Assembly (NCBI RefSeq): GCF_003386665.1
Contig: NZ_QTUB01000001.1
Span: forward strand, 3,782,001 to 3,846,000
Origin: Xenorhabdus cabanillasii
GTDB taxonomy: Bacteria; Pseudomonadota; Gammaproteobacteria; Enterobacterales; Enterobacteriaceae
Reading direction: 5' to 3'
DNA length: 64,000 nucleotides
Part shown: in pieces, positions 1 through 64,000 of the stretch
Layout of the letters: every line of letters begins with the position of its first letter
How positions within the stretch are numbered: position 1 is the first letter of the stretch
Made by a program: the position numbers and the translations under genes
Notes under the pieces: model-generated
The model's database searches: none
What the model was told of the DNA's origin: nothing
The model's input: only the letters and a program-made list of their open reading frames with translations

Positions 1-343
1 CTGGTTGGCAGTTTTTCCAGACAGCCACCGTAACATAGCCCTTTCAATCTAAAGCGGGTAATTGAAGTAAAAATTAGAAGCTTATTGTGCCATTAAAAGA
101 TGTGTGAACAGCGAATAATGACGAGATTAATTATATCAATCGTTTTCAAGTTGCTTTGCAACGGCAAGTGGATGAGTTTTCAGCGGCATAATCAACCATG
201 TCACTGGAGCAAACACCGCCAATCAAAGGGCATTTGAAAGACGACAGGTATACAAGAAAAGTTTTTTCGCTTGCGTATGGGGAGTCTGTTTTGTTACGCC
301 ACGCTTTTAGTATTTATGTTGACCAGCAAGGCAAGGATCGTCT
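1..343. other. Region upstream of fliF, no supported gene
   Basis: I see no convincing gene here. In enterobacteria fliE usually lies just upstream of fliF in the opposite direction, but no FliE-like reading frame is recognisable in these bases, so fliE is either outside the window or displaced. A short stretch around 108-188 reads as a plausible protein tail (ending VDEFSAA-stop) but has a stop codon immediately upstream, so it looks like a remnant. The fliF promoter and its FlhDC-binding region should lie here; I could not assign hexamers with confidence. Confidence 0.4.
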
Positions 344-2041
344 ATGAGTGCAGCAGCAACCGACGCTGAGAATCCACAGAAGGGTTTCAGCGCTATCATC
401 AGTAGGATAAAAGCTGATCCAAAAGTTCCATTATTAGTTGCTGGCTCTGCTGCCATCGCTATTATCGTTGCCCTTTTTCTCTGGCTGCGCAGCCCTGATT
501 ATCGGGTGCTCTACAGCAATCTGAGTGATAAAGATGGCGGTGAGATCGTTACACAATTAACTCAAATGAATGTCCCTTACCGTTTTGCCGAAAACGGCTC
601 TGCCATCATGATACCTACTGACAAGGTTCATGAGATCAGGCTGAAACTGGCACAACAAGGGTTACCAAAAGGCGGGGCCACAGGCTTTGAGTTGTTGGAT
701 AAAGAGAAGTTCGGCATCAGCCAGTTTAGTGAACAGGTTAATTATCAACGTGCACTGGAAGGAGAATTAGCACGTACCATTGAATCACTCGGCCCTGTCC
801 AGAGTGCCCGTGTTCATCTGGCATTGCCAAAGCCGTCCCTGTTTGTGCGTGAGCAGAAATCACCCTCTGCTTCCGTCACAGTAGGGTTACTGCAAGGCCG
901 TATTCTGGATGAAGGACAAATCAATGCCATTGTCCATATGGTGTCAAGTAGTGTTGCTGGTTTACCGCCAGGAAATGTCACCATTGTGGATCAGGCCGGG
1001 CGTCTGCTGACACAGTCCGATGCTAACGGACGTGATCTGAACACGACCCAGTTGAAGTACATACAGGAAGTTGAGAATCGCTTCCAACATCGCATTGAAA
1101 CTATTCTGGCACCTGTCGTCGGTCGTAGCAATGTACATGCTCAAGTGACAGCGCAAATTGATTTTTCTCGCCGCGAAGAGACCGCAGAAGAGTATAAACC
1201 TAACCAGCCACCTAATCAGGCTGCCGTTCGTTCAAAACAGACCAGTTCAAGCGAACAAAGTGGTGGACCACTGGTTGGTGGTGTTCCGGGGGCTTTGTCA
1301 AATCAACCGAGTGCTGCACCAAGTGCGCCGATTGAGAAGCCTAAAGCGAACACTAAAGGTGACGAAAAATCTGATCAAGGACGCAATGGCAATAACCGCT
1401 ATGAGCGTATGATTAGCAACAATCGCAATAACCGTCATGACGAAACCATTAACTATGAAGTGGATCGCACCATTCGCCATACCCAGTTACAGGCTGGCGG
1501 TGTGGAGCGTCTCTCCGTTGCGGTTGTGGTTAATTATGCTACCGTTCAGGGAGAAAAGGGGCCGGAAACTCAGGCTCTGACGCCAGAACAGTTATCCCAG
1601 ATTGAGGCATTAACCCGTGAAGCAATGGGTTTCTCTGCCGAACGTGGCGATAGTCTGAACGTCGTTAACACACCGTTCAACGACACATCCGAAGTGATAG
1701 AAACGCTGCCATTCTGGCAACATCCTGTCCTGCTGGAGAAATCATTAGAACTGGGTCGTTGGTTACTGTTAGCGCTGGTTGCATGGCTGCTATGGCGCAA
1801 GATGATCGTGCCACAACTTGCTAAGAAACGTGCAACAGAAAAAGCAGCCCTGGAAGCGCAGAAAAAACAGAGTAAGCAAAAAACTGAATCCAATGCTGAA
1901 CTGGATGAAAAAATGCGCCGTCAGCTGGCTCGCCAACGTGTTAGTGCTGAGATCCAAAGCCAGCGTATCCGTGAACTTGCAGAAAAAGATCCTCGCGTAG
2001 TTGCGCTGGTGATCCGTCAATGGATGAGTAACGAACAATGA
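344..2041 (+). CDS. fliF: Flagellar MS-ring protein FliF
   Basis: FliF forms the membrane-supramembrane ring, the platform on which the rotor and export gate assemble. The 565-residue product is close to the usual 550-570. A first membrane segment lies at about residues 30-48 ([19 protein letters not shown]) and a second near 467-483 ([17 protein letters not shown]). Between them are the periplasmic ring-building domains, with a Pro/Ser/Gln/Asn-rich linker around 285-370. The charged cytoplasmic C-terminus, ending near RQWMSNEQ, is the FliG-binding tail. The ATG at 344 has an AAGG element 9 bases upstream. It is the first gene of the fliFGHIJK operon and its stop overlaps the fliG start by 4 bases, suggesting translational coupling. 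Identification is secure. Confidence 0.98.
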
Positions 2042-3030
2042 GCCTGACCGGAACAGAAAAAAGCGCCATCATGTTAATGACCCTGGGAGAAGATCAGGCA
2101 GCCGAGGTGTTTAAGCACCTGAATTCCCGGGAAGTTCAGCAATTGAGTATTGCGATGGCGGGGATGAGACAAATCTCCAATCAACAACTGGCAGAAGTAC
2201 TGGCGGAATTTGAAGAAGATGCCGGACAGTACGCTGCTCTCAGTATCAATGCCAACGATTACCTGCGCAGCGTATTGGTGAAAGCGTTGGGTGAAGAACG
2301 TGCTTCCAGCCTGCTTGAGGATATTCTTGAGTCCCGTGATACCACAACGGGTATCGAAACCCTCAACTTTATGGAGCCTCAGATGGCAGCCGATATGATC
2401 CGTGATGAACATCCGCAGATCATTGCCACTATTCTGGTTCACCTGAACCGTGGTCAGGCGGCAGATATTCTCGCCATGTTTGATGATCGCCTGCGTAATG
2501 ACGTCATGCTGCGTATTGCTACCTTTGGTGGTGTTCAGCCAGCCGCATTGGCTGAATTGACCGAAGTACTGAATAATCTGTTGGATGGCCAGAACCTGAA
2601 ACGCAGCAAAATGGGGGGTATTCGTACTGCGGCTGAAATCATCAACCTGATGAAGAGTCAGCAGGAAGAAAGCGTTATCGAAGCTGTCCGTACCTATGAC
2701 GGTGAACTGGCGCAGAAAATCATTGATGAAATGTTCCTGTTCGAAAACCTCATTGGTGTGGACGATCGCAGTATCCAGCGTCTATTGCAGGAAATTACAA
2801 CCGATTCGCTGTTGATTGCATTGAAAGGCTGCGATCAAGCACTGCGCGATCACTTCCTCAACAATATGTCGCAGCGTGCTGCTGAAATTATGCGTGATGA
2901 TTTGGCAACCCGTGGCCCGGTTCGTATGTCTCAAGTGGAAGCTGAACAGAAAGCCATTCTGCTTGTGGTTCGTCGTCTGGCAGAAAGCGGGGAAATGATC
3001 CTGAATGGCGGTGACGATACCTATGTCTGA
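2038..3030 (+). CDS. fliG: Flagellar motor switch protein FliG
   Basis: FliG is the rotor protein that transmits torque from the MotAB stator and, with FliM and FliN, sets rotation direction. The 330-residue length is typical. The N-terminal FliF-binding domain (starting [14 protein letters not shown]), the middle domain with the [10 protein letters not shown] motif at about 121-130, and a C-terminal charged helix region (DDRSIQRLL, then [15 protein letters not shown]) are all visible. The C-terminal charges are those that face the stator in the family. It overlaps fliF by 4 bases and fliH by 8, as in other enterobacterial fliF operons. Confidence 0.98.
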
Positions 3031-3727
3031 TAATTCGAATAACAGAAACTGGCAGCCCTGGCTGCCAGGTGAATTAACTCAGTGGGAAACCTTACAGGCA
3101 AAACTGGAATCGCTGGACAATGAACAGGAACTCAGCGAACAAGAACGACTGCAAGAACAGGCCAGGATACTGGACGAGTTGAAGAAACAAGCATGTCAGA
3201 CTGGCCATGATCAGGGTTTTGCTGAAGGGCAATCCCGTGGATACGAACAGGGCATTGAGGAAGGACGGCAAGCCGGGTTTGAACAGGGATTACAGGAAGC
3301 CAGGGAGCAACAACAAGCAGTAATTGAACAATGGAAAGCGCTATTAACTGATTTTAACCATTCGCTGGATGGGTTGGATACCGTTATTGCTTCACGTCTG
3401 ATGCAGCTTTCTCTGACTGCTGCTCACCACATTCTTGGGCAACCAGCAGTTTGTGATGGCACTGCTTTGCTCAATCAGATCCGTGAATTTATCCAGCAAG
3501 AGCCACTACTCAGTGGCAAACCACAATTGCGCGTTCATCCACAAAATATCCCACTGGTTGAACAACAGTTGGGTGAGATCCTGAAACTGCATGGCTGGCG
3601 CTTGATTGCTGATAATAAACTGCATCCGGGGGGCTGCAAAGTCAGCGCTGATGATGGCGATCTGGATGCCAGTCTGGCGACACGCTGGCATGCAATGTGC
3701 CGTCTGGCAGTATCAGGAGAATTGTGA
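3023..3727 (+). CDS. fliH: Flagellar export ATPase regulator FliH
   Basis: FliH is the cytoplasmic stator-like partner that binds FliI and links it to the export gate. I start it at the ATG of [10 protein letters not shown] (3023), not at an earlier in-frame codon, because family members begin MSDN and because this gives the usual 8-base overlap with fliG. The product is about 234 residues. Residues 55-100 contain the family's GxxxG-type repeats ([17 protein letters not shown] region), an alpha-helical coiled coil. The C-terminal FliI-binding domain follows. The stop overlaps the fliI ATG by one base (TGATG). Confidence 0.96.
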
Positions 3728-5091
3728 TGACGGCAAGACTTAGGCGCTGGCTGGCCACATTAGATTCAATGGAAAAACGTCTGGATAAGACGCCGAAAGT
3801 GCGTCGTTATGGGCGTTTGACCCGCGCCACGGGTTTGGTACTCGAAGCAACGGGTTTACATCTGCCTCTGGGGGCAACCTGTCTTATCGAACGGCAAAAT
3901 GGCAATGCCATTGAAGAAGTTGAAAGTGAAGTCGTGGGCTTTCATGGCGAAAAATTGTTATTGATGCCTCTGGAAGAGTTGGAAGGCATTGTACCGGGAG
4001 CCCGTGTTTATGCCCGTTCTTACGGTACAGACGCTGGTGGAGGTCACCGTTTGCCATTAGGGCCAGAGTTACTCGGCAGAGTGTTGGATGGTGCAGGCCG
4101 TCCCCTTGATGGACTACCTGCCCCTGATACAGGCTACCGCGCTCCTCTGACTACTCCACCACTCAATCCCCTGCAACGCACTCCTATCCGTGACGTACTG
4201 GATGTTGGTGTTCGTGCTATCAACGCTTTGCTAACCGTTGGCCGTGGTCAGCGGATGGGATTATTTGCCGGTTCAGGCGTCGGTAAAAGTGTACTCCTTG
4301 GCATGATGGCTCGTTACACTCAGGCTGACGTTATCGTTGTTGGCCTGATTGGTGAACGTGGCCGGGAAGTTAAAGATTTCATCGAAAATATTTTGGGTGA
4401 AGAAGGATTGGCCCGTTCAGTCGTTGTCGCAGCACCCGCTGATATTTCTCCGTTACTGCGCATGCAGGGGGCTTCCTATGCTACTCGCATTGCTGAAGAT
4501 TTTCGCGATCGCGGCAAGCACGTTTTACTGATTATGGATTCCCTTACCCGTTACAGCATGGCGCAACGTGAAATTGCACTGGCTATCGGTGAACCTCCGG
4601 CAACCAAGGGTTACCCCCCTTCAGTGTTTGCCAAATTGCCGGCACTGGTAGAGCGGGCGGGTAATGGCGTCAGTGATGGTGGCTCAATTACAGCCTTTTA
4701 TACCGTTCTGACAGAGGGTGATGATCAACAAGATCCGATTGCCGATTCTGCCCGTGCCATTCTGGACGGCCATATCGTACTGTCGCGGACATTGGCAGAA
4801 TCCGGGCATTACCCTGCCATTGATATTGAAGCATCAATCAGTCGTGCCATGACTGCACTGATTGATAATACCCATTATCGGCGGGTACAGCAGTTCAAAC
4901 AGCTACTTTCCAGCTACCAGCGTAACCGGGATCTGATTAATGTCGGTGCTTACGCTGCCGGTAGTGATCCTTTGTTGGACAGGGCGATTGAATTGTATCC
5001 GCATATGGCTCAGTTCCTGCGTCAAGACATTGAGGAACGCAGTGAGTTCGATGCAGCATGTACCCAACTGCAACAGCTATTACCGATCTAA
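3727..5091 (+). CDS. fliI: Flagellum-specific ATPase FliI
   Basis: FliI is the hexameric ATPase of the flagellar type III export apparatus. The start is ATG 3727 ([10 protein letters not shown]), matching the enterobacterial N-terminus; an upstream in-frame start would overlap fliH by 30 bases. The 454-residue protein has a Walker A motif (FAGSGVGKS, near residue 180), a Walker B segment ([10 protein letters not shown]), and the conserved GERGREV and TEGDDQQDP blocks of the F1/type III ATPase family. All catalytic motifs look intact, so the enzyme should be functional. Confidence 0.98.
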
Positions 5092-5107
5092 GATGCTGAG
5101 GACATAA

Positions 5108-5554
5108 ATGCAACGACACTCCCCTCTTATGACTCTGCGTGACCTTGCTCAGGACGCAGCAAAAAAAGCCGCAGTACAGCTTGCACAGATACGACAGAGT
5201 CATCAGCAAATGGAGCAGCAACTCGCAGCGTTAATGGATTATCAGGATGAATACCGTACACGTTTAAACACCACACTCAGCGGCGGCATGTCCAGCTCAA
5301 CATGGCAAAACTATCAGCAGTTCATGAAAACGCTGGAAATGGCAATTGAACAACACAAATTACAGCTCAACCAATGGAAAAAACGGCTTGAGCAAGCCAT
5401 GTCACAGTGGCAGGAAAAACAGCAGCGTCTGAATGCTTTCGACATTCTGCAACAGCGGGCAGAACACAATTTGAAGTTACACCAAGATCGCATGGAGCAA
5501 AAACAAATGGACGAGTACGCACAACGTGGTGCACAACGGAGAATGAAACAATGA
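5108..5554 (+). CDS. fliJ: Flagellar export chaperone FliJ
   Basis: FliJ is the coiled-coil stalk protein in the FliI hexamer that also escorts export substrates. The product is 148 residues, almost entirely helical and rich in Gln, Glu and Lys, with no membrane segment or signal peptide. The central segment ([21 protein letters not shown]) and the C-terminal [14 protein letters not shown] match enterobacterial FliJ. It lies 16 bases after fliI and its stop overlaps the fliK start by 4 bases. Confidence 0.95.
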
Positions 5555-6975
5555 ATCTCACTCTTTTGCCTACTGATTTAACATCGACGGAAAAAATGGC
5601 AGGAAAAAGTCAGCAGACCCTGTCGGACAGTAACGAGTCTAAAGACAAGACACCGGAATTTGGACTGTTTCTCAATGCAGAGACGGACACTTTACAGAAA
5701 GCCTCTGTTCAGACCCGTTCTGCTCAAAGCAATTCGGCTAAAACCAATTCTGTTCAAAGTAATAAAGTCCGTGGAAATAGTGAGAATGGTGAGAAACGTT
5801 CCACTGATAACAAAATAGAAGGTGAATTAACCCCTTCATTAGTTGTCGTTGGCCAAACAACCATACAGGACAAATTTTCGGCATTACCTTCAACATCAGC
5901 TTCAACATCAGCTTCAATATCAGCGTCAACATCAGATAATGATGCAGAACTTACTTTACTGGACGATGAAGACCCTTTGTCTGCTGAAACGTTGATCAAC
6001 ACTATGCCTGTTCAACTGGCCGGATTAATCAGTCGCCAGTCAACCGGGGACAGTTCAGAAAATCCAGATGACTTGTCAGACATTGACAACAACATTGATG
6101 GCACCTTAGCTGGCAAAACAGCCAGGGGAGATATAGTGCTGGCGACTACAGAACCGGCAGAGCATACCGAAGATAAGGGTTTGGATGACGATATCCGCTC
6201 TTTTATCAGGCAAGATGCTGCCTCGATCAACAATGGGCAGACTTCAGCCAAAAACCGATCCGTATTGGCATCAACTAGCGAAAAAGTGAAATCCACTGCT
6301 AATAATACTGACCCGAATTCAATTCCATTAACGAGTGGCAAGGAGAATAGCGGGAAAAAGTTCGCGTTCATACAAGGGGCATCAACATTAGCAACGGCTT
6401 CTACGGAGACTTTCTCTTCTGGAGCGCTACACACCTTGTTTGCTTCTCCCCACATTTCCGCGGGCCATCAAACAAACGGGCAATTTCAGTTAAATGGCAC
6501 ACCTGCGCCTTTACTGAGCGCCCATCCTGGCAGCGAAGAGTGGCAGCAGCAACTAAACCAACACGTGCTGTTTTTTAACCGTAATGGATTACAACAAGCT
6601 GAGTTACGCTTACACCCGCAAGAACTGGGGGCACTGCATATCCGCATGAATGTTGAAGACAATCAGGCACAATTACATTTTGTCTCTGCCCATCAACATG
6701 TCCGTGCCGCTTTAGAAGCAGCCCTGCCTAATCTTCGCCATGCGCTGGCAGAAAATGGCATCCAACTGGCTCAAAGCAGTGTAAGTAGTGATACATCAGG
6801 GAATTGGCAACAGGAACAGCCAGCAGATCCACAGCAACAGGCCAATACCAGAACCCATGCTGAAAGTAATGGAACACTAGCAGCAACACAAGCGCCAACA
6901 ACTCATGAATCAACGATCAGAATTACTCCTCGACAACTCGCTTCAAGTCGGGGTGGCGTTGACATTTTCGCCTGA
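5551..6975 (+). CDS. fliK: Flagellar hook-length control protein FliK
   Basis: FliK is the secreted molecular ruler that ends hook assembly and switches FlhB specificity. I start it at ATG 5551 ([10 protein letters not shown]), giving the 4-base overlap with fliJ; a longer frame beginning inside fliJ is unlikely. The 474-residue product is about 100 residues longer than E. coli FliK. The extra length is in a low-complexity Ser/Thr/Asn/Asp-rich middle with a short tandem repeat. The folded C-terminal domain is conserved ([15 protein letters not shown] at roughly 350-365), followed by a Gln-rich tail. It is the last gene of the first operon. A longer ruler could mean a longer hook, but that is inference. 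Confidence 0.94.
5890..5937 (+). repeat. 12-bp tandem repeat in fliK
   Basis: Four near-identical copies of a 12-base unit (TCAACATCAGCT) encode a repeating Ser-Thr-Ser-Ala stretch in the variable middle of FliK. The unit length is a multiple of three, so copy-number changes would alter ruler length without breaking the frame. Confidence 0.85.
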
Positions 6976-7012
6976 TTATCTGCCTGATTTCATCATTTAC
7001 GGCAATAAACTG

Positions 7013-7037
7013 TAAAAAAACGAAACAAGGCCGATAA
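7013..7037 (+). promoter_or_regulatory. Possible sigma-28 promoter upstream of fliL
   Basis: In the 215-base gap between fliK and fliL there is a perfect GCCGATAA -10 element (7030-7037). A TAAA lies at 7013-7016, 13 bases upstream instead of the usual 15. The fliL operon in enterobacteria is driven mainly by FlhDC with some sigma-28 input, so a weak sigma-28 site is plausible but the spacing is off. Confidence 0.45.
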
Positions 7038-7190
7038 CAAACGCGTGAGTTAATGGTTTTTCCCACGTTTGTTCCTGCCATTGCCGGAACAAAGACGCGG
7101 GATAATTGATATTGAATTTGATGAATAAGGAGTTTCGCCACGGAATGCGCGGTATCTTATTCGTTACAGAAAACAGGAATTCGTCTGTCC

Positions 7191-7667
7191 ATGTCTGATT
7201 ATAGCTACGAGCGTAAACGCACAAATCCAATTTGGATGATACTGTTAATACTGATTGCTGTTCTAAGTACCGCCATCGGGGGATATAGCTGGTGGACAAT
7301 GAAGCAATCCAGCAATAACAGTTCAGAAAAAGCCAAAGTCATTCATACTCCGGTATTCATGACATTGGAACCTTTCACCGTCAACCTGATCGACAACGAA
7401 GATCATTTTGATCGTGTTTTGTATGTCGGGGTGACATTACGTCTGTCCGATGAAACAACTCGTCAGCGCTTCCATGATTATCTGCCAGAAGTTCGTAGCC
7501 GTATGCTGCTGTTACTATCCCGCCAGAAATCGACTGATCTGGCGAAAAATGACGGCAAAGTACGTTTAGTGGGAGATATTAAACAGACACTGAGCCCGAC
7601 ACTGATACCCGGTGAACCTGATCAGGTAATCACCGATGTATTGTTTACTACGTTTATTCTGCGATAA
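7191..7667 (+). CDS. fliL: Flagellar basal-body protein FliL
   Basis: FliL is a single-pass inner-membrane protein that surrounds or stabilises the stator. The 158-residue protein has a membrane helix at about 16-33 (IWMILLILIAVLSTAIGG) and a periplasmic domain with the family signature FTVNLIDNEDHFDRVLYVGVTLRL split across residues 62-87. It ends TDVLFTTFILR, as in E. coli. It starts the fliLMNOPQR operon; fliM follows after 5 bases. Confidence 0.96.
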   Translation: MSDYSYERKRTNPIWMILLILIAVLSTAIGGYSWWTMKQSSNNSSEKAKVIHTPVFMTLEPFTVNLIDNEDHFDRVLYVGVTLRLSDETTRQRFHDYLPEVRSRMLLLLSRQKSTDLAKNDGKVRLVGDIKQTLSPTLIPGEPDQVITDVLFTTFILR

Positions 7668-7672
7668 TCACG

Positions 7673-8683
7673 ATGAGTGACAATATTCTTTCACAGGCAG
7701 AGATCGATGCTCTGCTCAATGGTGACAGTGCAGCTGCGGATGATGCAGAACAAATCGCGTCATCCGTGGAGAGTGAGGTTCGCCCTTACGATCCCAATAC
7801 ACAACGCCGTGTTGTACGTGAGCGTTTGCAGTCACTGGAAATCATCAATGCACGCTTTGCCCGCCAATTCAGGATGGGGTTGTTTAACATGTTGCGCCGC
7901 AGTCCGGATATTACCGTCGGTGCCATTAAGATCCAGCCTTATCTTGAGTTTGCCCGCAATTTGGCCGTGCCGACTAACCTCAATCTGGTTCACCTGAAAC
8001 CATTGAGAGGAACCGCACTGTTCGCTTTTGAACCTAATCTGGTTTATATCGCTGTTGATAACCTGTTTGGTGGTGATGGCCGTTTCCCGACGAAAGTGGA
8101 AGGCCGTGAATTCACCTATACCGAGCAGCGTATTATCAACCGGATGCTGAAACTGGCGCTGGATGCCTATCGCGACGCATGGGATTCTATCTTTAAACTT
8201 GAAGTGGAATACGTGCGTTCCGAGATGCAGGTGAAATTCACCAATATCACGACATCACCCAACGATATCGTGGTAACCACGCCATTCCAGGTGGAGATTG
8301 GCGACCTGTGCGGGGAATTCAACATCTGTATTCCATTCGCCATGATCGAACCTCTGCGTGAACTCCTGACCAATCCTCCGGTGGAAAATGTGCGTCAGGA
8401 AGATGGACAGTGGCGTGAAAGTCTGGTGAAACAAGTTCAGAACTCAGAGCTGGAACTGGTGGCGAATTTTGTTGATATCCCCCTGCGCCTGTCAAAAATT
8501 CTCCAACTGAAAAGTGGCGATGTTTTACCGATTGAAAAACCTGAACGTCTCATCGTTCACGTTGATGGTGTGCCAGTGCTCACCAGCCAATATGGAACAC
8601 TCAACGGGCAGTACGCCCTGCGTGTTGAACACCTGATTAACCCTGTTTTAAATGCTCTGGATGAGGAAAAGCCCAATGAGTGA
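7673..8683 (+). CDS. fliM: Flagellar motor switch protein FliM
   Basis: FliM forms the C-ring with FliG and FliN and receives phosphorylated CheY. The 336-residue length is standard. The N-terminal CheY-binding peptide (ILSQAEIDALLNG, residues 4-16) is intact, followed by the middle CheC-like domain and a C-terminal SpoA domain (LQLKSGDVLPIEKPE). This implies that chemotactic switching is expected even though no che genes lie in the window. It overlaps fliN by 8 bases. Confidence 0.98.
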   Translation: MSDNILSQAEIDALLNGDSAAADDAEQIASSVESEVRPYDPNTQRRVVRERLQSLEIINARFARQFRMGLFNMLRRSPDITVGAIKIQPYLEFARNLAVPTNLNLVHLKPLRGTALFAFEPNLVYIAVDNLFGGDGRFPTKVEGREFTYTEQRIINRMLKLALDAYRDAWDSIFKLEVEYVRSEMQVKFTNITTSPNDIVVTTPFQVEIGDLCGEFNICIPFAMIEPLRELLTNPPVENVRQEDGQWRESLVKQVQNSELELVANFVDIPLRLSKILQLKSGDVLPIEKPERLIVHVDGVPVLTSQYGTLNGQYALRVEHLINPVLNALDEEKPNE

Positions 8684-9083
8684 TGCTAAACAACCCGCAG
8701 ATACCAGATCGACTGAAGACTTGTGGGCAGAAGCGCTGGAACAACAGGCCGCACAGCAGACCTCTGACAGCGGCGCGTCAATCTTTGAGAGCCTTGAGCC
8801 ACAGGATGCGCTCTCTCAGCTCTCCGATATTGACCTGATTATGGATATTCCCGTTAAGCTCTCCGTTGAACTAGGGCGCACTAAAATGACCATCAAACAA
8901 CTGCTGAAACTGTCTCAGGGTTCAGTGGTATCACTTGATGGCCTTGCCGGTGAACCGCTGGATATCCTGATCAACGGCTATTTAATTGCACAAGGAGAAG
9001 TGGTTGTCGTATCTGACAAATATGGTATCCGTATCACGGATATCATCACGCCTTCTGAACGTATGCGTCGCTTGAGTCGTTAA
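8676..9083 (+). CDS. fliN: Flagellar motor switch protein FliN
   Basis: FliN is the lower C-ring protein that also anchors FliH. The start is ATG 8676 (MSDAKQPADT), matching family N-termini and giving the usual 8-base overlap with fliM; an upstream in-frame codon would add eight unlikely residues. The product is 135 residues. The SpoA domain at about 55-135 (DIDLIMDIPVKLSVELGRTK, then ITDIITPSERMRRLSR) is nearly identical to E. coli. Confidence 0.98.
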   Translation: MSDAKQPADTRSTEDLWAEALEQQAAQQTSDSGASIFESLEPQDALSQLSDIDLIMDIPVKLSVELGRTKMTIKQLLKLSQGSVVSLDGLAGEPLDILINGYLIAQGEVVVVSDKYGIRITDIITPSERMRRLSR

Positions 9084-9085
9084 CC

Positions 9086-9643
9086 ATGATGGCGAATCAG
9101 CCTGCCTTTCATGCTTCTTTTCAAAATGGTGCGGCATCTGATGCCGCACTGACTATTCCAATGACTAATACAAAAACGCTCAATGCCGGTGCTATGATGA
9201 CCAGCGCAACAACAGCCAATACGTCAATAACCAATACATCAATAATAGGCACCGCAACAACAAATGCCCCTTCCCTCTCTGCGGGACAAATGTTTATACA
9301 AGTCAGCAGTGCACTTGGTGGGATCTTATTATTGATTTTTTTCATGACATGGCTGATCCGTCGTCTGGGTCTTTCGCCTGCCAAGAACAAAAATCATCGG
9401 CTGCTTAACGTCAAGGCAAGCTGCTCACTTGGGCCAAAAGAACGAATTGTAGTGGTGGAGATCGAAGATAGCTGGCTGGTGTTGGGAGTGACATCCCAAC
9501 AAATTAATGTATTGCATCAGCTACCTGTGCCATCCGATAACACGGAAAAGGAAACCGTGCTTAAAACATTTCCTTTCGGTCAGTTATTAAAAAATACGCT
9601 CCAGCAAAAAAGTAAAAATGACAAGGATGGCGATGAAAAATAG
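9086..9643 (+). CDS. fliO: Flagellar export assembly protein FliO
   Basis: FliO is a membrane protein that helps assemble the FliP core of the export gate. This product is 185 residues (or 184 from the next Met), against about 120 in E. coli. The family core begins near residue 68, with a membrane helix ([19 protein letters not shown]) and the cytoplasmic domain [20 protein letters not shown]. The extra 60 or so N-terminal residues are Thr/Ala/Asn-rich low complexity. They may be real or may mean translation starts at an internal Met. It follows fliN by 2 bases. Confidence 0.9.
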
Positions 9644-10442
9644 AGTTTTTTTTATGACAGGCAATCAAAAGACAGGCCGAAAATTTGTCTCGCTTATTCA
9701 TCTGGTGCGTCTGGCAACTGTAATTATGGCATTTTTGCTATCACTGTTTCCCATAAATGCTGCCGCGGAACTACCCGGTATCATTAGCCAGCCACTGGTT
9801 AATGGTGGACAAAGTTGGTCACTGCCGGTTCAGACCCTGATTTTCATCACCGCACTGGGGTTTATTCCCGCGGCCTTACTGATGATGACCAGCTTTACCC
9901 GCATCATTATTGTGCTAGGTTTACTGCGCAACGCACTGGGAACACCTTCTGCCCCACCGAATCAGGTTATGTTGGGATTAGCATTGTTTATGACCTTTTT
10001 CATCATGGCACCGGTATTCGATAAAGTTTATCAGGATGCTTATCTGCCCTTCAGCGAAGATAAAATCACGCTGGAAGTTGCACTGGATAAAGGCTCTCAG
10101 CCTGTACGCCAGTTTATGCTGCGTCAGACACGGGAAAATGATTTGGCACTGTTTGCCCGCCTTGCCGATCAAAAGGCATTTGAAACGGCAGATTCTGTCC
10201 CGATGCGTGTTCTGGTGCCGGCCTTCATTACCAGCGAATTGAAAACCGCGTTCCAGATAGGTTTTACGCTTTTTATCCCTTTCCTGATCATCGACTTGGT
10301 TGTAGCCAGCGTCCTGATGGCTCTGGGGATGATGATGGTTCCACCTGCCACGATATCACTGCCGTTCAAACTGATGTTGTTTGTTCTGGTAGATGGCTGG
10401 CAATTATTGCTTGGCTCGTTAGCTCAAAGTTTTTATGTCTGA
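9633..10442 (+). CDS. fliP: Flagellar export gate protein FliP
   Basis: FliP forms the core pore of the flagellar type III gate with FliQ and FliR. I choose ATG 9633 (MKNRVFFM) because an AAGGA lies about 10 bases upstream; the 269-residue form has an N-terminal signal peptide-like segment ([19 protein letters not shown]), typical of FliP. The signatures [20 protein letters not shown] and the C-terminal [19 protein letters not shown] are present. It overlaps fliO by 11 bases, consistent with coupling. Confidence 0.96.
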
Positions 10443-10534
10443 TTCGTTTCTCTATCTGAATTTGATGAAAGTATCAGACAAAAATATTTGGCGTTAAATA
10501 TCATTGAAAAAGCTCAAGAACGGTTTAAAAAATT

Positions 10535-10804
10535 ATGACTCCTGAATCGGTAATGGCCCTCGGTGTTGAAGCAATGAAAGTCGCATTGGCGCTGGCTGCT
10601 CCACTGCTTTTATCAGCGCTGATATGTGGTTTAGTGATCAGCTTGTTACAGGCGGCAACACAGGTAAACGAAATGACCTTATCGTTTATTCCTAAAATTC
10701 TGGCCGTTGTTGTCACTATTATTATTGCCGGGCCATGGATGCTGAATCTGCTGTTGGATTACATGCGTACACTTTTTAGCAGTATTCCAGCCATTATTGG
10801 TTAA
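10535..10804 (+). CDS. fliQ: Flagellar export gate protein FliQ
   Basis: FliQ is a small two-helix gate subunit. The 89-residue product has two hydrophobic hairpin helices (about 15-40 and 50-75) and starts MTPESVMALG as in relatives. There is a 92-base gap after fliP, longer than other gaps in this operon; it shows no obvious gene or strong terminator. Confidence 0.96.
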   Translation: MTPESVMALGVEAMKVALALAAPLLLSALICGLVISLLQAATQVNEMTLSFIPKILAVVVTIIIAGPWMLNLLLDYMRTLFSSIPAIIG

Positions 10805-10806
10805 TC

Positions 10807-11589
10807 ATGATCCCGTTTGATAGTGAAACACTTTCCCGCCTCGTCAGTGATTTTTTCTGGCCAATGGTGCGTCTTTTAGCATTGTTCAGTATTGCCCCGA
10901 TTTTCAGTGAAAAACAGATGCCGGCAAAAGTCAGAATCGGCCTGGCATTAGTGATCACTGCCTTATTGGTTCCAAATATTCCTTCTCCTCAAATCCCGAT
11001 TTTTTCCGTTGCCGGGATTTGGGTTTTGGTACAGCAGATGCTGATTGGGGTTGCTCTGGGATTAACCATACAGATTGCATTTGCTGTGGTGCGTCATACA
11101 GGTGAAATACTTGGTTTACAAATGGGACTCTCTTTCGCCATATTTTTTGACCCCACCGGTGGCCCGAATATGCCAATCTTGGCGCGTATTCTGAATATGC
11201 TGATGATACTGTTGTTTCTGGCTTTTGATGGTCATTTATGGATATTGTCTATTCTGGCAGATACCTTTTATTCCATCCCGGTTCAATCTGCCCAATTGAA
11301 CCCCAGAGGTTTTCTGTTGCTAGCACAAAGTGCCAGCCTGATATTTATTAATGGTATGATGCTGGCAATGCCAATGATTACTCTGCTTCTGGTATTGAAC
11401 TTTTCTTTAGGCATGCTGAACCGCATGACCCCTCAACTTTCTGTATTTGTGGTCGGTTTTCCCCTGACTCTGACAGTCGGTATTTTCACACTTTCCCTAT
11501 TGTTCCCAATGCTGGTGCCATTTACTGAGCGGTTATTTGGCGAGATGTTCGATCGCCTGGCATTAATCATTAATAATATGGTGCTGTAG
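10807..11589 (+). CDS. fliR: Flagellar export gate protein FliR
   Basis: FliR is the third gate subunit; it joins FliP and FliQ in the export pore and contacts FlhB. The 260-residue protein is strongly hydrophobic with about six membrane segments. It carries the family block LGLQMGLSFAIFFDPTGGPN at roughly 100-120. It lies 2 bases after fliQ and ends the operon. After it the strand stays the same but base composition and content change to accessory genes. Confidence 0.96.
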   Translation: MIPFDSETLSRLVSDFFWPMVRLLALFSIAPIFSEKQMPAKVRIGLALVITALLVPNIPSPQIPIFSVAGIWVLVQQMLIGVALGLTIQIAFAVVRHTGEILGLQMGLSFAIFFDPTGGPNMPILARILNMLMILLFLAFDGHLWILSILADTFYSIPVQSAQLNPRGFLLLAQSASLIFINGMMLAMPMITLLLVLNFSLGMLNRMTPQLSVFVVGFPLTLTVGIFTLSLLFPMLVPFTERLFGEMFDRLALIINNMVL

Positions 11590-11641
11590 ACTGTGGAACC
11601 ACTGCTCAATTGGTTACCTAACAGACAACCTTTAATTAAAA

Positions 11642-11761
11642 TTAGGCTGACCATTGGATGCCGTTAACCCACCATCCACTGGCAAGTCCTGGATTAGCAA
11701 TAGTCATAGGGGAACTGGTGCTATAAGCATCATTTTTCTCCACAACTAAACCTGAGCTAAT
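11642..11761 (-). pseudogene. Short orphan protein-tail reading frame
   Basis: On the minus strand of the 257-base gap after fliR, an open stretch of about 39 codons ends in a protein-like tail (GLASGWWVNGIQWSA-stop). It has no start codon, and a stop precedes it. The Trp/Gly-rich ending looks like the C-terminus of a larger protein whose front has been lost. I cannot name the family. No other gene is visible in 11590-11846. Confidence 0.3.
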
Positions 11762-11846
11762 TTAACATAATTCAGATATGATCTTGTTTTCTCTCACAAA
11801 AGAATGCATTATTGCCTCTTTTTTGCAGTTTAGTAGGTAATAAAAA

Positions 11847-12362
11847 GTGAAAATGAAATCATTATGCATCTCGGCAATCACAGCCTCTGCAATTATCATC
11901 AGTGGATGCCAATCCAATGCTGATTCATTTGCAGCAGATGTTTATGACACGACTCAGTTAAACGAAAAACAAGAAACAAAGACAATCAATATCATTTCTG
12001 TTCTTCCTGCCAAAATCGTTGTAGAAAACAACACTAATCAACAAGCTGCCCAGACATTTGGGGCCATTCTTGGTGCTGTGGCTGGTGGTGTTGTGGGTTA
12101 TAACGCAGGTCCCGGTTCCAGAGCAGGTATTGCGGCAGGTGCAATCGGTGGTGGTGCGCTTGGTGCAGCAGCAGGATCAATGGTCGATGATAAAGTCATC
12201 GTTGAAGGTGTCTCTCTTACCTATAAAGAAAACACTAAAATTTACACCTCAACTCAAGTCGGGCGCACATGCCAATTCACTCCAGGGCTAGCGGTAGTCA
12301 TTTCAACCAAAACAAATGAAACGCGCGTTCAGCCTAATGCTACGTGCCAGGATAAAAAATAA
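11847..12362 (+). CDS. Glycine-zipper outer-membrane lipoprotein
   Basis: Predicted lipoprotein of 171 residues. The signal peptide ends in a lipobox (IISGC, Cys at residue 21). Residues about 68-113 form a glycine-zipper double helix (GAILGAVAGGVVGYNAGPG, then GAIGGGALGAAAGSMV), as in SlyB/17-kDa-antigen-type lipoproteins. A C-terminal domain of about 55 residues with a Cys pair (TCQFTPG, ATCQDK) follows. The GTG at 11847 is better spaced from an AGG element than the ATG at 11853; both give a functional signal. It forms a pair with the next gene, 11 bases away. Function beyond envelope location is unknown. Confidence 0.85.
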   Translation: MKMKSLCISAITASAIIISGCQSNADSFAADVYDTTQLNEKQETKTINIISVLPAKIVVENNTNQQAAQTFGAILGAVAGGVVGYNAGPGSRAGIAAGAIGGGALGAAAGSMVDDKVIVEGVSLTYKENTKIYTSTQVGRTCQFTPGLAVVISTKTNETRVQPNATCQDKK

Positions 12363-12373
12363 GCAGGTGAACC

Positions 12374-12916
12374 ATGGTTAAAAAAATTCTTATTGCATCT
12401 TTACTGATCGTCCTATCCACTCCTGTACTTGCTTCATCTCTTCAAAGCCAGCTTTCTGCCATTGCTGAGGCAGAAAGTGAAGGTAAAGCAGAAGAGCAAA
12501 AACAGCAGGCCGAAAAAAAAGCTCAATTAGAAAGAGCAGCCAGAGCGGAAAGAGAAAGAAAGCAAAGAGAAACTGCCACCAGAGCAGAGAAAATCAGAAA
12601 GCAAGAAGCTAGCCGCAAAGCCGAAAAACAAAGAGTGCTGGCTGAAGCAGCAGCAGATAAGAAACGGGATCAGGCTTATGAAGATGAGCTGCGCAAACTC
12701 GAAATAGAGATGAAAAAACTTGAACTGGAGAAACGTTCAGCCAGAGCGAAGCGTGAAAATGAGTTCATCGATCAAGAATTAAAAACCCAGACAGCAAAAA
12801 CGGATGTTATCCAGTCAGAAGCTGATGCCAACCGTAATTTATCATCGGGCGCTAAATCTCTGTTAGAAAGCGAAGGCAAAGCCAGAGAGAAAAAATCCAG
12901 TAGTTGGTTTAAGTAA
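12374..12916 (+). CDS. Periplasmic coiled-coil protein (DUF5384-like)
   Basis: The 180-residue product has a Sec signal peptide (KKILIASLLIVLSTPVLA, cleavage near residue 21) and then an almost uninterrupted charged coiled coil rich in Lys, Glu, Arg, Ala and Gln (about 30-150). It resembles small enterobacterial periplasmic proteins of the DUF5384 type, but I assign this from general appearance only. An AGGTGA ribosome site lies 6 bases before the ATG. It probably shares a transcript with the upstream lipoprotein and ends at a strong hairpin at 12981-13017. Confidence 0.75.
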   Translation: MVKKILIASLLIVLSTPVLASSLQSQLSAIAEAESEGKAEEQKQQAEKKAQLERAARAERERKQRETATRAEKIRKQEASRKAEKQRVLAEAAADKKRDQAYEDELRKLEIEMKKLELEKRSARAKRENEFIDQELKTQTAKTDVIQSEADANRNLSSGAKSLLESEGKAREKKSSSWFK

Positions 12917-12980
12917 AAACTAACAGGCGTTAAAAACGATTAACTCAGTAGTAATTAACATCTAATATCTCCGAAAAATT

Positions 12981-13017
12981 ATTAAGATGTACTGACACTA
13001 AGTCGGTACATCTTAAT
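12981..13017. terminator. Bidirectional hairpin terminator
   Basis: A 12-bp perfect stem (ATTAAGATGTAC with GTACATCTTAAT) encloses a 13-base loop that can itself pair partly. A-rich sequence lies to the left and T-rich to the right. It sits between two convergent genes and can serve both. Confidence 0.85.
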
Positions 13018-13031
13018 TTTCAATAAAATAA

Positions 13032-13478
13032 TCAACTCCATGAGCCCGTTCCACCACCGATACCTGATACAATAGAAATTGCACCGCCAGAAAAATAACC
13101 AAGCGTTTGACTATATGAATTAAAGAACAAAACATTAAAAGTTATAGCCGTTGCATGAAACGCAAAACTGACAGTATCAGAATAAAGTTTAACTAAATCA
13201 TCTGTATGAACATTACCAAATACAGAACCTATTCCAGGAGTAGTCAGCCCTCCGGCATTCCCTTGAAAATGTTTTTTATCAGTATTTATAATGATGTCAA
13301 ACCGTATATAAAAAATAAAACTTTCTACAATACCTATAGCTGGATATTTTTTATTTTCCCAAAAAAATAGTTTTTCTACAGCATCATCAATAACACTGGG
13401 TTCCAATTTACCTTCCATATTTTTTTTGAAATCTTCAATAAATTTGAGATTTATTTCATTTTCTTTCACTTTACTCAT
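13032..13478 (-). CDS. VapA-family virulence-associated protein
   Basis: The 148-residue product strongly resembles the beta-barrel core of Rhodococcus equi VapA (Pfam R_equi_Vir). Shared blocks are FQGNAGGLTTPGIGSVFG (71-88), TDDLVKLYSDTVSF (92-105) and the glycine-rich end GGAISIVSGIGGGTGSW. The aligned spacing is essentially ungapped as I recall VapA. In Rhodococcus, VapA is secreted and neutralises the phagosome/endolysosome; whether this copy does so is inference. No signal peptide is present; the N-terminal 60 residues are charged and differ from VapA. I start at ATG 13478 because AGAGGA precedes it by about 7 bases; a longer frame lacks such a site. The gene is AT-rich and flanked by IS debris, suggesting transfer. 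Confidence 0.85.
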   Translation of the reverse strand: MSKVKENEINLKFIEDFKKNMEGKLEPSVIDDAVEKLFFWENKKYPAIGIVESFIFYIRFDIIINTDKKHFQGNAGGLTTPGIGSVFGNVHTDDLVKLYSDTVSFAFHATAITFNVLFFNSYSQTLGYFSGGAISIVSGIGGGTGSWS

Positions 13479-13712
13479 AACATATTCCTCTATATTAAAT
13501 AGAAATAACAACCCATAATAACAAACCTTACTGTATAATAAATCACACTGCGAGTGTATAATTTCCAGTAAATTACTGAAGTAAGTTAAAGTTATTTAGA
13601 ATAAAATAATTTATAAATGCTACTATTAAAGTATCGTAAATTATCCATAATATAATAAATATCATTTTACTATATTAAATAATTTTTTAGACATAAATGA
13701 TGATAATAACTT

Positions 13713-13937
13713 TTAATTCCCTAAATAGCTTGTCATAATGATGAGACTCTTATATTTCTCATTTCTTTCCAAGTCGTTAACGAGGGCCCTTTTCAAAAAA
13801 ATTTTCACATTACGAATAAGCTGCCACATAAATTGGCAACAATGATTGCGTGTCACCGTTTGTATGTTGATTTCTCGGCCCTGGCTGACACCATAGACCG
13901 TGTCGCGCCACGTAGTAGTTCTCCCAAATGTACTAGC
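13713..13937 (-). pseudogene. Orphan 74-codon C-terminal fragment next to IS
   Basis: An open frame of 74 codons without a credible start reads as a protein tail (for example TWRDTVYGVSQGREINIQ, later FMWQLIRNVKIFLKRALV) and ends at 13713. It abuts the left end of the IS481-type remnant, so it may be the 3' piece of a gene cut by that element; no matching 5' piece is seen on the other side. Family unknown. The rest of 13479-13712 is AT-rich with no gene that I can support. Confidence 0.35.
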
Positions 13938-13949
13938 TCAGACTTGAGC

Positions 13950-14516
13950 TGACAGTTACCGGTTATTTATACAGGTGTCTGTCAGATTATATCTGGGTTA
14001 AATTCTTTTCAGCCCAAATACGTTTTCCATCCAATAATGTTTCTATTGGTGTTCGACCACAGCACATTTTTCCTTGGTGAGTTCGAACATTATTATAGTA
14101 ATACAACCATTCATCAAGAGCAGATTGTAACGTTTCAAGGTCGCTATAAAGCTTCTTACGAAACGTAATTTGATAAAACTCCTGTAATATCGTTTTGTGA
14201 AAACGTTCACAGATACCATGAGCTTGCGGTGACATCGCTTTTGTTTTCGTAGGGTCGATATCATTAATGGCAAGATATAAACACCACCTTGCTCAGCGAG
14301 CTCTCGATATCGATAAAATGCATCACGAGACACGCCCATTACCTTGCATGCTTTCGAAACATTCCCGAGCTCTTCAGCTAAATTAAGCAAACCTGCTTTG
14401 TGTTTAATGATGGGATTGTTAGTATGGATCATGAGAGTTACCTTTTGTGTTTTGTATAAAGATTCGACACCCATATCAAAATTGGTAACTCTCAACTTTT
14501 CAAGTTGAACTGTCAG
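13950..14516. mobile_element. Deleted IS481-type insertion sequence
   Basis: The transposase fragment is bracketed by short inverted ends, TGACAGTT at 13950-13957 and AACTGTCA at 14509-14516. At about 570 bp it is roughly half the size of a normal IS481-family element, because the central transposase region is deleted. The end positions are approximate: only 8 bp match exactly and no target duplication was recognised. Confidence 0.55.
13987..14432 (-). pseudogene. IS481-family transposase, internally deleted
   Basis: The first about 50 codons (from MIHTNNPIIKHKAG, 14432) carry the helix-turn-helix of IS481 transposases (SKACKVMGVSRDAFYRYREL). After AEQGG the sequence jumps near 14280 to the C-terminal integrase core (DIDPTKTKAMSPQAHGICER, then YNNVRTHQGKMCCGRTP) in another frame. 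The middle, with the first catalytic Asp residues of the DDE core, is gone. The element cannot make an active transposase. Confidence 0.85.
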
Positions 14517-14539
14517 ATCTAATCGCGACTAATACAACT

Positions 14540-15424
14540 TTACATAATTCGATATTTACTGCGAATATCTCTGACCTGAGATTTGAGTTGCCCACAGCCA
14601 CCCAAAATTTCTGTACCATCACTTTTATCTGATATGCATCGGAAACCGGCTTCAGTAAGTGCTTTGGCAAAAGCGGGCATCTCTTCTGAAGGATTCAATG
14701 ATATTCCATTTATGTCACTCACTTCATTCAGGTATTTTAGCTTGATAACAAATGTGTCTTTATCTACCAGATCTTTTAACCGTGCCAAATCCTCTTGTGA
14801 ATCATTTATTCCCTCTAGCATCAGATAATTGACAATGACTGGAACGCCCGTATGGTGATGATAAGTTGAAAAATGTTCAAGAAGATCTTTAATACCAAAT
14901 TTCGCTTTTGATGGAATCAACATATCGCGTTGTTCATCAGTGGTGGCATGAAGCGAAATAGAAACGGTATCCAGTGGAAGCTCATAAATTTTATCTCCCG
15001 CGTGGCGAATACCGACCGTTGTCAGCGTGACCCTATTTGCCAATGTCTGCTTTTTGAACTCAGTGACTGCACCACTGATCTCTTTCAAATTCAACATTGG
15101 CTCACCCATTCCGGCAAACAATATCGTATTAAGCCCCTCATTACCTCCCAGTGCCCCTGAATGTAATAAATGATCACGGCATAATACAACCTGCTGTACT
15201 ATTTGCTCTGTCGTCATATTTCCTAACGGTTGCTGCCTGCCTGTTTCACAGAACACACAACCAACAGCACAACCATATTGACTGGATATGCAAAGGTAAG
15301 GCAAACGTTGTTCTGTATGCATAAAGAACGTTGATTCAACGCTTTTTCTTAAATCTGAATCACTTGCTGATAGTAAATATTTTTTGGAACCATTTTCTGA
15401 TTCCACAACTTCGCTAATTTTCAT
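14540..15424 (-). CDS. RlmN/Cfr-like radical SAM methyltransferase, short form
   Basis: The 294-residue protein has the radical-SAM cluster motif C52-x3-C56-x2-C59 (GCAVGCVFC). It also has both Cys residues characteristic of RlmN/Cfr methyl synthases: C277 in GGCGQL (equivalent to the methyl-carrying Cys of E. coli RlmN) and C45. The GMGEPMLN motif is present. It lacks about 80 N-terminal residues (the helical RNA-binding domain) found in RlmN, which is normally about 380 residues. I start at ATG 15424, 7 bases after AGAAGG; a GTG at 15430 is too close to that site. It is the third gene of an operon with an atypical radical-SAM-like protein and a 2OG-Fe dioxygenase. The substrate may be a small molecule or peptide and not rRNA; this is inference. 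Confidence 0.85.
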   Translation of the reverse strand: MKISEVVESENGSKKYLLSASDSDLRKSVESTFFMHTEQRLPYLCISSQYGCAVGCVFCETGRQQPLGNMTTEQIVQQVVLCRDHLLHSGALGGNEGLNTILFAGMGEPMLNLKEISGAVTEFKKQTLANRVTLTTVGIRHAGDKIYELPLDTVSISLHATTDEQRDMLIPSKAKFGIKDLLEHFSTYHHHTGVPVIVNYLMLEGINDSQEDLARLKDLVDKDTFVIKLKYLNEVSDINGISLNPSEEMPAFAKALTEAGFRCISDKSDGTEILGGCGQLKSQVRDIRSKYRIM

Positions 15425-15436
15425 CTTCACACCTTC

Positions 15437-16435
15437 TCAATGCTCTTTGGCGCGACGGCGCATATCAGAAACTCCACACATTTTAGGGCTGGACAGAGGC
15501 AAATCAGATTGAATAACTTCCTGATGTGTCTTAACCGGATCAATGAATAATTTTTGGATTTCATCCAGTTGCAGTGTGGAAAGATAACTACTATCGATAC
15601 CCTGATAATTTTCTGGGATCGTCGTTGTTGTGGGGAAAACAAGTTGCTCCAGATATAAACGACCGCTCCAGAATTCATCACCTTTATCCAGTGGCTTAGT
15701 CATATCAGAATTGACTAACTCAGAAATTTTGGCGTTGTAAGGAAATCGCAGGCTGTTTTCGGCCGCAGGATAGTCATATTTTACCATCCAGTCGACAATG
15801 TTTTGTTGTCGCGCCATCAATATAATATCTTTAAAGAATGCAGTTAATACTATGGGAATTACGATCCCTCCTGCATTACGATAATTTTCAATAAAATCCA
15901 GCCGTTGTTTCAATTGTACATTGGTATCTAACGCACTAACCGAAACTCTTATTTCTGCTTTAGCCGTAATTAAGCGTCGCATAATGTCATCTGACATTTT
16001 CCGGAAAGCTTTGGTGATAAATATCATCAACAATCCCGTATCCCGTGCCAACTCAGTCATTCGTATAGATAACGGCCAATTCCACGATGGATCACTATTC
16101 CATCCACATCTGATATATTTTTGACAATGAGGCAAAGCATGCAGGTCAGAAAGAAAAATAGCTTCATCTAATTGATTATCGATTCGCTTACCAAAATCAA
16201 TACCATTTTCCCAACTGGAAATAGCAGAAAAACACATTCCATAACAAGCCATACTTTCTGGCAAACACCCTGTCACAACATCAGTAGTTAAGCTATTAAA
16301 AGGTAATCCTCCAGCAATTCCTGCTCTTATCAACATTGGTTCAGCGGGTTTAAGTTTACGTCCCTTACTATATGTTTCGTTACTTTTCCTGACTAATTGC
16401 TTAATAAGTTTTTCTTGTCGTTCTCTTATATGCAT
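15437..16435 (-). CDS. Atypical radical-SAM-like protein (CX6CX3C)
   Basis: I do not recognise a named family for this 332-residue protein. Its architecture suggests a radical-SAM-type barrel: an N-terminal Cys cluster (TGCLPESMACYGMC, C57, C64, C68), a later CGWNSDPSWNWPLS segment, then alternating beta/alpha stretches (LLMIFITKAF, AEIRVSVSALDT, GGIVIPIVLTAFF). The Cys spacing is CX6CX3C, not the canonical CX3CX2C, so an iron-sulfur cluster is plausible but unproven. It starts 1 base after the dioxygenase stop and is followed after 6 bases by the RlmN-like gene, so the three are co-transcribed and probably act in one pathway. Confidence 0.65.
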   Translation of the reverse strand: MHIRERQEKLIKQLVRKSNETYSKGRKLKPAEPMLIRAGIAGGLPFNSLTTDVVTGCLPESMACYGMCFSAISSWENGIDFGKRIDNQLDEAIFLSDLHALPHCQKYIRCGWNSDPSWNWPLSIRMTELARDTGLLMIFITKAFRKMSDDIMRRLITAKAEIRVSVSALDTNVQLKQRLDFIENYRNAGGIVIPIVLTAFFKDIILMARQQNIVDWMVKYDYPAAENSLRFPYNAKISELVNSDMTKPLDKGDEFWSGRLYLEQLVFPTTTTIPENYQGIDSSYLSTLQLDEIQKLFIDPVKTHQEVIQSDLPLSSPKMCGVSDMRRRAKEH

Positions 16436-16436
16436 A

Positions 16437-17282
16437 TTATGTCTCCGTTATTTCTCTGCCAAGTATTTTCGTTTGATAAGAAATATCTGGATAAATTTTC
16501 AATGCTTTAATAAACCGATCTCCAGAAAAACATTCACGGCGATGCAAAAGCTGACTGTTATCATATAAAAGCAAATCGCCCTCACTCCACTGATGTGAAT
16601 AAGTGTTTTCTGGAGATATTATTTTTTCCAGAATAGTTTTTTTCAGTTCTTTGGAATCAGGCAGGATTTGATTATTATCAAGAAATTCCAGTGTATTTTC
16701 ACTGACATAAACATATTTCTTTTTTGTTTTTGCATTTTCAATTATCACAGGATGAGCAACGGTGATATGAGGAACATTATCGTGTGCAGCGGCTGGCTGG
16801 CGAGTCGACCACAGTTTGTTTAATAATGAAAGTTCATCAGCGGTAAATTCCAGATGCTCTACGGCGGCGGAAGCAAAAGAGGTATTTCCCCCCTGGCATT
16901 GCATAACTTCACTATAAAGTATACTGACAGAAGCCGGATTGAGGCGAAATTCCTGGTCTGAATGCCAAAAGTCTGTGCCATTATCAGCAAAACCCAGTTG
17001 TTCACCTTTGTTATTACATAAGTTGGTTAAGTAAGCGATATATCTTCGCTTATCTGACAAAGAAATATCCCTGGCTGGTTCTTCAAGTTCTCCATTTCCT
17101 ACACGCTGGGCAAAACTAACAAGATCATCATCACCCATTTTCTGATTGTTAAAAATCAGCAAACCATAAGTGGACATATATGATTTTATAGCAATGTAAT
17201 CTTCATCTGACATATCGGAAACATTTTCACATGTAACATAAGCACCAAAATGTTTGCTGAAAGGTTTTATCGTAAACGGCAT
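16437..17282 (-). CDS. Fe(II)/2-oxoglutarate dioxygenase, TauD/clavaminate type
   Basis: The 281-residue protein has the TauD-fold iron triad: H107-x-D109 (FWHSDQEF) and distal H247 (LLHRRECF), with R256 nine residues later to bind 2-oxoglutarate. The QGGNTSFASA block after the HxD is typical of TauD/clavaminate-synthase enzymes. I start at ATG 17282 because GGAG lies about 9 bases upstream; an upstream frame extension lacks one. It is the first gene of the operon leading to the two radical-SAM-type proteins and presumably hydroxylates or desaturates their substrate or product. Substrate unknown. Confidence 0.88.
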   Translation of the reverse strand: MPFTIKPFSKHFGAYVTCENVSDMSDEDYIAIKSYMSTYGLLIFNNQKMGDDDLVSFAQRVGNGELEEPARDISLSDKRRYIAYLTNLCNNKGEQLGFADNGTDFWHSDQEFRLNPASVSILYSEVMQCQGGNTSFASAAVEHLEFTADELSLLNKLWSTRQPAAAHDNVPHITVAHPVIIENAKTKKKYVYVSENTLEFLDNNQILPDSKELKKTILEKIISPENTYSHQWSEGDLLLYDNSQLLHRRECFSGDRFIKALKIYPDISYQTKILGREITET

Positions 17283-17888
17283 GAGAATTCTCCATATTAA
17301 ACATTTATCACAATTAATTACTTTCAATGAATACCAACAAAATATCTATTAACCATGTATAAATAGTAAAATATATAAACTTTATTCTATATATTCATAT
17401 ATTGAAGGTGTTTTATAGCGTTTCAGGTGGGAATGATAACTCAATAGTTCATTAGTTAAGGTGATTAAAAATCATTGGTTAAATAACAAAAATTTTTATT
17501 GTAAATTTCAGTTCATTTATCAAATACACTGTTATTTGATAGAATATTTACGATTGCAGGCATATTATATTTCATCAACCTTTAAATATAATAAAAATAA
17601 TACCATCCAATTAGTTTGTTATCTGTTTTATACCCAATAATTTTCAAGTTATATCACTACAGAAAGGGAAAAATCCCCGATAGTATAGATAACAAAAGAT
17701 AAAATTACCGACTGAATAAAATCAGCTTTAACTCAGAGTAATTCCATAAAAAGTTACACATAATATGTATCACCTCTATATACAATAAGAATACAGTAAG
17801 TTAAATTCTTGAACGTAGTTTAATAGAAAGAAATAAATAAAATTTTCGAGGAGAAGTAATAAATCACACCATTTAAAAGGAGAAATTA
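17283..17888. other. AT-rich divergent intergenic region
   Basis: This 600-base, very AT-rich gap separates the minus-strand dioxygenase operon from the plus-strand SGNH gene and must hold both promoters. It contains no open frame that I can support. A half copy of a dispersed palindromic repeat lies at about 17630-17654. The A+T content is high even for the island and suggests foreign DNA. Confidence 0.6.
17630..17654 (+). repeat. Half copy of dispersed palindromic repeat
   Basis: The sequence TATACCCAATAATTTTCAAG matches the left arm of the repeat found complete at 18857, 24694 and 50467. The right arm is absent. Confidence 0.6.
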
Positions 17889-18815
17889 ATGACATATAAA
17901 CAATCATATCTTTCTGACATAACACATTCCCCGTGGGAAGTTAATGACGCTCCATTATTAATCGTCCTTGGTCAATCAAACAGTTATGGTCATGGTACTC
18001 AATTATCATCAAATGAAGCAATTATTCAGGGTTTAGAAAACGTATTCACCTTATCCCTGCCAGAAGTTTATAGCGTTAATTTTTCCACAATTAATTGGAC
18101 GGGGTTAACCAGTTTTGGTTATGCCAATATTGGTGCTCCTTGCGGTCTGCCACGTGGTAATCAGGATCACCCTGTCAATCTCGCAAATCGTTTCGCCCGC
18201 CACTGGCAAGATCATATCGACGCAGGTAACACACTTAATTTGCCTGATCTTTATGTCATTCTGATGGGCTACGGTAGACAGGGGATGTATTTGCCTGATA
18301 TTCCTGATAATCGTTGGGCACCGGAGCGAGATCCTGACGATGTAGAATCTCTCTATCCCCGCGCCGTCAGAACACTACGTATGGCGGTTAATTCCCTGCG
18401 TAAAATGGGTAAAAATCCTCGTATACTGGCTGTTCACTGGAATCAGTGGGAAGCAGAAACTGAAAGTTTAGCGGCAGCAAAAGCATCAGAGATGAATTTT
18501 ATCCGTATTATTACCGGCCTCAGTGATGCCATAGGCTCCCGCGGTATACCGTGGAGATTTTATTACCCACTTTCAGTCTGGTTTGATCCCATTAATACCA
18601 GTTACGTTACCGAGGCAATTAATAGCGTTATTGCCGCCAATCCTGAATACCGAACACTGGTTGATGCCAGAAATGCGCCAAACTACAATGGAATAGCCAC
18701 TCAATTTGGCGTATTTACCTGCGATGATATGCATTACAACGGAGAAACCCAGAAGTGGTTTGCTCAGCAGGAATGGGAACGAATTTTAGCGGGTTATCAG
18801 GGTATTAAATTGTGA
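17889..18815 (+). CDS. SGNH-fold esterase (sialate O-acetylesterase-like)
   Basis: A 308-residue hydrolase. Block I is LIVLGQSNSYGHG with the nucleophile Ser at 30, the GQSN form used by the SASA/DUF303 acetylesterase branch. The C-terminal catalytic pair is in CDDMHYNGE (Asp 279 or 280, His 282). No signal peptide is visible, so it probably acts in the cytoplasm. AGGAGA lies 6 bases before the ATG. It is divergent from the dioxygenase operon and may remove or add an acyl group in the same pathway; that link rests only on position. Confidence 0.82.
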   Translation: MTYKQSYLSDITHSPWEVNDAPLLIVLGQSNSYGHGTQLSSNEAIIQGLENVFTLSLPEVYSVNFSTINWTGLTSFGYANIGAPCGLPRGNQDHPVNLANRFARHWQDHIDAGNTLNLPDLYVILMGYGRQGMYLPDIPDNRWAPERDPDDVESLYPRAVRTLRMAVNSLRKMGKNPRILAVHWNQWEAETESLAAAKASEMNFIRIITGLSDAIGSRGIPWRFYYPLSVWFDPINTSYVTEAINSVIAANPEYRTLVDARNAPNYNGIATQFGVFTCDDMHYNGETQKWFAQQEWERILAGYQGIKL

Positions 18816-18856
18816 AGTATATGGAATCGTGATTGCAAAAATATGGCGGCTTAACT

Positions 18857-18904
18857 TATATCCGTCGTCTTTCAAGTCGCCTCTTGAAATCCATAGGATA
18901 CATA
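18857..18904. repeat. Dispersed palindromic repeat, full copy
   Basis: An imperfect palindrome of about 48 bases with the arms CGTCTTTCAAG and CTTGAAATCC around a GC-containing centre, ended by TATA-type bases. The same structure occurs at 24694 and 50467. It lies between the convergent SGNH and ArsR-like genes and can form a hairpin in RNA. Confidence 0.75.
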
Positions 18905-18908
18905 CCGC

Positions 18909-19593
18909 CTATATTCCAACACCAAACCTCTGCTGAATGACTCTTTTTCCCTGCGCTGTCAATTTCAGCTCACGGCTATCTAATTGCCTGACAGCCCACT
19001 TCTTTTGCAAAAAAGTTTTAAGCAAAGAGGCGCCTAAAAAACCACTCAGATGAAAATACCGTTCGCTCCAATCCAGGCAAGCACAGGCAAACTTTCGTCT
19101 TGAAACTGTTTCCATATCGCAGCACACACCAAGAGAAAATAAAAACTCTTTTCCTTGCGGTGTCAATTTATAGTCATCAGTTATCCAAAGGTTAGAAAGC
19201 AAACTATTATGAATTTTTACTGCCACCTCTCCTGCCATATGGTCATAACAGGTTCGGAAAAAGCGCAGTGATTTTTGGTGTGGAAATTTTGATAGTACTT
19301 ATATCTTCGCTATTAGCAAAACACATCATGCTTTCCAGTAATACAGCGACGTCTTCACTGTAAATTTTAAAATAACGGAATCTTCCCTGTTTAATGCAAA
19401 TCACCAGATTTTGTTCTACCAACCGACTTAAATGAGCACTCATTGTCGAAGGAACCACATCAGCAATAGCACTTAATTCAGTAGCAGTATAAGCACGACC
19501 ATCCATCATTAAAAATAGTATTCGGGTACGAGTGCGATCTGCCAGTAAAGCTGCAATGGCAGACACTCTTTTTTCAAGATTGAATTCATTCAT
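18909..19593 (-). pseudogene. ArsR-family regulator, frameshifted
   Basis: Two frames together make one winged-helix regulator of about 228 residues. The N-terminal part (19243-19593) has the ArsR helix-turn-helix (ATELSAIADVVPSTMSAHLS). The C-terminal part (18909-19270) continues with RTCYDHMAGEVAVKI and ends in a dimer region found in the long ArsR subfamily. The frame breaks at a run of five T (19273-19277 on the plus strand). With one base fewer it would read through as PKSLRFFRTCYDHMAG. I start at ATG 19593 (MNEFNLEKRV). As given it would make only a DNA-binding half-protein. It may have regulated the neighbouring biosynthetic genes. Confidence 0.8.
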
Positions 19594-19787
19594 ATACAAA
19601 TGATTACTGGAAGTAAAAATGAATTCCAAAAGATATATCAGCGTTGCCCATTCTTCAACAAATAATTATTCTTGAGCTACATCATATATACAGCTTTAAC
19701 ATATTGACAAATAATTTATAAACATCAAGAATCACAAATAAAATCTAATAAACATTTAAGTTTTTTATCTTATGATTTCAGACTGCT

Positions 19788-19812
19788 AACTTGAAAGAAG
19801 AAGGGTATATAA
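19788..19812 (+). repeat. Half copy of dispersed palindromic repeat
   Basis: AACTTGAAAGAAGAAGGGTA followed by TATA matches the right arm of the repeat at 24694. It lies in the ArsR/hydroxylase intergenic region, which is otherwise AT-rich and without a gene (19594-19874). Confidence 0.6.
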
Positions 19813-19874
19813 ATCAATCATCCTTAAAAGATATACAACAATATATTTTATAAATATACGATAAGGGGATAAAT

Positions 19875-20718
19875 ATGCCACATAAAAATAAATCACCTAT
19901 TAACATATTTAATTTAGAACAAGTTGGAATTAACAAAAATAATTTCATCAATAAAATAAAAAAATTTTATCATTTATATGAACCTGATTTGTATTTAGTC
20001 AGACAAGAAAAAATTAAAGCTCTGGCCAAAAAAATCACTGATTTCTTTTGAAAAAGATAGTGTTCTCCTGACTAATTATTATTCTAATATTATCAGCGAG
20101 CATGAATTCAGAGAAAATCTGAATTTTAATGCTTCCTGTTTCTTTGATACATTATCCAATATTAAGTCGTATAGAAAGAGATTAATATCAACTTTTATTT
20201 TTAACAAAGACAGTGGAATAAAACGGATAAAAAGTGGCAGTTTTAATCAGGTCGGAGCAGGAACCAAAAAAAATACTTTTGATTTCAGAATAATCCCCAG
20301 ATTATTTAAAGAAGCGCCTGAAGAGATGGAATCAGATGATTTATTTAAGTTAATATTCTTTATAGCCGATCGCGTTTTTCAGTATGAAACAATTTCTCAA
20401 TTTAAGGTTATCACCCATTATACTTTAATAGATTGCTTTACCGATGATGGGATAGAAACCTCTAATTCACCGGAGGGAATCCATCAGGATGGAGTGGATT
20501 ATATCGTATCCGCTTTAGTTCTGGAGCGAGTTAATATTTCAGGTGGCGACAGTAAAATCTATATTGGTGATAAAAATAATCACATTCTGACCACTCAGCT
20601 ACAGAGTGGGCAAGGAATATTTCAGCCAGATAAAGGCACTGATTTGTGGCACGAAGTCACCCCAATAAAATTGATAGATCCTAAAAAGAGAGGTTATCGC
20701 TCTACTATTGGTTTTTGA
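19875..20718 (+). pseudogene. 2OG-Fe dioxygenase (PF10014 type), frameshifted
   Basis: The ATG at 19875 follows AAGGGG by 8 bases and reads 58 codons to a TGA at 20049-20051. The remaining about 222 codons are open in another frame from about 20029 to 20718, joined at a run of seven A (20028-20034); six A would restore one protein of about 280 residues. The second part carries the iron triad of the PF10014 2OG-Fe dioxygenases: H and D in PEGIHQDGVDY, distal His in LWHEVTP, and Arg in GYRSTIGF. Members of this family hydroxylate free amino acids. Because all catalytic residues survive, the break is recent, or a slippery site, or a sequence error. It shares the GIHQDG motif with the intact gene at 51763. 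Confidence 0.8.
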
Positions 20719-20876
20719 CATTGATCTTAGGTATAGCACTACCAATAAGTTCTAATTCATGGCCAAAGCAGGGTTAAAGCCAGAGTAAAACTATCCCATC
20801 ATATTTCGATAATCACCGAAGTGGCCACAAAACCTGCAAGATATCATGGCGTTTTCTATCCTTCAGAGGAACAATA

Positions 20877-21206
20877 ATGTTAGCTGTCATATTTGAAGTC
20901 GAAATCGCAGAAAACCAAAGTGAACGTTACTTTGATGCCGCAGCCACACTCAGGCCACTATTAGATCCCATTCCGGGTTTTATTTCCGTAGAACGTTTCC
21001 AAAGCCTCAACAATAAGAATAAATATCTCTCATTATCATATTGGAATAATGAAGAATCCATTAAACAGTGGCGAAATACTTACCAACACCGGGAAGCACA
21101 AACGTTAGGGCACAACAGTATATTTGCAGATTATCGATTAAGCGTTACAGCCATTATTCGTCATTATGGAATGCATGAACGGGAGGAAATACTAAAAGAA
21201 GATTAA
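20877..21206 (+). CDS. ABM-domain (antibiotic biosynthesis monooxygenase-like) protein
   Basis: The 109-residue protein fits a single dimeric alpha/beta-barrel domain. Blocks include AVIFEVEIAENQSERYFDAA, then PGFISVERFQS and LSLSYWNNEESIKQW, which are typical of ABM monooxygenases and heme/quinone-modifying relatives. AGAGGAACAATA precedes the ATG. It follows the broken hydroxylase by 158 bases and may belong to the same set. An actual enzymatic role cannot be read from sequence. Confidence 0.78.
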   Translation: MLAVIFEVEIAENQSERYFDAAATLRPLLDPIPGFISVERFQSLNNKNKYLSLSYWNNEESIKQWRNTYQHREAQTLGHNSIFADYRLSVTAIIRHYGMHEREEILKED

Positions 21207-21227
21207 AAAATATTTTGGTTGTTATCT

Positions 21228-21258
21228 ATTGGGAGATAAATTCCCGTCATCTCCCAAT
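21228..21258 (+). terminator. Hairpin after ABM gene
   Basis: A 10-bp stem (ATTGGGAGAT with ATCTCCCAAT) with an 11-base loop lies 22 bases after the ABM stop. No long T-run follows, so efficiency is uncertain. Confidence 0.6.
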
Positions 21259-21299
21259 AAATAACCATTTTTAGGTAATTAGACTTATTAAAGGACATA

Positions 21300-21660
21300 T
21301 CAGAGACTAGTCGCGAACGAACAACCCATTAATCGACCAAAGAACATCCAATACCAATATCCCATTGAAAATCCTGCAACCAGTACATAACTGATCGATT
21401 TTAATTTACACAGTGAAAATGCTTTGATGCCTTTCACTGCAAATACCAACATAAATGGCAATAGAAAAAAAAAGACATAATGGTGCTGTCAATATTCTGT
21501 CATCATTGATGACAAAAGAACTGACCACATCACAAATGGTATTGATCCCTTCTTCCCCGATCGTCCACTCAAAATCAACTGTTGACAAACATCCTATCAA
21601 TATAGTACTGAACAAAATAAAGGTGATACAGGCGAGTATATTTATAATTTTCATGCTCAT
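21300..21660 (-). pseudogene. Small inner-membrane protein, frameshifted (DUF2645/YjeO-like)
   Basis: The first frame (21406-21660) starts MKIINILACITFILFSTILI, with a lipobox-like LIGC, then EWTIGEEGINTICDVV and DDRILTAPLCLFF. It then falls out of frame at a run of nine A (plus strand 21465-21473). With eight, the protein would continue as LLPFMLVFAVKGIKAFSL and YVLVAGFSMGYWYWMFFGRL to a stop at 21300, giving about 119 residues with three or four membrane helices. The pattern recalls the DUF2645 (YjeO) family, a tentative match. Function unknown. Confidence 0.65.
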
Positions 21661-22003
21661 TTATTTTTCTCATCTGTTTATAAGGCATAAGACGAGATTT
21701 AATCCTTTCTTAAGCTCATTAAATTAAATCTGAAACGTTTATATCAAAAAACTTAATACGGCATTCTCTCGGCCTGCTAAAGATCAGATCTTGATCACAA
21801 GATAAAATAATATGATGAATAGAAAAACCAGGATTTGTCAGAGGCGAAAAATTCAATACACCCTAAGAGGTATAATAAAATTCAGACTACTAATAACAAT
21901 GCGTTATAAAAACAGCAGAGGGAAGGAGTAAGCCCTTATCTATTTAATTAGCAAACAGATAAGAGCCAAGAGCCTGAAAGTCACAAGCTCACATTAGACT
22001 TAA

Positions 22004-22967
22004 TTATCGATACATTTCAAACAGAGACATTCCTTTTAAGTCTGTAAACGCTTTAAAAGAAGCCTGCAAAGCAGCCTGTTGTTGGTAATAGCTGGAAATA
22101 GTCTCAGTCCAATCCATATCGACCAATTCCCCAGAGCGAACTTTATTGGCAATACTACGTTCACTACCCAAAGAATCCAGTTTCTCCAATTCCTGAAGCT
22201 GTAAACCAAGTACGGCTTCCACAGAAGATAAGTTATTCAGGCTGTTACGGATCCCACGGTTAGCTTTATTCATCAGCTCCATAGCTTCGTTTTTCTGTTC
22301 TTCAGTCGCCGAACTGTATGGCGTTCTCAATGCTTTGATTGCCATATCAATGGTGGCAAAAACATCAGATTCACTCGAACTGCCATCAGGTTCCTTAATC
22401 GGGCTGGATGTCCCTGATAACAAGACCTGCTGCCCGGTATGAGCAATCACCATTGTGCGGTTATCATCCACTTTCTGGGTGATTTCTTGGTGACCTCCGA
22501 CGTAACTGACTTTACCATCTTTATCAGCTATAAAAGGAGGCTTATCTGTTTTAAAACCAGCAAAAATATAACGGCCATTACCATCAGTTTTATTGCCGAG
22601 GTTCAACAGCTCTTGTTTAAGACCTTCCAATTGCTGCGCATAGGATTCACGATCCTGAGCACTCTGTTCATCCGCAGCCGCAACTAAAGTCTCAAACACG
22701 TTAGTTACCACTTTAACGGCATTAGAAGTAATGCTCAGCTGGGATGACATGGCATTTTTTGGCAAAAATGCGGGCAGTCATAAACTGATGGTTTTTCGAT
22801 TCAGACTGAGAAACTATGATGTTTTGTGATGCAGCCAAAGGATCATCAGATGGATTCATTACCCGGCGACCGCTGGACAGTTGTTCACCATATTTCATCC
22901 ATTTGGATTGAGCGTCAAAAATCCCATTCATTTTTTGGCTGTATAATAGATTCGTACTTACACGCAC
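22004..22967 (-). pseudogene. flgL: Hook-filament junction protein FlgL, frameshifted
   Basis: FlgL is the second junction protein between hook and filament, required for a stable filament. The N-terminal frame (22722-22967) starts at a GTG (RVSTNLLYSQKMNG), with AAGGAA upstream, and contains SGRRVMNPSDDPLAASQ. After MTARIFAK it leaves frame at a run of six A on the coding strand (22755-22760). With five it would continue as NAMSSQLSITSNAVKVV and run intact to LFEMYR at 22004, giving about 320 residues, the normal size. As written the cell would make no full FlgL and should be non-motile, so either the strain is a motility mutant or this is a sequence error. It lies 21 bases after flgK in the same transcript. 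Confidence 0.9.
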
Positions 22968-22988
22968 AATATCATTTCCTTTTTGTTA

Positions 22989-24629
22989 TCAGCGAATGTT
23001 CAAAATAGCATCGAACAAAGTTGTCGCCGTCTGGATCACACGGGCGTTTGCCAGATAGTACTGCTGCATACGTTGCAGTTCGCCGTATTCTTCGTCCATA
23101 TTAACGCCGGAAATTGATTCACGGATCGATTTCAGTTTATCAACAATGTGGCCTTGTGTTTCGACGCTGATATTTGCGCTATTGGCTTTGCTGCCCACTG
23201 TACTTACCAGTGAGGCGTATGCTCCGGCAAGGGAAGCCTTGCCATCCACCAAACGTTTATCCTGTAATTCAAGGAATTTCTTCGCGTTGCGGTTATCACT
23301 TGGGCCAGCATCTTTGGTTCCCGCCGTTGCCAATTGAGATGAATCCTTGAGATTCACTTCCAACGTTGCCACGACGTTACTGACTGTTTTCAGCGTGTAT
23401 TTATCGTGATCCTGTATGTTAGTAGCATCAATTTCTACTTTCAGCCCATCGAATTCCAGCGTATTGCCGTTTTTGGTCACAGCAACCATTTCGCGATCAG
23501 AAAAACGCTGTACTTTCCAATCTCCACCTTCATATTTAAGAGTGTAATCACTGGCTTTCACTTTAGTGGTATCGGTGTACTCCACCTTGATGTCAGCCGT
23601 ACCTTTGTTATCACTGTTAGAAACAACATCTGGTTTGGTGAAGCTGAAGAAATCAATGCCCGGTTTACCTTTCAGGTCAAAGCCACCATGTTGTACCAGG
23701 TTAAATTGGTCAGCCATGACCAGTGCCAGTTGGTTCAGTTCATTGCGGGTTGAATCGACAACTTCGCTGCGCACACGCAATGCACCGCCCAACTTGCCGC
23801 CTGAAATGAAACGCTCATCAATTTCTCTCGTACCCACTGTGCCATTGTTATAACCCAGAGTAATACGGCTACTGTCAGTACTCGATGGAATAGCTTCCAT
23901 CTGGTAGAATTTACTCCCCGATACCAGTGACATACCGCCACCGAATGAGACGTTATAAACCTTGCTATCCTGCTGAGTGACATCCACTTCCACCAGCTCA
24001 TTTAATTTACTGACTGCCAAATCACGTTTATCCAGCAATGCCAGCGGTTCACCTGTACCAACACCACGCATCCGGGTGATTTCATTGTTCAGTTTGGCAA
24101 TTTCTTCTGCGTATTTATTGATCTCTTTGACATTCTGCTCAATCTGAGAATTGATACTGCTATCAACCTGACGCAAAAATTCATCCGACTCTTTGAATCG
24201 GCTGATTAAACCTTCTGCTTTACCTAAAACAGTCGTTCTTGCTGTGCTGTCTTCTGCATTGCTTTCAACCGTCCCCAGACTTTTGAAAAAGTCTTCAATA
24301 GAGTTTGACAGACTGGTGTCTTTATCTGCCAACAAGTTGTTGATTTTGGTCATCTGCTCGTTATAAGCCTTTAAAGCAGACTGTTTGGTTTGCGCAGAAC
24401 TGTATTGCTGATTGATAAACTCGCTATATTCACGGTTAATGGTAGTCACCGTCACACCGTTACCCACAAAACCAGCGGGTGACATAGTTCCATTATTTTG
24501 TGTCATTACGGTGGTCTGTCGGTTGTAGCCTTCGCTTCTGGAGTTGGCAATGTTATTACTCACTACACTCATTGCCACCTGTGCGGCATTAATACCACTC
24601 ATGGCAGTATTCATAAGACTGTTGGACAT
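22989..24629 (-). CDS. flgK: Hook-associated protein FlgK
   Basis: FlgK (HAP1) is the first hook-filament junction protein, exported through the flagellar channel with FlgN as chaperone. The 546-residue length is standard. The N-terminal rod/hook motif (NTAMSGINAAQVAMSVVSNN) and the C-terminal helix (LQRMQQYYLANARVIQTA) form the D0/D1 coil; the middle is variable. AAGGATC lies upstream of the ATG. A sigma-28 promoter lies at 24757-24783, as expected for a late gene. Confidence 0.97.
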   Translation of the reverse strand: MSNSLMNTAMSGINAAQVAMSVVSNNIANSRSEGYNRQTTVMTQNNGTMSPAGFVGNGVTVTTINREYSEFINQQYSSAQTKQSALKAYNEQMTKINNLLADKDTSLSNSIEDFFKSLGTVESNAEDSTARTTVLGKAEGLISRFKESDEFLRQVDSSINSQIEQNVKEINKYAEEIAKLNNEITRMRGVGTGEPLALLDKRDLAVSKLNELVEVDVTQQDSKVYNVSFGGGMSLVSGSKFYQMEAIPSSTDSSRITLGYNNGTVGTREIDERFISGGKLGGALRVRSEVVDSTRNELNQLALVMADQFNLVQHGGFDLKGKPGIDFFSFTKPDVVSNSDNKGTADIKVEYTDTTKVKASDYTLKYEGGDWKVQRFSDREMVAVTKNGNTLEFDGLKVEIDATNIQDHDKYTLKTVSNVVATLEVNLKDSSQLATAGTKDAGPSDNRNAKKFLELQDKRLVDGKASLAGAYASLVSTVGSKANSANISVETQGHIVDKLKSIRESISGVNMDEEYGELQRMQQYYLANARVIQTATTLFDAILNIR

Positions 24630-24693
24630 GTGTAGATCCTTTTACGTTTTCGTTATGCCTCCATCACAGGAGGTCAACTGCTGTCGTTATCGG

Positions 24694-24742
24694 TATATAC
24701 CCAATGGATTTCAAGAGGCAACTTGAAAGACGAAGGGGATAA
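24694..24742. repeat. Dispersed palindromic repeat, full copy
   Basis: TATATACCCAATGGATTTCA begins the left arm; ACTTGAAAGACGAAGGGG forms the right arm. It lies in the flgK leader, between the sigma-28 promoter and the start codon, so it would be transcribed and could fold in the flgK mRNA. Confidence 0.75.
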
Positions 24743-24756
24743 ATTATCTGTAAAAG

Positions 24757-24783
24757 TTATCGGCAGGATATTCTGATCCTTGA
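24757..24783 (-). promoter_or_regulatory. Sigma-28 promoter of flgKL
   Basis: On the minus strand TCAA, 15 bases, then a perfect GCCGATAA. This matches the flagellar sigma-28 pattern TAAA-N15-GCCGATAA with one mismatch, and lies about 130 bases upstream of flgK. Confidence 0.8.
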
Positions 24784-24807
24784 ACAAAAATGATTTGGGC
24801 TGTCCGG

Positions 24808-25800
24808 TCAGAACAGGTTATCAAAATCATCGTGATAGGCTTTTACCATCTGATTGCCGCTACTCTTTAATTGCCGGATCAGTGATACCAGTTTCTCGGC
24901 ATAACCGGGGTCTGTGGCATACCCTGCATCTTGCAAGGAGTATGCTCCCTGCTCTGCGGTCGTTGACCGGGCGACTTTGGCATAGCGCGGGTTTTCCGCC
25001 AGCAATTTGACGTAATCCGTGACGGCGTCCAGATAAGAGTCATAAACCCGGAAACTGTCACGTATTGTCTTCGGTTCACCATCAATGTATTCGGTTGTCG
25101 TGATCTGGGTGACAGGCCCTTGCCAGCTCTTGCCTGCTTTGATGCCAAACAGGTTATGACTCGGCTTACCTTCTTCGGTCAGAATTTCCCGTTGCCCCCA
25201 ACCAGATTCCAGCGCTGCTTGTGCAATGATCAATAAATGGGGAATACCACTTTGCTGACTGGCTATCTGCGCAGGCACGGAAAGCATAGAAACAAAGCTG
25301 GCACTGTTGATTGGCAAAGACCTGGTCATTGGCAGAGTTTTCGACTGTGCTGCACGATTAGGCGATTTATCAGGCATTGTCCGGCGTAGAAACTGTTCCA
25401 AAGCCTGTTTTGGCAGAGTATGCAGGATTTCATTATCCAATGGCATCGGCACAGTTCCGGCCAGTTCACTGGGAACGCTAATATTGGGAACGGTATTGGG
25501 AATAGCATTGGAAAACTGTTTGACGATCATATCGGCAAATCCCAGTCCTTTTTGAGAAAGATCTTGGGCAATCTGCTGATCGTACATTGAAGTATAAAAA
25601 CGCGTCTGGTCACTACTCAATATGCCATCCTGTGGCAACGAGGAACGCATACTTTTCAGCATAATCTGAACAAATACACCTTCCAGTTGTTGGGCTACCT
25701 GCCGTAGCCCCTGTTGTGGCTCCTGTGACAATTTGGCTTTCAGCGAATGGAGTGAATTCACATCGTAAGCAACATTCGGCATCGTCAGAAAATCATTCAT
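24808..25800 (-). CDS. flgJ: Rod cap and peptidoglycan hydrolase FlgJ
   Basis: FlgJ caps the growing rod and cuts peptidoglycan to let it pass. The start is ATG 25800 ([10 protein letters not shown]), overlapping the flgI stop by one base (TGATG) with a GGAG site; this gives 330 residues. The N-terminal rod-scaffold domain (LEGVFVQIMLKSMRSSLPQD) is followed by a C-terminal glucosaminidase domain from about residue 170 (AQAALESGWGQREILTEEG, with the catalytic Glu in LESGWG, and NLFGIKAGKSWQG). Both domains are intact. Confidence 0.96.
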   Translation of the reverse strand: MNDFLTMPNVAYDVNSLHSLKAKLSQEPQQGLRQVAQQLEGVFVQIMLKSMRSSLPQDGILSSDQTRFYTSMYDQQIAQDLSQKGLGFADMIVKQFSNAIPNTVPNISVPSELAGTVPMPLDNEILHTLPKQALEQFLRRTMPDKSPNRAAQSKTLPMTRSLPINSASFVSMLSVPAQIASQQSGIPHLLIIAQAALESGWGQREILTEEGKPSHNLFGIKAGKSWQGPVTQITTTEYIDGEPKTIRDSFRVYDSYLDAVTDYVKLLAENPRYAKVARSTTAEQGAYSLQDAGYATDPGYAEKLVSLIRQLKSSGNQMVKAYHDDFDNLF

Positions 25801-26918
25801 CAGATAATCTCCAACTTCGCCCGCAAGCAACCTGCACTTTCCATCGCCTGCAAAATAGACATCAAGTCTGTCGGTGTTGCGCCTAAAACATTCAACGCAC
25901 GAATAACCTGAGTCAGGTTTGCACTGGCATTAACTTTCTGTAGCACACCTCCCTGCTCCTGAATACCAACCCCGGTATTGCGGGCCACAACAGTATTTCC
26001 CCCTGCCAGTGGTGTATTCGGCTGATTGACTACCGTCTGACGTTCAACAATCACAGACAGGCTGCCATGAGCAATCGCACAGCTATCCAACGTGACATTG
26101 CGGTTCATCACCAACGATCCTGTACGGGAATTGAAAATCACTTTGGCATCGCCGGCATCGACACGAATATTCAGGTTCTGAACCTGTGACAGAAATTTCA
26201 CCTGTTCGCTGTTCTCTATCGGCAAACGTAACTGTACCGTGCGGGAATCCAGCGCTGTAGCTGTGCCGACACCTTTCAGGCGGTTGACAGCATCACTGAT
26301 TTGCTGAGCCAGATTAAAATCATCTTCATTCAATTGCAGATTCAGAGTTCCTTTCTGACCAAATTTCGTTGGCAACTCACGCTCAATAACAGCACCATTG
26401 GAAATTCGTCCGCCTGCAAGCTGATTGATTTTAAGGCTGTTGCCACCTGCACTGACTCCCGCGCCACCGACCAGAATATTGCCCTGTGCCAGTGCATATA
26501 CCTGATTATCGACACCTTTCAGTGGCGTCATCAGCAATGTACCGCCACGCAGACTCTTGGCATTACCCAATGAGGAAACGACCACATCAATGTTTTGCCC
26601 TGAACGCGCAAATGGTGGCAGCTTGGCTGTCACCATAACGGCAGCAACATTCTTAAGCTGCATATTTGTGCCGGGCGGCACCGTGATCCCCAACTGTGAC
26701 AACATATTACTTAAACTTTGGGTGGTGAAAGGCGTTTGCATGGTCTGGTCACCCGTGCCATCCAGCCCGACCACTAAACCGTAACCAATCAGTGCGTTAT
26801 CCCTGACACCCTCAATGGTCGTTAAATCACGAATGCGCTCAGCAAAAGCGCTGGTCGGTGCAAACGTGTTGAACAGTACCAGCAAAAACGTAAAAAGGCT
26901 GGCGACTAATTTTTTCAT
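25800..26918 (-). CDS. flgI: Flagellar P-ring protein FlgI
   Basis: FlgI forms the bushing ring in the peptidoglycan layer. I start at ATG 26918 ([10 protein letters not shown]), 9 bases after AGAGG; an ATG nine bases earlier lies directly against that site. The 372-residue precursor has a Sec signal peptide ending near PTSAFA, then the mature start [12 protein letters not shown]. The rest ([16 protein letters not shown], and the C-terminal [13 protein letters not shown]) is almost the same as E. coli. It needs FlgA as chaperone, which is encoded divergently at 32419. Confidence 0.97.
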
Positions 26919-26933
26919 CCTGACCATCCTCTT

Positions 26934-27725
26934 TTAAAACGGTGAGATATTCATAAAGAAACGCTGTAACCACCCCATGTGCTGCGCTTCATTGATATAA
27001 CCATCGCCAACATATTCAATGCGGGCATCTGCAACCTGATTGGAGCTGACTGTATTGGTGCCGGTGATGGTGCGCGGGTTCACAACGCCGGAGAAGCGGA
27101 TAAACTCCGTTCCCTGATTGATAGCAATCTGTTTTTCCCCGACAACATGCAGGTTACCGTTTGCCAACAATTGATCCACGGTCACAGTAATTGTGCCCCT
27201 GAAAGTATTGTTCGCATTTGCCCCGCCTTTACCACCAAACTCATTACTACCTTCCATGCCCAAATCAGTTTTACCACCACCGATCAATCCCTGTAAAAAA
27301 CGGGGAGTCAGGGCAGCAGCGAAACTGGTTTTACCATTACGACTGGCATTCGCTGAGGAGTTTTTGCTGGCACTGACATTTTCTTGCAGGATAATCGTCA
27401 GCGTATCGCCGATATTACGTGGACGACGGTCTTCAAACAGTGGCTGATAACCGTAATAGACTGGCTGGACAGTCTGAAAAATAGAACCATTCGGCGCTGG
27501 GGCAGGTGCTTCGGCGGGTTTGGCAGTTGTCACCCCTTTCACCAGTGGTTTGTGCGGCATATAAGCACATCCCCCCAATGTCAGTACCGACATTGCGATT
27601 ACCACCACAGTTCTGCTGATATGCCGCTGATCCCCCCGGTTTTTCCGTAAACCGGCAGAGCTATGAGCTACATGTTTTTCAGCCTGTCTTTCAGCGTAGC
27701 TTTCAGCAACGGGCATTGTATCCAT
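26934..27725 (-). CDS. flgH: Flagellar L-ring lipoprotein FlgH
   Basis: FlgH forms the outer-membrane ring of the basal body. The mature part is typical: a lipobox (LTLGGC) and the blocks [20 protein letters not shown] and [19 protein letters not shown]. The start is uncertain. From ATG 27725 (MDTMPVAES) the precursor has about 45 charged residues before the hydrophobic signal core, unlike the usual 20-residue signal. A GTG at 27776 would make it longer still. Either this strain uses an extended n-region or the true start is a non-ATG codon closer to the core. Confidence 0.92.
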
Positions 27726-27756
27726 CTTCGATGCTCTTAAGTTTATCGTAGAAATC

Positions 27757-27776
27757 GTGGGGAATTTATTCCCCAC
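27757..27776. other. Perfect short hairpin between flgG and flgH
   Basis: GTGGGGAAT, two bases, then ATTCCCCAC. The hairpin is between flgG (upstream in the transcript) and flgH. There is no T-run, so it may act as an mRNA stability or partial attenuation element. One arm contains the GTG that could be an alternative flgH start. Confidence 0.6.
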
Positions 27777-27791
27777 TGATTAATGATTCGG

Positions 27792-28571
27792 TTATAACTG
27801 AGTCAATTTTTGCAGCATCTGATCAGAAGTCGATACTGCTTTACTGTTAATTTCGTAGGCTCGTTGAACCTGAATCATATTGACCAGTTCTTCCGCCACA
27901 TTGACGTTAGAGGTTTCAACATAACCCTGGTAGAGCAATCCGGCACCATTAATGCCCGGTGCATTTTCTACCGGAACACCGGAACTGTTGGTTTCCAGAT
28001 ACAGGTTCTCACCGACGCTTTCCAGACCGCTCTCATTGATAAAGGTAGTCAGCGTCAGTTGTCCAACCGGCTGTGGTGTGCTTTGCCCCTGTACGTTTAC
28101 GCTGACGATTCCATCACGGGCAATACTGATTTTAGTGGCATTGTCCGGAATGATGATGGCAGGCACGACCTGAAAACCGCCGGCTGTCACCAACTGACCA
28201 TTTTGATCCTTCTGGAATGAACCATCGCGGGTATAACCCGTAGTGCCATCAGGCATCTGGATCTGGAAGAAACCCTGTCCCTTGATTGCCACGTCCATAC
28301 TGGTGGCCTGCGTCAGGTTACCCTGACTGTGCAGTCGTTCAGTCGCTACCGGACGAACCCCCGTACCAATCTGTAAACCGGATGGCAGGTTAGTCTGTTC
28401 AGACGACATCGCACCGGGCTGGCGTTCAGTTTGATAAAGTAAATCTTCAAACACCGCACGCTGACGTTTAAAACCATTAGTACTGACGTTTGCCAGGTTG
28501 TTGGCAATAACATCCATATTTGTTTGCTGGGCATCCAGCCCAGTCTTGGCAATCCATAAAGATCGGATCAT
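27792..28571 (-). CDS. flgG: Distal rod protein FlgG
   Basis: FlgG builds the distal rod. The 259-residue product starts [20 protein letters not shown], carries the rod-family motif [15 protein letters not shown] (about 26-40) and ends with the conserved C-terminal helix ([19 protein letters not shown]). Length and ends match E. coli FlgG (260). GGGGAGA precedes the ATG. Confidence 0.97.
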
Positions 28572-28588
28572 GAATTTATCTCCCCCGA

Positions 28589-29344
28589 TTAGCTCATAGC
28601 GAGAAGCTGGTTCGCCCGCTGAGCGTTTTCATCGGAACTGTGTATGACTTTCATCTGCATCTCAAAACGACGCGCATTGGCGATCATGTTCACCATGCTT
28701 TCCACTGGATTCACATTGCTGCCTTCCAGTACACCCGGCATGATTTTCACTTCAGTGCTCGCCGCCAGTTCATCACCTTGTTGTTCCCGCGCCTGTGGGG
28801 TTAAATGGAACAAGCCATCATCACCGCGCACTACTTGACCCGCTTCCGGTTTGACAATTTTCAGTTTGCCAATCTGCCCCAATAAAGTGGGAGGATCGCT
28901 GGCAATCAGGGCAGAAATGGCACCATCTGCTGCAATGGTCAGTTCAGCCTGTGGTGGAACATCAATTGGTCCGTTTTCGCCCATCAACATACGCCCCTGT
29001 ACCATCAGTTGCCCTTCTGGTGAAATCTGGATGCTGCCGTTGCGGGTGTAGGCTTCCGTCCCGTCTTCAAGCTGTACAGCCAGATAGCCACCTTGCCCGA
29101 CAGCGACATCCAATGGACGAGCGGTGTAATTCATTGGTCCCTGACGGCTATCCATACCGGGGGTAGAGGCAACAACCAAAGTACGGGTTGGCAGGGTTTC
29201 ACCTTCAATTGGCACAGCACGCAATGCAGCAAGCTGGGCTTTAAAGCCCGGCGTTGAAGCGTTAGCCAGATTGTTAGCAGTAACGGCCTGATGCTCCAGT
29301 GTCTGGCGTGCGGCTCCCATAGCGGTATATATAACGTGATCCAT
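28589..29344 (-). CDS. flgF: Proximal rod protein FlgF
   Basis: FlgF is a proximal rod subunit. The 251-residue protein starts [20 protein letters not shown], carries [19 protein letters not shown] and ends [20 protein letters not shown] with a short tail. It matches the family's usual length (about 250). It lies 17 bases before flgG and 22 bases after flgE in the transcript. Confidence 0.97.
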
Positions 29345-29366
29345 AAAGCTATCCGCCTGAGCTTAA

Positions 29367-30587
29367 TTAACGCATACTAACCAAAGTTTGCAGGATTTGA
29401 TCCTGAGTCTTGATGGTTTGGGCGTTGGATTGATAGTTACGCTGAGCGACGATCATATTGACCAGTTCCTGGCTCATATCCACGTTAGACGCTTCCAGCG
29501 CACCGCTGATCAGCTTGCCGAAGTTACCGGAACCCGCAGTACCCACGACCGGGCTGCCGGATGCCCCCGTCTCTACCCAAACGTTATCGCCTTGTGATGC
29601 CAGCCCTTCAGGGTTAGAGAAATTAGCCAGAACAACCTGTCCCAGAACCTGAGTCTGCTGGTTAGAATAGAGACCATAAATTTTACCATCAGAATCAACA
29701 CGGTAATTGGTGAAGCTGCCTGCTGCATAACCGTCTTGCTGTTGGTCGGAAACAGAGTCCTGTTGAATGCTCTGTTGCTTGCTTTTGTTAAAATCGATAT
29801 TGATCGCTGTAGCATTAGAGCCGTTCAGCGCCGGCATATTAAAATCAAAGGCGTTGCCATTGCCTCTAATACGTCCGTTATTATCAAATTCCACATCACC
29901 CAGTTTTTGAGCAGGAGAACCTGCTACAGAAGTATCCTGAGCATGAATTTCCCATTTGTTATCTTGATTCTTCACGAAGAAAATATTGATGTTATGCTCA
30001 TTACCCAGACTATCGTATACAGAGATACCAGAATTGTAGTTAAAGCTGTCTTTTTTAGATGGATCAAATGGGTTAGCGGTTGTATCGACCTTTTTATGCA
30101 TCGAATTCAGGTTCGCCGTTATAGTAACCTCCGTTGTCGCTTTCGCATCCAGCATATCTGTTGCGATCGCAATAGGTCCCGGTTCGGCACCACGTTGAAT
30201 TTCAGGCCCATTTGGACCTTGTACTGCCGGATACCCTGTTAGTTTCATACCCTGCATATTGATCAGGTTACGGTCTGAATCCATTTTGAACTGACCATTA
30301 CGGGAATAAAAAATATTACCGTTAGAATCCAACATGCGGAAAAAACCGCCTTGTGTGATTGCCATATCCAACTGACGGTTGGTTGTAGTCGTTGAGCCAT
30401 CTTTAAGGTTCTGAACCATGCCAGAAACCTTAACCCCCAAACCGACTTCTGAACCACTGAATACATCTGCAAACGCGGCTGAACTCGATTTAAAACCGAA
30501 TGTTGCTGAGTTCGAGATATTATTACCGATTACGTCCAGGTTACTTGCTGCGGCATTCAAGCCACTGACTGCCTGTGAAAAAGCCAT
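29367..30587 (-). CDS. flgE: Flagellar hook protein FlgE
   Basis: FlgE polymerises into the hook, the universal joint. The 406-residue protein begins MAFSQAVSGLNAAASNLDVI and contains GNNISNSATFGFKSS. It ends with the conserved C-terminal helix (SQELVNMIVAQRNYQSNAQT). A CGGAGGACAT ribosome site precedes the ATG. E. coli FlgE is 402 residues. Confidence 0.97.
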   Translation of the reverse strand: MAFSQAVSGLNAAASNLDVIGNNISNSATFGFKSSSAAFADVFSGSEVGLGVKVSGMVQNLKDGSTTTTNRQLDMAITQGGFFRMLDSNGNIFYSRNGQFKMDSDRNLINMQGMKLTGYPAVQGPNGPEIQRGAEPGPIAIATDMLDAKATTEVTITANLNSMHKKVDTTANPFDPSKKDSFNYNSGISVYDSLGNEHNINIFFVKNQDNKWEIHAQDTSVAGSPAQKLGDVEFDNNGRIRGNGNAFDFNMPALNGSNATAINIDFNKSKQQSIQQDSVSDQQQDGYAAGSFTNYRVDSDGKIYGLYSNQQTQVLGQVVLANFSNPEGLASQGDNVWVETGASGSPVVGTAGSGNFGKLISGALEASNVDMSQELVNMIVAQRNYQSNAQTIKTQDQILQTLVSMR

Positions 30588-30602
30588 ATGTCCTCCGTTT
30601 TG

Positions 30603-31298
30603 CTAAAGAATCTGACGAACTTTATCCATGGTTACCGTACCCGCCAGCCCTAAATCTAATTTAGTGCCGTCCTCACCCCGCATAACACCGTTTACCACGG
30701 CATATGTCAGCGGAAGTGTCACTAACGCTTGATCCTGATAGCTTGCAGAAACAGTGAAGTTATATGCACCGTCTGCAATATCCTTGCCATCCGCGTCTTT
30801 GCCATCCCATACGAGACTATGAACACCCGTATTTAACTTACCGATATCCAATTCCCGGACTAGCACACCATTCTTATCCTGGATGGTTACTTTGACGCTG
30901 TCGGCAGGACGGGTCAGTTCAAAGCCAAATGGCGTTGTACTGATTTTTTTCTCTTCATTGGAACCGACTAAAATTTTATCGCCGGGGATCATGACCTTAC
31001 GACCTATCAACAGGGTCGTTTGCATTGCCTGATTGCCTTCCATCTGTCCGACAATAACACCCAGAGATTTATTAAGTTTTTCAATGCCTTCAACAGTACC
31101 AAGCTGTGCAAATTGTGTCGCCATTTCGTTGTTTGACATTGGGTTGGTTGGGTCTTGGTTTCTGAGCTGTGCAACCAGTAAATTCAAGAAATTATCTTTG
31201 ATCTCGCCACTTTTTTGCGGCTGTTTTTTGGTGACACTGGCTAATTCATCAACGGTTGAATTAGCCAGAGAATCATTGATTGAAGCGGTAACTGCCAT
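30603..31298 (-). CDS. flgD: Hook capping protein FlgD
   Basis: FlgD caps the growing hook and is later discarded. The 231-residue product has the N-terminal FlgD signature (NFLNLLVAQLRNQDPTNPM at about 37-55) and C-terminal Ig-like and tudor-like domains (GVHSLVWDGKDADGKDIADG, 165-184). AGGAA lies 7 bases before the ATG. It lies between flgC and flgE as usual. Confidence 0.97.
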   Translation of the reverse strand: MAVTASINDSLANSTVDELASVTKKQPQKSGEIKDNFLNLLVAQLRNQDPTNPMSNNEMATQFAQLGTVEGIEKLNKSLGVIVGQMEGNQAMQTTLLIGRKVMIPGDKILVGSNEEKKISTTPFGFELTRPADSVKVTIQDKNGVLVRELDIGKLNTGVHSLVWDGKDADGKDIADGAYNFTVSASYQDQALVTLPLTYAVVNGVMRGEDGTKLDLGLAGTVTMDKVRQIL

Positions 31299-31311
31299 AA
31301 TGGAATTCCTG

Positions 31312-31716
31312 TTACTGACCCAGAGTCAGGGTTTTCAGCATGATGGACTTAGTGGTATTGAGAACTTCAATATTTGCCTGATAACTGCGGGAAGCAGAGA
31401 TGGTATTGACCATTTCCCCGACAACATCCACGTTTGGCATACGCACATAACCTTTTTCATCCGCCAGCGGGTTGCCCGGCTGATATTCAAGACGGAAAGG
31501 TGTGGGATCATCCACCACTTCACTGACGCGCACACCGCCGATCTCCTGCCCTGCTGGTGCAGCAACACGAAATACGACCTGTTTGGCACGATAAGGCTCG
31601 CCATCCGGCCCAACGATACTATCGGCATTCGCCATATTGCTGGCACTGACATTCAGCCGCTGAGACTGAGCAGAAAGCGCGGAGCCGGCAATATCAAAAA
31701 TACTGAGTAGAGACAT
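31312..31716 (-). CDS. flgC: Proximal rod protein FlgC
   Basis: FlgC is a proximal rod subunit of about 134 residues. I start at ATG 31716 ([14 protein letters not shown]), which is 8 bases after AAGGA and matches E. coli; another ATG two codons earlier is too close to that site. Motifs: [20 protein letters not shown] and the C-terminal [20 protein letters not shown]. Confidence 0.97.
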
Positions 31717-31721
31717 TCCCA

Positions 31722-32138
31722 TTATCCTTGTGACTGTAGAACTGACATCATGCTTTTGATCTGAGCATCCGTCATGGTAAGTTCAGCCTGATATTTCAGA
31801 CTGTTATCTGCGAAATTGCTGCGTTCCATATCCATGTCAACGGTATTTCCATCCATAGCCGTCTGGTGAGGCACCCGGTATAACAGATCCATCTCCAGAC
31901 GTTTCTGAGGCTGAATGGGAATATGTCGATTGGAAGTCAGAGTCAGCCCAATTCCATTTCCCGTCACACGACCATGCTCCATCACCTTCTTCAATTGGGC
32001 GGCAAAATCGATATCGCGGGCCTGATAGCCAGGGGTATCCGCATTGGCAATGTTCGCCGACAGAATTTCCTGCCGCTGGTTGCGGAGTACCAGGGCTTCT
32101 TGTCGAAAATGAAAGGCGGTATCTAATTTATCGAGCAT
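31722..32138 (-). CDS. flgB: Proximal rod protein FlgB
   Basis: FlgB is the rod subunit nearest the export gate. The 138-residue protein equals the E. coli length. It begins [20 protein letters not shown] and contains [20 protein letters not shown]. It is the first gene of flgBCDEFGHIJ; its promoter lies in the 280-base region shared with divergent flgA. Confidence 0.97.
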
Positions 32139-32418
32139 ATTCCTCCCTCGCCTGTTTTATAGCCGGCTTTATAGGCCAGTTTAGGGTAAGTCCCGCAGGA
32201 CCAAGCCCCGTAACGCATTAAGAGCGCTAACAGCATAAACTCAGAAGAAAAAGCCGATTCGAAGAATAGACACAAATTGATTTGCTATTTATCCCATTAA
32301 CTAATAATCAAGCGCGTTACACTATTAACATCCAGCAGATACTGAATATTTTTGGAATCATGGTTTACCTCACTAGTGTTAGGTAATAGAGAGTAAGGTA
32401 AGAGTAAGAGAGATAAAA
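32139..32418. promoter_or_regulatory. Divergent flgA-flgB control region
   Basis: Between two divergent class II operons there is no open frame worth calling. In enterobacteria this region binds FlhDC. I see AT-rich candidate -10 areas but no hexamer pair that I would defend. An imperfect inverted repeat (TTTTATAGCCGG with CCGGCTTTATA) lies near 32154-32175. Confidence 0.5.
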
Positions 32419-33099
32419 ATGATTAAAATGCCTGCGTTAAAATTTATCGTATCCCTTGCCTTTTTTCTTAACCTGTTTTTTGGTGGTTCTTTGGCATGGG
32501 GGAACGATTTGCCCCGTTCAATCAATGATTATTTCAAGCAGATTCACCACGATACGAACTATAAAGTTTCCGTAGACATCAAAACACCGGAACAACAATG
32601 GCCAACATGTGAATCTCCTGAAATACATCCACCAATGGGCAATAAAAATTGGGGAAATATTTCGCTGCCGGTTAACTGTGGTCAGCAACGTCGTTTTATG
32701 CAAATCTACGTCAGTGTTACCGGCCCATATTTAGTTTCAAGTCGTGCAATTCAACGTAATTCAGTACTGAGAGAAAAAGATTTTCAGGTCAAAACAGGCG
32801 CTTTAGACAAACTGCCAAACGACATCATTCATAACAAAAAGGTTACACTTAATGGTATTGCCATTCGTAACATATCCGCCGGGCAATTCATCACACGTAA
32901 TATGCTCCGGCGTCCGTGGGTGATTAAAACCGGACAAAATGTTGTTGTCATCCTGGATGGACAAAATTTCCGGGTACGTTATGAAGGAAAAGCAATTAAC
33001 AATGCTGCAAGTTTTGATAATATCCGTGTCCGCTTGGTTTCCGGTCAAGTTATTACCGGAGAAGCTCAGGAAAATGGTAGTGTAAAAATGATGTTATGA
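32419..33099 (+). CDS. flgA: P-ring assembly chaperone FlgA
   Basis: FlgA is the periplasmic chaperone for FlgI. The 226-residue precursor has a signal peptide (LKFIVSLAFFLNLFFGGSLAW). A SAF-type domain occupies the C-terminal half (RAIQRNSVLREKDFQV, then ISAGQFITRNMLRRPWVIK). It ends NGSVKMML. E. coli FlgA is 219 residues. It is transcribed divergently from flgB and is followed by the flgM promoter. Confidence 0.95.
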   Translation: MIKMPALKFIVSLAFFLNLFFGGSLAWGNDLPRSINDYFKQIHHDTNYKVSVDIKTPEQQWPTCESPEIHPPMGNKNWGNISLPVNCGQQRRFMQIYVSVTGPYLVSSRAIQRNSVLREKDFQVKTGALDKLPNDIIHNKKVTLNGIAIRNISAGQFITRNMLRRPWVIKTGQNVVVILDGQNFRVRYEGKAINNAASFDNIRVRLVSGQVITGEAQENGSVKMML

Positions 33100-33104
33100 A
33101 TGGC

Positions 33105-33131
33105 TAAAGTTTTATGTTTCTACGCCGATAT
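33105..33131 (+). promoter_or_regulatory. Sigma-28 promoter of flgMN
   Basis: TAAA (33105-33108), exactly 15 bases, then GCCGATAT (33124-33131). This is a near-perfect flagellar sigma-28 promoter, 107 bases upstream of flgM. It gives the classical feedback in which sigma-28 raises its own anti-sigma factor. Confidence 0.9.
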
Positions 33132-33237
33132 AACCATCAGACCATGATTTACAGGCATGCCAGCGGTATATCGCCTGCTACCTCTACTCAATAGAGTATA
33201 AGACAAATAAATAATGCCTGATTAAAGGATTACGATT

Positions 33238-33522
33238 ATGAGTATTGAACGCACTCAACCTCTACTGGCTATTGCTGCTTTACAGCAACGCAATGCCAAT
33301 GAAAGTGCCCAGAGCACTCGCAGGACTGTGGCTGTTGCAGAAAAAAGCGCCGATACGCAAGTTAGACTGAGTGAGGCGCAGAAAAAACTGGTTCAGCCAA
33401 GTAGTCAAGACATTAATATTCAGAAAGTGCAACAACTGAAAGAAGCTATTGCAAAGGGAACTCTGACCATGGACAGCGGTAAAATTGCTGATGCCCTGCT
33501 CAGAGAAGCCCTTGAAAACTGA
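33238..33522 (+). CDS. flgM: Anti-sigma-28 factor FlgM
   Basis: FlgM binds and inhibits sigma-28 until it is exported through the completed hook. The 94-residue protein starts MSIERTQPLLAIAALQQRN and has the sigma-binding C-terminal helices (DINIQKVQQLKEAIAKGTL, MDSGKIADALLREALE). The N-terminal half is polar and disordered-looking, as expected of an export substrate. Confidence 0.95.
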   Translation: MSIERTQPLLAIAALQQRNANESAQSTRRTVAVAEKSADTQVRLSEAQKKLVQPSSQDINIQKVQQLKEAIAKGTLTMDSGKIADALLREALEN

Positions 33523-33592
33523 TTACTTAAAACTTATTACCTTAATAACAAGGAATATAAGAAATAAACCAGCAAAATCATAAAGGCCATAA

Positions 33593-33982
33593 ATGGAAGA
33601 ACTTCAACTCTTGCTTGAGCAACAAAGTGCACACTTACATTCGCTTTCGACAACGATGGCAGAAGAACAACGTATCCTGAGCGAAGGCTTTATTGAAGCG
33701 AATCATTTACATCGTGTCACAGAACAAAAAACATTTTTGCTTTCGGCACTCGATCATGCGGAAAGAAAGCGTCAGCAATTAAATGAAACGCTGAAAGTGA
33801 ATGCACCTTATGCTGACCATGAAATATTGGCTGTGTTGTGGGATCAAATCAGTCAGTCGGTTGAACGTATCCGTGATTTAAATGCGCATAATGGATTTTT
33901 GCTGGATCAACATATTGAATTAAATAGTCAGGCAATTGCTTTTTTTAAAAAGCCATCACAGCCCTTCTTTTTATGGTGCTGA
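33593..33982 (+). CDS. flgN: Flagellar export chaperone FlgN
   Basis: FlgN is the cytosolic chaperone for FlgK and FlgL. The 129-residue, largely helical protein starts MEELQLLLEQQSAHLHSLST and contains KTFLLSALDHAERKRQQLN. It is slightly shorter than E. coli FlgN (138) and ends KKPSQPFFLWC. It follows flgM by 70 bases and ends the flagellar block; a hairpin follows. Confidence 0.92.
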   Translation: MEELQLLLEQQSAHLHSLSTTMAEEQRILSEGFIEANHLHRVTEQKTFLLSALDHAERKRQQLNETLKVNAPYADHEILAVLWDQISQSVERIRDLNAHNGFLLDQHIELNSQAIAFFKKPSQPFFLWC

Positions 33983-34068
33983 TGGTCAGGCCCGACATAA
34001 TTCTGCACTATCGGGTCATAAGATCAGTGTTTGATTTTTAGTATTACCACAAAACATATAAAATAAAC

Positions 34069-34103
34069 AAACCTCTTAGAATATAAATTTATTTAAGAGG
34101 TTT
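34069..34103. terminator. Hairpin between flgN and the YopT-like gene
   Basis: AAACCTCTTA pairs with TAAGAGGTTT across a 15-base AT loop. It lies between convergent genes and could act on both strands. Confidence 0.75.
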
Positions 34104-34145
34104 GCTTTGTATGATTTTCTCATGCCTATGTTGGAATTGGAAAAA

Positions 34146-34733
34146 TTAATTATAGTTTCTGAAATGATAAATATTTTTCAATGAATTGTTTATTAATACC
34201 TTATTGGTGGTTTTATATTTGCTATCAAATTCGGGTCTAAATACAGAAACAAGACTGACTCTATCCTTGCAATAAAAATTACTATACATAAGATTGATTG
34301 AAATTTGAATAGTTGAATGTTTCATTTCCGTCGAATCATAATTAAATAGTCCACCTCCAACGTTAGGATCAAAAATGAATAACTCTCCGCCACTCCAGAC
34401 AATAATTACTGCATGGTTAATCGGTATATAGTTACCAGTGGCTTCTGCCTTTTGACGCTCTTCTGCGTTTCTATAATAGATATTTTTCTTATTACGATCA
34501 TCTTCATCATATAAATAAACATAGGCCAGAGCAAAACCAGAATTTCCCAAATCATAAATGCTTTTTTTGGTGTTAATAATTTTGATTCACATTCGTATAA
34601 ATTTGTCAAAATATATAAAGAAATACCAGCGCATCTACCAGGACCTCTGGGCATCCAATAATTCTGATCAAACTCAAAAAACTCTTTGAAAAAACCCGGC
34701 ATATTTTTTCTCATTTCTTTTTTTCTGGCGCAT
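34146..34733 (-). pseudogene. YopT/AvrPphB-like cysteine protease (C58), frameshifted
   Basis: Three overlapping frames build one protein of about 195 residues. The ATG at 34733 has a perfect AGGAGG six bases upstream. Catalytic-type motifs are in order: Cys in PGRCAGISLYILTNL, His in NHAVIIVWSGGEL and Asp in FIFDPNVGGG. The His-Asp spacing of 15 is the same as in AvrPphB. This is the C58 family (YopT, Photorhabdus LopT), which cleaves host GTPases or kinases next to lipidated ends. Frame breaks lie at seven-T runs (34718-34724 and 34562-34568). It is small, lacks the N-terminal secretion region of YopT, and is AT-rich. As written it is not translatable in full. It lies downstream of the chitinase and Tc genes on the same strand. 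Confidence 0.7.
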
Positions 34734-35112
34734 TTAAGACCTCCTGCAATAACCTATTGACTCCATAACTATTTTTCCATTAATTTATTTATTACTATTG
34801 AAAGAATAAATATCTTTCAATGTGTTATTTAATATATCTTTATTTTGAGCTTTCTTTTTCTAATCAAAACAGGGGATTAATATAGACATACTCCTGATTT
34901 TAGCGCAAATGGGCAAAAATGAGGTAGAGAGCTCCCGATCGGGGGCCCATTGAATGACGACATCACTGTTTTGTATGTTCTCTTGCCAGTCTTCTTAAGA
35001 CAACGAGGTTTGTCCGCGGATTAAGACACTTGCCAGGCAAGTGTCTTTGTTGTTATTTGGTTTTTTTAAACTTTAGTTTTATTCGCTGAATACAGTCGTA
35101 AATATTATCGCA
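34734..35112. other. Intergenic region left of the toxin block
   Basis: No gene that I can support. The stretch from about 34905 to 35000 has higher GC content than its flanks (for example GAGCTCCCGATCGGGGGCCC at 34931-34950) and looks like a scar of a lost element. A strong hairpin lies at 35023-35047. Confidence 0.5.
35023..35047. terminator. Strong hairpin downstream of chitinase 2
   Basis: AAGACACTTGC pairs with GCAAGTGTCTT around a 3-base loop. It lies about 65 bases past the stop of the minus-strand toxin operon. T-rich sequence is on the plus-strand side, so it may work in both directions. Confidence 0.7.
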
Positions 35113-36999
35113 TTAACGAGAAGACTTTAATTCACTAAGCGATTTTAAATAGTAAGGCTTTCCGGGATTATACAACGGCCCCATATCAATAGTTTCACGG
35201 TTAGATTTAGCAACATATCCCATTCCTTCTCTGGCTGCATTCGCTAACAGCCCGCAATCCTGATCACCGGACCAGGAAAAGATCCCTCCTAATTGATGTT
35301 CACTGACGTATTCTCCTTTTTGTTTCACCGTACGCGGTGTATCCAATGAAATAAAATGCCCCTGCTTTTCACTGAACAGAAAATCGGCATCCGCGTTGGT
35401 ATCCGTCATCAATACAAATCCATTCTTTCCGGTACTGAGTGTGTGTTCATTATCCAGGTAATTATTGACGATATCGAAAAATTCCGGTGCCCCCTTCTCC
35501 ATTGTTCCTAACGCATCCGCGGGCATATCGTACTGGCGTGTTTCAAGATTGGCACCCTTCCCTGCACGTCCATAGTTGGCATAACCTAAGTTAATCATGT
35601 TCAAGGGAATGCCCAGTTCTTGATGCAGATAATTAATCGCGGCCTCGGCGGAAAGATCATATTCTCCGTTGGGATCGGGATCATTGGGGGAATAAAGATT
35701 AGTCTGGTGACCAATATAACTCGCCCATCCTGTACCAAAAAAGTCGTAACTCATCAGGAAGATATTATCCAATCCATTTTTCACTAGTTCAGCAATATTG
35801 GATTTCTCCAATTTCGCTTTTACCCCGCTACAGGCAATGGAAATTTCCTTACTGCCTATACCAAACCGATTATCCAGTGCTGCCCGTAACTCTTTAACCA
35901 AAAGGGCATAGTTTTTACCATCATCTTCACTAACGTGGTTGTGTTCATCCCCCGCAGCCCCCGGATATTCCCAGTCAATATCCACACAACTGAACATCGG
36001 GAAACGCTCAAAAAAATCGACAACGCTACCGATGAAAACACCACGCTGATTTTCATCAGCCGCCATCACAGAAAAGTAACTCGACAGACTCCAGCCACCA
36101 ATACTGAATGCCAGTTCCAGTTTATGGCCAGCCGCACGTGCGCGCTTTTGAAGCTCCCGTAATCCCCCCAACAAACCAGCCGCTTTACTCTGGTTATAAT
36201 AGGGCAGAAACGTTCCTGGATTAATTGCCGTGTTCTGAGTTGATTCTGGCAATCCCACGTTACGTGCTGTTCCCAAATCACCGTAAGGATCCAGTGGCAC
36301 AATATGACCTTCACTGATTTTCTGGTCAGTCTGGGAATTCCAGCCAGCCCACACTTCGTTCACTTTGTCTTTCTTGACACCAACATCACCACAAAGCCCC
36401 AGGAAACTGAAAATCAATTTGTCATAAATGGTTGGATCAATGGTCGCTAAATCAAATCCCCTGCCCCATTGGTTTGGATCTTTATTCTCTTCATCATCTT
36501 TATCAAGACGAACATCATATTGGGACCAATCTGTAATATAAGCAGAAAGTTTGGGCTTTGTTAGATCACTTTCATACTGGTTATACATGGGTTTACAGAC
36601 ACGGGTGGCGGTATAAGATAAATATGAGCCTGAGCCATCAGGTTTGTATCCCACTTGTTGGTAACTGTCTTGCGTATATTCATCAAATTGCAGAATAGGG
36701 AATGGAATATTTTCTGTTGGCAATACCGTGCCATCCGTTGGATTGCCATGCTGTTTAATTTCATCTGCCGTTGCTGCACGTACATATTTCCAGGCATTAT
36801 GCGGTGAACTTTCTTTGCCGGATTGACCGGGAACATGCCAGCGTTCAACCCAATAAGTGTTGGTATAAACGTTACCATCAAAAATGACATTATAAACTTG
36901 CCCGCCTTCCTGCTGGTTCCAGGCAGTTAATGGTTCACCAATAGCATCACTGATATCGGACATTGCTTTTGATGATGTATAAGTGTATTTGTTTGCCAT
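35113..36999 (-). CDS. GH18 chitinase, YenChi2-like
   Basis: The 628-residue protein is a family 18 chitinase of the kind that decorates Tc toxins of the YenTc type (Y. entomophaga Chi2 is of similar size). The catalytic DxDxE is at 340-344 (SCVDIDWEYPG); a SIGGWSLSSYF block precedes it and YDFFGTGWASYIGHQ follows. The N-terminal 80 residues resemble a small chitin-binding module (AWNQQEGGQVYNVIFDG, ERWHVPGQ). There is no signal peptide, as in other Tc-associated chitinases. GGAG lies 7 bases before the ATG. It is the last gene of a four-gene block with the TcA halves and a second chitinase. In YenTc the chitinases sit on the outside of the TcA shell and may help breach the gut lining. Confidence 0.93.
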   Translation of the reverse strand: MANKYTYTSSKAMSDISDAIGEPLTAWNQQEGGQVYNVIFDGNVYTNTYWVERWHVPGQSGKESSPHNAWKYVRAATADEIKQHGNPTDGTVLPTENIPFPILQFDEYTQDSYQQVGYKPDGSGSYLSYTATRVCKPMYNQYESDLTKPKLSAYITDWSQYDVRLDKDDEENKDPNQWGRGFDLATIDPTIYDKLIFSFLGLCGDVGVKKDKVNEVWAGWNSQTDQKISEGHIVPLDPYGDLGTARNVGLPESTQNTAINPGTFLPYYNQSKAAGLLGGLRELQKRARAAGHKLELAFSIGGWSLSSYFSVMAADENQRGVFIGSVVDFFERFPMFSCVDIDWEYPGAAGDEHNHVSEDDGKNYALLVKELRAALDNRFGIGSKEISIACSGVKAKLEKSNIAELVKNGLDNIFLMSYDFFGTGWASYIGHQTNLYSPNDPDPNGEYDLSAEAAINYLHQELGIPLNMINLGYANYGRAGKGANLETRQYDMPADALGTMEKGAPEFFDIVNNYLDNEHTLSTGKNGFVLMTDTNADADFLFSEKQGHFISLDTPRTVKQKGEYVSEHQLGGIFSWSGDQDCGLLANAAREGMGYVAKSNRETIDMGPLYNPGKPYYLKSLSELKSSR

Positions 37000-37089
37000 T
37001 GAGAAACTCCAATCGTTTTTCCTGTTCAGCCTCCTTTTCAGAAGGCTGGTTCATCATGAAATCATCTGTAACAAGCCAAGACCATGCGG

Positions 37090-40000
37090 TTATGAGTCCA
37101 CCGTTTTTGATTCTGCCAGTAGTTTCTGGACAGCTTTGCCAAACGCAGAAGAACCTGCTTTAGCCGTGTATCTGACGTGCAGAATGACATCGGTCAAGCT
37201 GTCAAGATTTTGTGTCCGGTTAGTGAAGGCGAATGTCCAGCTTGATTCGACGCCAGATCCTTCAAATGGTAAGAAACGTTCATCATCAAAATTCAGTGTG
37301 AACATTCCGCTGTCATTCATTCCACTGGACAAAGAGATCTGCTGGTTAGGATGGATGCTACGTACCCAATAGGGAGAATCAGCATTAAGGCCATTTTTCA
37401 GTACCTTTTCCATGACCTGAACATCGGCTTTTACCATGCGGGCATTGACGCCCAACGATAACTGCGCACAAATATCTTCATAAGGTCCCACCAGCATAGG
37501 AAGGGAAACTGAAACAGATTTAATTCGACGATGAGAAAGGTTGGGATAATCCTTTGCAAAATCGGCTTCTTGCAAGTTGAAAGTGATTGCTGAATGTTGT
37601 TTCAGCGTCTCCAGGTCCTTATCCCACATCTCTTTGCGGAGTTCTTTCAGTGAGATAGTTTTAGTAATTTCTTGCAAACGTGAATTCTGTTCAATGTAGG
37701 TACGTTCCATTCTCTGCAATGCCAATTTCAGAGTTTCACCAGACATCAGCCCCTGATAAAAATCATTCCAGCTGCTGCCTTCAATAAAGGTCTGCTCTGA
37801 ATCCAGTTCATACTGCAATGAGGCTTCCGCAGAAAGACACAGTGATGAAACTGCATCATAAGCTTGCAGATATAAGTTTGACAGTTGGCTTATCATCCAT
37901 GTGTACAGGCTTTCATTAGTAAAACGACTGGAGAAATAATCCAACAATTCCAATGATTTTTGTTGTTCAGCTTCAATCTGTGCCAGCCGTTTAGTCGCGG
38001 CCTCCATTTGCAGGTTTTGCACATTAATTTGTTGATCAATGGAATTCACTTCCCATTCTGCCTGTTTGTACTGTATTTCCCACTCTTGACGGCGACGGCG
38101 ATATGATTCTGACACACTCAAACTGTCAGCTTTGATACTGTCAGATTGATGTTTGATCATAATGATTTCAGCTGCGGCATTTAATGCAGCCCCCCAGCGC
38201 GATCCTCCTACCGCCAACCCATAAATGTTGGGCAACATATCCAATGCCGCTGCACCGGTACGCAATGTTTGAGCGGCCAGTAAAGAAGAAGCTGATTGGG
38301 CTTGAAGTTCAATTACCTGTTGTTCTGTTGGTGAAATATTTTCGTCATGCAGAGATTTGAAATGTTCATATCTATCCTGTGCGGCTTTCTTACTGATTTG
38401 CAACGCTTCCAGGCTAGCCTGATTAATATTGATTTCCTGCTGTTGCAGATCTATTGAAAAACGGTACAGATCGCTGTTCTGGAGCATTTGGTATTTTTCA
38501 AAGCTCAGGCTTTCCTTACGTTCCAGCAGACTCAACAGGGTGCTGCCGAACTGGATCAATGTATCAACCCCACCTTTGGCACGTGCCAGCATTGGTTCAA
38601 AACGGTAATTGGGAGGATTGAAATTCATTCGGCTGGCATTACGTGCTGTCACTACACGTTGGTAACGCAGATTCATCAGGCCCCGTGGAGAGATTTTTTC
38701 ATCATACAACGCCATGTTAATCTCTTTACCATCCAACGTAAGGTTATGCCGCAAGTTATAAATCCGGTTTTCAAGGCGATCCCAAAGTGCGGTCAGATCG
38801 TTGTTGATCGGTTTCATAAACAGATCATTGTCAATGGCACGGATGGTGTTATCGTGAACAACCGGAATGTGCGGCAATGGCTGACTTTGCATCTCCAATT
38901 GGCGTAGTTCACTGTTATCGTATCGGTAAAGCGCATCTTCCAATGTCAGCGGCTGCCAGTAGCTGGCTAATTGCACATCAGGGCGTCGGCCAAGCAGCGA
39001 ACTGGCCGTGGCATAACTCAGACGGGCAATGGTTCTTGCCGTAGGCTGTAGTTTTCGATACTCCATATCACCCTGATCTATCAGGTTTCTGACCAGGAAA
39101 CAGAAAATCGCCTTGCGATAGTGGATCGGTTCGCCAGAAGCAATGGCATCAGGATCACTGGGCTGCATCAAACTGTAAGTCTCTTTGGGATCATCAAGCA
39201 ATGGACGACTGTTCCAGTAACGCGGTTTTCCCTGTTTCAATGCAGGTTCATCTTCATTTTCATAAGGATCAAACAGATATTTAATCCAACGACTGGCTTC
39301 TTCAAAACGCTGTTCGACATTAAATCGCCATGCCACCAGAAACGGCATATGGAAGAACAATTCCCAGAAATAGATACCGTTCGCTCCTTCCAGATCAATC
39401 GGTACTGAACCGCCGCCAGAGATGGATTCTTCATGCAGGTTTTGGGTTTCCCAACTCAGTACCAGTTCCAGCTTTTTGCTTGCTTTACTGATGAGTTCTC
39501 TGGCAAACAACGTATTTAAGCGGATCTGTTTACCGGAATACCAAACGGGTTTTGACTGATTATCAGGGAATTGCAGATATTGAGTCTGTTTGCTCTGTTT
39601 GATCTGGAATTTTTCCCGCAATAATTTACCGACACTTAGTGTGATCTTAATTCTGCCACCAATATCGTCACCCTCTTCTTTCGGCAGGCTGAAACCAGTA
39701 ACAACAATGATATCTTTCAGGTCATCACTGCTACACCGTTTCACGCGGGTACTCAGCTTAATTTCATTCTTTTGAAAATCTTCCTCTGTCAGTACACTGT
39801 AATCAAGCCAGCATCGGGCACCATTTTTGTCTTCCAGCCAAATGCAATACAAAATATTTTTACTTTTGCTGAAATCGTATTTGTAGGTGGAAGTAGAGGT
39901 CAGATACATATCCAGTGTATCTTCCACATAATCTACACTAAGATTGAAATCTTCCTTATTACCCAGTTTGCCCTCAAATGTCGTTTTTCCCTCAATTGGC

Positions 40001-41190
40001 CATTTTCTATTGATATTAACGGGATAGAGGATGAGCTGATTGAACTCTTCCATTCCCCCATTATCGGGTTCACGGAAGAAAAACCAAACCAGCTTATTAC
40101 CATAATCATCCTGGTCAGAGAGATGCGTTGTTGAAGGAGGAAGATCTGAAGAAGCCATCAGCATATTGTCACAGATGTAGCTGAATACTTCGTCATAATC
40201 ATAGGACTTCCCATTTCCATCTTTACCCTGAAGACGGGTAAAGGCCACCAATGCCAAACGCTCTTCTTTTCCTGTCCGGTCAAGTACAGCGATCATTTTA
40301 TCCATAGCATGATCCAGTACTTCTCCGCGAACTGTTGTGCCGCTGCTCCAAGTACCATCAAACCCCAGATGCGCTATATTGAGCTTGGTTCGGTAGCGAA
40401 TTATTGTGCTCTCTTTATCATCTTTCTCTTCTGAAACCTCAAACCAGCCAATATAGAGGCGATTGTTCATGATCACCGGACGAACAATACCGTTGCGGGC
40501 ATTTTCCAATGGCACACTGATGGGTTTCCACTCACTCCAGGCTGTGGGATACAGCTCATTGGTCGCAGTGTTGCGCTGTATCATATCCAGTGAGCGCCAG
40601 AAGTAACGATAAGGTTGGGTCCGGGTTCTGGCAATGAAATAGGTTTTATCATTAGCAACGTCTATGCCATTTTCATAACCGGAAAGGACTTCCAGATTAC
40701 TCACTTCTTCAAACTGATTCAGATAACCAAGGACTGCTTTTTGTGCCGCATCATCGGTCAGTTTTCCCTGATTTAATGTACTTTCCAGTTGAAAGAAAAA
40801 CTCCGTTTTTGTCAGGCGCAGAGTCGGATCAACATAAATTTCGGGATATAGCCTGAGTTGCTGGTTGGCTGACCAATAACCATAACGGTTGGCAAACTCC
40901 TGCCAATCGGCGATCTCTTCCTGAGTCATGGCAAGGCCCGGCTCCAAATTGAGCATAATGCGATTAATATACTGTTGTACCGATTGAGTAACATAAGACA
41001 AACGTGAAGTGGTCACTTTTGAAGAAACTTGTGTATCCAACAAAAGATAATCATAAAGATCATCAACGTTCTTGATTTTCTCACGATCACGCTGGAAATC
41101 CGCTCCTTTAGGAACAATTTGCCCAAGATAATAATCGACCAGAGCATCACGCAAATCTTCTTGTAATTTTGCTTCAATGGAATTAGACAT
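37090..41190 (-). CDS. Tc toxin A-component, C-terminal half (TcaB/YenA2-like)
   Basis: The 1366-residue protein corresponds to the second half of a split TcA subunit (TcaB, YenA2). It carries the neuraminidase-like and receptor-facing middle (LNIAHLGFDGTWSSG), the conserved block FWELFFHMPFLVAWRFN, and a long helical region (about 900-1200) that forms the translocation channel and shell. The C-terminal ends in the TcB-docking type segment (LSLGVNARMVKADVQV, DDERFLPFEGSGVESSW). I start at ATG 41190 (MSNSIEAKLQ), overlapping the upstream gene by 8 bases as in yenA1-yenA2. No frameshift is seen over 4.1 kb. With the preceding gene it should assemble into a pentameric pore; the matching TcB/TcC cocoon is not encoded in this window. 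Confidence 0.92.
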   Translation of the reverse strand: MSNSIEAKLQEDLRDALVDYYLGQIVPKGADFQRDREKIKNVDDLYDYLLLDTQVSSKVTTSRLSYVTQSVQQYINRIMLNLEPGLAMTQEEIADWQEFANRYGYWSANQQLRLYPEIYVDPTLRLTKTEFFFQLESTLNQGKLTDDAAQKAVLGYLNQFEEVSNLEVLSGYENGIDVANDKTYFIARTRTQPYRYFWRSLDMIQRNTATNELYPTAWSEWKPISVPLENARNGIVRPVIMNNRLYIGWFEVSEEKDDKESTIIRYRTKLNIAHLGFDGTWSSGTTVRGEVLDHAMDKMIAVLDRTGKEERLALVAFTRLQGKDGNGKSYDYDEVFSYICDNMLMASSDLPPSTTHLSDQDDYGNKLVWFFFREPDNGGMEEFNQLILYPVNINRKWPIEGKTTFEGKLGNKEDFNLSVDYVEDTLDMYLTSTSTYKYDFSKSKNILYCIWLEDKNGARCWLDYSVLTEEDFQKNEIKLSTRVKRCSSDDLKDIIVVTGFSLPKEEGDDIGGRIKITLSVGKLLREKFQIKQSKQTQYLQFPDNQSKPVWYSGKQIRLNTLFARELISKASKKLELVLSWETQNLHEESISGGGSVPIDLEGANGIYFWELFFHMPFLVAWRFNVEQRFEEASRWIKYLFDPYENEDEPALKQGKPRYWNSRPLLDDPKETYSLMQPSDPDAIASGEPIHYRKAIFCFLVRNLIDQGDMEYRKLQPTARTIARLSYATASSLLGRRPDVQLASYWQPLTLEDALYRYDNSELRQLEMQSQPLPHIPVVHDNTIRAIDNDLFMKPINNDLTALWDRLENRIYNLRHNLTLDGKEINMALYDEKISPRGLMNLRYQRVVTARNASRMNFNPPNYRFEPMLARAKGGVDTLIQFGSTLLSLLERKESLSFEKYQMLQNSDLYRFSIDLQQQEININQASLEALQISKKAAQDRYEHFKSLHDENISPTEQQVIELQAQSASSLLAAQTLRTGAAALDMLPNIYGLAVGGSRWGAALNAAAEIIMIKHQSDSIKADSLSVSESYRRRRQEWEIQYKQAEWEVNSIDQQINVQNLQMEAATKRLAQIEAEQQKSLELLDYFSSRFTNESLYTWMISQLSNLYLQAYDAVSSLCLSAEASLQYELDSEQTFIEGSSWNDFYQGLMSGETLKLALQRMERTYIEQNSRLQEITKTISLKELRKEMWDKDLETLKQHSAITFNLQEADFAKDYPNLSHRRIKSVSVSLPMLVGPYEDICAQLSLGVNARMVKADVQVMEKVLKNGLNADSPYWVRSIHPNQQISLSSGMNDSGMFTLNFDDERFLPFEGSGVESSWTFAFTNRTQNLDSLTDVILHVRYTAKAGSSAFGKAVQKLLAESKTVDS

Positions 41191-44100
41191 TCTCAATATC
41201 TCCTTGCGCTTTTAAGGCCGCCATAACCGCTTCACCAACGCTCTGGTAGAGGTTGAAATCAGTGCTGATTGTTAATTCGCTGGTATCCCATAAGGTTTTC
41301 ACTGACAGGTTTGTATTGGTTGCAAGTTGCTGCAACCTGCGTAACCAGTCGATATGGAGTAGATTTTGTGCCTGTGGAGGAGTTAATGCTCGCAAAGTAC
41401 AAGCCAGATAGATTTCATTGGCATCCCATCCCAGAATATCTGCAAGGATATCTGCACATGTTTCACTGTGATCATCAATGCCATTTCTGGTTGTTTTTCT
41501 ATCGGATTGTGACTGACTGGAATGATCCTCATTCGCATAAGTGAAATAATCATACAACTTGTCTTCGTTCTGATTGGCGCTGTTCACCAAATCTTGATAA
41601 CGAGTCAAAGAATATATTTCATCCAATGACAATGAGTTTGAGGTTTTGTTATTTAACACACCAAGCCATGCTGGTTTTGTCAGGAGCAGTAACAACAAGT
41701 TTTTATTAATTTTTAGTGTGTTGATGATTTGAGTATAGATAAGCAGGCTGTAGGTTAAATCGGTAAATTGGCTACTGAGATCCGCTGCGGTTTCCGGTAC
41801 TCCCGCCAGGATCATATTCAAAACTTGATAAACATTACTGCCTAACCAGCGAAGCTGTAAAGGAACCAGGCCCTTTTCCACGCCATATTCCGCTGCAATC
41901 GCACTGGATAGCAGATTATCCTGTGCATTTTTGGCCTGAATCAAAAGCTGGACCACGATATTAATGGCATTATCCGAAACCGCTTCCTCTTCAGCAAACA
42001 ATGCCTTGACCTTCTCCCTGATTTGATTTTCCTCTGTTTTGTTCCACTCTGGTGGAATATCTAATACCAACCCTTGCTGATTAAGTAGCCCATGTTCCCC
42101 TGTCAGTAATGCCCACCAGTCGATTCCAGCCAGCTCTGGACGGATAAAAGCCGACGATGATAAAAGTACGTTTTCAGATAACCCGGCAGCAATACCTTTA
42201 AAGAAAGTGACCATGCTATCAGTAGGTACAACAGGCAATACTGTTTTACCCAGTATCAGGGAAAATTTTGCCGCCGTCATTTTGCTTTTCACCAGCCAGG
42301 CACTCATAATCTCCATTTTCATGATGAAGATAAGAAGACTGTTCTGTTCCGCACTACTGGCAGAAGTATTAGTCAGAGGGAAAACAGGCGGCTTAGCCAG
42401 ATAACCGTGGTCATTCGTCAGAATATCAGCAAGAATCAATCCATCTTCTGTGGAAAGACCAAAGGTGCGAGGAATACTCACTAAACGGTAGAGGCTTGAG
42501 ACAACATCAAGATTACGTTTTAATTTTCCAGGCATCGCAGACTGTATTGGCGTATGCACATTTTCAACAAGCGGGGCGATCAGTTGGAACGTCACAGAAG
42601 AAATGCCCAACCCTGCACAAAGTTGTTTGATCGTTTTGGCATCATCTCCTTGAGTTGCCATATAATTGAATTCTGTATTATCCAGTACTAACGGCTGATC
42701 AAACAGTTTTGTCTGATTAAAGAGCTGGTCAAAGAATGGCACGTTATCGTTGATTGAAAATGGTGTTACCTGATATAGCCAACTGGCAAACATTTCCGCT
42801 GTCACTTTGTATTGAACGTTCAGATGCCGGAATAGACCTAATGATTTCAATACATTATCCGTAATTCTCATATCCAGATTATTGGTTTCAGCTTTTATGC
42901 CAGAAGCCAGCAAGAGATCAAGCTGATGATAAGGCAAATCAAACCAACGCTGTAAACGGATAAAACGATTTAATCTGTCATAACGGAATTGTGATACTGC
43001 CTTGATTTCACGCCCATCATCTGTTCGGATAATTTCCAGCGCATCACGTTGCCCGGCATTAATATAAACACCACCATAATGATAAGGTGCGGGAAAAGTC
43101 ACCGAAGTTTGTTCACTACTGAAAATCGTGTTAGAGAAGTGAACATTCGGGGAAACAATTGGCCGATATTTGCCACTGCTAAACAGATTTTCAAGTTCAG
43201 TAACTTTGCTATTAGTTTGATCACCAAAAACAGTCAATTGCTTGAGCTGGACACTTTGCCCTTCTGACAGGCCATAATTGTTTTCAAAAAAATTATTGGC
43301 TTGTGGTGATAATTCGGAGGATGGTGTACCAGACTTAGCAATCGCTAACTGATAGCTCATAGCCCGAAATACGACGCCATCTATTTGATCGACAACTTGT
43401 CCAATTTGTTGATTATTTTCTGCTGGAATAGCGGCGTAAATGGTCATATTGGCAAAATATGGCCCTTCATCCAGATTACCGATGTCAGGGTTATCACTTT
43501 CCAGATAGGTCAGTTTTAGCTGTCGGCTGAAAGGTGGAGAGTTATCAAACGGCACCATTCTTGCCTTGATACGGTAGTAAGTTAAAACGTTTTCTGCCCG
43601 CAGTTTAATTGTGATGGTTTTACCGGCCTGATTTTTACAGGTGATGGAAAGGGTGTCATAAGCATTGGGAGAATTTTCAACTAATTTCGTTGGCCCGTTT
43701 ATACCTTCCTCTTGAGCAACAATATAAGCGTGTCGTGAAATATCTTTTTCAGGCACCAGCTCGGTAGTACTGCCACTGTAGTAAGACTTCATCAATTGGT
43801 CACGTGACAGTAAATTTTCAGAAAAATGAGCAGGTTCAGTTAATATCTCAATTTGTTCATTGCTCAATTGTGTATAGGCCAGCAAAATCTGATGGTTTTT
43901 TGCAGTTCCTGTACTCCACGGAAATTGTGTATCTGCTTGCTGGATCACGGCACCTAATTCGGTGTTATTTTCTGCCAATCCTCTATTGATTTGTTGAGTG
44001 GCTAAATTATAGGGCAACGTAAAGGGGAAGCGGGTTTCTCCCAACACCTGATTAACGGGTTTAGTGGCTTCTCCTGTCTGGTCAATATATTTTCTGGCAC

Positions 44101-44764
44101 TTTCAGACAACACATTATTCACGATAGTCAGGGCACGCACCTCTTTATAAAGTGCCTCACTGTCCAACATCAGCTGTGAGATATCTTCCCGTCTTGTTGC
44201 CAGTACTCTTGCCTGATTAGTACCATCGACTTCGATTTGCTGAACAAATTTATAAAGATCAAGTAAGTAATTCGCTGGACTATCAAGGGATTCAATGGCA
44301 TCTGGCTGACAAAAATTATCCCACGGTTCTGGGAACAGGCTGCTATAGTCAGGTAGTTTTCCAACTTGTCCGCCAGCATTCTGATACTCTGCGCCTGAAA
44401 TTCGGAATGGTGCTTTTTCCCTATCATGTTGCCTGAGTGAATTTTGCCGATAATGCTGAACCAATTGGTTAGCCATACTCACAGCTCTGTCAAAGATAAT
44501 CTCAGCATAACCGGTCAATGACTCATTATGACGTTTAATAAAACGCTGCTTTGACACACTGACAATATCGAAAATAGAGTGATAGCCTAAATTTTTAAGT
44601 GCATCAGCCAATGAAAATGTCGTGGATGAATATTCTTCTTGTGGAGATGTGATTTTTTTTGTTGGTGCTAAATTAGATAAAGGTATTTCTGCCGCCGCCG
44701 TTAATAATGGTGAAACTTTTTTCATATTCTGCGGCCCGTCAGAATAATCATGGTTCTTACTCAT
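41183..44764 (-). CDS. Tc toxin A-component, N-terminal half (TcaA/YenA1-like)
   Basis: The 1193-residue protein corresponds to the first half of split TcA (TcaA, YenA1; the latter about 1160 residues). Features: the N-terminal VRP1-type region (LGYHSIFDIVSVSKQRFIKR near 60-80 and PEPWDNFCQPDAIESLDSPA near 145-165), the block DDGREIKAVSQFRYDRLNRF near 570-590, and a helical shell rich in Leu. The SIFDIV...RF motif is shared by TcdA-like toxins. It lies 83 bases after the first chitinase gene and overlaps the next by 8 bases, so the halves should be made in step. Confidence 0.92.
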   Translation of the reverse strand: MSKNHDYSDGPQNMKKVSPLLTAAAEIPLSNLAPTKKITSPQEEYSSTTFSLADALKNLGYHSIFDIVSVSKQRFIKRHNESLTGYAEIIFDRAVSMANQLVQHYRQNSLRQHDREKAPFRISGAEYQNAGGQVGKLPDYSSLFPEPWDNFCQPDAIESLDSPANYLLDLYKFVQQIEVDGTNQARVLATRREDISQLMLDSEALYKEVRALTIVNNVLSESARKYIDQTGEATKPVNQVLGETRFPFTLPYNLATQQINRGLAENNTELGAVIQQADTQFPWSTGTAKNHQILLAYTQLSNEQIEILTEPAHFSENLLSRDQLMKSYYSGSTTELVPEKDISRHAYIVAQEEGINGPTKLVENSPNAYDTLSITCKNQAGKTITIKLRAENVLTYYRIKARMVPFDNSPPFSRQLKLTYLESDNPDIGNLDEGPYFANMTIYAAIPAENNQQIGQVVDQIDGVVFRAMSYQLAIAKSGTPSSELSPQANNFFENNYGLSEGQSVQLKQLTVFGDQTNSKVTELENLFSSGKYRPIVSPNVHFSNTIFSSEQTSVTFPAPYHYGGVYINAGQRDALEIIRTDDGREIKAVSQFRYDRLNRFIRLQRWFDLPYHQLDLLLASGIKAETNNLDMRITDNVLKSLGLFRHLNVQYKVTAEMFASWLYQVTPFSINDNVPFFDQLFNQTKLFDQPLVLDNTEFNYMATQGDDAKTIKQLCAGLGISSVTFQLIAPLVENVHTPIQSAMPGKLKRNLDVVSSLYRLVSIPRTFGLSTEDGLILADILTNDHGYLAKPPVFPLTNTSASSAEQNSLLIFIMKMEIMSAWLVKSKMTAAKFSLILGKTVLPVVPTDSMVTFFKGIAAGLSENVLLSSSAFIRPELAGIDWWALLTGEHGLLNQQGLVLDIPPEWNKTEENQIREKVKALFAEEEAVSDNAINIVVQLLIQAKNAQDNLLSSAIAAEYGVEKGLVPLQLRWLGSNVYQVLNMILAGVPETAADLSSQFTDLTYSLLIYTQIINTLKINKNLLLLLLTKPAWLGVLNNKTSNSLSLDEIYSLTRYQDLVNSANQNEDKLYDYFTYANEDHSSQSQSDRKTTRNGIDDHSETCADILADILGWDANEIYLACTLRALTPPQAQNLLHIDWLRRLQQLATNTNLSVKTLWDTSELTISTDFNLYQSVGEAVMAALKAQGDIENV

Positions 44765-44847
44765 TTTTATTATCCCATTTCAGTGATTCGGTGCTAACTC
44801 AGCAAACAGTTATCAATTAAATAACCATCTGAAGATGATATTGAGAA

Positions 44848-46488
44848 TTAAACACAATCCTTGCATTGTGGCTCCTTGGGTTTATCGTAAGAAGGGAGAT
44901 TATCGTCATCAAAATAAAATGGTGACATATCAATAACCTGATCCTTAACTTTACGTCCCAAACCTTCGTGAGCTGCGTTGGTTAATAAGCCATTATCCTG
45001 ATCACCAGACCAAATAAATAAGCCACCTAATCCTTTTTCTTTGACATAACGGGCTTTTTCTCTGACAGAGCGTGGCGTGTCCAATGACATAAAGACTTGC
45101 AGCTTTTCGTTATAAAGGTAATCTGCCTGTGCTATTTCATCGTGGATAATTTCATAGCCATTACGGCCTATGCCATTTTCGAAATCAACATAGTTATAAA
45201 TAACGTCTGTCCACTCAATAACTGCGGATTCGAAACTGCCTACAACATTACCGCTTCCGGTATAAGTGCCTTGCAGTGGACTTTGACTGCTAATAACTGC
45301 ACCTTTCGCATTACGTGTATAACCCGAATAACCGATAAAAATCTTTTCCTTATCAATGCCAAGTTTAATTAAATGCTGGACAGCATCATCAACGGAATAT
45401 TTGGAATACGTATCGTCTTTATTACGATACAGGTTGGTATGGTGAGAAAGTTGACCATCACCTAAAGTGAAAAAGTCATAAGTCATCAAATTAATGCCTG
45501 TAACTCCAGCGGCCATTAATTCAGGAATATGGGCATCATCAATTTTTTCCGGATCGCCGGAAGCCGCAATACTAATTCCATTTAAATTAGAAATATTGGC
45601 AGCCTTTATTTCTTCAATCAGTTTTTTATAATAAATATAATCATCTTTATCAAACTGATTTCCCATTCCCGCAGATCCGGGATATTCCCAGTCAATATCG
45701 ATATGATTGAACATCGGGAAACGATTGAATAGATCTTTCAGCCCCTCAACAAACTGTTTACGGTGAGTATCATCGCGGCAGATATCATAAAAAGCGCCAC
45801 TCATTGACCACCCACCAATACTGACGGAAATTTCCAGATTGGGATCAGCTTTTTTCAGTTCACGAAAGCCACCGAGTAATCCTTTGGCTTTGTCCTGGTC
45901 ATATATTGTTGGATATGGATCGAAAGCACCACTTTCAAAACCGCAGTTAAAGTACGCACTGACATCTGCCCACGGGTCAACTGGGATCGGCCAACCCATG
46001 TATTTTTCGAGGGCACTATTCTTATCTGAACCAAATCCCCAGCTTACCGCAGCCGATAAAATAGTATCCCCTTTTGGCCCCTTATCACCAATGATGCCAG
46101 CAAAGCTGAATATCAATTTCTTAAAAGGACTACCATTGGTTGCATCACCTTTAATGCGAGTTAAATCAGCACCACGACCGCCCTGATTTTTTAATACCTC
46201 CTCTGAAGGCGATGCTTCTACCGCTCTGCCATCGTATTGTGCCCAATCAGTAAAATAACACGCGATACTGAAATCATCGTTATCTTCATAAGTATTAAAC
46301 ACTGTCTTGGCCATACGAGTAGAAGTGTAGGTCAAGATATCCGTGCTCTCGGCGGGATCATAATTGTTAAGTTTATAAGTTTTTTGCGTTGCCTCTTTAC
46401 CATAACCTTTAAGAGCACCTTCATGTTGATATCCAGGATCAACACCATACACGAGATTACTTTCTGTATTCTTTTCAGTTTTATCCAT
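44848..46488 (-). CDS. GH18 chitinase, YenChi1-like
   Basis: The first gene of the Tc block is a 546-residue GH18 chitinase, near the size of YenTc Chi1. The catalytic motif is NHIDIDWEYPGSAG with Glu at about 268; VSIGGWSMSGAFYD precedes it and TYDFFTLGDGQLSHH follows. Unlike the 628-residue enzyme it has no N-terminal chitin-binding module. No signal peptide. I start at ATG 46488 (MDKTEKNTES) because GAGG lies about 6 bases before it. It shares the end (ARYVKEKGLGGLFIWSGDQD) with the second chitinase, so the two are paralogues. Confidence 0.93.
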   Translation of the reverse strand: MDKTEKNTESNLVYGVDPGYQHEGALKGYGKEATQKTYKLNNYDPAESTDILTYTSTRMAKTVFNTYEDNDDFSIACYFTDWAQYDGRAVEASPSEEVLKNQGGRGADLTRIKGDATNGSPFKKLIFSFAGIIGDKGPKGDTILSAAVSWGFGSDKNSALEKYMGWPIPVDPWADVSAYFNCGFESGAFDPYPTIYDQDKAKGLLGGFRELKKADPNLEISVSIGGWSMSGAFYDICRDDTHRKQFVEGLKDLFNRFPMFNHIDIDWEYPGSAGMGNQFDKDDYIYYKKLIEEIKAANISNLNGISIAASGDPEKIDDAHIPELMAAGVTGINLMTYDFFTLGDGQLSHHTNLYRNKDDTYSKYSVDDAVQHLIKLGIDKEKIFIGYSGYTRNAKGAVISSQSPLQGTYTGSGNVVGSFESAVIEWTDVIYNYVDFENGIGRNGYEIIHDEIAQADYLYNEKLQVFMSLDTPRSVREKARYVKEKGLGGLFIWSGDQDNGLLTNAAHEGLGRKVKDQVIDMSPFYFDDDNLPSYDKPKEPQCKDCV

Positions 46489-47020
46489 TTTATACCTCAT
46501 TATTATTACATTGCTGCTAATAAACAGAAGATCCTTTATATAATTTGAATATTAAAATTTGAATATTAAAAATAGTTAACCTGAATCCAGATTAAGAATA
46601 TTCTTTGCTAAAAATAGGCTTATCAACCGTACTACAAATGAAATATGCCTGTCTAGTTTTCAAATTTAATATCATTATTAACATTAAATTATTTTTATAA
46701 TATTTAAGACCTATTTCATTAGATTCTCAATTTTCTTATCGGATAATAGGAAGTAAATTATATTTAATAACATATCCCCACCCAGAAGTGGCTCTATCTC
46801 AAGATGAATTATTATTTTTGTATGTACTATATAAATATTGAAGAGATATATTTAAAAAATAATCAGGCCAGACATTATTTATCAAACACTAATAACAGGA
46901 TATGTCCGAATTAGCAATTTCATAAAGAGAGAATTAAAATTCTGTTTTGAGTCAGTTCCAGATGAAATGAGAAAACAACTGCAATGGCAGGAGCCAGAAG
47001 ATTGATTATTTCTATAATAA
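46489..47020. other. Upstream region of Tc block, with a short orphan frame
   Basis: The region is AT-rich and should contain the promoter of the chitinase-Tc operon, but I could not fix hexamers and saw no sigma-28 site. On the plus strand an open stretch of about 47 codons ends at 47004 (ISNFIKRELKFCFESVPDE, then a short tail). It lacks a start and reads like the end of a lost gene; the YQTLITGYVR part recalls CopG/BrnA-like antitoxins, a weak resemblance. Confidence 0.35.
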
Positions 47021-47048
47021 TAAGGTGATCACCGTAGTGATCACCTTA
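47021..47048. terminator. Bidirectional terminator after flhA
   Basis: A perfect 12-bp stem (TAAGGTGATCAC with GTGATCACCTTA) with a CGTA loop, flanked by AT-rich bases on both sides. It lies 36 bases past the flhA stop and insulates the flhBA operon from the Tc block. Confidence 0.85.
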
Positions 47049-47083
47049 TATTTGTTATTATGCCGAAGACTTGACGGCCAGCG

Positions 47084-49171
47084 CTATCTTGTGCCCCCAA
47101 TCGTCGCCGTCATTCTTATCTGACGGTTATCGGTAATTTCAAGATTGGAAAGCACAACCAATCGGGGCAGTACACGACGCAGAAAACGAGACAGCAACGG
47201 ACGCAGTGCGTGGTTAACCAACAACACTGGTGGTGCACCGAGCATTTCCTGACGCTCCAGTGCTTCTGCCGCCTGATGTTCCAGACTTTCAGCCAGTCCC
47301 GGCTCCAGTCCACCACCGCCCTGCAATGCCTGGAGCAGAATACGTTCAAGGTTTGCATCTAAGCCAATCACTTTAATTTCATCCGCACCGGGGAACCATT
47401 GTTGAGCAATCGCCCGCCCAAGAGCAATACGGATAACGGCAGTCAGTTCATAAGGGTCAGTTTGTACCGGTGCATGTTCAGCCAGTGTTTCAATAATGGT
47501 GCGCATGTCACGGATCGGTACTTGCTCCGCCAACAGGTTTTGCAGAACTTTATGTAACGTGGTCAAGCTGACGACATCAGGAATAAAGTCTTCTGTCAGT
47601 TTCGGCATTTCCTGACTGACGCGCTCAAACAGTTGCTGTGCTTCCTGTCTGCCAAATAGTTCACTGGAATGCTGTGACAACAAATGGTTCAGATGAGTTG
47701 CCACAACAGTACTCGCCGCTACGACAGTATAACCCTGTACCTGTGCCTGTTCCCTTAAACTGTCATCAATCCAGACAGCCGGCAGTCCAAAAGCCGGATC
47801 TTTGGTCAGGTCCCCCTGCAATTCACCTACCGCACCGCCCGGATTAATCGCCAGCCAGCGTCCCGGATGAGCTTCACCGCGGCCAATCTCTACTCCTTTC
47901 ATCATGATACGGTAGCTGGCTGGTGCTAATTCAAGATTGTCACGGATATGAACAACGGGAGGTAAATAGCCCACTTCTTGCGCAAACTTTTTACGGATAC
48001 CACTAATACGCCCAAGCAGTTCACCATTCTGGCGGAAATCTACCATCGGAATTAACCGATAACCGACTTCCATACCCAGTGGATCTTCCAGTTGCACATC
48101 AGACCATGAAGCTTCTGCGGTTTGCTGTTGCTCTTCTGCCACTTTCATCTCTTTGTGTTGTACCGTAAATGGATCTTTATCCCTGCGAAGCAGGAAGTAC
48201 CCTACTCCCGCCAATGCCGCGGTAAACAACAGGAAAACAAAGTTAGGCATTCCCGGCACTAAACCAAGCAAACCCAATACACCGGCACTCAACATCATAA
48301 CTTTGGGGTTGTTGAAAAGCTGAGTCACCATTTGCTGGCCGACATCTTCATCGGTTGCTACACGGGTCACGATAACACCCGCTGCCGTAGAGATAATCAG
48401 CGCAGGCAACTGAGCAACCAGACCATCACCGATGGTCAGCAATGTATAGGCTTCTGCCGCATCATTCAAACTCAACCCATGTTGGGCAACACCGACAATC
48501 AAACCTCCAACGATGTTGATCACCAGGATCATCAACCCGGCAATGGCATCGCCACGCACGAATTTACTCGCACCATCCATCGAGCCGTAGAAGTCGGCTT
48601 CTTGTGTGACTTCTGCGCGCCGTTTCTTGGCTTCATCTTCGCCTATCAAGCCGGCATTCAAATCGGCATCAATTGCCATCTGTTTCCCAGGCATCCCATC
48701 CAGTACAAAACGTGCACCGACTTCAGCGATACGTCCTGCACCTTTGGTGATCACCATAAAGTTAATCAGGATCAAGATAACAAAGACAACGATACCAATG
48801 GCAAAATTACCCCCGACAAGGAAGTGACCGAAAGCTTCTACGACTTGTCCTGCCGCTGCCGTTCCTGTATGCCCTTCCATCAGAATGATACGTGTGGATG
48901 CGACATTCAGTGATAAACGCAGCAATGTTGAAAACAGCAAAATCGTCGGAAAAGCCGCAAAATCCAGCGTCCGACGTGTAAACATCGCCACCAGCAAAAC
49001 CATGATGGAAAGTGCGATATTAAATGTGAACAGTAAATCAAGCAGGAATGGTGGTAGCGGCAGTACCATCATCGACAAGATCATGAGGATGAGTACAGGC
49101 CCCGCAAGCATTTGCCACTGGGAGCCTTTTATATTCCCCGGTAAACGGAACAATGAGGCCAGATTAGCCAT
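47084..49171 (-). CDS. flhA: Flagellar export gate protein FlhA
   Basis: FlhA is the major export-gate component; its cytoplasmic ring binds substrates and chaperones and its membrane part uses proton flow. I start at ATG 49171 (MANLASLFRLPGN), matching enterobacterial FlhA and overlapping flhB by 8 bases. The 695-residue product has about eight membrane helices in the first 330 residues, the FHIPEP-type block GARFVLDGMPGKQMAIDADL, and a C-terminal cytoplasmic domain ending RMTATIGGTR. Fully intact. Confidence 0.97.
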   Translation of the reverse strand: MANLASLFRLPGNIKGSQWQMLAGPVLILMILSMMVLPLPPFLLDLLFTFNIALSIMVLLVAMFTRRTLDFAAFPTILLFSTLLRLSLNVASTRIILMEGHTGTAAAGQVVEAFGHFLVGGNFAIGIVVFVILILINFMVITKGAGRIAEVGARFVLDGMPGKQMAIDADLNAGLIGEDEAKKRRAEVTQEADFYGSMDGASKFVRGDAIAGLMILVINIVGGLIVGVAQHGLSLNDAAEAYTLLTIGDGLVAQLPALIISTAAGVIVTRVATDEDVGQQMVTQLFNNPKVMMLSAGVLGLLGLVPGMPNFVFLLFTAALAGVGYFLLRRDKDPFTVQHKEMKVAEEQQQTAEASWSDVQLEDPLGMEVGYRLIPMVDFRQNGELLGRISGIRKKFAQEVGYLPPVVHIRDNLELAPASYRIMMKGVEIGRGEAHPGRWLAINPGGAVGELQGDLTKDPAFGLPAVWIDDSLREQAQVQGYTVVAASTVVATHLNHLLSQHSSELFGRQEAQQLFERVSQEMPKLTEDFIPDVVSLTTLHKVLQNLLAEQVPIRDMRTIIETLAEHAPVQTDPYELTAVIRIALGRAIAQQWFPGADEIKVIGLDANLERILLQALQGGGGLEPGLAESLEHQAAEALERQEMLGAPPVLLVNHALRPLLSRFLRRVLPRLVVLSNLEITDNRQIRMTATIGGTR

Positions 49172-50315
49172 GACGATTATTCTCTCCAGCAAAATCCAGT
49201 GCTGGCGGCACTGGCAGATTTTCAGGTGTTTTTGGTTTCAGGCCACCTTCCCGTTTCCAACGTTTCAATTGGTAAACCCAGGCAAGCACTTCAGCAACGG
49301 CAGCATAGAGTGCCGCCGGAATAAAGCCACCCACTTCAGCATGACGAAACAACGCTCGCGCTAATGGAGGGGCTTCCAGTAGTGGAATGCGATTTTCCGC
49401 ACCAATCTCTTTAATACGCAAAGCAATGAGTCCCGCTCCTTTCGCCAATACTTTAGGCGCACTCATTTTTTTACTGTCATACTGTAAAGCAACGGCATAA
49501 TGGGTCGGGTTAGTGATAATAACATCCGCTTTTGGCACATCCGCCATCATCCGCTTACGTGCAGCCGCACGCTGTTGTTGGCGAATTCGCGCCTTTACGT
49601 GTGGGTCTCCTTCTTGTTCCTTAAATTCATCCTTGATCTCCTGACGGGTCATTTTCAATTTTTTCAGATGGCTGCGGATCTGATAAAACACATCAAACGC
49701 CACCATCGGTATTAACATAAACAAGACAACGTAGCCTGCAAAAATCAACATCAGCATGGCATCATTCAATGCTACCAAAGGTGTTTGGATAGTCAGATTC
49801 AGCATGGCAGGCCAATTCGCCCAGATAAACAGAGCGGCTCCCCCTCCTACCATTGATGCTTTCAAGATGGCCTTGAACAGTTCCGCCAATGCGTTCATGG
49901 AGAAGATTTTCTTCAGACCAGCAACCGGGTCCAGTTTGGCCAGATCAAATTTGATGGATTTTGAGCTGAATATCAGTCCTCCCATCAATGTCGGCGCACT
50001 CAAAGCAATCAGGATCAGGCCGACAAACACAGGTAACAGTGCCCAGACTGCCTGTTTTAATAAGCGACCAACCTGCTGTACCATCTGCTTATCATTACTG
50101 ACCATGTTATGGTCAAAGTTGAATCCTTCGAATACCATCAATGAAAGTTCGTGAGTGATCGATTGTCCGCTCATCCAGAGCAGACTGACGCCTCCTGCTA
50201 ACATCAGGATAGAAGTGAGTTCCTTTGAACGTGCTATCTGCCCCTCTTTACGCGCTTTTTCCCGTTTATGGGGCGTGGGTTCTTCGGTTTTTTCGAGATC
50301 GCTATCTTCAGCCAC
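49164..50315 (-). CDS. flhB: Flagellar export switch protein FlhB
   Basis: FlhB sets substrate specificity (rod/hook versus filament) of the export gate. The 383-residue protein has four membrane helices and the autocleavage motif NPTH (ADVIITNPTHYAVALQYD) in the cytoplasmic domain. It begins MAEDSDLEKTEEPTPHKREK. It is the first gene of flhBA. In enterobacteria the che genes often lie upstream of flhB; here a repeat and an unrelated biosynthetic operon follow instead. Confidence 0.97.
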   Translation of the reverse strand: MAEDSDLEKTEEPTPHKREKARKEGQIARSKELTSILMLAGGVSLLWMSGQSITHELSLMVFEGFNFDHNMVSNDKQMVQQVGRLLKQAVWALLPVFVGLILIALSAPTLMGGLIFSSKSIKFDLAKLDPVAGLKKIFSMNALAELFKAILKASMVGGGAALFIWANWPAMLNLTIQTPLVALNDAMLMLIFAGYVVLFMLIPMVAFDVFYQIRSHLKKLKMTRQEIKDEFKEQEGDPHVKARIRQQQRAAARKRMMADVPKADVIITNPTHYAVALQYDSKKMSAPKVLAKGAGLIALRIKEIGAENRIPLLEAPPLARALFRHAEVGGFIPAALYAAVAEVLAWVYQLKRWKREGGLKPKTPENLPVPPALDFAGENNRHG

Positions 50316-50466
50316 GGCTTTCCTTGATGAGCATTCGTTATTGCATGCAGGAAATTAGCCCCTTACAAATCTCAGCAAAGGACAAATAAAATTGTGCTAA
50401 GCATGACAAAAGTCAGGAAATTCAATGGCAAGAACACTGCAAAATTTGCAGGGGTATTTGCGGCAT

Positions 50467-50518
50467 TATATCCGATGGGTTTCAAGATGCCGCAATTTGA
50501 AAAACAACGGGTATATAA
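50467..50518. repeat. Dispersed palindromic repeat, full copy
   Basis: TATCCGATGGGTTTCAAGATGCC begins the left arm (TTATATCCGATGGGTTTCAA) and CAATTTGAAAAACAACGGGT the right arm, ending TATATA. It lies just after the MFS gene end, between two operons on the same strand. Same family as 18857 and 24694. Confidence 0.75.
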
Positions 50519-50521
50519 TAT

Positions 50522-51748
50522 TTATGCCTTACTGGAAATATAACGCCGCCCCCATATCAGAATGATGGCCAATACTGTTAGTGGCAGGCCGTGGAAGATA
50601 ATGATAACGCTGGATGGCGTCAACCAGACGTAAAAAGGGGCAACCAACAACATACCTATTCCAAAACCCGTCATCTGTAATAGAGTCAGCAAACTAAAAA
50701 TGGGCAGTCGCAGGCTTTCCGGTTCACTTTGCGCACGGGATATCAGACTAACTTCTGCAATTCCATCACCAATTCCTGCCCATACTGCAAACAACAATAA
50801 CCAAAGCTGGCTGGTTTGCTGGAAGGTAAGGATAAAGCCCGTTGACATTAATGCAACGCCGAGGAAAAACAATTTTTCCATTTTCAAGATGTCGCGATTG
50901 CGTAACAGGTAACTGGTCAGGCGTGCACCACTGAATTTTCCTATCGCCCATGTCGCCAGTAACAACCCCATTACAGCACTGGCATTATCAGGGTTCAGTA
51001 GCTTAGAAATAATGGGAAAACCGACATTATGGGCAGCGCTGCCCAGTGTATCCGCCAGACTCAGAAGCAACATCCCGGCCAGTACAGGTGCTCCGCGTAA
51101 TCCGAGACGCAATTCTCGCCATTCGTTCCCCAATGCCCGCGATCCCTGCTGTTCAGGCGCAGTGAGAAAACGCAGTGGCATAATCAATATTGCGGCCAAC
51201 AGATAAGTGATGATATTAACGATAAAAACCATCTCATAGCCACGACTGGCGACCAACAGACCGGATACCAAACTGCCGAGCACTGCGCCTGTAGCAGCGA
51301 CCGACGTCAGCCAGGAATTTGTTGATATACGTTGTGAGGCATGTACCCAATGCGGAAGTTGACTGTTCAACCCAATCGCAAACATTGAGTTGCCCAAACC
51401 GATACCGAAAGCAATGATCGGTAAGATCAGTAACTGCTGTGAAACCGGGAATATCAATAATAAGGACAGCAGCATGACTCGCAATAAATCGAAACAGACC
51501 AAAGGCCATCGCCCTGTATATCGCCGGAAAAACGGCGTACCGATTAAGCTGGCAATAACTCCACCCGCAACACGACAAGCAAGAAAAATACTGACATGTA
51601 TTACGCTATTACTGAGCAGGTAAACGTAAGTGGATAACGCTACCATATTCAGAAATGCGCCAAAATCGGATATAAATCTTGCGCTAACGATAAATAAGGC
51701 ATTACGACCAGACCAACGCAAATCCAGTCTATTTTCCTGACTTGACAT
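50522..51748 (-). CDS. MFS efflux transporter
   Basis: The 408-residue protein is a 12-helix major-facilitator transporter of the drug/siderophore efflux branch (MefA/EntS-like), starting SSQENRLDLRWSGRNALFIV and with a typical loop-2/3 motif GTPFFRRYTGRWPL at about 70-85. It is the last gene of a four-gene operon, 14 bases after the hydroxylase, so it most likely exports the operon's product or gives self-resistance. Confidence 0.87.
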   Translation of the reverse strand: MSSQENRLDLRWSGRNALFIVSARFISDFGAFLNMVALSTYVYLLSNSVIHVSIFLACRVAGGVIASLIGTPFFRRYTGRWPLVCFDLLRVMLLSLLLIFPVSQQLLILPIIAFGIGLGNSMFAIGLNSQLPHWVHASQRISTNSWLTSVAATGAVLGSLVSGLLVASRGYEMVFIVNIITYLLAAILIMPLRFLTAPEQQGSRALGNEWRELRLGLRGAPVLAGMLLLSLADTLGSAAHNVGFPIISKLLNPDNASAVMGLLLATWAIGKFSGARLTSYLLRNRDILKMEKLFFLGVALMSTGFILTFQQTSQLWLLLFAVWAGIGDGIAEVSLISRAQSEPESLRLPIFSLLTLLQMTGFGIGMLLVAPFYVWLTPSSVIIIFHGLPLTVLAIILIWGRRYISSKA

Positions 51749-51762
51749 TATTATTAGCTCTC

Positions 51763-52479
51763 TTATTGTTCAGGAAGTTGCCGGAAAGTCACTAGCAATA
51801 GATCCCGAAATGCCGCAGTTGCAGGAGATACTTGTCGAACATGGCTGGCTCGATGATAAAGTTGTTTATCATTGATTGTGAGCGTTTCAAGAAATTGTTG
51901 CATTGCTGTTTGCAATAAAGGTGGGGCTTCATTCTCTGTTAAGTGAACTTCAGAAATAACAGGTGCAATATTATGGCTCTGAATAAAGTGCATAAAGATC
52001 CAATCCTGTCCATCCTGATGAATACCAGAAGTTGTCGGGCTCTCTTTGCCGGAAAAAGCTTTTACCCGGAACTGGTGGATATCAATCGAATAGCGACAAC
52101 CTTTCGTTAAACGCTCACCTAAGATGGCAATATCTGTAGCAAGAATATGTTGCATGATGGGGTGAGTAATAAAAGTTTCCTCCGAATAACTCAGTTGATT
52201 GGCGCCTTTTTTATATTCAATATCATAGGTTACTGGTGATTGATATTCACTATTCCGATTAAGTTGAAGTGGGTTTTCTGTGTCTGGGTGATAACAATAG
52301 CGTAGAATACGTCTTTCCCGATGAGTGTAATTTTTGAAATTCTGATCTAATACCAAATTATCCCACTGATTTTTAAATGTATGAGCTTCTTCTTCCTGAT
52401 ATGAAATCAGTTCACTGAAATGTGGAATATGGCAATAATGATTATTCATTAAACGTGCCGAAATCTCTGCAATTCGCAT
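51763..52479 (-). CDS. 2OG-Fe dioxygenase (PF10014-type amino-acid hydroxylase)
   Basis: A 238-residue enzyme of the PF10014 2OG-Fe family, which includes L-isoleucine 4-hydroxylase-type enzymes acting on free amino acids. The iron triad is visible: H and D in TSGIHQDGQDWI and distal His in QLYHRASHV; Arg in AAFRDLLLVTF should bind 2-oxoglutarate. It lies 12 bases after the ATP-grasp gene, between it and the exporter. The likely role is hydroxylation of the aminomutase product or of the ligated product. It shares the GIHQDG motif with the broken gene at 19875. Confidence 0.85.
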   Translation of the reverse strand: MRIAEISARLMNNHYCHIPHFSELISYQEEEAHTFKNQWDNLVLDQNFKNYTHRERRILRYCYHPDTENPLQLNRNSEYQSPVTYDIEYKKGANQLSYSEETFITHPIMQHILATDIAILGERLTKGCRYSIDIHQFRVKAFSGKESPTTSGIHQDGQDWIFMHFIQSHNIAPVISEVHLTENEAPPLLQTAMQQFLETLTINDKQLYHRASHVRQVSPATAAFRDLLLVTFRQLPEQ

Positions 52480-52491
52480 AGAGTAACACCC

Positions 52492-53853
52492 TTATGAAAG
52501 TGGAATAACGATCGGTTTTACATTCTCTATCATTTCGTTGTGTAGTGTATGAGCATGGGAGGCATCATTAACTTTTGCCCAGCACCTGAACAGGTAATGT
52601 TCTTCTGTTTCCGCATTGATGTCGTAACCAGCGGGTTGAGACAAGCATTCAATAACATGTGGATTATTTTTGATGTATTCAATATTTTTTATGCCCAGAA
52701 AATGACCGCTATTTTCAGGATACATGACTATCATAGAGTAATGCTGTTTGGCAGTTGCAGCCTGCTTTTGCCCTTGTATGATCTGCGTATCAATATCTTT
52801 TTCTTGCAAAAGAATAGAGAGATAAAGCTGATAAGGATCTAACCCGGCAAGATCACGAAATGCGGAGTTCACAAACAAGCCACCAAGACGTGGATTAATC
52901 TCAATGACCACCGGGCCATCCGCAGTCATACGAAATTCAAGATGAGCAATGGCATGATTCAATCCGACTGCTTGTATACAAGCGATAGCATAATTTCTGA
53001 TTTGTTCTTGTTCTGAAGCGGTAAATGAAACCGGAGGAGCAATGAGCAGATTTTCTAATACCGTATTATCTTTTTCTGTCAGAATAAGTTTTTCATTTAT
53101 TAATACCGGATGGACAGTATCCTGGGTAATTGCACATTCGACAGTACCTTCAATACCCTGGATATATTCTTCCAGTAACATACTTTGCCCCGGCTGGTTA
53201 AGGTATTTTGTGCCTTCAGGAGTAGAATATGTTTGAGTATTTCCAAGAAAATCCACTGAGGCTGAGTGCTTATAGTAAGCTGTGAATGTTTGGTAATGAG
53301 CTTGCAATTCAAACCAGTTATAACACTTTTTAATAAAAGCTGAGCTTGCCCCAAAAGGCGGTTTTGCCATCACCGGATAACCAATTCTATTGGCTTGCTT
53401 ATATAACTCCTTTTCACTGTTACATAGTGCATGGCGTATTGTTCTAATTCCATGCTTTTGTAGTGCCTGACGCATAAGGAATTTGTTGTTGCAGGTAGCA
53501 ATGGAAGCGGGGGAAGTATAAAGTAATCCAATTTTTTGACATATTTCGGCAACAATACAACCCATTTGTCCGCTGGCAGAAGCATGCCCTGCGTGACAAA
53601 AAATAGCACACAAATTATAAGACTGCTGCAAACGGGTAACGCAGTCTTGCAAAGATTCAAACGATAATGATTCCAATAAGAAAACTTCATCACTATCAGT
53701 AAAAAGCCGTTCTGTATTCTGGCGTCTTTTATGCGCTACAGTCAGACAAAACAATCCCATCTTTTTTGCTGCAACAAAGTGAGGTTCCCGATAGGTATAA
53801 CGTGCTACCTCAGCTTCATCAACATCAACAAACAAAATTGCATTAGGTTTCAT
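52492..53853 (-). CDS. ATP-grasp carboxylate-amine ligase
   Basis: The 453-residue protein has the ATP-grasp architecture: an N-terminal Rossmann-like domain, an ATP-binding segment (NRIGYPVMAKPPFGASSAF near residue 165), LLEEYIQGIEGTVECAIT near 230, and the metal-binding end GPVVIEINPRLGGLFVNSAF (about 325-345). This fold activates a carboxylate as acyl phosphate and joins it to an amine, as in L-amino-acid ligases. AAGGATATC precedes the ATG. It is the second gene of the operon after the aminomutase and probably links an amino acid to the unusual amino acid. Substrates unknown. Confidence 0.88.
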   Translation of the reverse strand: MKPNAILFVDVDEAEVARYTYREPHFVAAKKMGLFCLTVAHKRRQNTERLFTDSDEVFLLESLSFESLQDCVTRLQQSYNLCAIFCHAGHASASGQMGCIVAEICQKIGLLYTSPASIATCNNKFLMRQALQKHGIRTIRHALCNSEKELYKQANRIGYPVMAKPPFGASSAFIKKCYNWFELQAHYQTFTAYYKHSASVDFLGNTQTYSTPEGTKYLNQPGQSMLLEEYIQGIEGTVECAITQDTVHPVLINEKLILTEKDNTVLENLLIAPPVSFTASEQEQIRNYAIACIQAVGLNHAIAHLEFRMTADGPVVIEINPRLGGLFVNSAFRDLAGLDPYQLYLSILLQEKDIDTQIIQGQKQAATAKQHYSMIVMYPENSGHFLGIKNIEYIKNNPHVIECLSQPAGYDINAETEEHYLFRCWAKVNDASHAHTLHNEMIENVKPIVIPLS

Positions 53854-53882
53854 TTGATATCCTTGAAATACAATAAATAGGA

Positions 53883-55052
53883 TTAATTATCTAACCATTC
53901 ACATTGCTCATTTTTCCAGTTAATAAAACGGTAATAGCGTTGACTACCACGCGTTTCGAAATATGGTATTTCATCAGGATCAATAAACAGTGGTACGGTA
54001 AATTTTCCCTGCATATGTGGCAGAACATATTCCGGCAAGGCAATATTCGAAACCCGACGTTTGAGTTTTTTCATAATAGTAATGGCGTCATTAATCGAGG
54101 CTTTATATTCTGAAGATCCCGGCGAGAAAGGCATAAAATGATAGAGATAGTAAGGTTTCACTCCCATACGATAGAGCCCGATAAACAACTTGTGGAGTGT
54201 TGCTTCATCATCATTAATTCCACGCAAGAAAGGCATATTGGAAAAAACAATCGGTACAACACGTTGGATACGACGTACAGCAGACCGGAATTCTTCACTT
54301 AACTCCAATGGGTGGCAAACATGCACACCAAAGGCATTAACACCGTATCTTTCCAAAATTTCTATCAAAGTATCGGTAATACGGTAAGGATTGAATGTAA
54401 GAACACGGGAATGAATACGGATCAACAAATCATCCCTGATTTCTCTGATTGCAGCGAGTGACTCAGCTAACTTGTTATCCGTCAGCATGAGGGGGTCACC
54501 GCCACTCAGGATAACTTCTTCGATTGAAGGTGTATTTCTAATATATTCAAGAGATTGTTGGAAAGAATTACGGCCTGCATTGGATTTATTTGAATCAACT
54601 TTTAATGTCCGCAATGCTTCAAAGCAGAATTGACAGTAGGAGTTACAGGCATTGACCATACGTAAAATGACGCGGTTATCATATTTATGCTGGCAAATGG
54701 GCGTCTTCATATCATCATTAAGTTCCCAGTTTTCTGATTCACTATCATAACCATTCAGCTCTTCTTCACTCCAGAATGGTACAACCTGCCGCCAGAGCGG
54801 ATTTGCCGTGATATCCTCAGATTGGTTGGTTGCTAAGATTCGCCGCAGATAGTAAGGCGTAATCTGCATCTTTTGTCCCTGTAAATTTTGTTGGATGCGC
54901 TGAGTTATCTCTTCACTCCATCCACCACAAACAGAACGTAAAGTAGCTTCATCACGTACAGCATTTTTTTGCTGCCAACGCCAATCAGCCCAACTTTCAG
55001 TAGAATCAGCCAGAATCTGCTGTAAATGAGGTACTACATTGCTGGTATTCAT
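53883..55052 (-). CDS. KamA-family radical SAM/PLP aminomutase
   Basis: The 389-residue protein belongs to the lysine 2,3-aminomutase family: the CX3CX2C cluster (ACNSYCQFC, C136, C140, C143), the SAM-binding ILSGGDPLML, and a candidate PLP lysine, K350 (MQGKFTVPL). It is longer than EpmB (about 340), with a C-terminal extension as in true KAM enzymes. The two Asp residues that hold the lysine side chain in KAM (in YQCDLSLG and VVDAPGGGGK) are not present at the matching sites (YHFMPFSPG and VLPHMQGK), so the substrate is probably not lysine. First gene of the operon; its product would be a beta-amino acid. AAGGACC precedes the ATG. Confidence 0.88.
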   Translation of the reverse strand: MNTSNVVPHLQQILADSTESWADWRWQQKNAVRDEATLRSVCGGWSEEITQRIQQNLQGQKMQITPYYLRRILATNQSEDITANPLWRQVVPFWSEEELNGYDSESENWELNDDMKTPICQHKYDNRVILRMVNACNSYCQFCFEALRTLKVDSNKSNAGRNSFQQSLEYIRNTPSIEEVILSGGDPLMLTDNKLAESLAAIREIRDDLLIRIHSRVLTFNPYRITDTLIEILERYGVNAFGVHVCHPLELSEEFRSAVRRIQRVVPIVFSNMPFLRGINDDEATLHKLFIGLYRMGVKPYYLYHFMPFSPGSSEYKASINDAITIMKKLKRRVSNIALPEYVLPHMQGKFTVPLFIDPDEIPYFETRGSQRYYRFINWKNEQCEWLDN

Positions 55053-55197
55053 TGCCGGTCCTTATAGTTATTATTTTACTAATAATATATACCTCCTCAT
55101 AAATAGCATGTCCCCATATCCCAGTCCGTGCGTTCAGGCTGATAACGCTCTGCTTGAGACATGGAAACTATTCCAATTTATATTGGCTTAATAATTA

Positions 55198-55488
55198 TTA
55201 ATCTGTTTTCATTGCGGTTTTAATCTCAACACTACTTGCCTTCATCTCAATGCTAACCGCATTAACATCATGGATATGGTCTTTCGTCAGGCGGTACACA
55301 ACCGGACTTAACAGCGCAATCGCAATTAAGTTAGGGATAGCCATCATGGCATTGAGTGTATCTGCCAGTAACCAGACAAAATTCAGTGATTGAGTTGCGC
55401 CAATCGGTAACGCAATGATCCAGATAATACGGAAAGGAATAATGGCTTTTGCCCCCAGTAAGTACTGAATACATTTTTCACCGAGAAG
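55198..55488 (-). pseudogene. Sodium:alanine symporter, C-terminal fragment
   Basis: About 97 codons match the C-terminal end of AGCS-family sodium:amino-acid symporters (GEKCIQYLLGAKAIIPFRII, then WLLADTLNAMMAIPNLIAIA). The N-terminal three quarters are missing. Immediately upstream on this strand the DNA becomes the 5' end of a phage integrase reading the other way, so the symporter was interrupted there. Confidence 0.8.
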
Positions 55489-55518
55489 GCTTGAGTTACA
55501 GTCACCAATTGCTATAGC

Positions 55519-56416
55519 ATAGAAAAACGCCCACGCGCAGATGGTACAATCCGTTACCGCTGTACTGTTGGGGCTAAATCTGGCGGTAAATATATTTACA
55601 GAGAGAATCGCACATTCGGGAAGCAATCTCATGCTAAAACATGGGGTGCTATGCGGGCGGCTGAACTAGAACGAAATGGGGTCTCCACGCAGAATGATAC
55701 CGAGGATTTAACAGTTGGTGATCTGCTGCATAAATATCTCAATGATCCAGACCTAGGTGGAAAAGCAGGAAAAACTAAAAAATATGTGCTGAATATGCTC
55801 TTAGATAGTGACTTGTCAAAACTAACACTTTCTGAGTTATCAGTTAGCCATATTATCGAATATTGCAAGCAAAGACGTTCTACTGGTATTACCCCTTCAA
55901 CCATTAATCATGATGTCAGCTACTTAACGTCAGTGTTAAAATCAGCCAAGCCAATCTACAACATAGATTATGTATCGAACCCTGCGTATGAAGCGCGCCC
56001 TTTATTAATTCAGATGGGATGATATAGACCCCAAACAAAGATCTGTCATCGTGAGAGACAGAAAGGACCCAAGGAAGAAGGCAGGTAATCATATGTCAGT
56101 TCCTTTGTTAGGTGATGCCTGGGAAATTGTTCAGCGTCAACCAAAGAAAAGTGAGTTAATATTTCCTTATAATCCTAAAAGTGTATCGGCTGAATTCCAA
56201 ATAGTCCGTAATGACTTGGGTATCCAAGATCTCCGCTATCACGACCTACGCAGAGAAGGCGCGAGCCGCTTATTCGAGGCTGGCTTCTCAATTGAGGAGG
56301 TGGCACAGGTTACTGGTCATCGCTCACTAAATGTATTATGGCAGGTATACACAGAATTGTACCCACAATCACTACACGAAAAATTCAATAAGCTTATGCA
56401 GCAGAAGAAAGAGTGA
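55519..56416 (+). pseudogene. Phage tyrosine integrase, internally deleted
   Basis: The reading frame begins without an ATG (IEKRPRADGTIRYRCTVG), continues through the arm-binding domain (GKQSHAKTWGAMRAAELERN, DLTVGDLLHKYL) to about 56020, and then jumps frame into the catalytic domain (VRDRKDPRKKAGNH, YHDLRREGASRLFEAG, TGHRSLNVLWQVYTEL). A block of about 70 residues with the first catalytic Arg is missing at the joint. The last His-x-x-Arg, the His and the Tyr are kept. It is at the left edge of a prophage-like segment and abuts the truncated symporter, which is likely to mark an integration or deletion boundary. Confidence 0.85.
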
Positions 56417-57013
56417 ATTACAAAGGGCAGATTCTACCCTTTACTTTGCGGGATAATTTTTACCTACACAAACTTTGCAGGCTCTTAGTGCAGGCCTTGG
56501 ATTCGGAATGTTCCAAGATCACGCACGGCACACACCTCCACGATGTCAGCATCAACACGAAGAGCTTGTTTGATATTCATTGAGATTACCTCAATCGGCC
56601 TACCGCCAGCTTCACCAGAAGGTTTTACGAAACTTTCGTAAAACTCAGTTAGTGACCAACAAAAAATCCCCGCGATGGGCTATTTTTTTACTACTGGTTC
56701 ATTACTCCTGCTTAAGGAGGGGTAGTTCTTAAGTGACTGTAATTCATCGTAAAGCACATTTGCCTTACGTTAACTTGCTGATTTACTTCATGATTCAAAA
56801 ATCCGATCATCTTATGACCAGACTGCATATTTGCAGTGTGCTTATGTTCCAGCCCATGAAATAACCCATTGATTCTTCCGAGGTCCTCACTTTGGCTCGG
56901 TACTCAGCCCGATTTTCGGCTCAGTTCCAATCGGCGGAATTTTTCGCTGGAGAATCTACCTATTTAGCCGGGATCGCCAATCTGACGGTCAGCGGAGAAA
57001 TCAATGAGATAAC
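56417..57013. other. Prophage intergenic stretch
   Basis: Apart from the small frame at 56485-56580 I find no supported gene here. An AT-flanked hairpin-like element (AAAAAATCCCC, GGGCTATTTTTTT) at about 56662-56691 could be a terminator for the integrase side. The 56870-57010 stretch has higher GC and no clear frame. Confidence 0.45.
56485..56580 (-). CDS. Small phage-like protein, 31 residues
   Basis: An ATG at 56580 with GAGG about 8 bases upstream opens a 31-codon frame (MNIKQALRVDADIVEVCAVR and a short tail). The ribosome site and position next to an integrase suggest a small prophage gene. No family recognised. Confidence 0.35.
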   Translation of the reverse strand: MNIKQALRVDADIVEVCAVRDLGTFRIQGLH

Positions 57014-57304
57014 TCATTGTTTTTTTTCCGAGGCCGTCACTTTGACCATCCCGACTATATGATTTTTATTAATTATAACGAATCGCGAGAATTCCGGTTC
57101 TCTGGCGGAAATAAGGGATATCAGGGGTTGGAAAGAGGGGGAAGTAAGCCAATACTTAAGCCACATAGATAAGGGGGCTTTTCGATTTATAAGCTGTTTT
57201 GCATATTCAGGTTCAGGTTCAGAAGCAACTTCTTCAAGATAATCACTTACCTGAGCCTCAAGTTTGCTAATTGCTTCATCAAAGGAGCCATTATGACGCA
57301 ACAA
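57014..57304 (-). CDS. Hypothetical protein in prophage segment
   Basis: A 96-codon frame that can only start with TTG. It reads SFDEAISKLEAQVSDYLEEV, then KAPLSMWLKYWLTSPSFQPL, ending VTASEKKQ, without a good ribosome site. It overlaps the start of the plus-strand small frame at 57293. The protein looks globular and acidic at its N-terminus. Unknown function; it may be a remnant. Confidence 0.35.
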   Translation of the reverse strand: MLRHNGSFDEAISKLEAQVSDYLEEVASEPEPEYAKQLINRKAPLSMWLKYWLTSPSFQPLISLISAREPEFSRFVIINKNHIVGMVKVTASEKKQ

Positions 57305-57421
57305 TATGATTTCGAAAAAATTTTTGAGTTACTTGATAAAATGGAGTTGTGTGTAAATAAAGTTAGACATCTAAATCATCAATTAAATAAAGGCCTTAAT
57401 ACAATCCCTAAAGCTGCCTAA
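57293..57421 (+). CDS. Small helical protein, 42 residues
   Basis: The ATG at 57293 has AAAGGAG 5 bases before it. The 42-residue product (MTQQYDFEKIFELLDKMELC, later VRHLNHQLNKGLNT) is charged and helical. It is upstream of the XRE regulator on the same strand. No family recognised; position suggests a small regulatory prophage protein. Confidence 0.5.
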   Translation: MTQQYDFEKIFELLDKMELCVNKVRHLNHQLNKGLNTIPKAA

Positions 57422-57551
57422 TTTAAAATCAATGCTCTTGCAATAAAGCCCTCCCCGCGAGGGCTTTTATATCAATAACTCCCCACCCCGCTCACAATTC
57501 CCCACAAGTGTAAAAATTTATTCCCTTATTAATCAAATAATTATAATAAAA

Positions 57552-57598
57552 ACAAGAAAAAACAAATTTGCTTGTTTGTCAAATACAACTTTTCTTGT
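57552..57598. promoter_or_regulatory. Candidate operator of the XRE regulator
   Basis: ACAAGAAAA (57552-57560) and TTTTCTTGT (57590-57598) form a perfect inverted pair 29 bases apart, with an inner pair AACAA/TTGTT at 57561-57576. They lie 31-77 bases upstream of the XRE gene, as expected for an autoregulated phage repressor. Confidence 0.55.
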
Positions 57599-57628
57599 GA
57601 AAATTAGGGATTAGACACAGGAGTACAT

Positions 57629-58051
57629 ATGTCAATTTCAGAGCGCGTCAGAAATCGCAGAAATGAGCTAAACCTAACCCAAGTGGAGTTAGCCGCTCTC
57701 GCTGGCGTTAAACAGCAATCAATTCAGCAACTGGAAAGTGGCGCAACAAAGAGGCCACGGTTTTTGCTCGAATTATCTCAGGCTTTGAAATGCTCATTAG
57801 AATGGTTGCAAAATGGAACAGGAGAACCTAACCCGGAGTCCCAGCGGCCTAAGGTTATCCAGCCGTCTAACACTGAACCTTCTGCAAGCTATAGAAAACT
57901 GACCAAAGAACAAGAGGAGCTGCTGGATCTATTTGATAGTTTACCCGCAAAGGAAGCGGCTCGATTTTTGCGCGAATTGAAAGCAAAATCAGCGCATTTT
58001 GCTGTAATTTTCGCCGAGATGCTGGCGAAACATGGCAACAAAGCAAGTTAG
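57629..58051 (+). CDS. XRE-family phage-type repressor
   Basis: The 140-residue protein has an N-terminal helix-turn-helix at about 15-60 ([20 protein letters not shown], with [14 protein letters not shown] after it) and a helical C-terminal region ([19 protein letters not shown]). It has no LexA-type cleavage domain. GAGTACAT lies just before the ATG at a spacing of about 6. It could regulate the HipA-like/DUF3037 pair that follows on the same strand, or former prophage genes. Confidence 0.85.
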
Positions 58052-58288
58052 CAGAAGAATTTTCATCTGTAAATCATTACGTTACAAAATGTTATTCTGA
58101 TCATATTTTTTAATATAGGCCGCATCTAGCGGCCTCCGGTTCTGTATCACAGATCAGACTATTTCCAATCGGAAGGTTGGTAAAAGTAATTTAGTATCAT
58201 ACGCGTGCAATTTAGAGCGCAAATGTTGAATTTTATGTTTGTTACTAGAATTGCGAGATTGCATGTCGCATATAATGAGGAGCAATAT

Positions 58289-59128
58289 GTGGTGAAACAA
58301 GATGATGAGATAAAACCGGAACATAAGGAGCTAACGGAACAAGAGCCGCTTTTCAGTCTTGAAATTATTGAACTTAGGCCTGTTCTTGGCAATACAGCTC
58401 ATTTAAAAAACACCGCTATTGCCTCCGATGGTTTGGAGTATGCCATCAAAGGGATTAGTGACGGCGAAAATTCGTTTGTGAAAAATGTTCCATATCCAAA
58501 ACAAGTTCCAGCATCGGAGTGGTTTTGCTCAAAATTAGCGGAAATAAGTGGTATTCCAACTCCAACTTGCAGAGTGCTTTTTTACCCTGATAACAATGAA
58601 TATTTTTTTGGTTCACAATATGATTTAGCCTCATTACCAACCGCAATCGATCAAGCAAACATAGTACAATCTTTAATGTCGGATGATCCGCTATTAAGAC
58701 GGCAATTTTGGGCAATCTATGCATTTGATCAATTTGTCTATAATGTAGACAGACATGTTAATAACTATCTGTACTCAACGAACCGAGATGGGCATTTCAT
58801 ATGTAAAGCCTTTGATTTCAGTCTTTCTTCTTTGGTTATGGGTTGGCCAAATAAATATAACGACATGCTCATACCTAACGGAATGAACACCACTAATGTA
58901 TGGTCCGCAATAAAAAACTTGACATCATTTGATAAATCATGTAAAGACTACGCTCTAAAAGTTTTAGGCTATATAGATAAGATAGAAGTTGAATCAGTTG
59001 ATAATATTTTTAGTCAAATGCCAGAAAGCTGGATAAATCCACTGCAAAAAGAAGCGCTTATATCATGGTGGGGTGGAAGCGGAAAGAAAAAACGAGTGAA
59101 TTCTGTTAGAAACGAGGTGTTAAAATGA
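58289..59128 (+). CDS. HipA-like kinase
   Basis: A HipA-fold kinase of about 279 residues. The N-terminal lobe has SDGLEYAIKG with the ATP-binding Lys, the catalytic loop is FVYNVDRHVNNYLYS and the metal site is CKAFDFSLSS. I prefer the GTG at 58289 because AGGAG lies 6 bases upstream and a TATAAT lies at 58271-58276; an upstream GTG at 58205 in the same frame would add 28 residues but lacks a site. It belongs to the stand-alone HipA-like group (HipA_2), not to classic HipBA. It overlaps the DUF3037 gene by 4 bases, a pairing that recurs in other genomes. Its substrate is unknown. Confidence 0.83.
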   Translation: MVKQDDEIKPEHKELTEQEPLFSLEIIELRPVLGNTAHLKNTAIASDGLEYAIKGISDGENSFVKNVPYPKQVPASEWFCSKLAEISGIPTPTCRVLFYPDNNEYFFGSQYDLASLPTAIDQANIVQSLMSDDPLLRRQFWAIYAFDQFVYNVDRHVNNYLYSTNRDGHFICKAFDFSLSSLVMGWPNKYNDMLIPNGMNTTNVWSAIKNLTSFDKSCKDYALKVLGYIDKIEVESVDNIFSQMPESWINPLQKEALISWWGGSGKKKRVNSVRNEVLK

Positions 59129-59943
59129 CAAAATATAGTTATAGCGTTATCCGGTTAACACCAAATCCCGTGAGATCTGAGTCAGTCAATGTTGGTTTGG
59201 TTATCATTACCCCTGACGGTCCCGATGTCCGTACTATTAACTCGTTTTCAAAAATAAAAGCCATCACTAATAATTATAAGCCCGAAGATCTATCAAATCT
59301 AAGCGAACAACTGGAAACGATTCTTTATAGTAAACTTCCCCTTGAGCAAGCCATAAGTCTTTACCAGGGCGCCATATCTTTATCCCAGCCCGGCTGGTTT
59401 GTTGCAAATGATGAAAATGAATATAACAAAAAATTAGATGAAATTAATAAGCTGTTTATAACTCCAGAAAGGGCAACTAGAACTACGCCAATAACCCAGA
59501 AACGGATTTTAACCGAACTAAAAGAGCAGTTCGATAAGGCGGGAATTTTAGGGAAAAACATAAGTGATATATCTCACCATAAAGTAGTAACTAAATACCC
59601 ATTATCAGAAAATGAAGGCTTGTATGCAGAGCTTTTATTGAAAAATGGAGCTTATCATCTCACTGAAACGCTGGATTTTAGAAGCCCCAACCATAAGCAA
59701 AAGATGGGAGATTCAGCACTAAAAGCGGTAACAATGGATAAAGCCAGAACTGTATGGCCTAATGCGGTAAATACGTTTCTTGTCTATGCTGCTGATATTG
59801 AGCATGAAAAGCTTTACCATAGCCAATTATTGTTAATAGATAACTATGCTGACAAGATGTTTAATATATTGAGTAAGCAAGATATGGCTAATTATTTTGA
59901 GCATATGTTTACTGCTGCAAGTCAAAATATGAAATTAAACTAA
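59125..59943 (+). CDS. DUF3037-family protein
   Basis: The 272-residue protein starts [20 protein letters not shown] and continues [18 protein letters not shown], the DUF3037 signature. No membrane segment or signal. The 4-base overlap with the HipA-like kinase (ATGA) indicates coupled translation and a joint function, perhaps as target, regulator or neutralising partner. A clean terminator follows at 59950-59973. Confidence 0.85.
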
Positions 59944-60345
59944 CCCTTCAGCCCTCCCTTCGAGGGCTTTTTTATGCCTGTCACACCCACTATCAGAGGC
60001 TATCGCCCCTGTCCTTACTTCGGCGTGGATATCGGGGGCGGTGGAACAGTCTACCCGGTTGAGTAACACACAGTATTTTTTCCACTCTGTCAGTGCTGCC
60101 AATTCTCCGTCCGTGGCTATTTTCAAATCGACGGCATATTGCAGCGGGGCAATAGCGTTTGCAACCTGTGACATTCGGTATTGTTTTTCCCGCTCCGCCC
60201 GCTGCTGTAACTCCGCCGGTGTAGGTGGCGGATTCGCAATCGCCAGCGCCTCAGCCTCGGAAATGGGCGTTAAACCTGATTTTACCCGATTAACATTCTC
60301 ATACGCATAAATTTGTCGTGTTTTTTCATCAACGTAATATTTCAT
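59935..60345 (-). pseudogene. Phage tail fibre assembly protein, altered 3' end
   Basis: From ATG 60345 the frame reads [20 protein letters not shown] and then [20 protein letters not shown], which is the Caudo_TAP (Tfa) chaperone family. The normal short ending after PDI is replaced by about 30 unrelated residues ([14 protein letters not shown] and onward) that run through the neighbouring terminator, so the end was rearranged. It lies downstream of a broken tail fibre gene, the usual pairing. Confidence 0.7.
59950..59973 (+). terminator. Rho-independent terminator after DUF3037 gene
   Basis: AGCCCTC, loop CCTTC, GAGGGCT, then six T. It lies 7 bases after the stop codon. This is a textbook intrinsic terminator on the plus strand. 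Confidence 0.92.
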
Positions 60346-60361
60346 CTCAACTCCAGCCAAT

Positions 60362-60800
60362 CTAATATTCCCCTTTCGTTTCAATCCGGTATGTTGATTC
60401 AGGTGGCACAATAAACGTGACACAACCGGGTTGATCATCCGTATTTGTTGCATTCATACGGATAATTTTATGGCTATCCACATAAACCTCACGCGAAACA
60501 TAATTTTGATTGAGGAAAACAATGCTAACGCATATCGGTTTATTCGTTGCATTCGTGTATGCCACACCAATTTGTCGCGAATTTTTGACGTTTTCCCAGC
60601 TGGTTTTGTCCGAAAATCCCCAGATTATCCTGGGCATCACGGATTGTTTTCGCGCCAGTACCCCCAGAGCCTATCGGTATCATCCCGTCTATCAACGTGC
60701 CATTTTTATCAAAGCGTCACAAAAACTTATTTTTTGGCCGGTTATACGCAAACGCCTCACCAGTGTCGTACAATGATAATATACAGTCCCCTGTGCTCAT
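60362..60800 (-). pseudogene. Phage tail fibre C-terminal remnant
   Basis: The frame from ATG 60800 (MSTGDCILSLYDTGEAFAYN, RPKNKFL) stops at a TGA, resumes (RFDKNGTLIDGMIPIGSGGT, AKTIRDAQDNLGIF), and then changes frame near 60610 into TSWENVKNSRQIGVAYTNAT and [17 protein letters not shown]. The last part is the usual tail fibre tip. At least one nonsense codon and one frameshift make it a pseudogene. The sequence to about 60900 is more of the same debris. Confidence 0.7.
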
Positions 60801-60985
60801 CGTCGCCTCTCCGGGCACCACTTCAACTTCCAGTGAAGTCCAGCCCAGTCAAACAATTCGCATCAAATCCAGCAAAATCAACCTTCTTACCTATCTCAAC
60901 GTCCAGTTTCGTCTGTTGCAATCAAGATGCAGCGAAGGGCATAATTCGGTGCACTTACCGTTCGATTAAAGGAATGCCCTTAATA

Positions 60986-61480
60986 ATGAAACTAAACGCA
61001 CGACAAATCGAAACTGCAAAACCCAAAGAAAAAACCTACAAACTCGCCGATGGCGGCGGTTTCTATTTAGAAGTCTCGTCACGCGGTTCAAAATACTGGC
61101 GCATGAAAGTATTACCGCCCGACCGATAAGAAAGAAGACCGTCTGGCGTTTATCCGGCGGTATCGCTAGCCGATGCCCGCGCTAAACGCGATGAAGCCAA
61201 AAAGCTGATGGCGCAAGGCATCGATCCCAAAGCCGGGAAAAAAGGCACTGCCTCCCCATCGAACATCACACATACCTTTGGACACATCGCCCGTGAATGG
61301 CACGCCAGTAACAAACGCTGGAGTGAGCGCCATCGCCAAACCGTACTGCGCAGCCTTGAGCAGTATATTTTTCCGCAGATTGGCAAGCTCGACATTACCA
61401 CACTAAGAACCAGCCAGCTTTTAGCTCCCATCAAAGCTATTGATGATGAAGGTAAACACAACATCGCCCAGCGATTGCAA
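60986..61480 (+). pseudogene. P4-type island integrase, decayed and truncated
   Basis: Starts MKLNARQIETAKPKEKTYKL, the typical N-terminus of P4-like integrases (Arm-DNA-binding domain: LADGGGFYLEVSSRGSKYWR). It then has one extra A after WRM and a 7-bp deletion between two GGCGTTT repeats near 61143-61149, shifting frame. It recovers as YPAVSLADARAKRDEAKKLM and FGHIAREWHASNKRWSERHR to about AQRLQ at 61480, where an IS110 transposase fragment replaces the catalytic domain. Non-functional. Confidence 0.85.
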
Positions 61481-61969
61481 CTTCAGGAACTGCTGTTTGA
61501 ACTCACAGAACAACAGCATCGTTTGAAAACGCTGAATAAACGCCTTGAGCAGCTCAATGCCCAGTATGAAGATATTCGCCGTCTACTATCACTGCCCGGC
61601 ATTGGACCATTGGGGGCTTCTGCATTGATGGTCGCGTTAGGTAATAGCCAAGCATTTGAGAATGGTCGTCATTTTGCCAGCTACCTAGGGTGAGTGCCAA
61701 AAGAGCACAGTAGCGGTGGTAAAGTCAGGTTGATGGGAATAACGAAGCGTGGGGCTCCGTATTTGCGCGGAATACTCATTCATGGCGCTCGCTCAGTCAT
61801 ATACAGTCTCAGAAAACTGCCTGATGAACGATGTAACGGGTTACAACACTGGTTAAAAGGTGTGATAGCCCGGAGTGGGCTGAATAAGGCGGCTGTCGCG
61901 TTGGCAAATAAGAATGCGAGGATCGCCTGGGCATTAATCAATCAACAATCGGAATATATTCCCCGGTAA
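61481..61969 (+). pseudogene. IS110-family transposase C-terminal fragment
   Basis: Carries the Transposase_20 half of IS110 enzymes: RRLLSLPGIGPLGASALMVA, FENGRHFASYLG, a TGA stop (61691-61693), then VPKEHSSGGKVRLMGITKRG, PYLRGILIHGARSVIY and ANKNARIAWALI. The N-terminal DEDD domain is absent and the in-frame TGA breaks the rest. It is fused in frame to the integrase remnant. The following non-coding part to about 62200 looks like the IS right end. Confidence 0.85.
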
Positions 61970-62206
61970 GCAGAATATCCTGAACATAACCATACGGTAA
62001 TAGATGTGCGTAACGTGATGTACTGACAGGTCGTACCGGCTCACTGTGAACCTGGTAGAATACGTAGTCAATTAAGACTGTGATCATGATGAGGGCAGTG
62101 AGTGCGGATTTTCATCAGGACTCTTTAGAAGCCGAATATATGTTTGCGACTACTTTTGTCAGAAAAAATTAGTCATCAACTTGATTTTGGTCGGTGTCCA
62201 TATAGG

Positions 62207-64000
62207 TATTCATGGGCAAATCTGCTGCCTGCCTGTGGTATTGACGTTCCGGCAAAAGGTAAACATGGCGCTTGCCCTATTTGCGGTGGTACTGACCGTT
62301 TTCACTTTATTGATGATCACCATCACGGTAACTGGCATTGTCGCCAGTGTGACACCCCCAACTACGGTGATGGGCTGGATTTGGTAGCAAGAACCCAAAA
62401 GATTTCGATTACTGAGGCGGCGAAAATCATTGCCAATTCACTGGCATTGCCTCTGCCTGAACCCAAGCCCGCCAAAGAAAACCTGTACCCAATACAACCC
62501 ATTGCCGACAGAGTGGCGGCACTGATGGCGCAAACTGTTGCCGGGCAATCACCCTATCTGACTGCAAAGGGGCTGCACTGCCCTAATCAGCGGCTGCTGT
62601 CCGATAAATCAACCGTGTTAGTACTGACAACACTGGACAATAAAGTCACAGGGGCACAGATCATCAAACTGAATGGGGAGAAAAAATTGCTCACCGGCAG
62701 TCAGAAGAAAGACGCGTTTATTGCTCTGTCAGCACCGGGAAATCATCCCGATACGGTGATCATTACCGAAGGTTACGCCACAGCACTCACGGTGAACCAA
62801 CTCTGCAAAGGGACTATTCTGGCCGCTCTGGATGCGGGTAATTTATCCTCCGTTGCTCAATCAGTCAGGGAACGCTGGCCGGACACGAAAATCATTATTG
62901 CCGCAGATAATGACTGGCATCATTCCGCTGAGTTGGATGGGAACAGTAAACCGAAAGCGAATACCGGCAAAAGTTCGGCAGAAAAAGCCGCTCTTGCAGT
63001 TAATGGCTGGGTCACATTGCCACCGACAGAGCATAAAGCCGACTGGGATGATTATCGCCAGCAATACGGTATTGAAGCAGCAAAGCAGACATTCAGTAAC
63101 GGGTTGTATCAGGCAGGGAAACCAATGAACCATCATGCAATAGAAAACCATTGTTATGACAATGTCGAAAGCATTTATCCAAAGCGCAAAACAAAGTTAC
63201 CGCTGTCAGTGGGTTCGGCAGGATTTGATGCTCAGTTAGACTACGTGGTTAAAGGTATTATTCCGGCGCATTCCCTGTGCAGCATTTACGGCGCGAGCGG
63301 ATCATATAAGAGTTTTCTGGCGGGAGCTTGGGGCTGTCATATTGCCACGGGTAAAGTGTGGGCAGGTAAACAGGTTGCTCAGGGTTCCGTGCTGTATGTT
63401 GTTGGTGAAGGTGGGATCGGCGTGCCACGGCGCATCAAAGCATGGGAAATCGTTAATGGTCAGGCTGTTGAAAATATGTATCTGATCAATACGCCAGTCT
63501 TTCCGGCCTCGCCCGCCGGAGTGCATGAACTAGTGATTGCTGCCCAACAGGTTGAATCTGAAACAGGTCAGCCGGTACGCCTGATTATTCTGGATACCCT
63601 CGCCCGCTGTTTTGGCGGAGCTGATGAGAATGACTCCAAAGATATGGGTGCGTTCGTCCGGGGCTGTGACGAGCTGAAAGCCAAAACCGGGGCAAGCATT
63701 CTGGTTGTTCACCATTCCGGCAAAGACGAAAGCAAAGGTGCAAGGGGTTCCAGTGCGTTTCGGGCTGCGCTGGATGTTGAATACCGGATCAACCGGGAGG
63801 GGAAAAAAGGCGGTGCGCTGGTTATCACCTGCACCAAAATGAAAGATGCCGAAGAACCTGAAACCCAAGCCTATGACCTGCGCGTAGTGGAACTCTTTAC
63901 CGATAAAGACGGTGAGGATATTACGTCACTAGCTCTGATTGACAGGCTGCGCGATCCGGTTGAAGAGGAAGAGATCGGACTCATCGCCAATAAAACCGAT
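62207..64000 (+). CDS. P4-like primase-helicase, 5' truncated, runs off window
   Basis: From about WANLLPACGIDVP the frame is open to the window end. A zinc ribbon (GACPICGGTDRFHF, then WHCRQC) is followed by a Toprim-type primase domain (VIITEGYATALTVN, then IIAADND) and a RepA-like ATPase with Walker A GASGSYKS (about 63290) and Walker B LIILDTLARC. This is the replication protein of P4-like satellites and islands. I found no start codon with a ribosome site; the residues before WANLL do not fit the family and look like the IS110 end, so the first dozen or so codons were probably lost. It may be expressed only from a cryptic start. The 3' end lies outside the window. Confidence 0.82.

Follow-up and report, generated by a model that had tools for sequence, protein, structure and literature searches.

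A compact TauD, MID and short RlmN-like operon in Xenorhabdus cabanillasii is a candidate radical-SAM biosynthetic module

In PMC9692996, RlmN and Cfr, both of which methylate RNA, are named as the prominent class A radical-SAM methylases, and their methyl-Cys mechanism is described. A second point of comparison is the thmABC cluster for 4'-thiothymidine in Photorhabdus. According to PMC12691670, it is a radical-SAM cluster of three genes, compact and set in varying surroundings, in a nematode symbiont. Here, we present an analysis of a three-gene operon in Xenorhabdus cabanillasii that shares these traits with thmABC and whose last gene encodes a short RlmN-like protein. This protein has the CX3CX2C motif, the methyl-carrying Cys, the resolving Cys and the conserved Glu in common with RlmN and Cfr; however, it differs from canonical RlmN in that the N-terminal domain is gone, in that it is separate from canonical RlmN in a phylogenetic tree and in that it occurs patchily together with TauD and MID, while canonical RlmN is present in 30/30 congeneric genomes. 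The operon also differs from thmABC, in which the other two genes encode a nucleoside kinase homologue and a nucleoside triphosphatase, and the word "dioxygenase" is absent from the text of PMC12691670. In the literature searched, which comprised titles and abstracts with subscription papers mostly outside it, we found no description of a TauD together with the MID family or of a biosynthetic cluster that includes an RlmN-like enzyme, nor a report of a class A radical-SAM methylase working on small molecules. The three-gene set itself was not found either, in line with the preliminary description, which had put it forward as its best candidate for an undescribed system. In PMC12858407, RlmN appears in the reference list only.

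The window, i.e., the whole stretch of 64,000 nucleotides that was analysed, is part of a 4.34-Mb chromosome. The operon encodes a TauD/TfdA-family dioxygenase of 281 aa (ATG start), a middle protein of 332 aa, for which we use the working name MID, and the RlmN-like protein of 294 aa (ATG start), for which an alternative GTG start at 15430 gives 296 aa (Table 1). The intergenic gaps are 1 bp (TauD/MID) and 12 bp (MID/RlmN-like), in agreement with the compact operon reported previously, and all three ORFs lie on the minus strand. Their G+C contents are 0.37-0.40 compared with 0.43 for the window. Building on gene order, conservation, co-inheritance, catalytic residues and predicted folds, we propose with reasonable confidence that the three genes form a compact biosynthetic module, one that has spread horizontally, in which TauD and MID build a small-molecule scaffold that the RlmN-like protein C-methylates.

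Table 1. Features of the operon and its immediate surroundings
Feature	Position	Strand	Basis or remark
TauD/TfdA-family Fe(II)/2-oxoglutarate dioxygenase, first gene	16437..17282	-	PF02668, 118 bits; HxD...H ligands
MID, second gene; candidate radical-SAM half-barrel	15437..16435	-	No Pfam or NCBIfam family; CX6CX3C; model with pLDDT 96.3
Short RlmN-like class A radical-SAM methylase without N-terminal domain, third gene	14540..15424	-	TIGR00048, 166.9 bits; catalytic set; tree; model with pLDDT 88.6
Region 5' of operon, shared with the operons of the nearest relatives	17283..17497	-	End of blastn homology at 17497
Shortened IS481-family element touching the 3' end of the operon, outside the pathway	13929..14536		Imperfect inverted ends

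The first gene product is assigned to its family by both the PF02668 match and the HxD...H metal ligands, which are present in 24/24 aligned TauD rows. All its scores against NCBIfam subfamilies are far under the respective cut-offs. The Asp in HxD favours a hydroxylase- or desaturase-type reaction over that of a halogenase.

The CX6CX3C motif is present in 103/104 MID relatives, and dN/dS is 0.05-0.21 in 12/13 comparisons of the operon genes with other Xenorhabdus copies, the thirteenth giving no value owing to saturated dS. Based on these two observations, the ORFs are real genes and not chance ORFs or dead genes. Matches to Xenorhabdus proteins have 74-96% identity. When positions 12000-21500 of the window were compared with the X. 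yunnanensis locus (L001) using blastn, homology was restricted to 14537-17497, and homology with the X. japonica locus (L011) stops at the same upstream position. The surroundings differ: the operon in the window is flanked by flagellar genes, unlike five congeneric loci that have a pyridoxal-decarboxylase-type gene upstream (in L001 by Pfam, in the four others by clustering). The confined homology and the differing surroundings argue that a unit of ~3 kb has moved. The shared region 5' of the operon may hold a promoter; promoter-like matches in this region number 13 compared with a mean of 17.0 in shuffled sequences, i.e., fewer than in the shuffles. At the 3' side, the ends of the IS481-family element are imperfect inverted repeats (13929-13957/14508-14536), and the five plasmid matches to this element among those listed are all annotated as IS481 family transposase.

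In a pattern scan of a genome collection, 75 stretches matched a pattern, and 29 loci encode MID. At 23/29 of these loci, a TauD scoring >100 bits lies upstream of MID on the same strand or is fused to it (L023), at two (L014 and L029) TauD is present only as pieces, and at four (L019, L021, L025 and L027) it is absent. A TauD domain is also fused to MID in three database clusters (P0099, P0146 and P0149), and the fusion at L023 may belong to P0099 because the two are of equal length. An RlmN-like gene is linked to MID at 10/29 loci, where it follows MID, precedes TauD or sits between the two. Searching the 29 genomes in full added unlinked RlmN-like genes in X. stockiae and X. innexi, and a copy in B. 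multivorans that is cut by contig ends; in Ca. Paraburkholderia calva, another contig carries RlmN-family fragments that could be of either RlmN type and were dropped as ambiguous. Pairwise distances for TauD track those for MID (Pearson 0.95, Spearman 0.69, Mantel p 0.001; 23 rows), and a correlation is also seen between RlmN-like and MID (Pearson 0.92, Spearman 0.51; 11 rows), in a test that omitted seven of the 29 loci (L011, L014, L019, L021, L025, L027 and L029). That TauD and MID form a functional pair is well supported.

Among 30 congeneric genomes, 13 encode MID, in two cases partially (G014, near a contig edge, and G019). TauD orthologues scoring >400 bits are present in 12 genomes and intact RlmN-like genes in eight, and both sets fall entirely within the 13 with MID; in X. 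bovienii, the TauD orthologue is split by about 1.1 kb. The nesting of RlmN-like within the MID genomes has a p value of 2.2e-4 under random placement with kinship ignored. Thus, the co-occurrence analysis that had been suggested for this operon ties TauD to MID across loci and intact RlmN-like to genomes with MID. Two genomes without MID have only RlmN-like fragments, and in another TauD is broken into two pieces at the edge of a contig, where the assembly may simply lack MID. The unlinked RlmN-like genes of X. innexi and X. stockiae each adjoin a decayed MID 3' end with no TauD match there, and a full-length TauD-MID pair is on a separate contig. Both RlmN-like genes remain intact and evolve under purifying selection, with dN/dS of 0.04-0.08 in the seven comparisons that include them (0.076 between the two). 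Because retention of the RlmN-like gene goes with retention of TauD-MID, whether or not they are linked, and TauD-MID also occurs without it, RlmN-like is probably an accessory, later step.

The RlmN-like protein has its mechanistic Cys residues at C45 and C277, which become C47 and C279 when counted from the GTG start, and keeps the CX3CX2C motif. Its TIGR00048 score (Table 1) is under the curated RlmN cut-off of 290 bits, and the Cfr models score 107-110 bits; RlmN is therefore the closer of the two. The match to the RlmN model begins at position 69 of 355; the protein thus lacks the N-terminal RNA-binding domain. Accordingly, the preliminary description was right that both mechanistic Cys residues and the cluster are kept and that this region is missing. 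Consistently, 26-56 residues precede the catalytic Glu in RlmN-like proteins compared with 93-109 in 17/18 canonical RlmN rows, the eighteenth row (L068) being a trimmed sequence outside this comparison. The catalytic Glu, the resolving Cys, the three cluster Cys and the methyl-carrying Cys are present in 16/16 locus-derived RlmN-like proteins (14 linked to MID and two orphans) and in 29/30 further short database rows, which include copies of some of the locus-derived proteins; the exception, P0124, has Ser for the methyl-carrying Cys. In a 64-row tree of the RlmN set, which left out the partial sequence P0130 and was computed without Cfr sequences (Cfr was compared by model scores), the 18 canonical RlmN proteins are separate from all short RlmN-like proteins with a support of 100/100. 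The chromosome has its own canonical rlmN (G000:C1:2404411-2405475; 561 bits). Hence, the phylogeny that had been proposed as a check places the short protein outside canonical RlmN, and we rejected the idea that it is the housekeeping rlmN. The locus-derived short RlmN-like proteins are not a separate clade (AU p 3e-5). Because most of the intermixed database rows come without a known neighbourhood, repeated recruitment and unseen operons could both account for this pattern.

The neighbourhoods of MID elsewhere are mostly a setting of specialised metabolism. In Burkholderia singularis (L015), TauD-MID is followed by two more TauDs, an NRPS with C-A-PCP-TE organization and a P450, and the ORFs of B. 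sp. TSV86 (L020) follow in the same order, as judged by length and clustering; no clear substrate could be read from the NRPS adenylation domain of these two loci. Three Streptomyces loci (L010, L012 and L018) encode PCP-TE didomains. A cobalamin-type radical-SAM protein is encoded after RlmN-like at L013 and L028 (by Pfam), and a homologue is present at L017 and L024 (by clustering); all four loci carry the RlmN-like gene. MFS genes adjoin the core in M. simiae (L014) and Trichodesmium (L023), and the latter scores above the cut-off of a DHA2-type efflux model. The other neighbours tested lacked a Pfam match or had one that is seemingly unrelated. Because the genes around the core vary between loci, they give no consistent hint at the substrate. 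A biosynthetic pathway accounts for the co-occurrence, the fusions and the neighbourhoods better than rRNA methylation does, as had been suspected from the operon itself.

We propose that the three enzymes act as follows. TauD would use O2 and 2-oxoglutarate to oxidise an unactivated C-H bond in a small metabolite. The CX6CX3C motif of MID would hold a [4Fe-4S] cluster, and MID would act on the same scaffold as TauD, by way of radical rearrangement, coupling or cleavage. The RlmN-like protein would be a class A radical-SAM methylase that has shifted from RNA to the pathway product: C279 would first be methylated by SAM, the 5'-deoxyadenosyl radical would abstract a hydrogen from the C279 methyl group, and the resulting S-CH2 radical would add to a product sp2 carbon, with C47 aiding the release of the methylated product. 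In this scheme, the cleavage of SAM by MID, the small-molecule substrate, the methylation of an sp2 carbon and the order of the steps are what we infer.

MID belongs to a sharply bounded family of 114 proteins, query included, in a search of 5.8 billion proteins. In an alignment of 104 of these (A2; the ten excluded proteins are mostly partial or fused), CX6CX3C, corresponding to C57, C64 and C68, is present in place of the canonical CX3CX2C cluster motif in all rows except one that is truncated before the motif. D52, C68, D97, G111, W112, N113, D115, S117, W120, G190, Q210, E226 and R230 are invariant. Named sources include Xenorhabdus, Francisella, Paraburkholderia, Caballeronia, Burkholderia, Streptomyces, Nocardia, Actinosynnema, Mycobacterium, Sphingomonas, Pseudoalteromonas, Chryseobacterium and Sphingobacterium, and no relatives were found in viral, plasmid and phage collections. 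MID matches no Pfam family above the cut-off and no NCBIfam family; the middle protein indeed has a non-canonical Cys spacing and no recognised name, as stated in the preliminary description. The 104 relatives give only scattered single Pfam matches (E 0.035 or worse). Matches to PDB sequences are at chance level (E 0.34 and higher, mostly [Fe] hydrogenase), the sole PDB match of the MID profile is the insulin receptor (E 2.1), and a second, profile-based protein search, in which 8000 candidates were scored, extended the same family without reaching distant named families. The AlphaFold2 model (Table 1) has a pTM of 0.93. It is predicted to begin with a short strand (54-55), the Cys loop, a helix (69-76) and an extra helix (91-99), followed by four strand-helix pairs (107-110/116-132, 136-141/149-157, 161-167/172-187 and 191-198/204-219) and a final strand (225-228); the conserved GWNSD lies after the second strand, and the third strand ends in TK. 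This order of strand, Cys loop, helix and strand up to a sixth strand, as read solely from the predicted secondary structure, is what we take to be the layout of a radical-SAM half-barrel. On this reading, the structure prediction that had been proposed did not return a clusterless fold; rather, the Cys loop of the model directly follows the first strand of a half-barrel-like order. We suggest that MID probably adopts a radical-SAM half-barrel, its three-Cys loop following the first strand, and that it is likely a radical-SAM enzyme.

Alternatively, MID could be another barrel-type protein, perhaps a partner of TauD, in which the three Cys residues bind Zn or a structural Fe-S cluster. The non-canonical spacing speaks for this idea, as does the absence of MID from the 15 matches in a whole-genome scan with PF04055 and the lack of significance of the profile matches to SPL and DUF5131. 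In hhalign comparisons, which took in alignments of SPL, DUF5131, RlmN-like, canonical RlmN and TauD, MID gave 1.0% with DUF5131 and 0.4% with SPL compared with 1.3% and 0.5%, respectively, for column-reversed MID, and its score with RlmN-like was not above the reversed control. Therefore, a kinship of MID with DUF5131 or SPL is not demonstrated by sequence; however, recognised radical-SAM families also score low against each other (RlmN-like with SPL 9.8%, DUF5131 with SPL 0.7%), arguing that the test has low power. The SPL family (PF20903) aligns collinearly with MID over 178 columns with partly matching landmarks but has CX3CX2C in the 20 loci used. DUF5131 (PF07505), of the phage Gp37/Gp68 type, is a near precedent for the odd spacing: it has CX6CX2C in 15/15 loci examined, an SD landmark in 13/15 and, at L103, also an LTK landmark, the two following each other as they do in MID. 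It differs from MID, which has one extra residue between the second and third Cys, and all 104 MID members are unmatched by PF07505. Together with this precedent, the predicted element order and the GWNSD and TK landmarks argue for a half-barrel, and we regard a MID that is not a radical-SAM enzyme as unlikely.

It is quite improbable, in our view, that the operon modifies RNA, with RlmN-like methylating a tRNA or rRNA adenine and TauD and MID further oxidising or rearranging the same nucleoside. Such a function would be in keeping with the retention of the entire class A site and with the closest characterised relatives of RlmN-like being RNA methylases, but it is at odds with the loss of the N-terminal domain seen in the shortened stretch before the catalytic Glu, with 5/13 congeneric MID genomes being without an intact RlmN-like gene and with a core that elsewhere adjoins NRPS or PCP-TE genes and transporters. 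Tailoring of a ribosomally made peptide (RiPP) would also accommodate these enzymes: radical-SAM enzymes are common in RiPP clusters, in which dioxygenases and B12 methylases occur as well. Yet when ORFs of 20-110 aa from the 1.5 kb on either side of the window operon were compared with the flanks of 13 other loci, no match had an E value of <1e-4. Because no adjacent precursor peptide is shared within these flanks, a RiPP is disfavoured, and we give it very little credence. Separately, a function in anti-phage defence was rejected, all three proteins being unmatched by PADLOC models at E 0.01. Several observations count against a biosynthetic pathway as well: MID is untied to radical-SAM families by sequence or profile, TauD is missing or in pieces at 6/29 loci, the locus-derived RlmN-like proteins are not one clade, and in one MID-less genome TauD lies in two pieces at the edge of a contig.

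Returning to the biosynthetic pathway, we lean, with some reserve, toward the view that MID founds a new CX6CX3C radical-SAM family that acts as a unit with, and is at times fused to, an O2-dependent dioxygenase, that RlmN-like is a class A small-molecule methylase, and that the pathway has spread among nematode symbionts, plant-associated Paraburkholderia, actinomycetes and marine bacteria. If so, a natural class A member acting on small molecules would provide for C-methylation of sp2 carbons without cobalamin, and a radical-SAM family that is invisible to Pfam and sometimes fused to an O2-using enzyme would escape family-based genome mining. It would also raise the question of how an O2-labile cluster functions next to an O2-using enzyme. 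With only two or three genes, the product of the pathway is directly testable. What is new here is probably one enzyme family, MID, and one use of class A methylases, while a compact radical-SAM biosynthetic cluster is of a known kind. Photorhabdus is a sister genus, and its thmABC cluster shares the scale of the operon, while the enzymes differ.

The TauD-MID-RlmN-like operon is flanked by flagellar genes: Pfam matches to flagellin N, FlgK, FlgI, FlgH and FlgG/FlgE types lie at 22004-30587 of the window, and the genes at 9618-11589 are probably fliPQR-like. The operon thus lies within an insertion in the flagellar region. An IS481-family element ends only 3 bases from the stop codon of the RlmN-like gene; it spans ~0.6 kb, compared with ~1.2 kb in its plasmid relatives among the matches listed. 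The same window contains an ORF with a PF10014 match confined to positions 69-189 of 192, and this ORF is probably a truncated gene.

Features of the window and their positions
Feature	Position
Shortened IS481-family element	13929-14536
ORF, partial 2OG-Fe dioxygenase family (PF10014)	20326-20718

In both X. innexi (L075, 9578-9748) and X. stockiae (L076, 10424-10628), the decayed 3' end of MID adjoins the orphan RlmN-like gene, i.e., the one unlinked to TauD-MID. Tc toxin-complex genes (L076, 2-8057) are close to the orphan gene in X. stockiae. In X. bovienii (L077), the TauD orthologue is interrupted at ~11686-12819 by an insertion of ~1.1 kb that holds a 357-aa ORF. TauD-MID is also present in three Paraburkholderia genomes (L006, L007 and L026), two of which are labelled symbionts, presumably of leaf-nodule habit.
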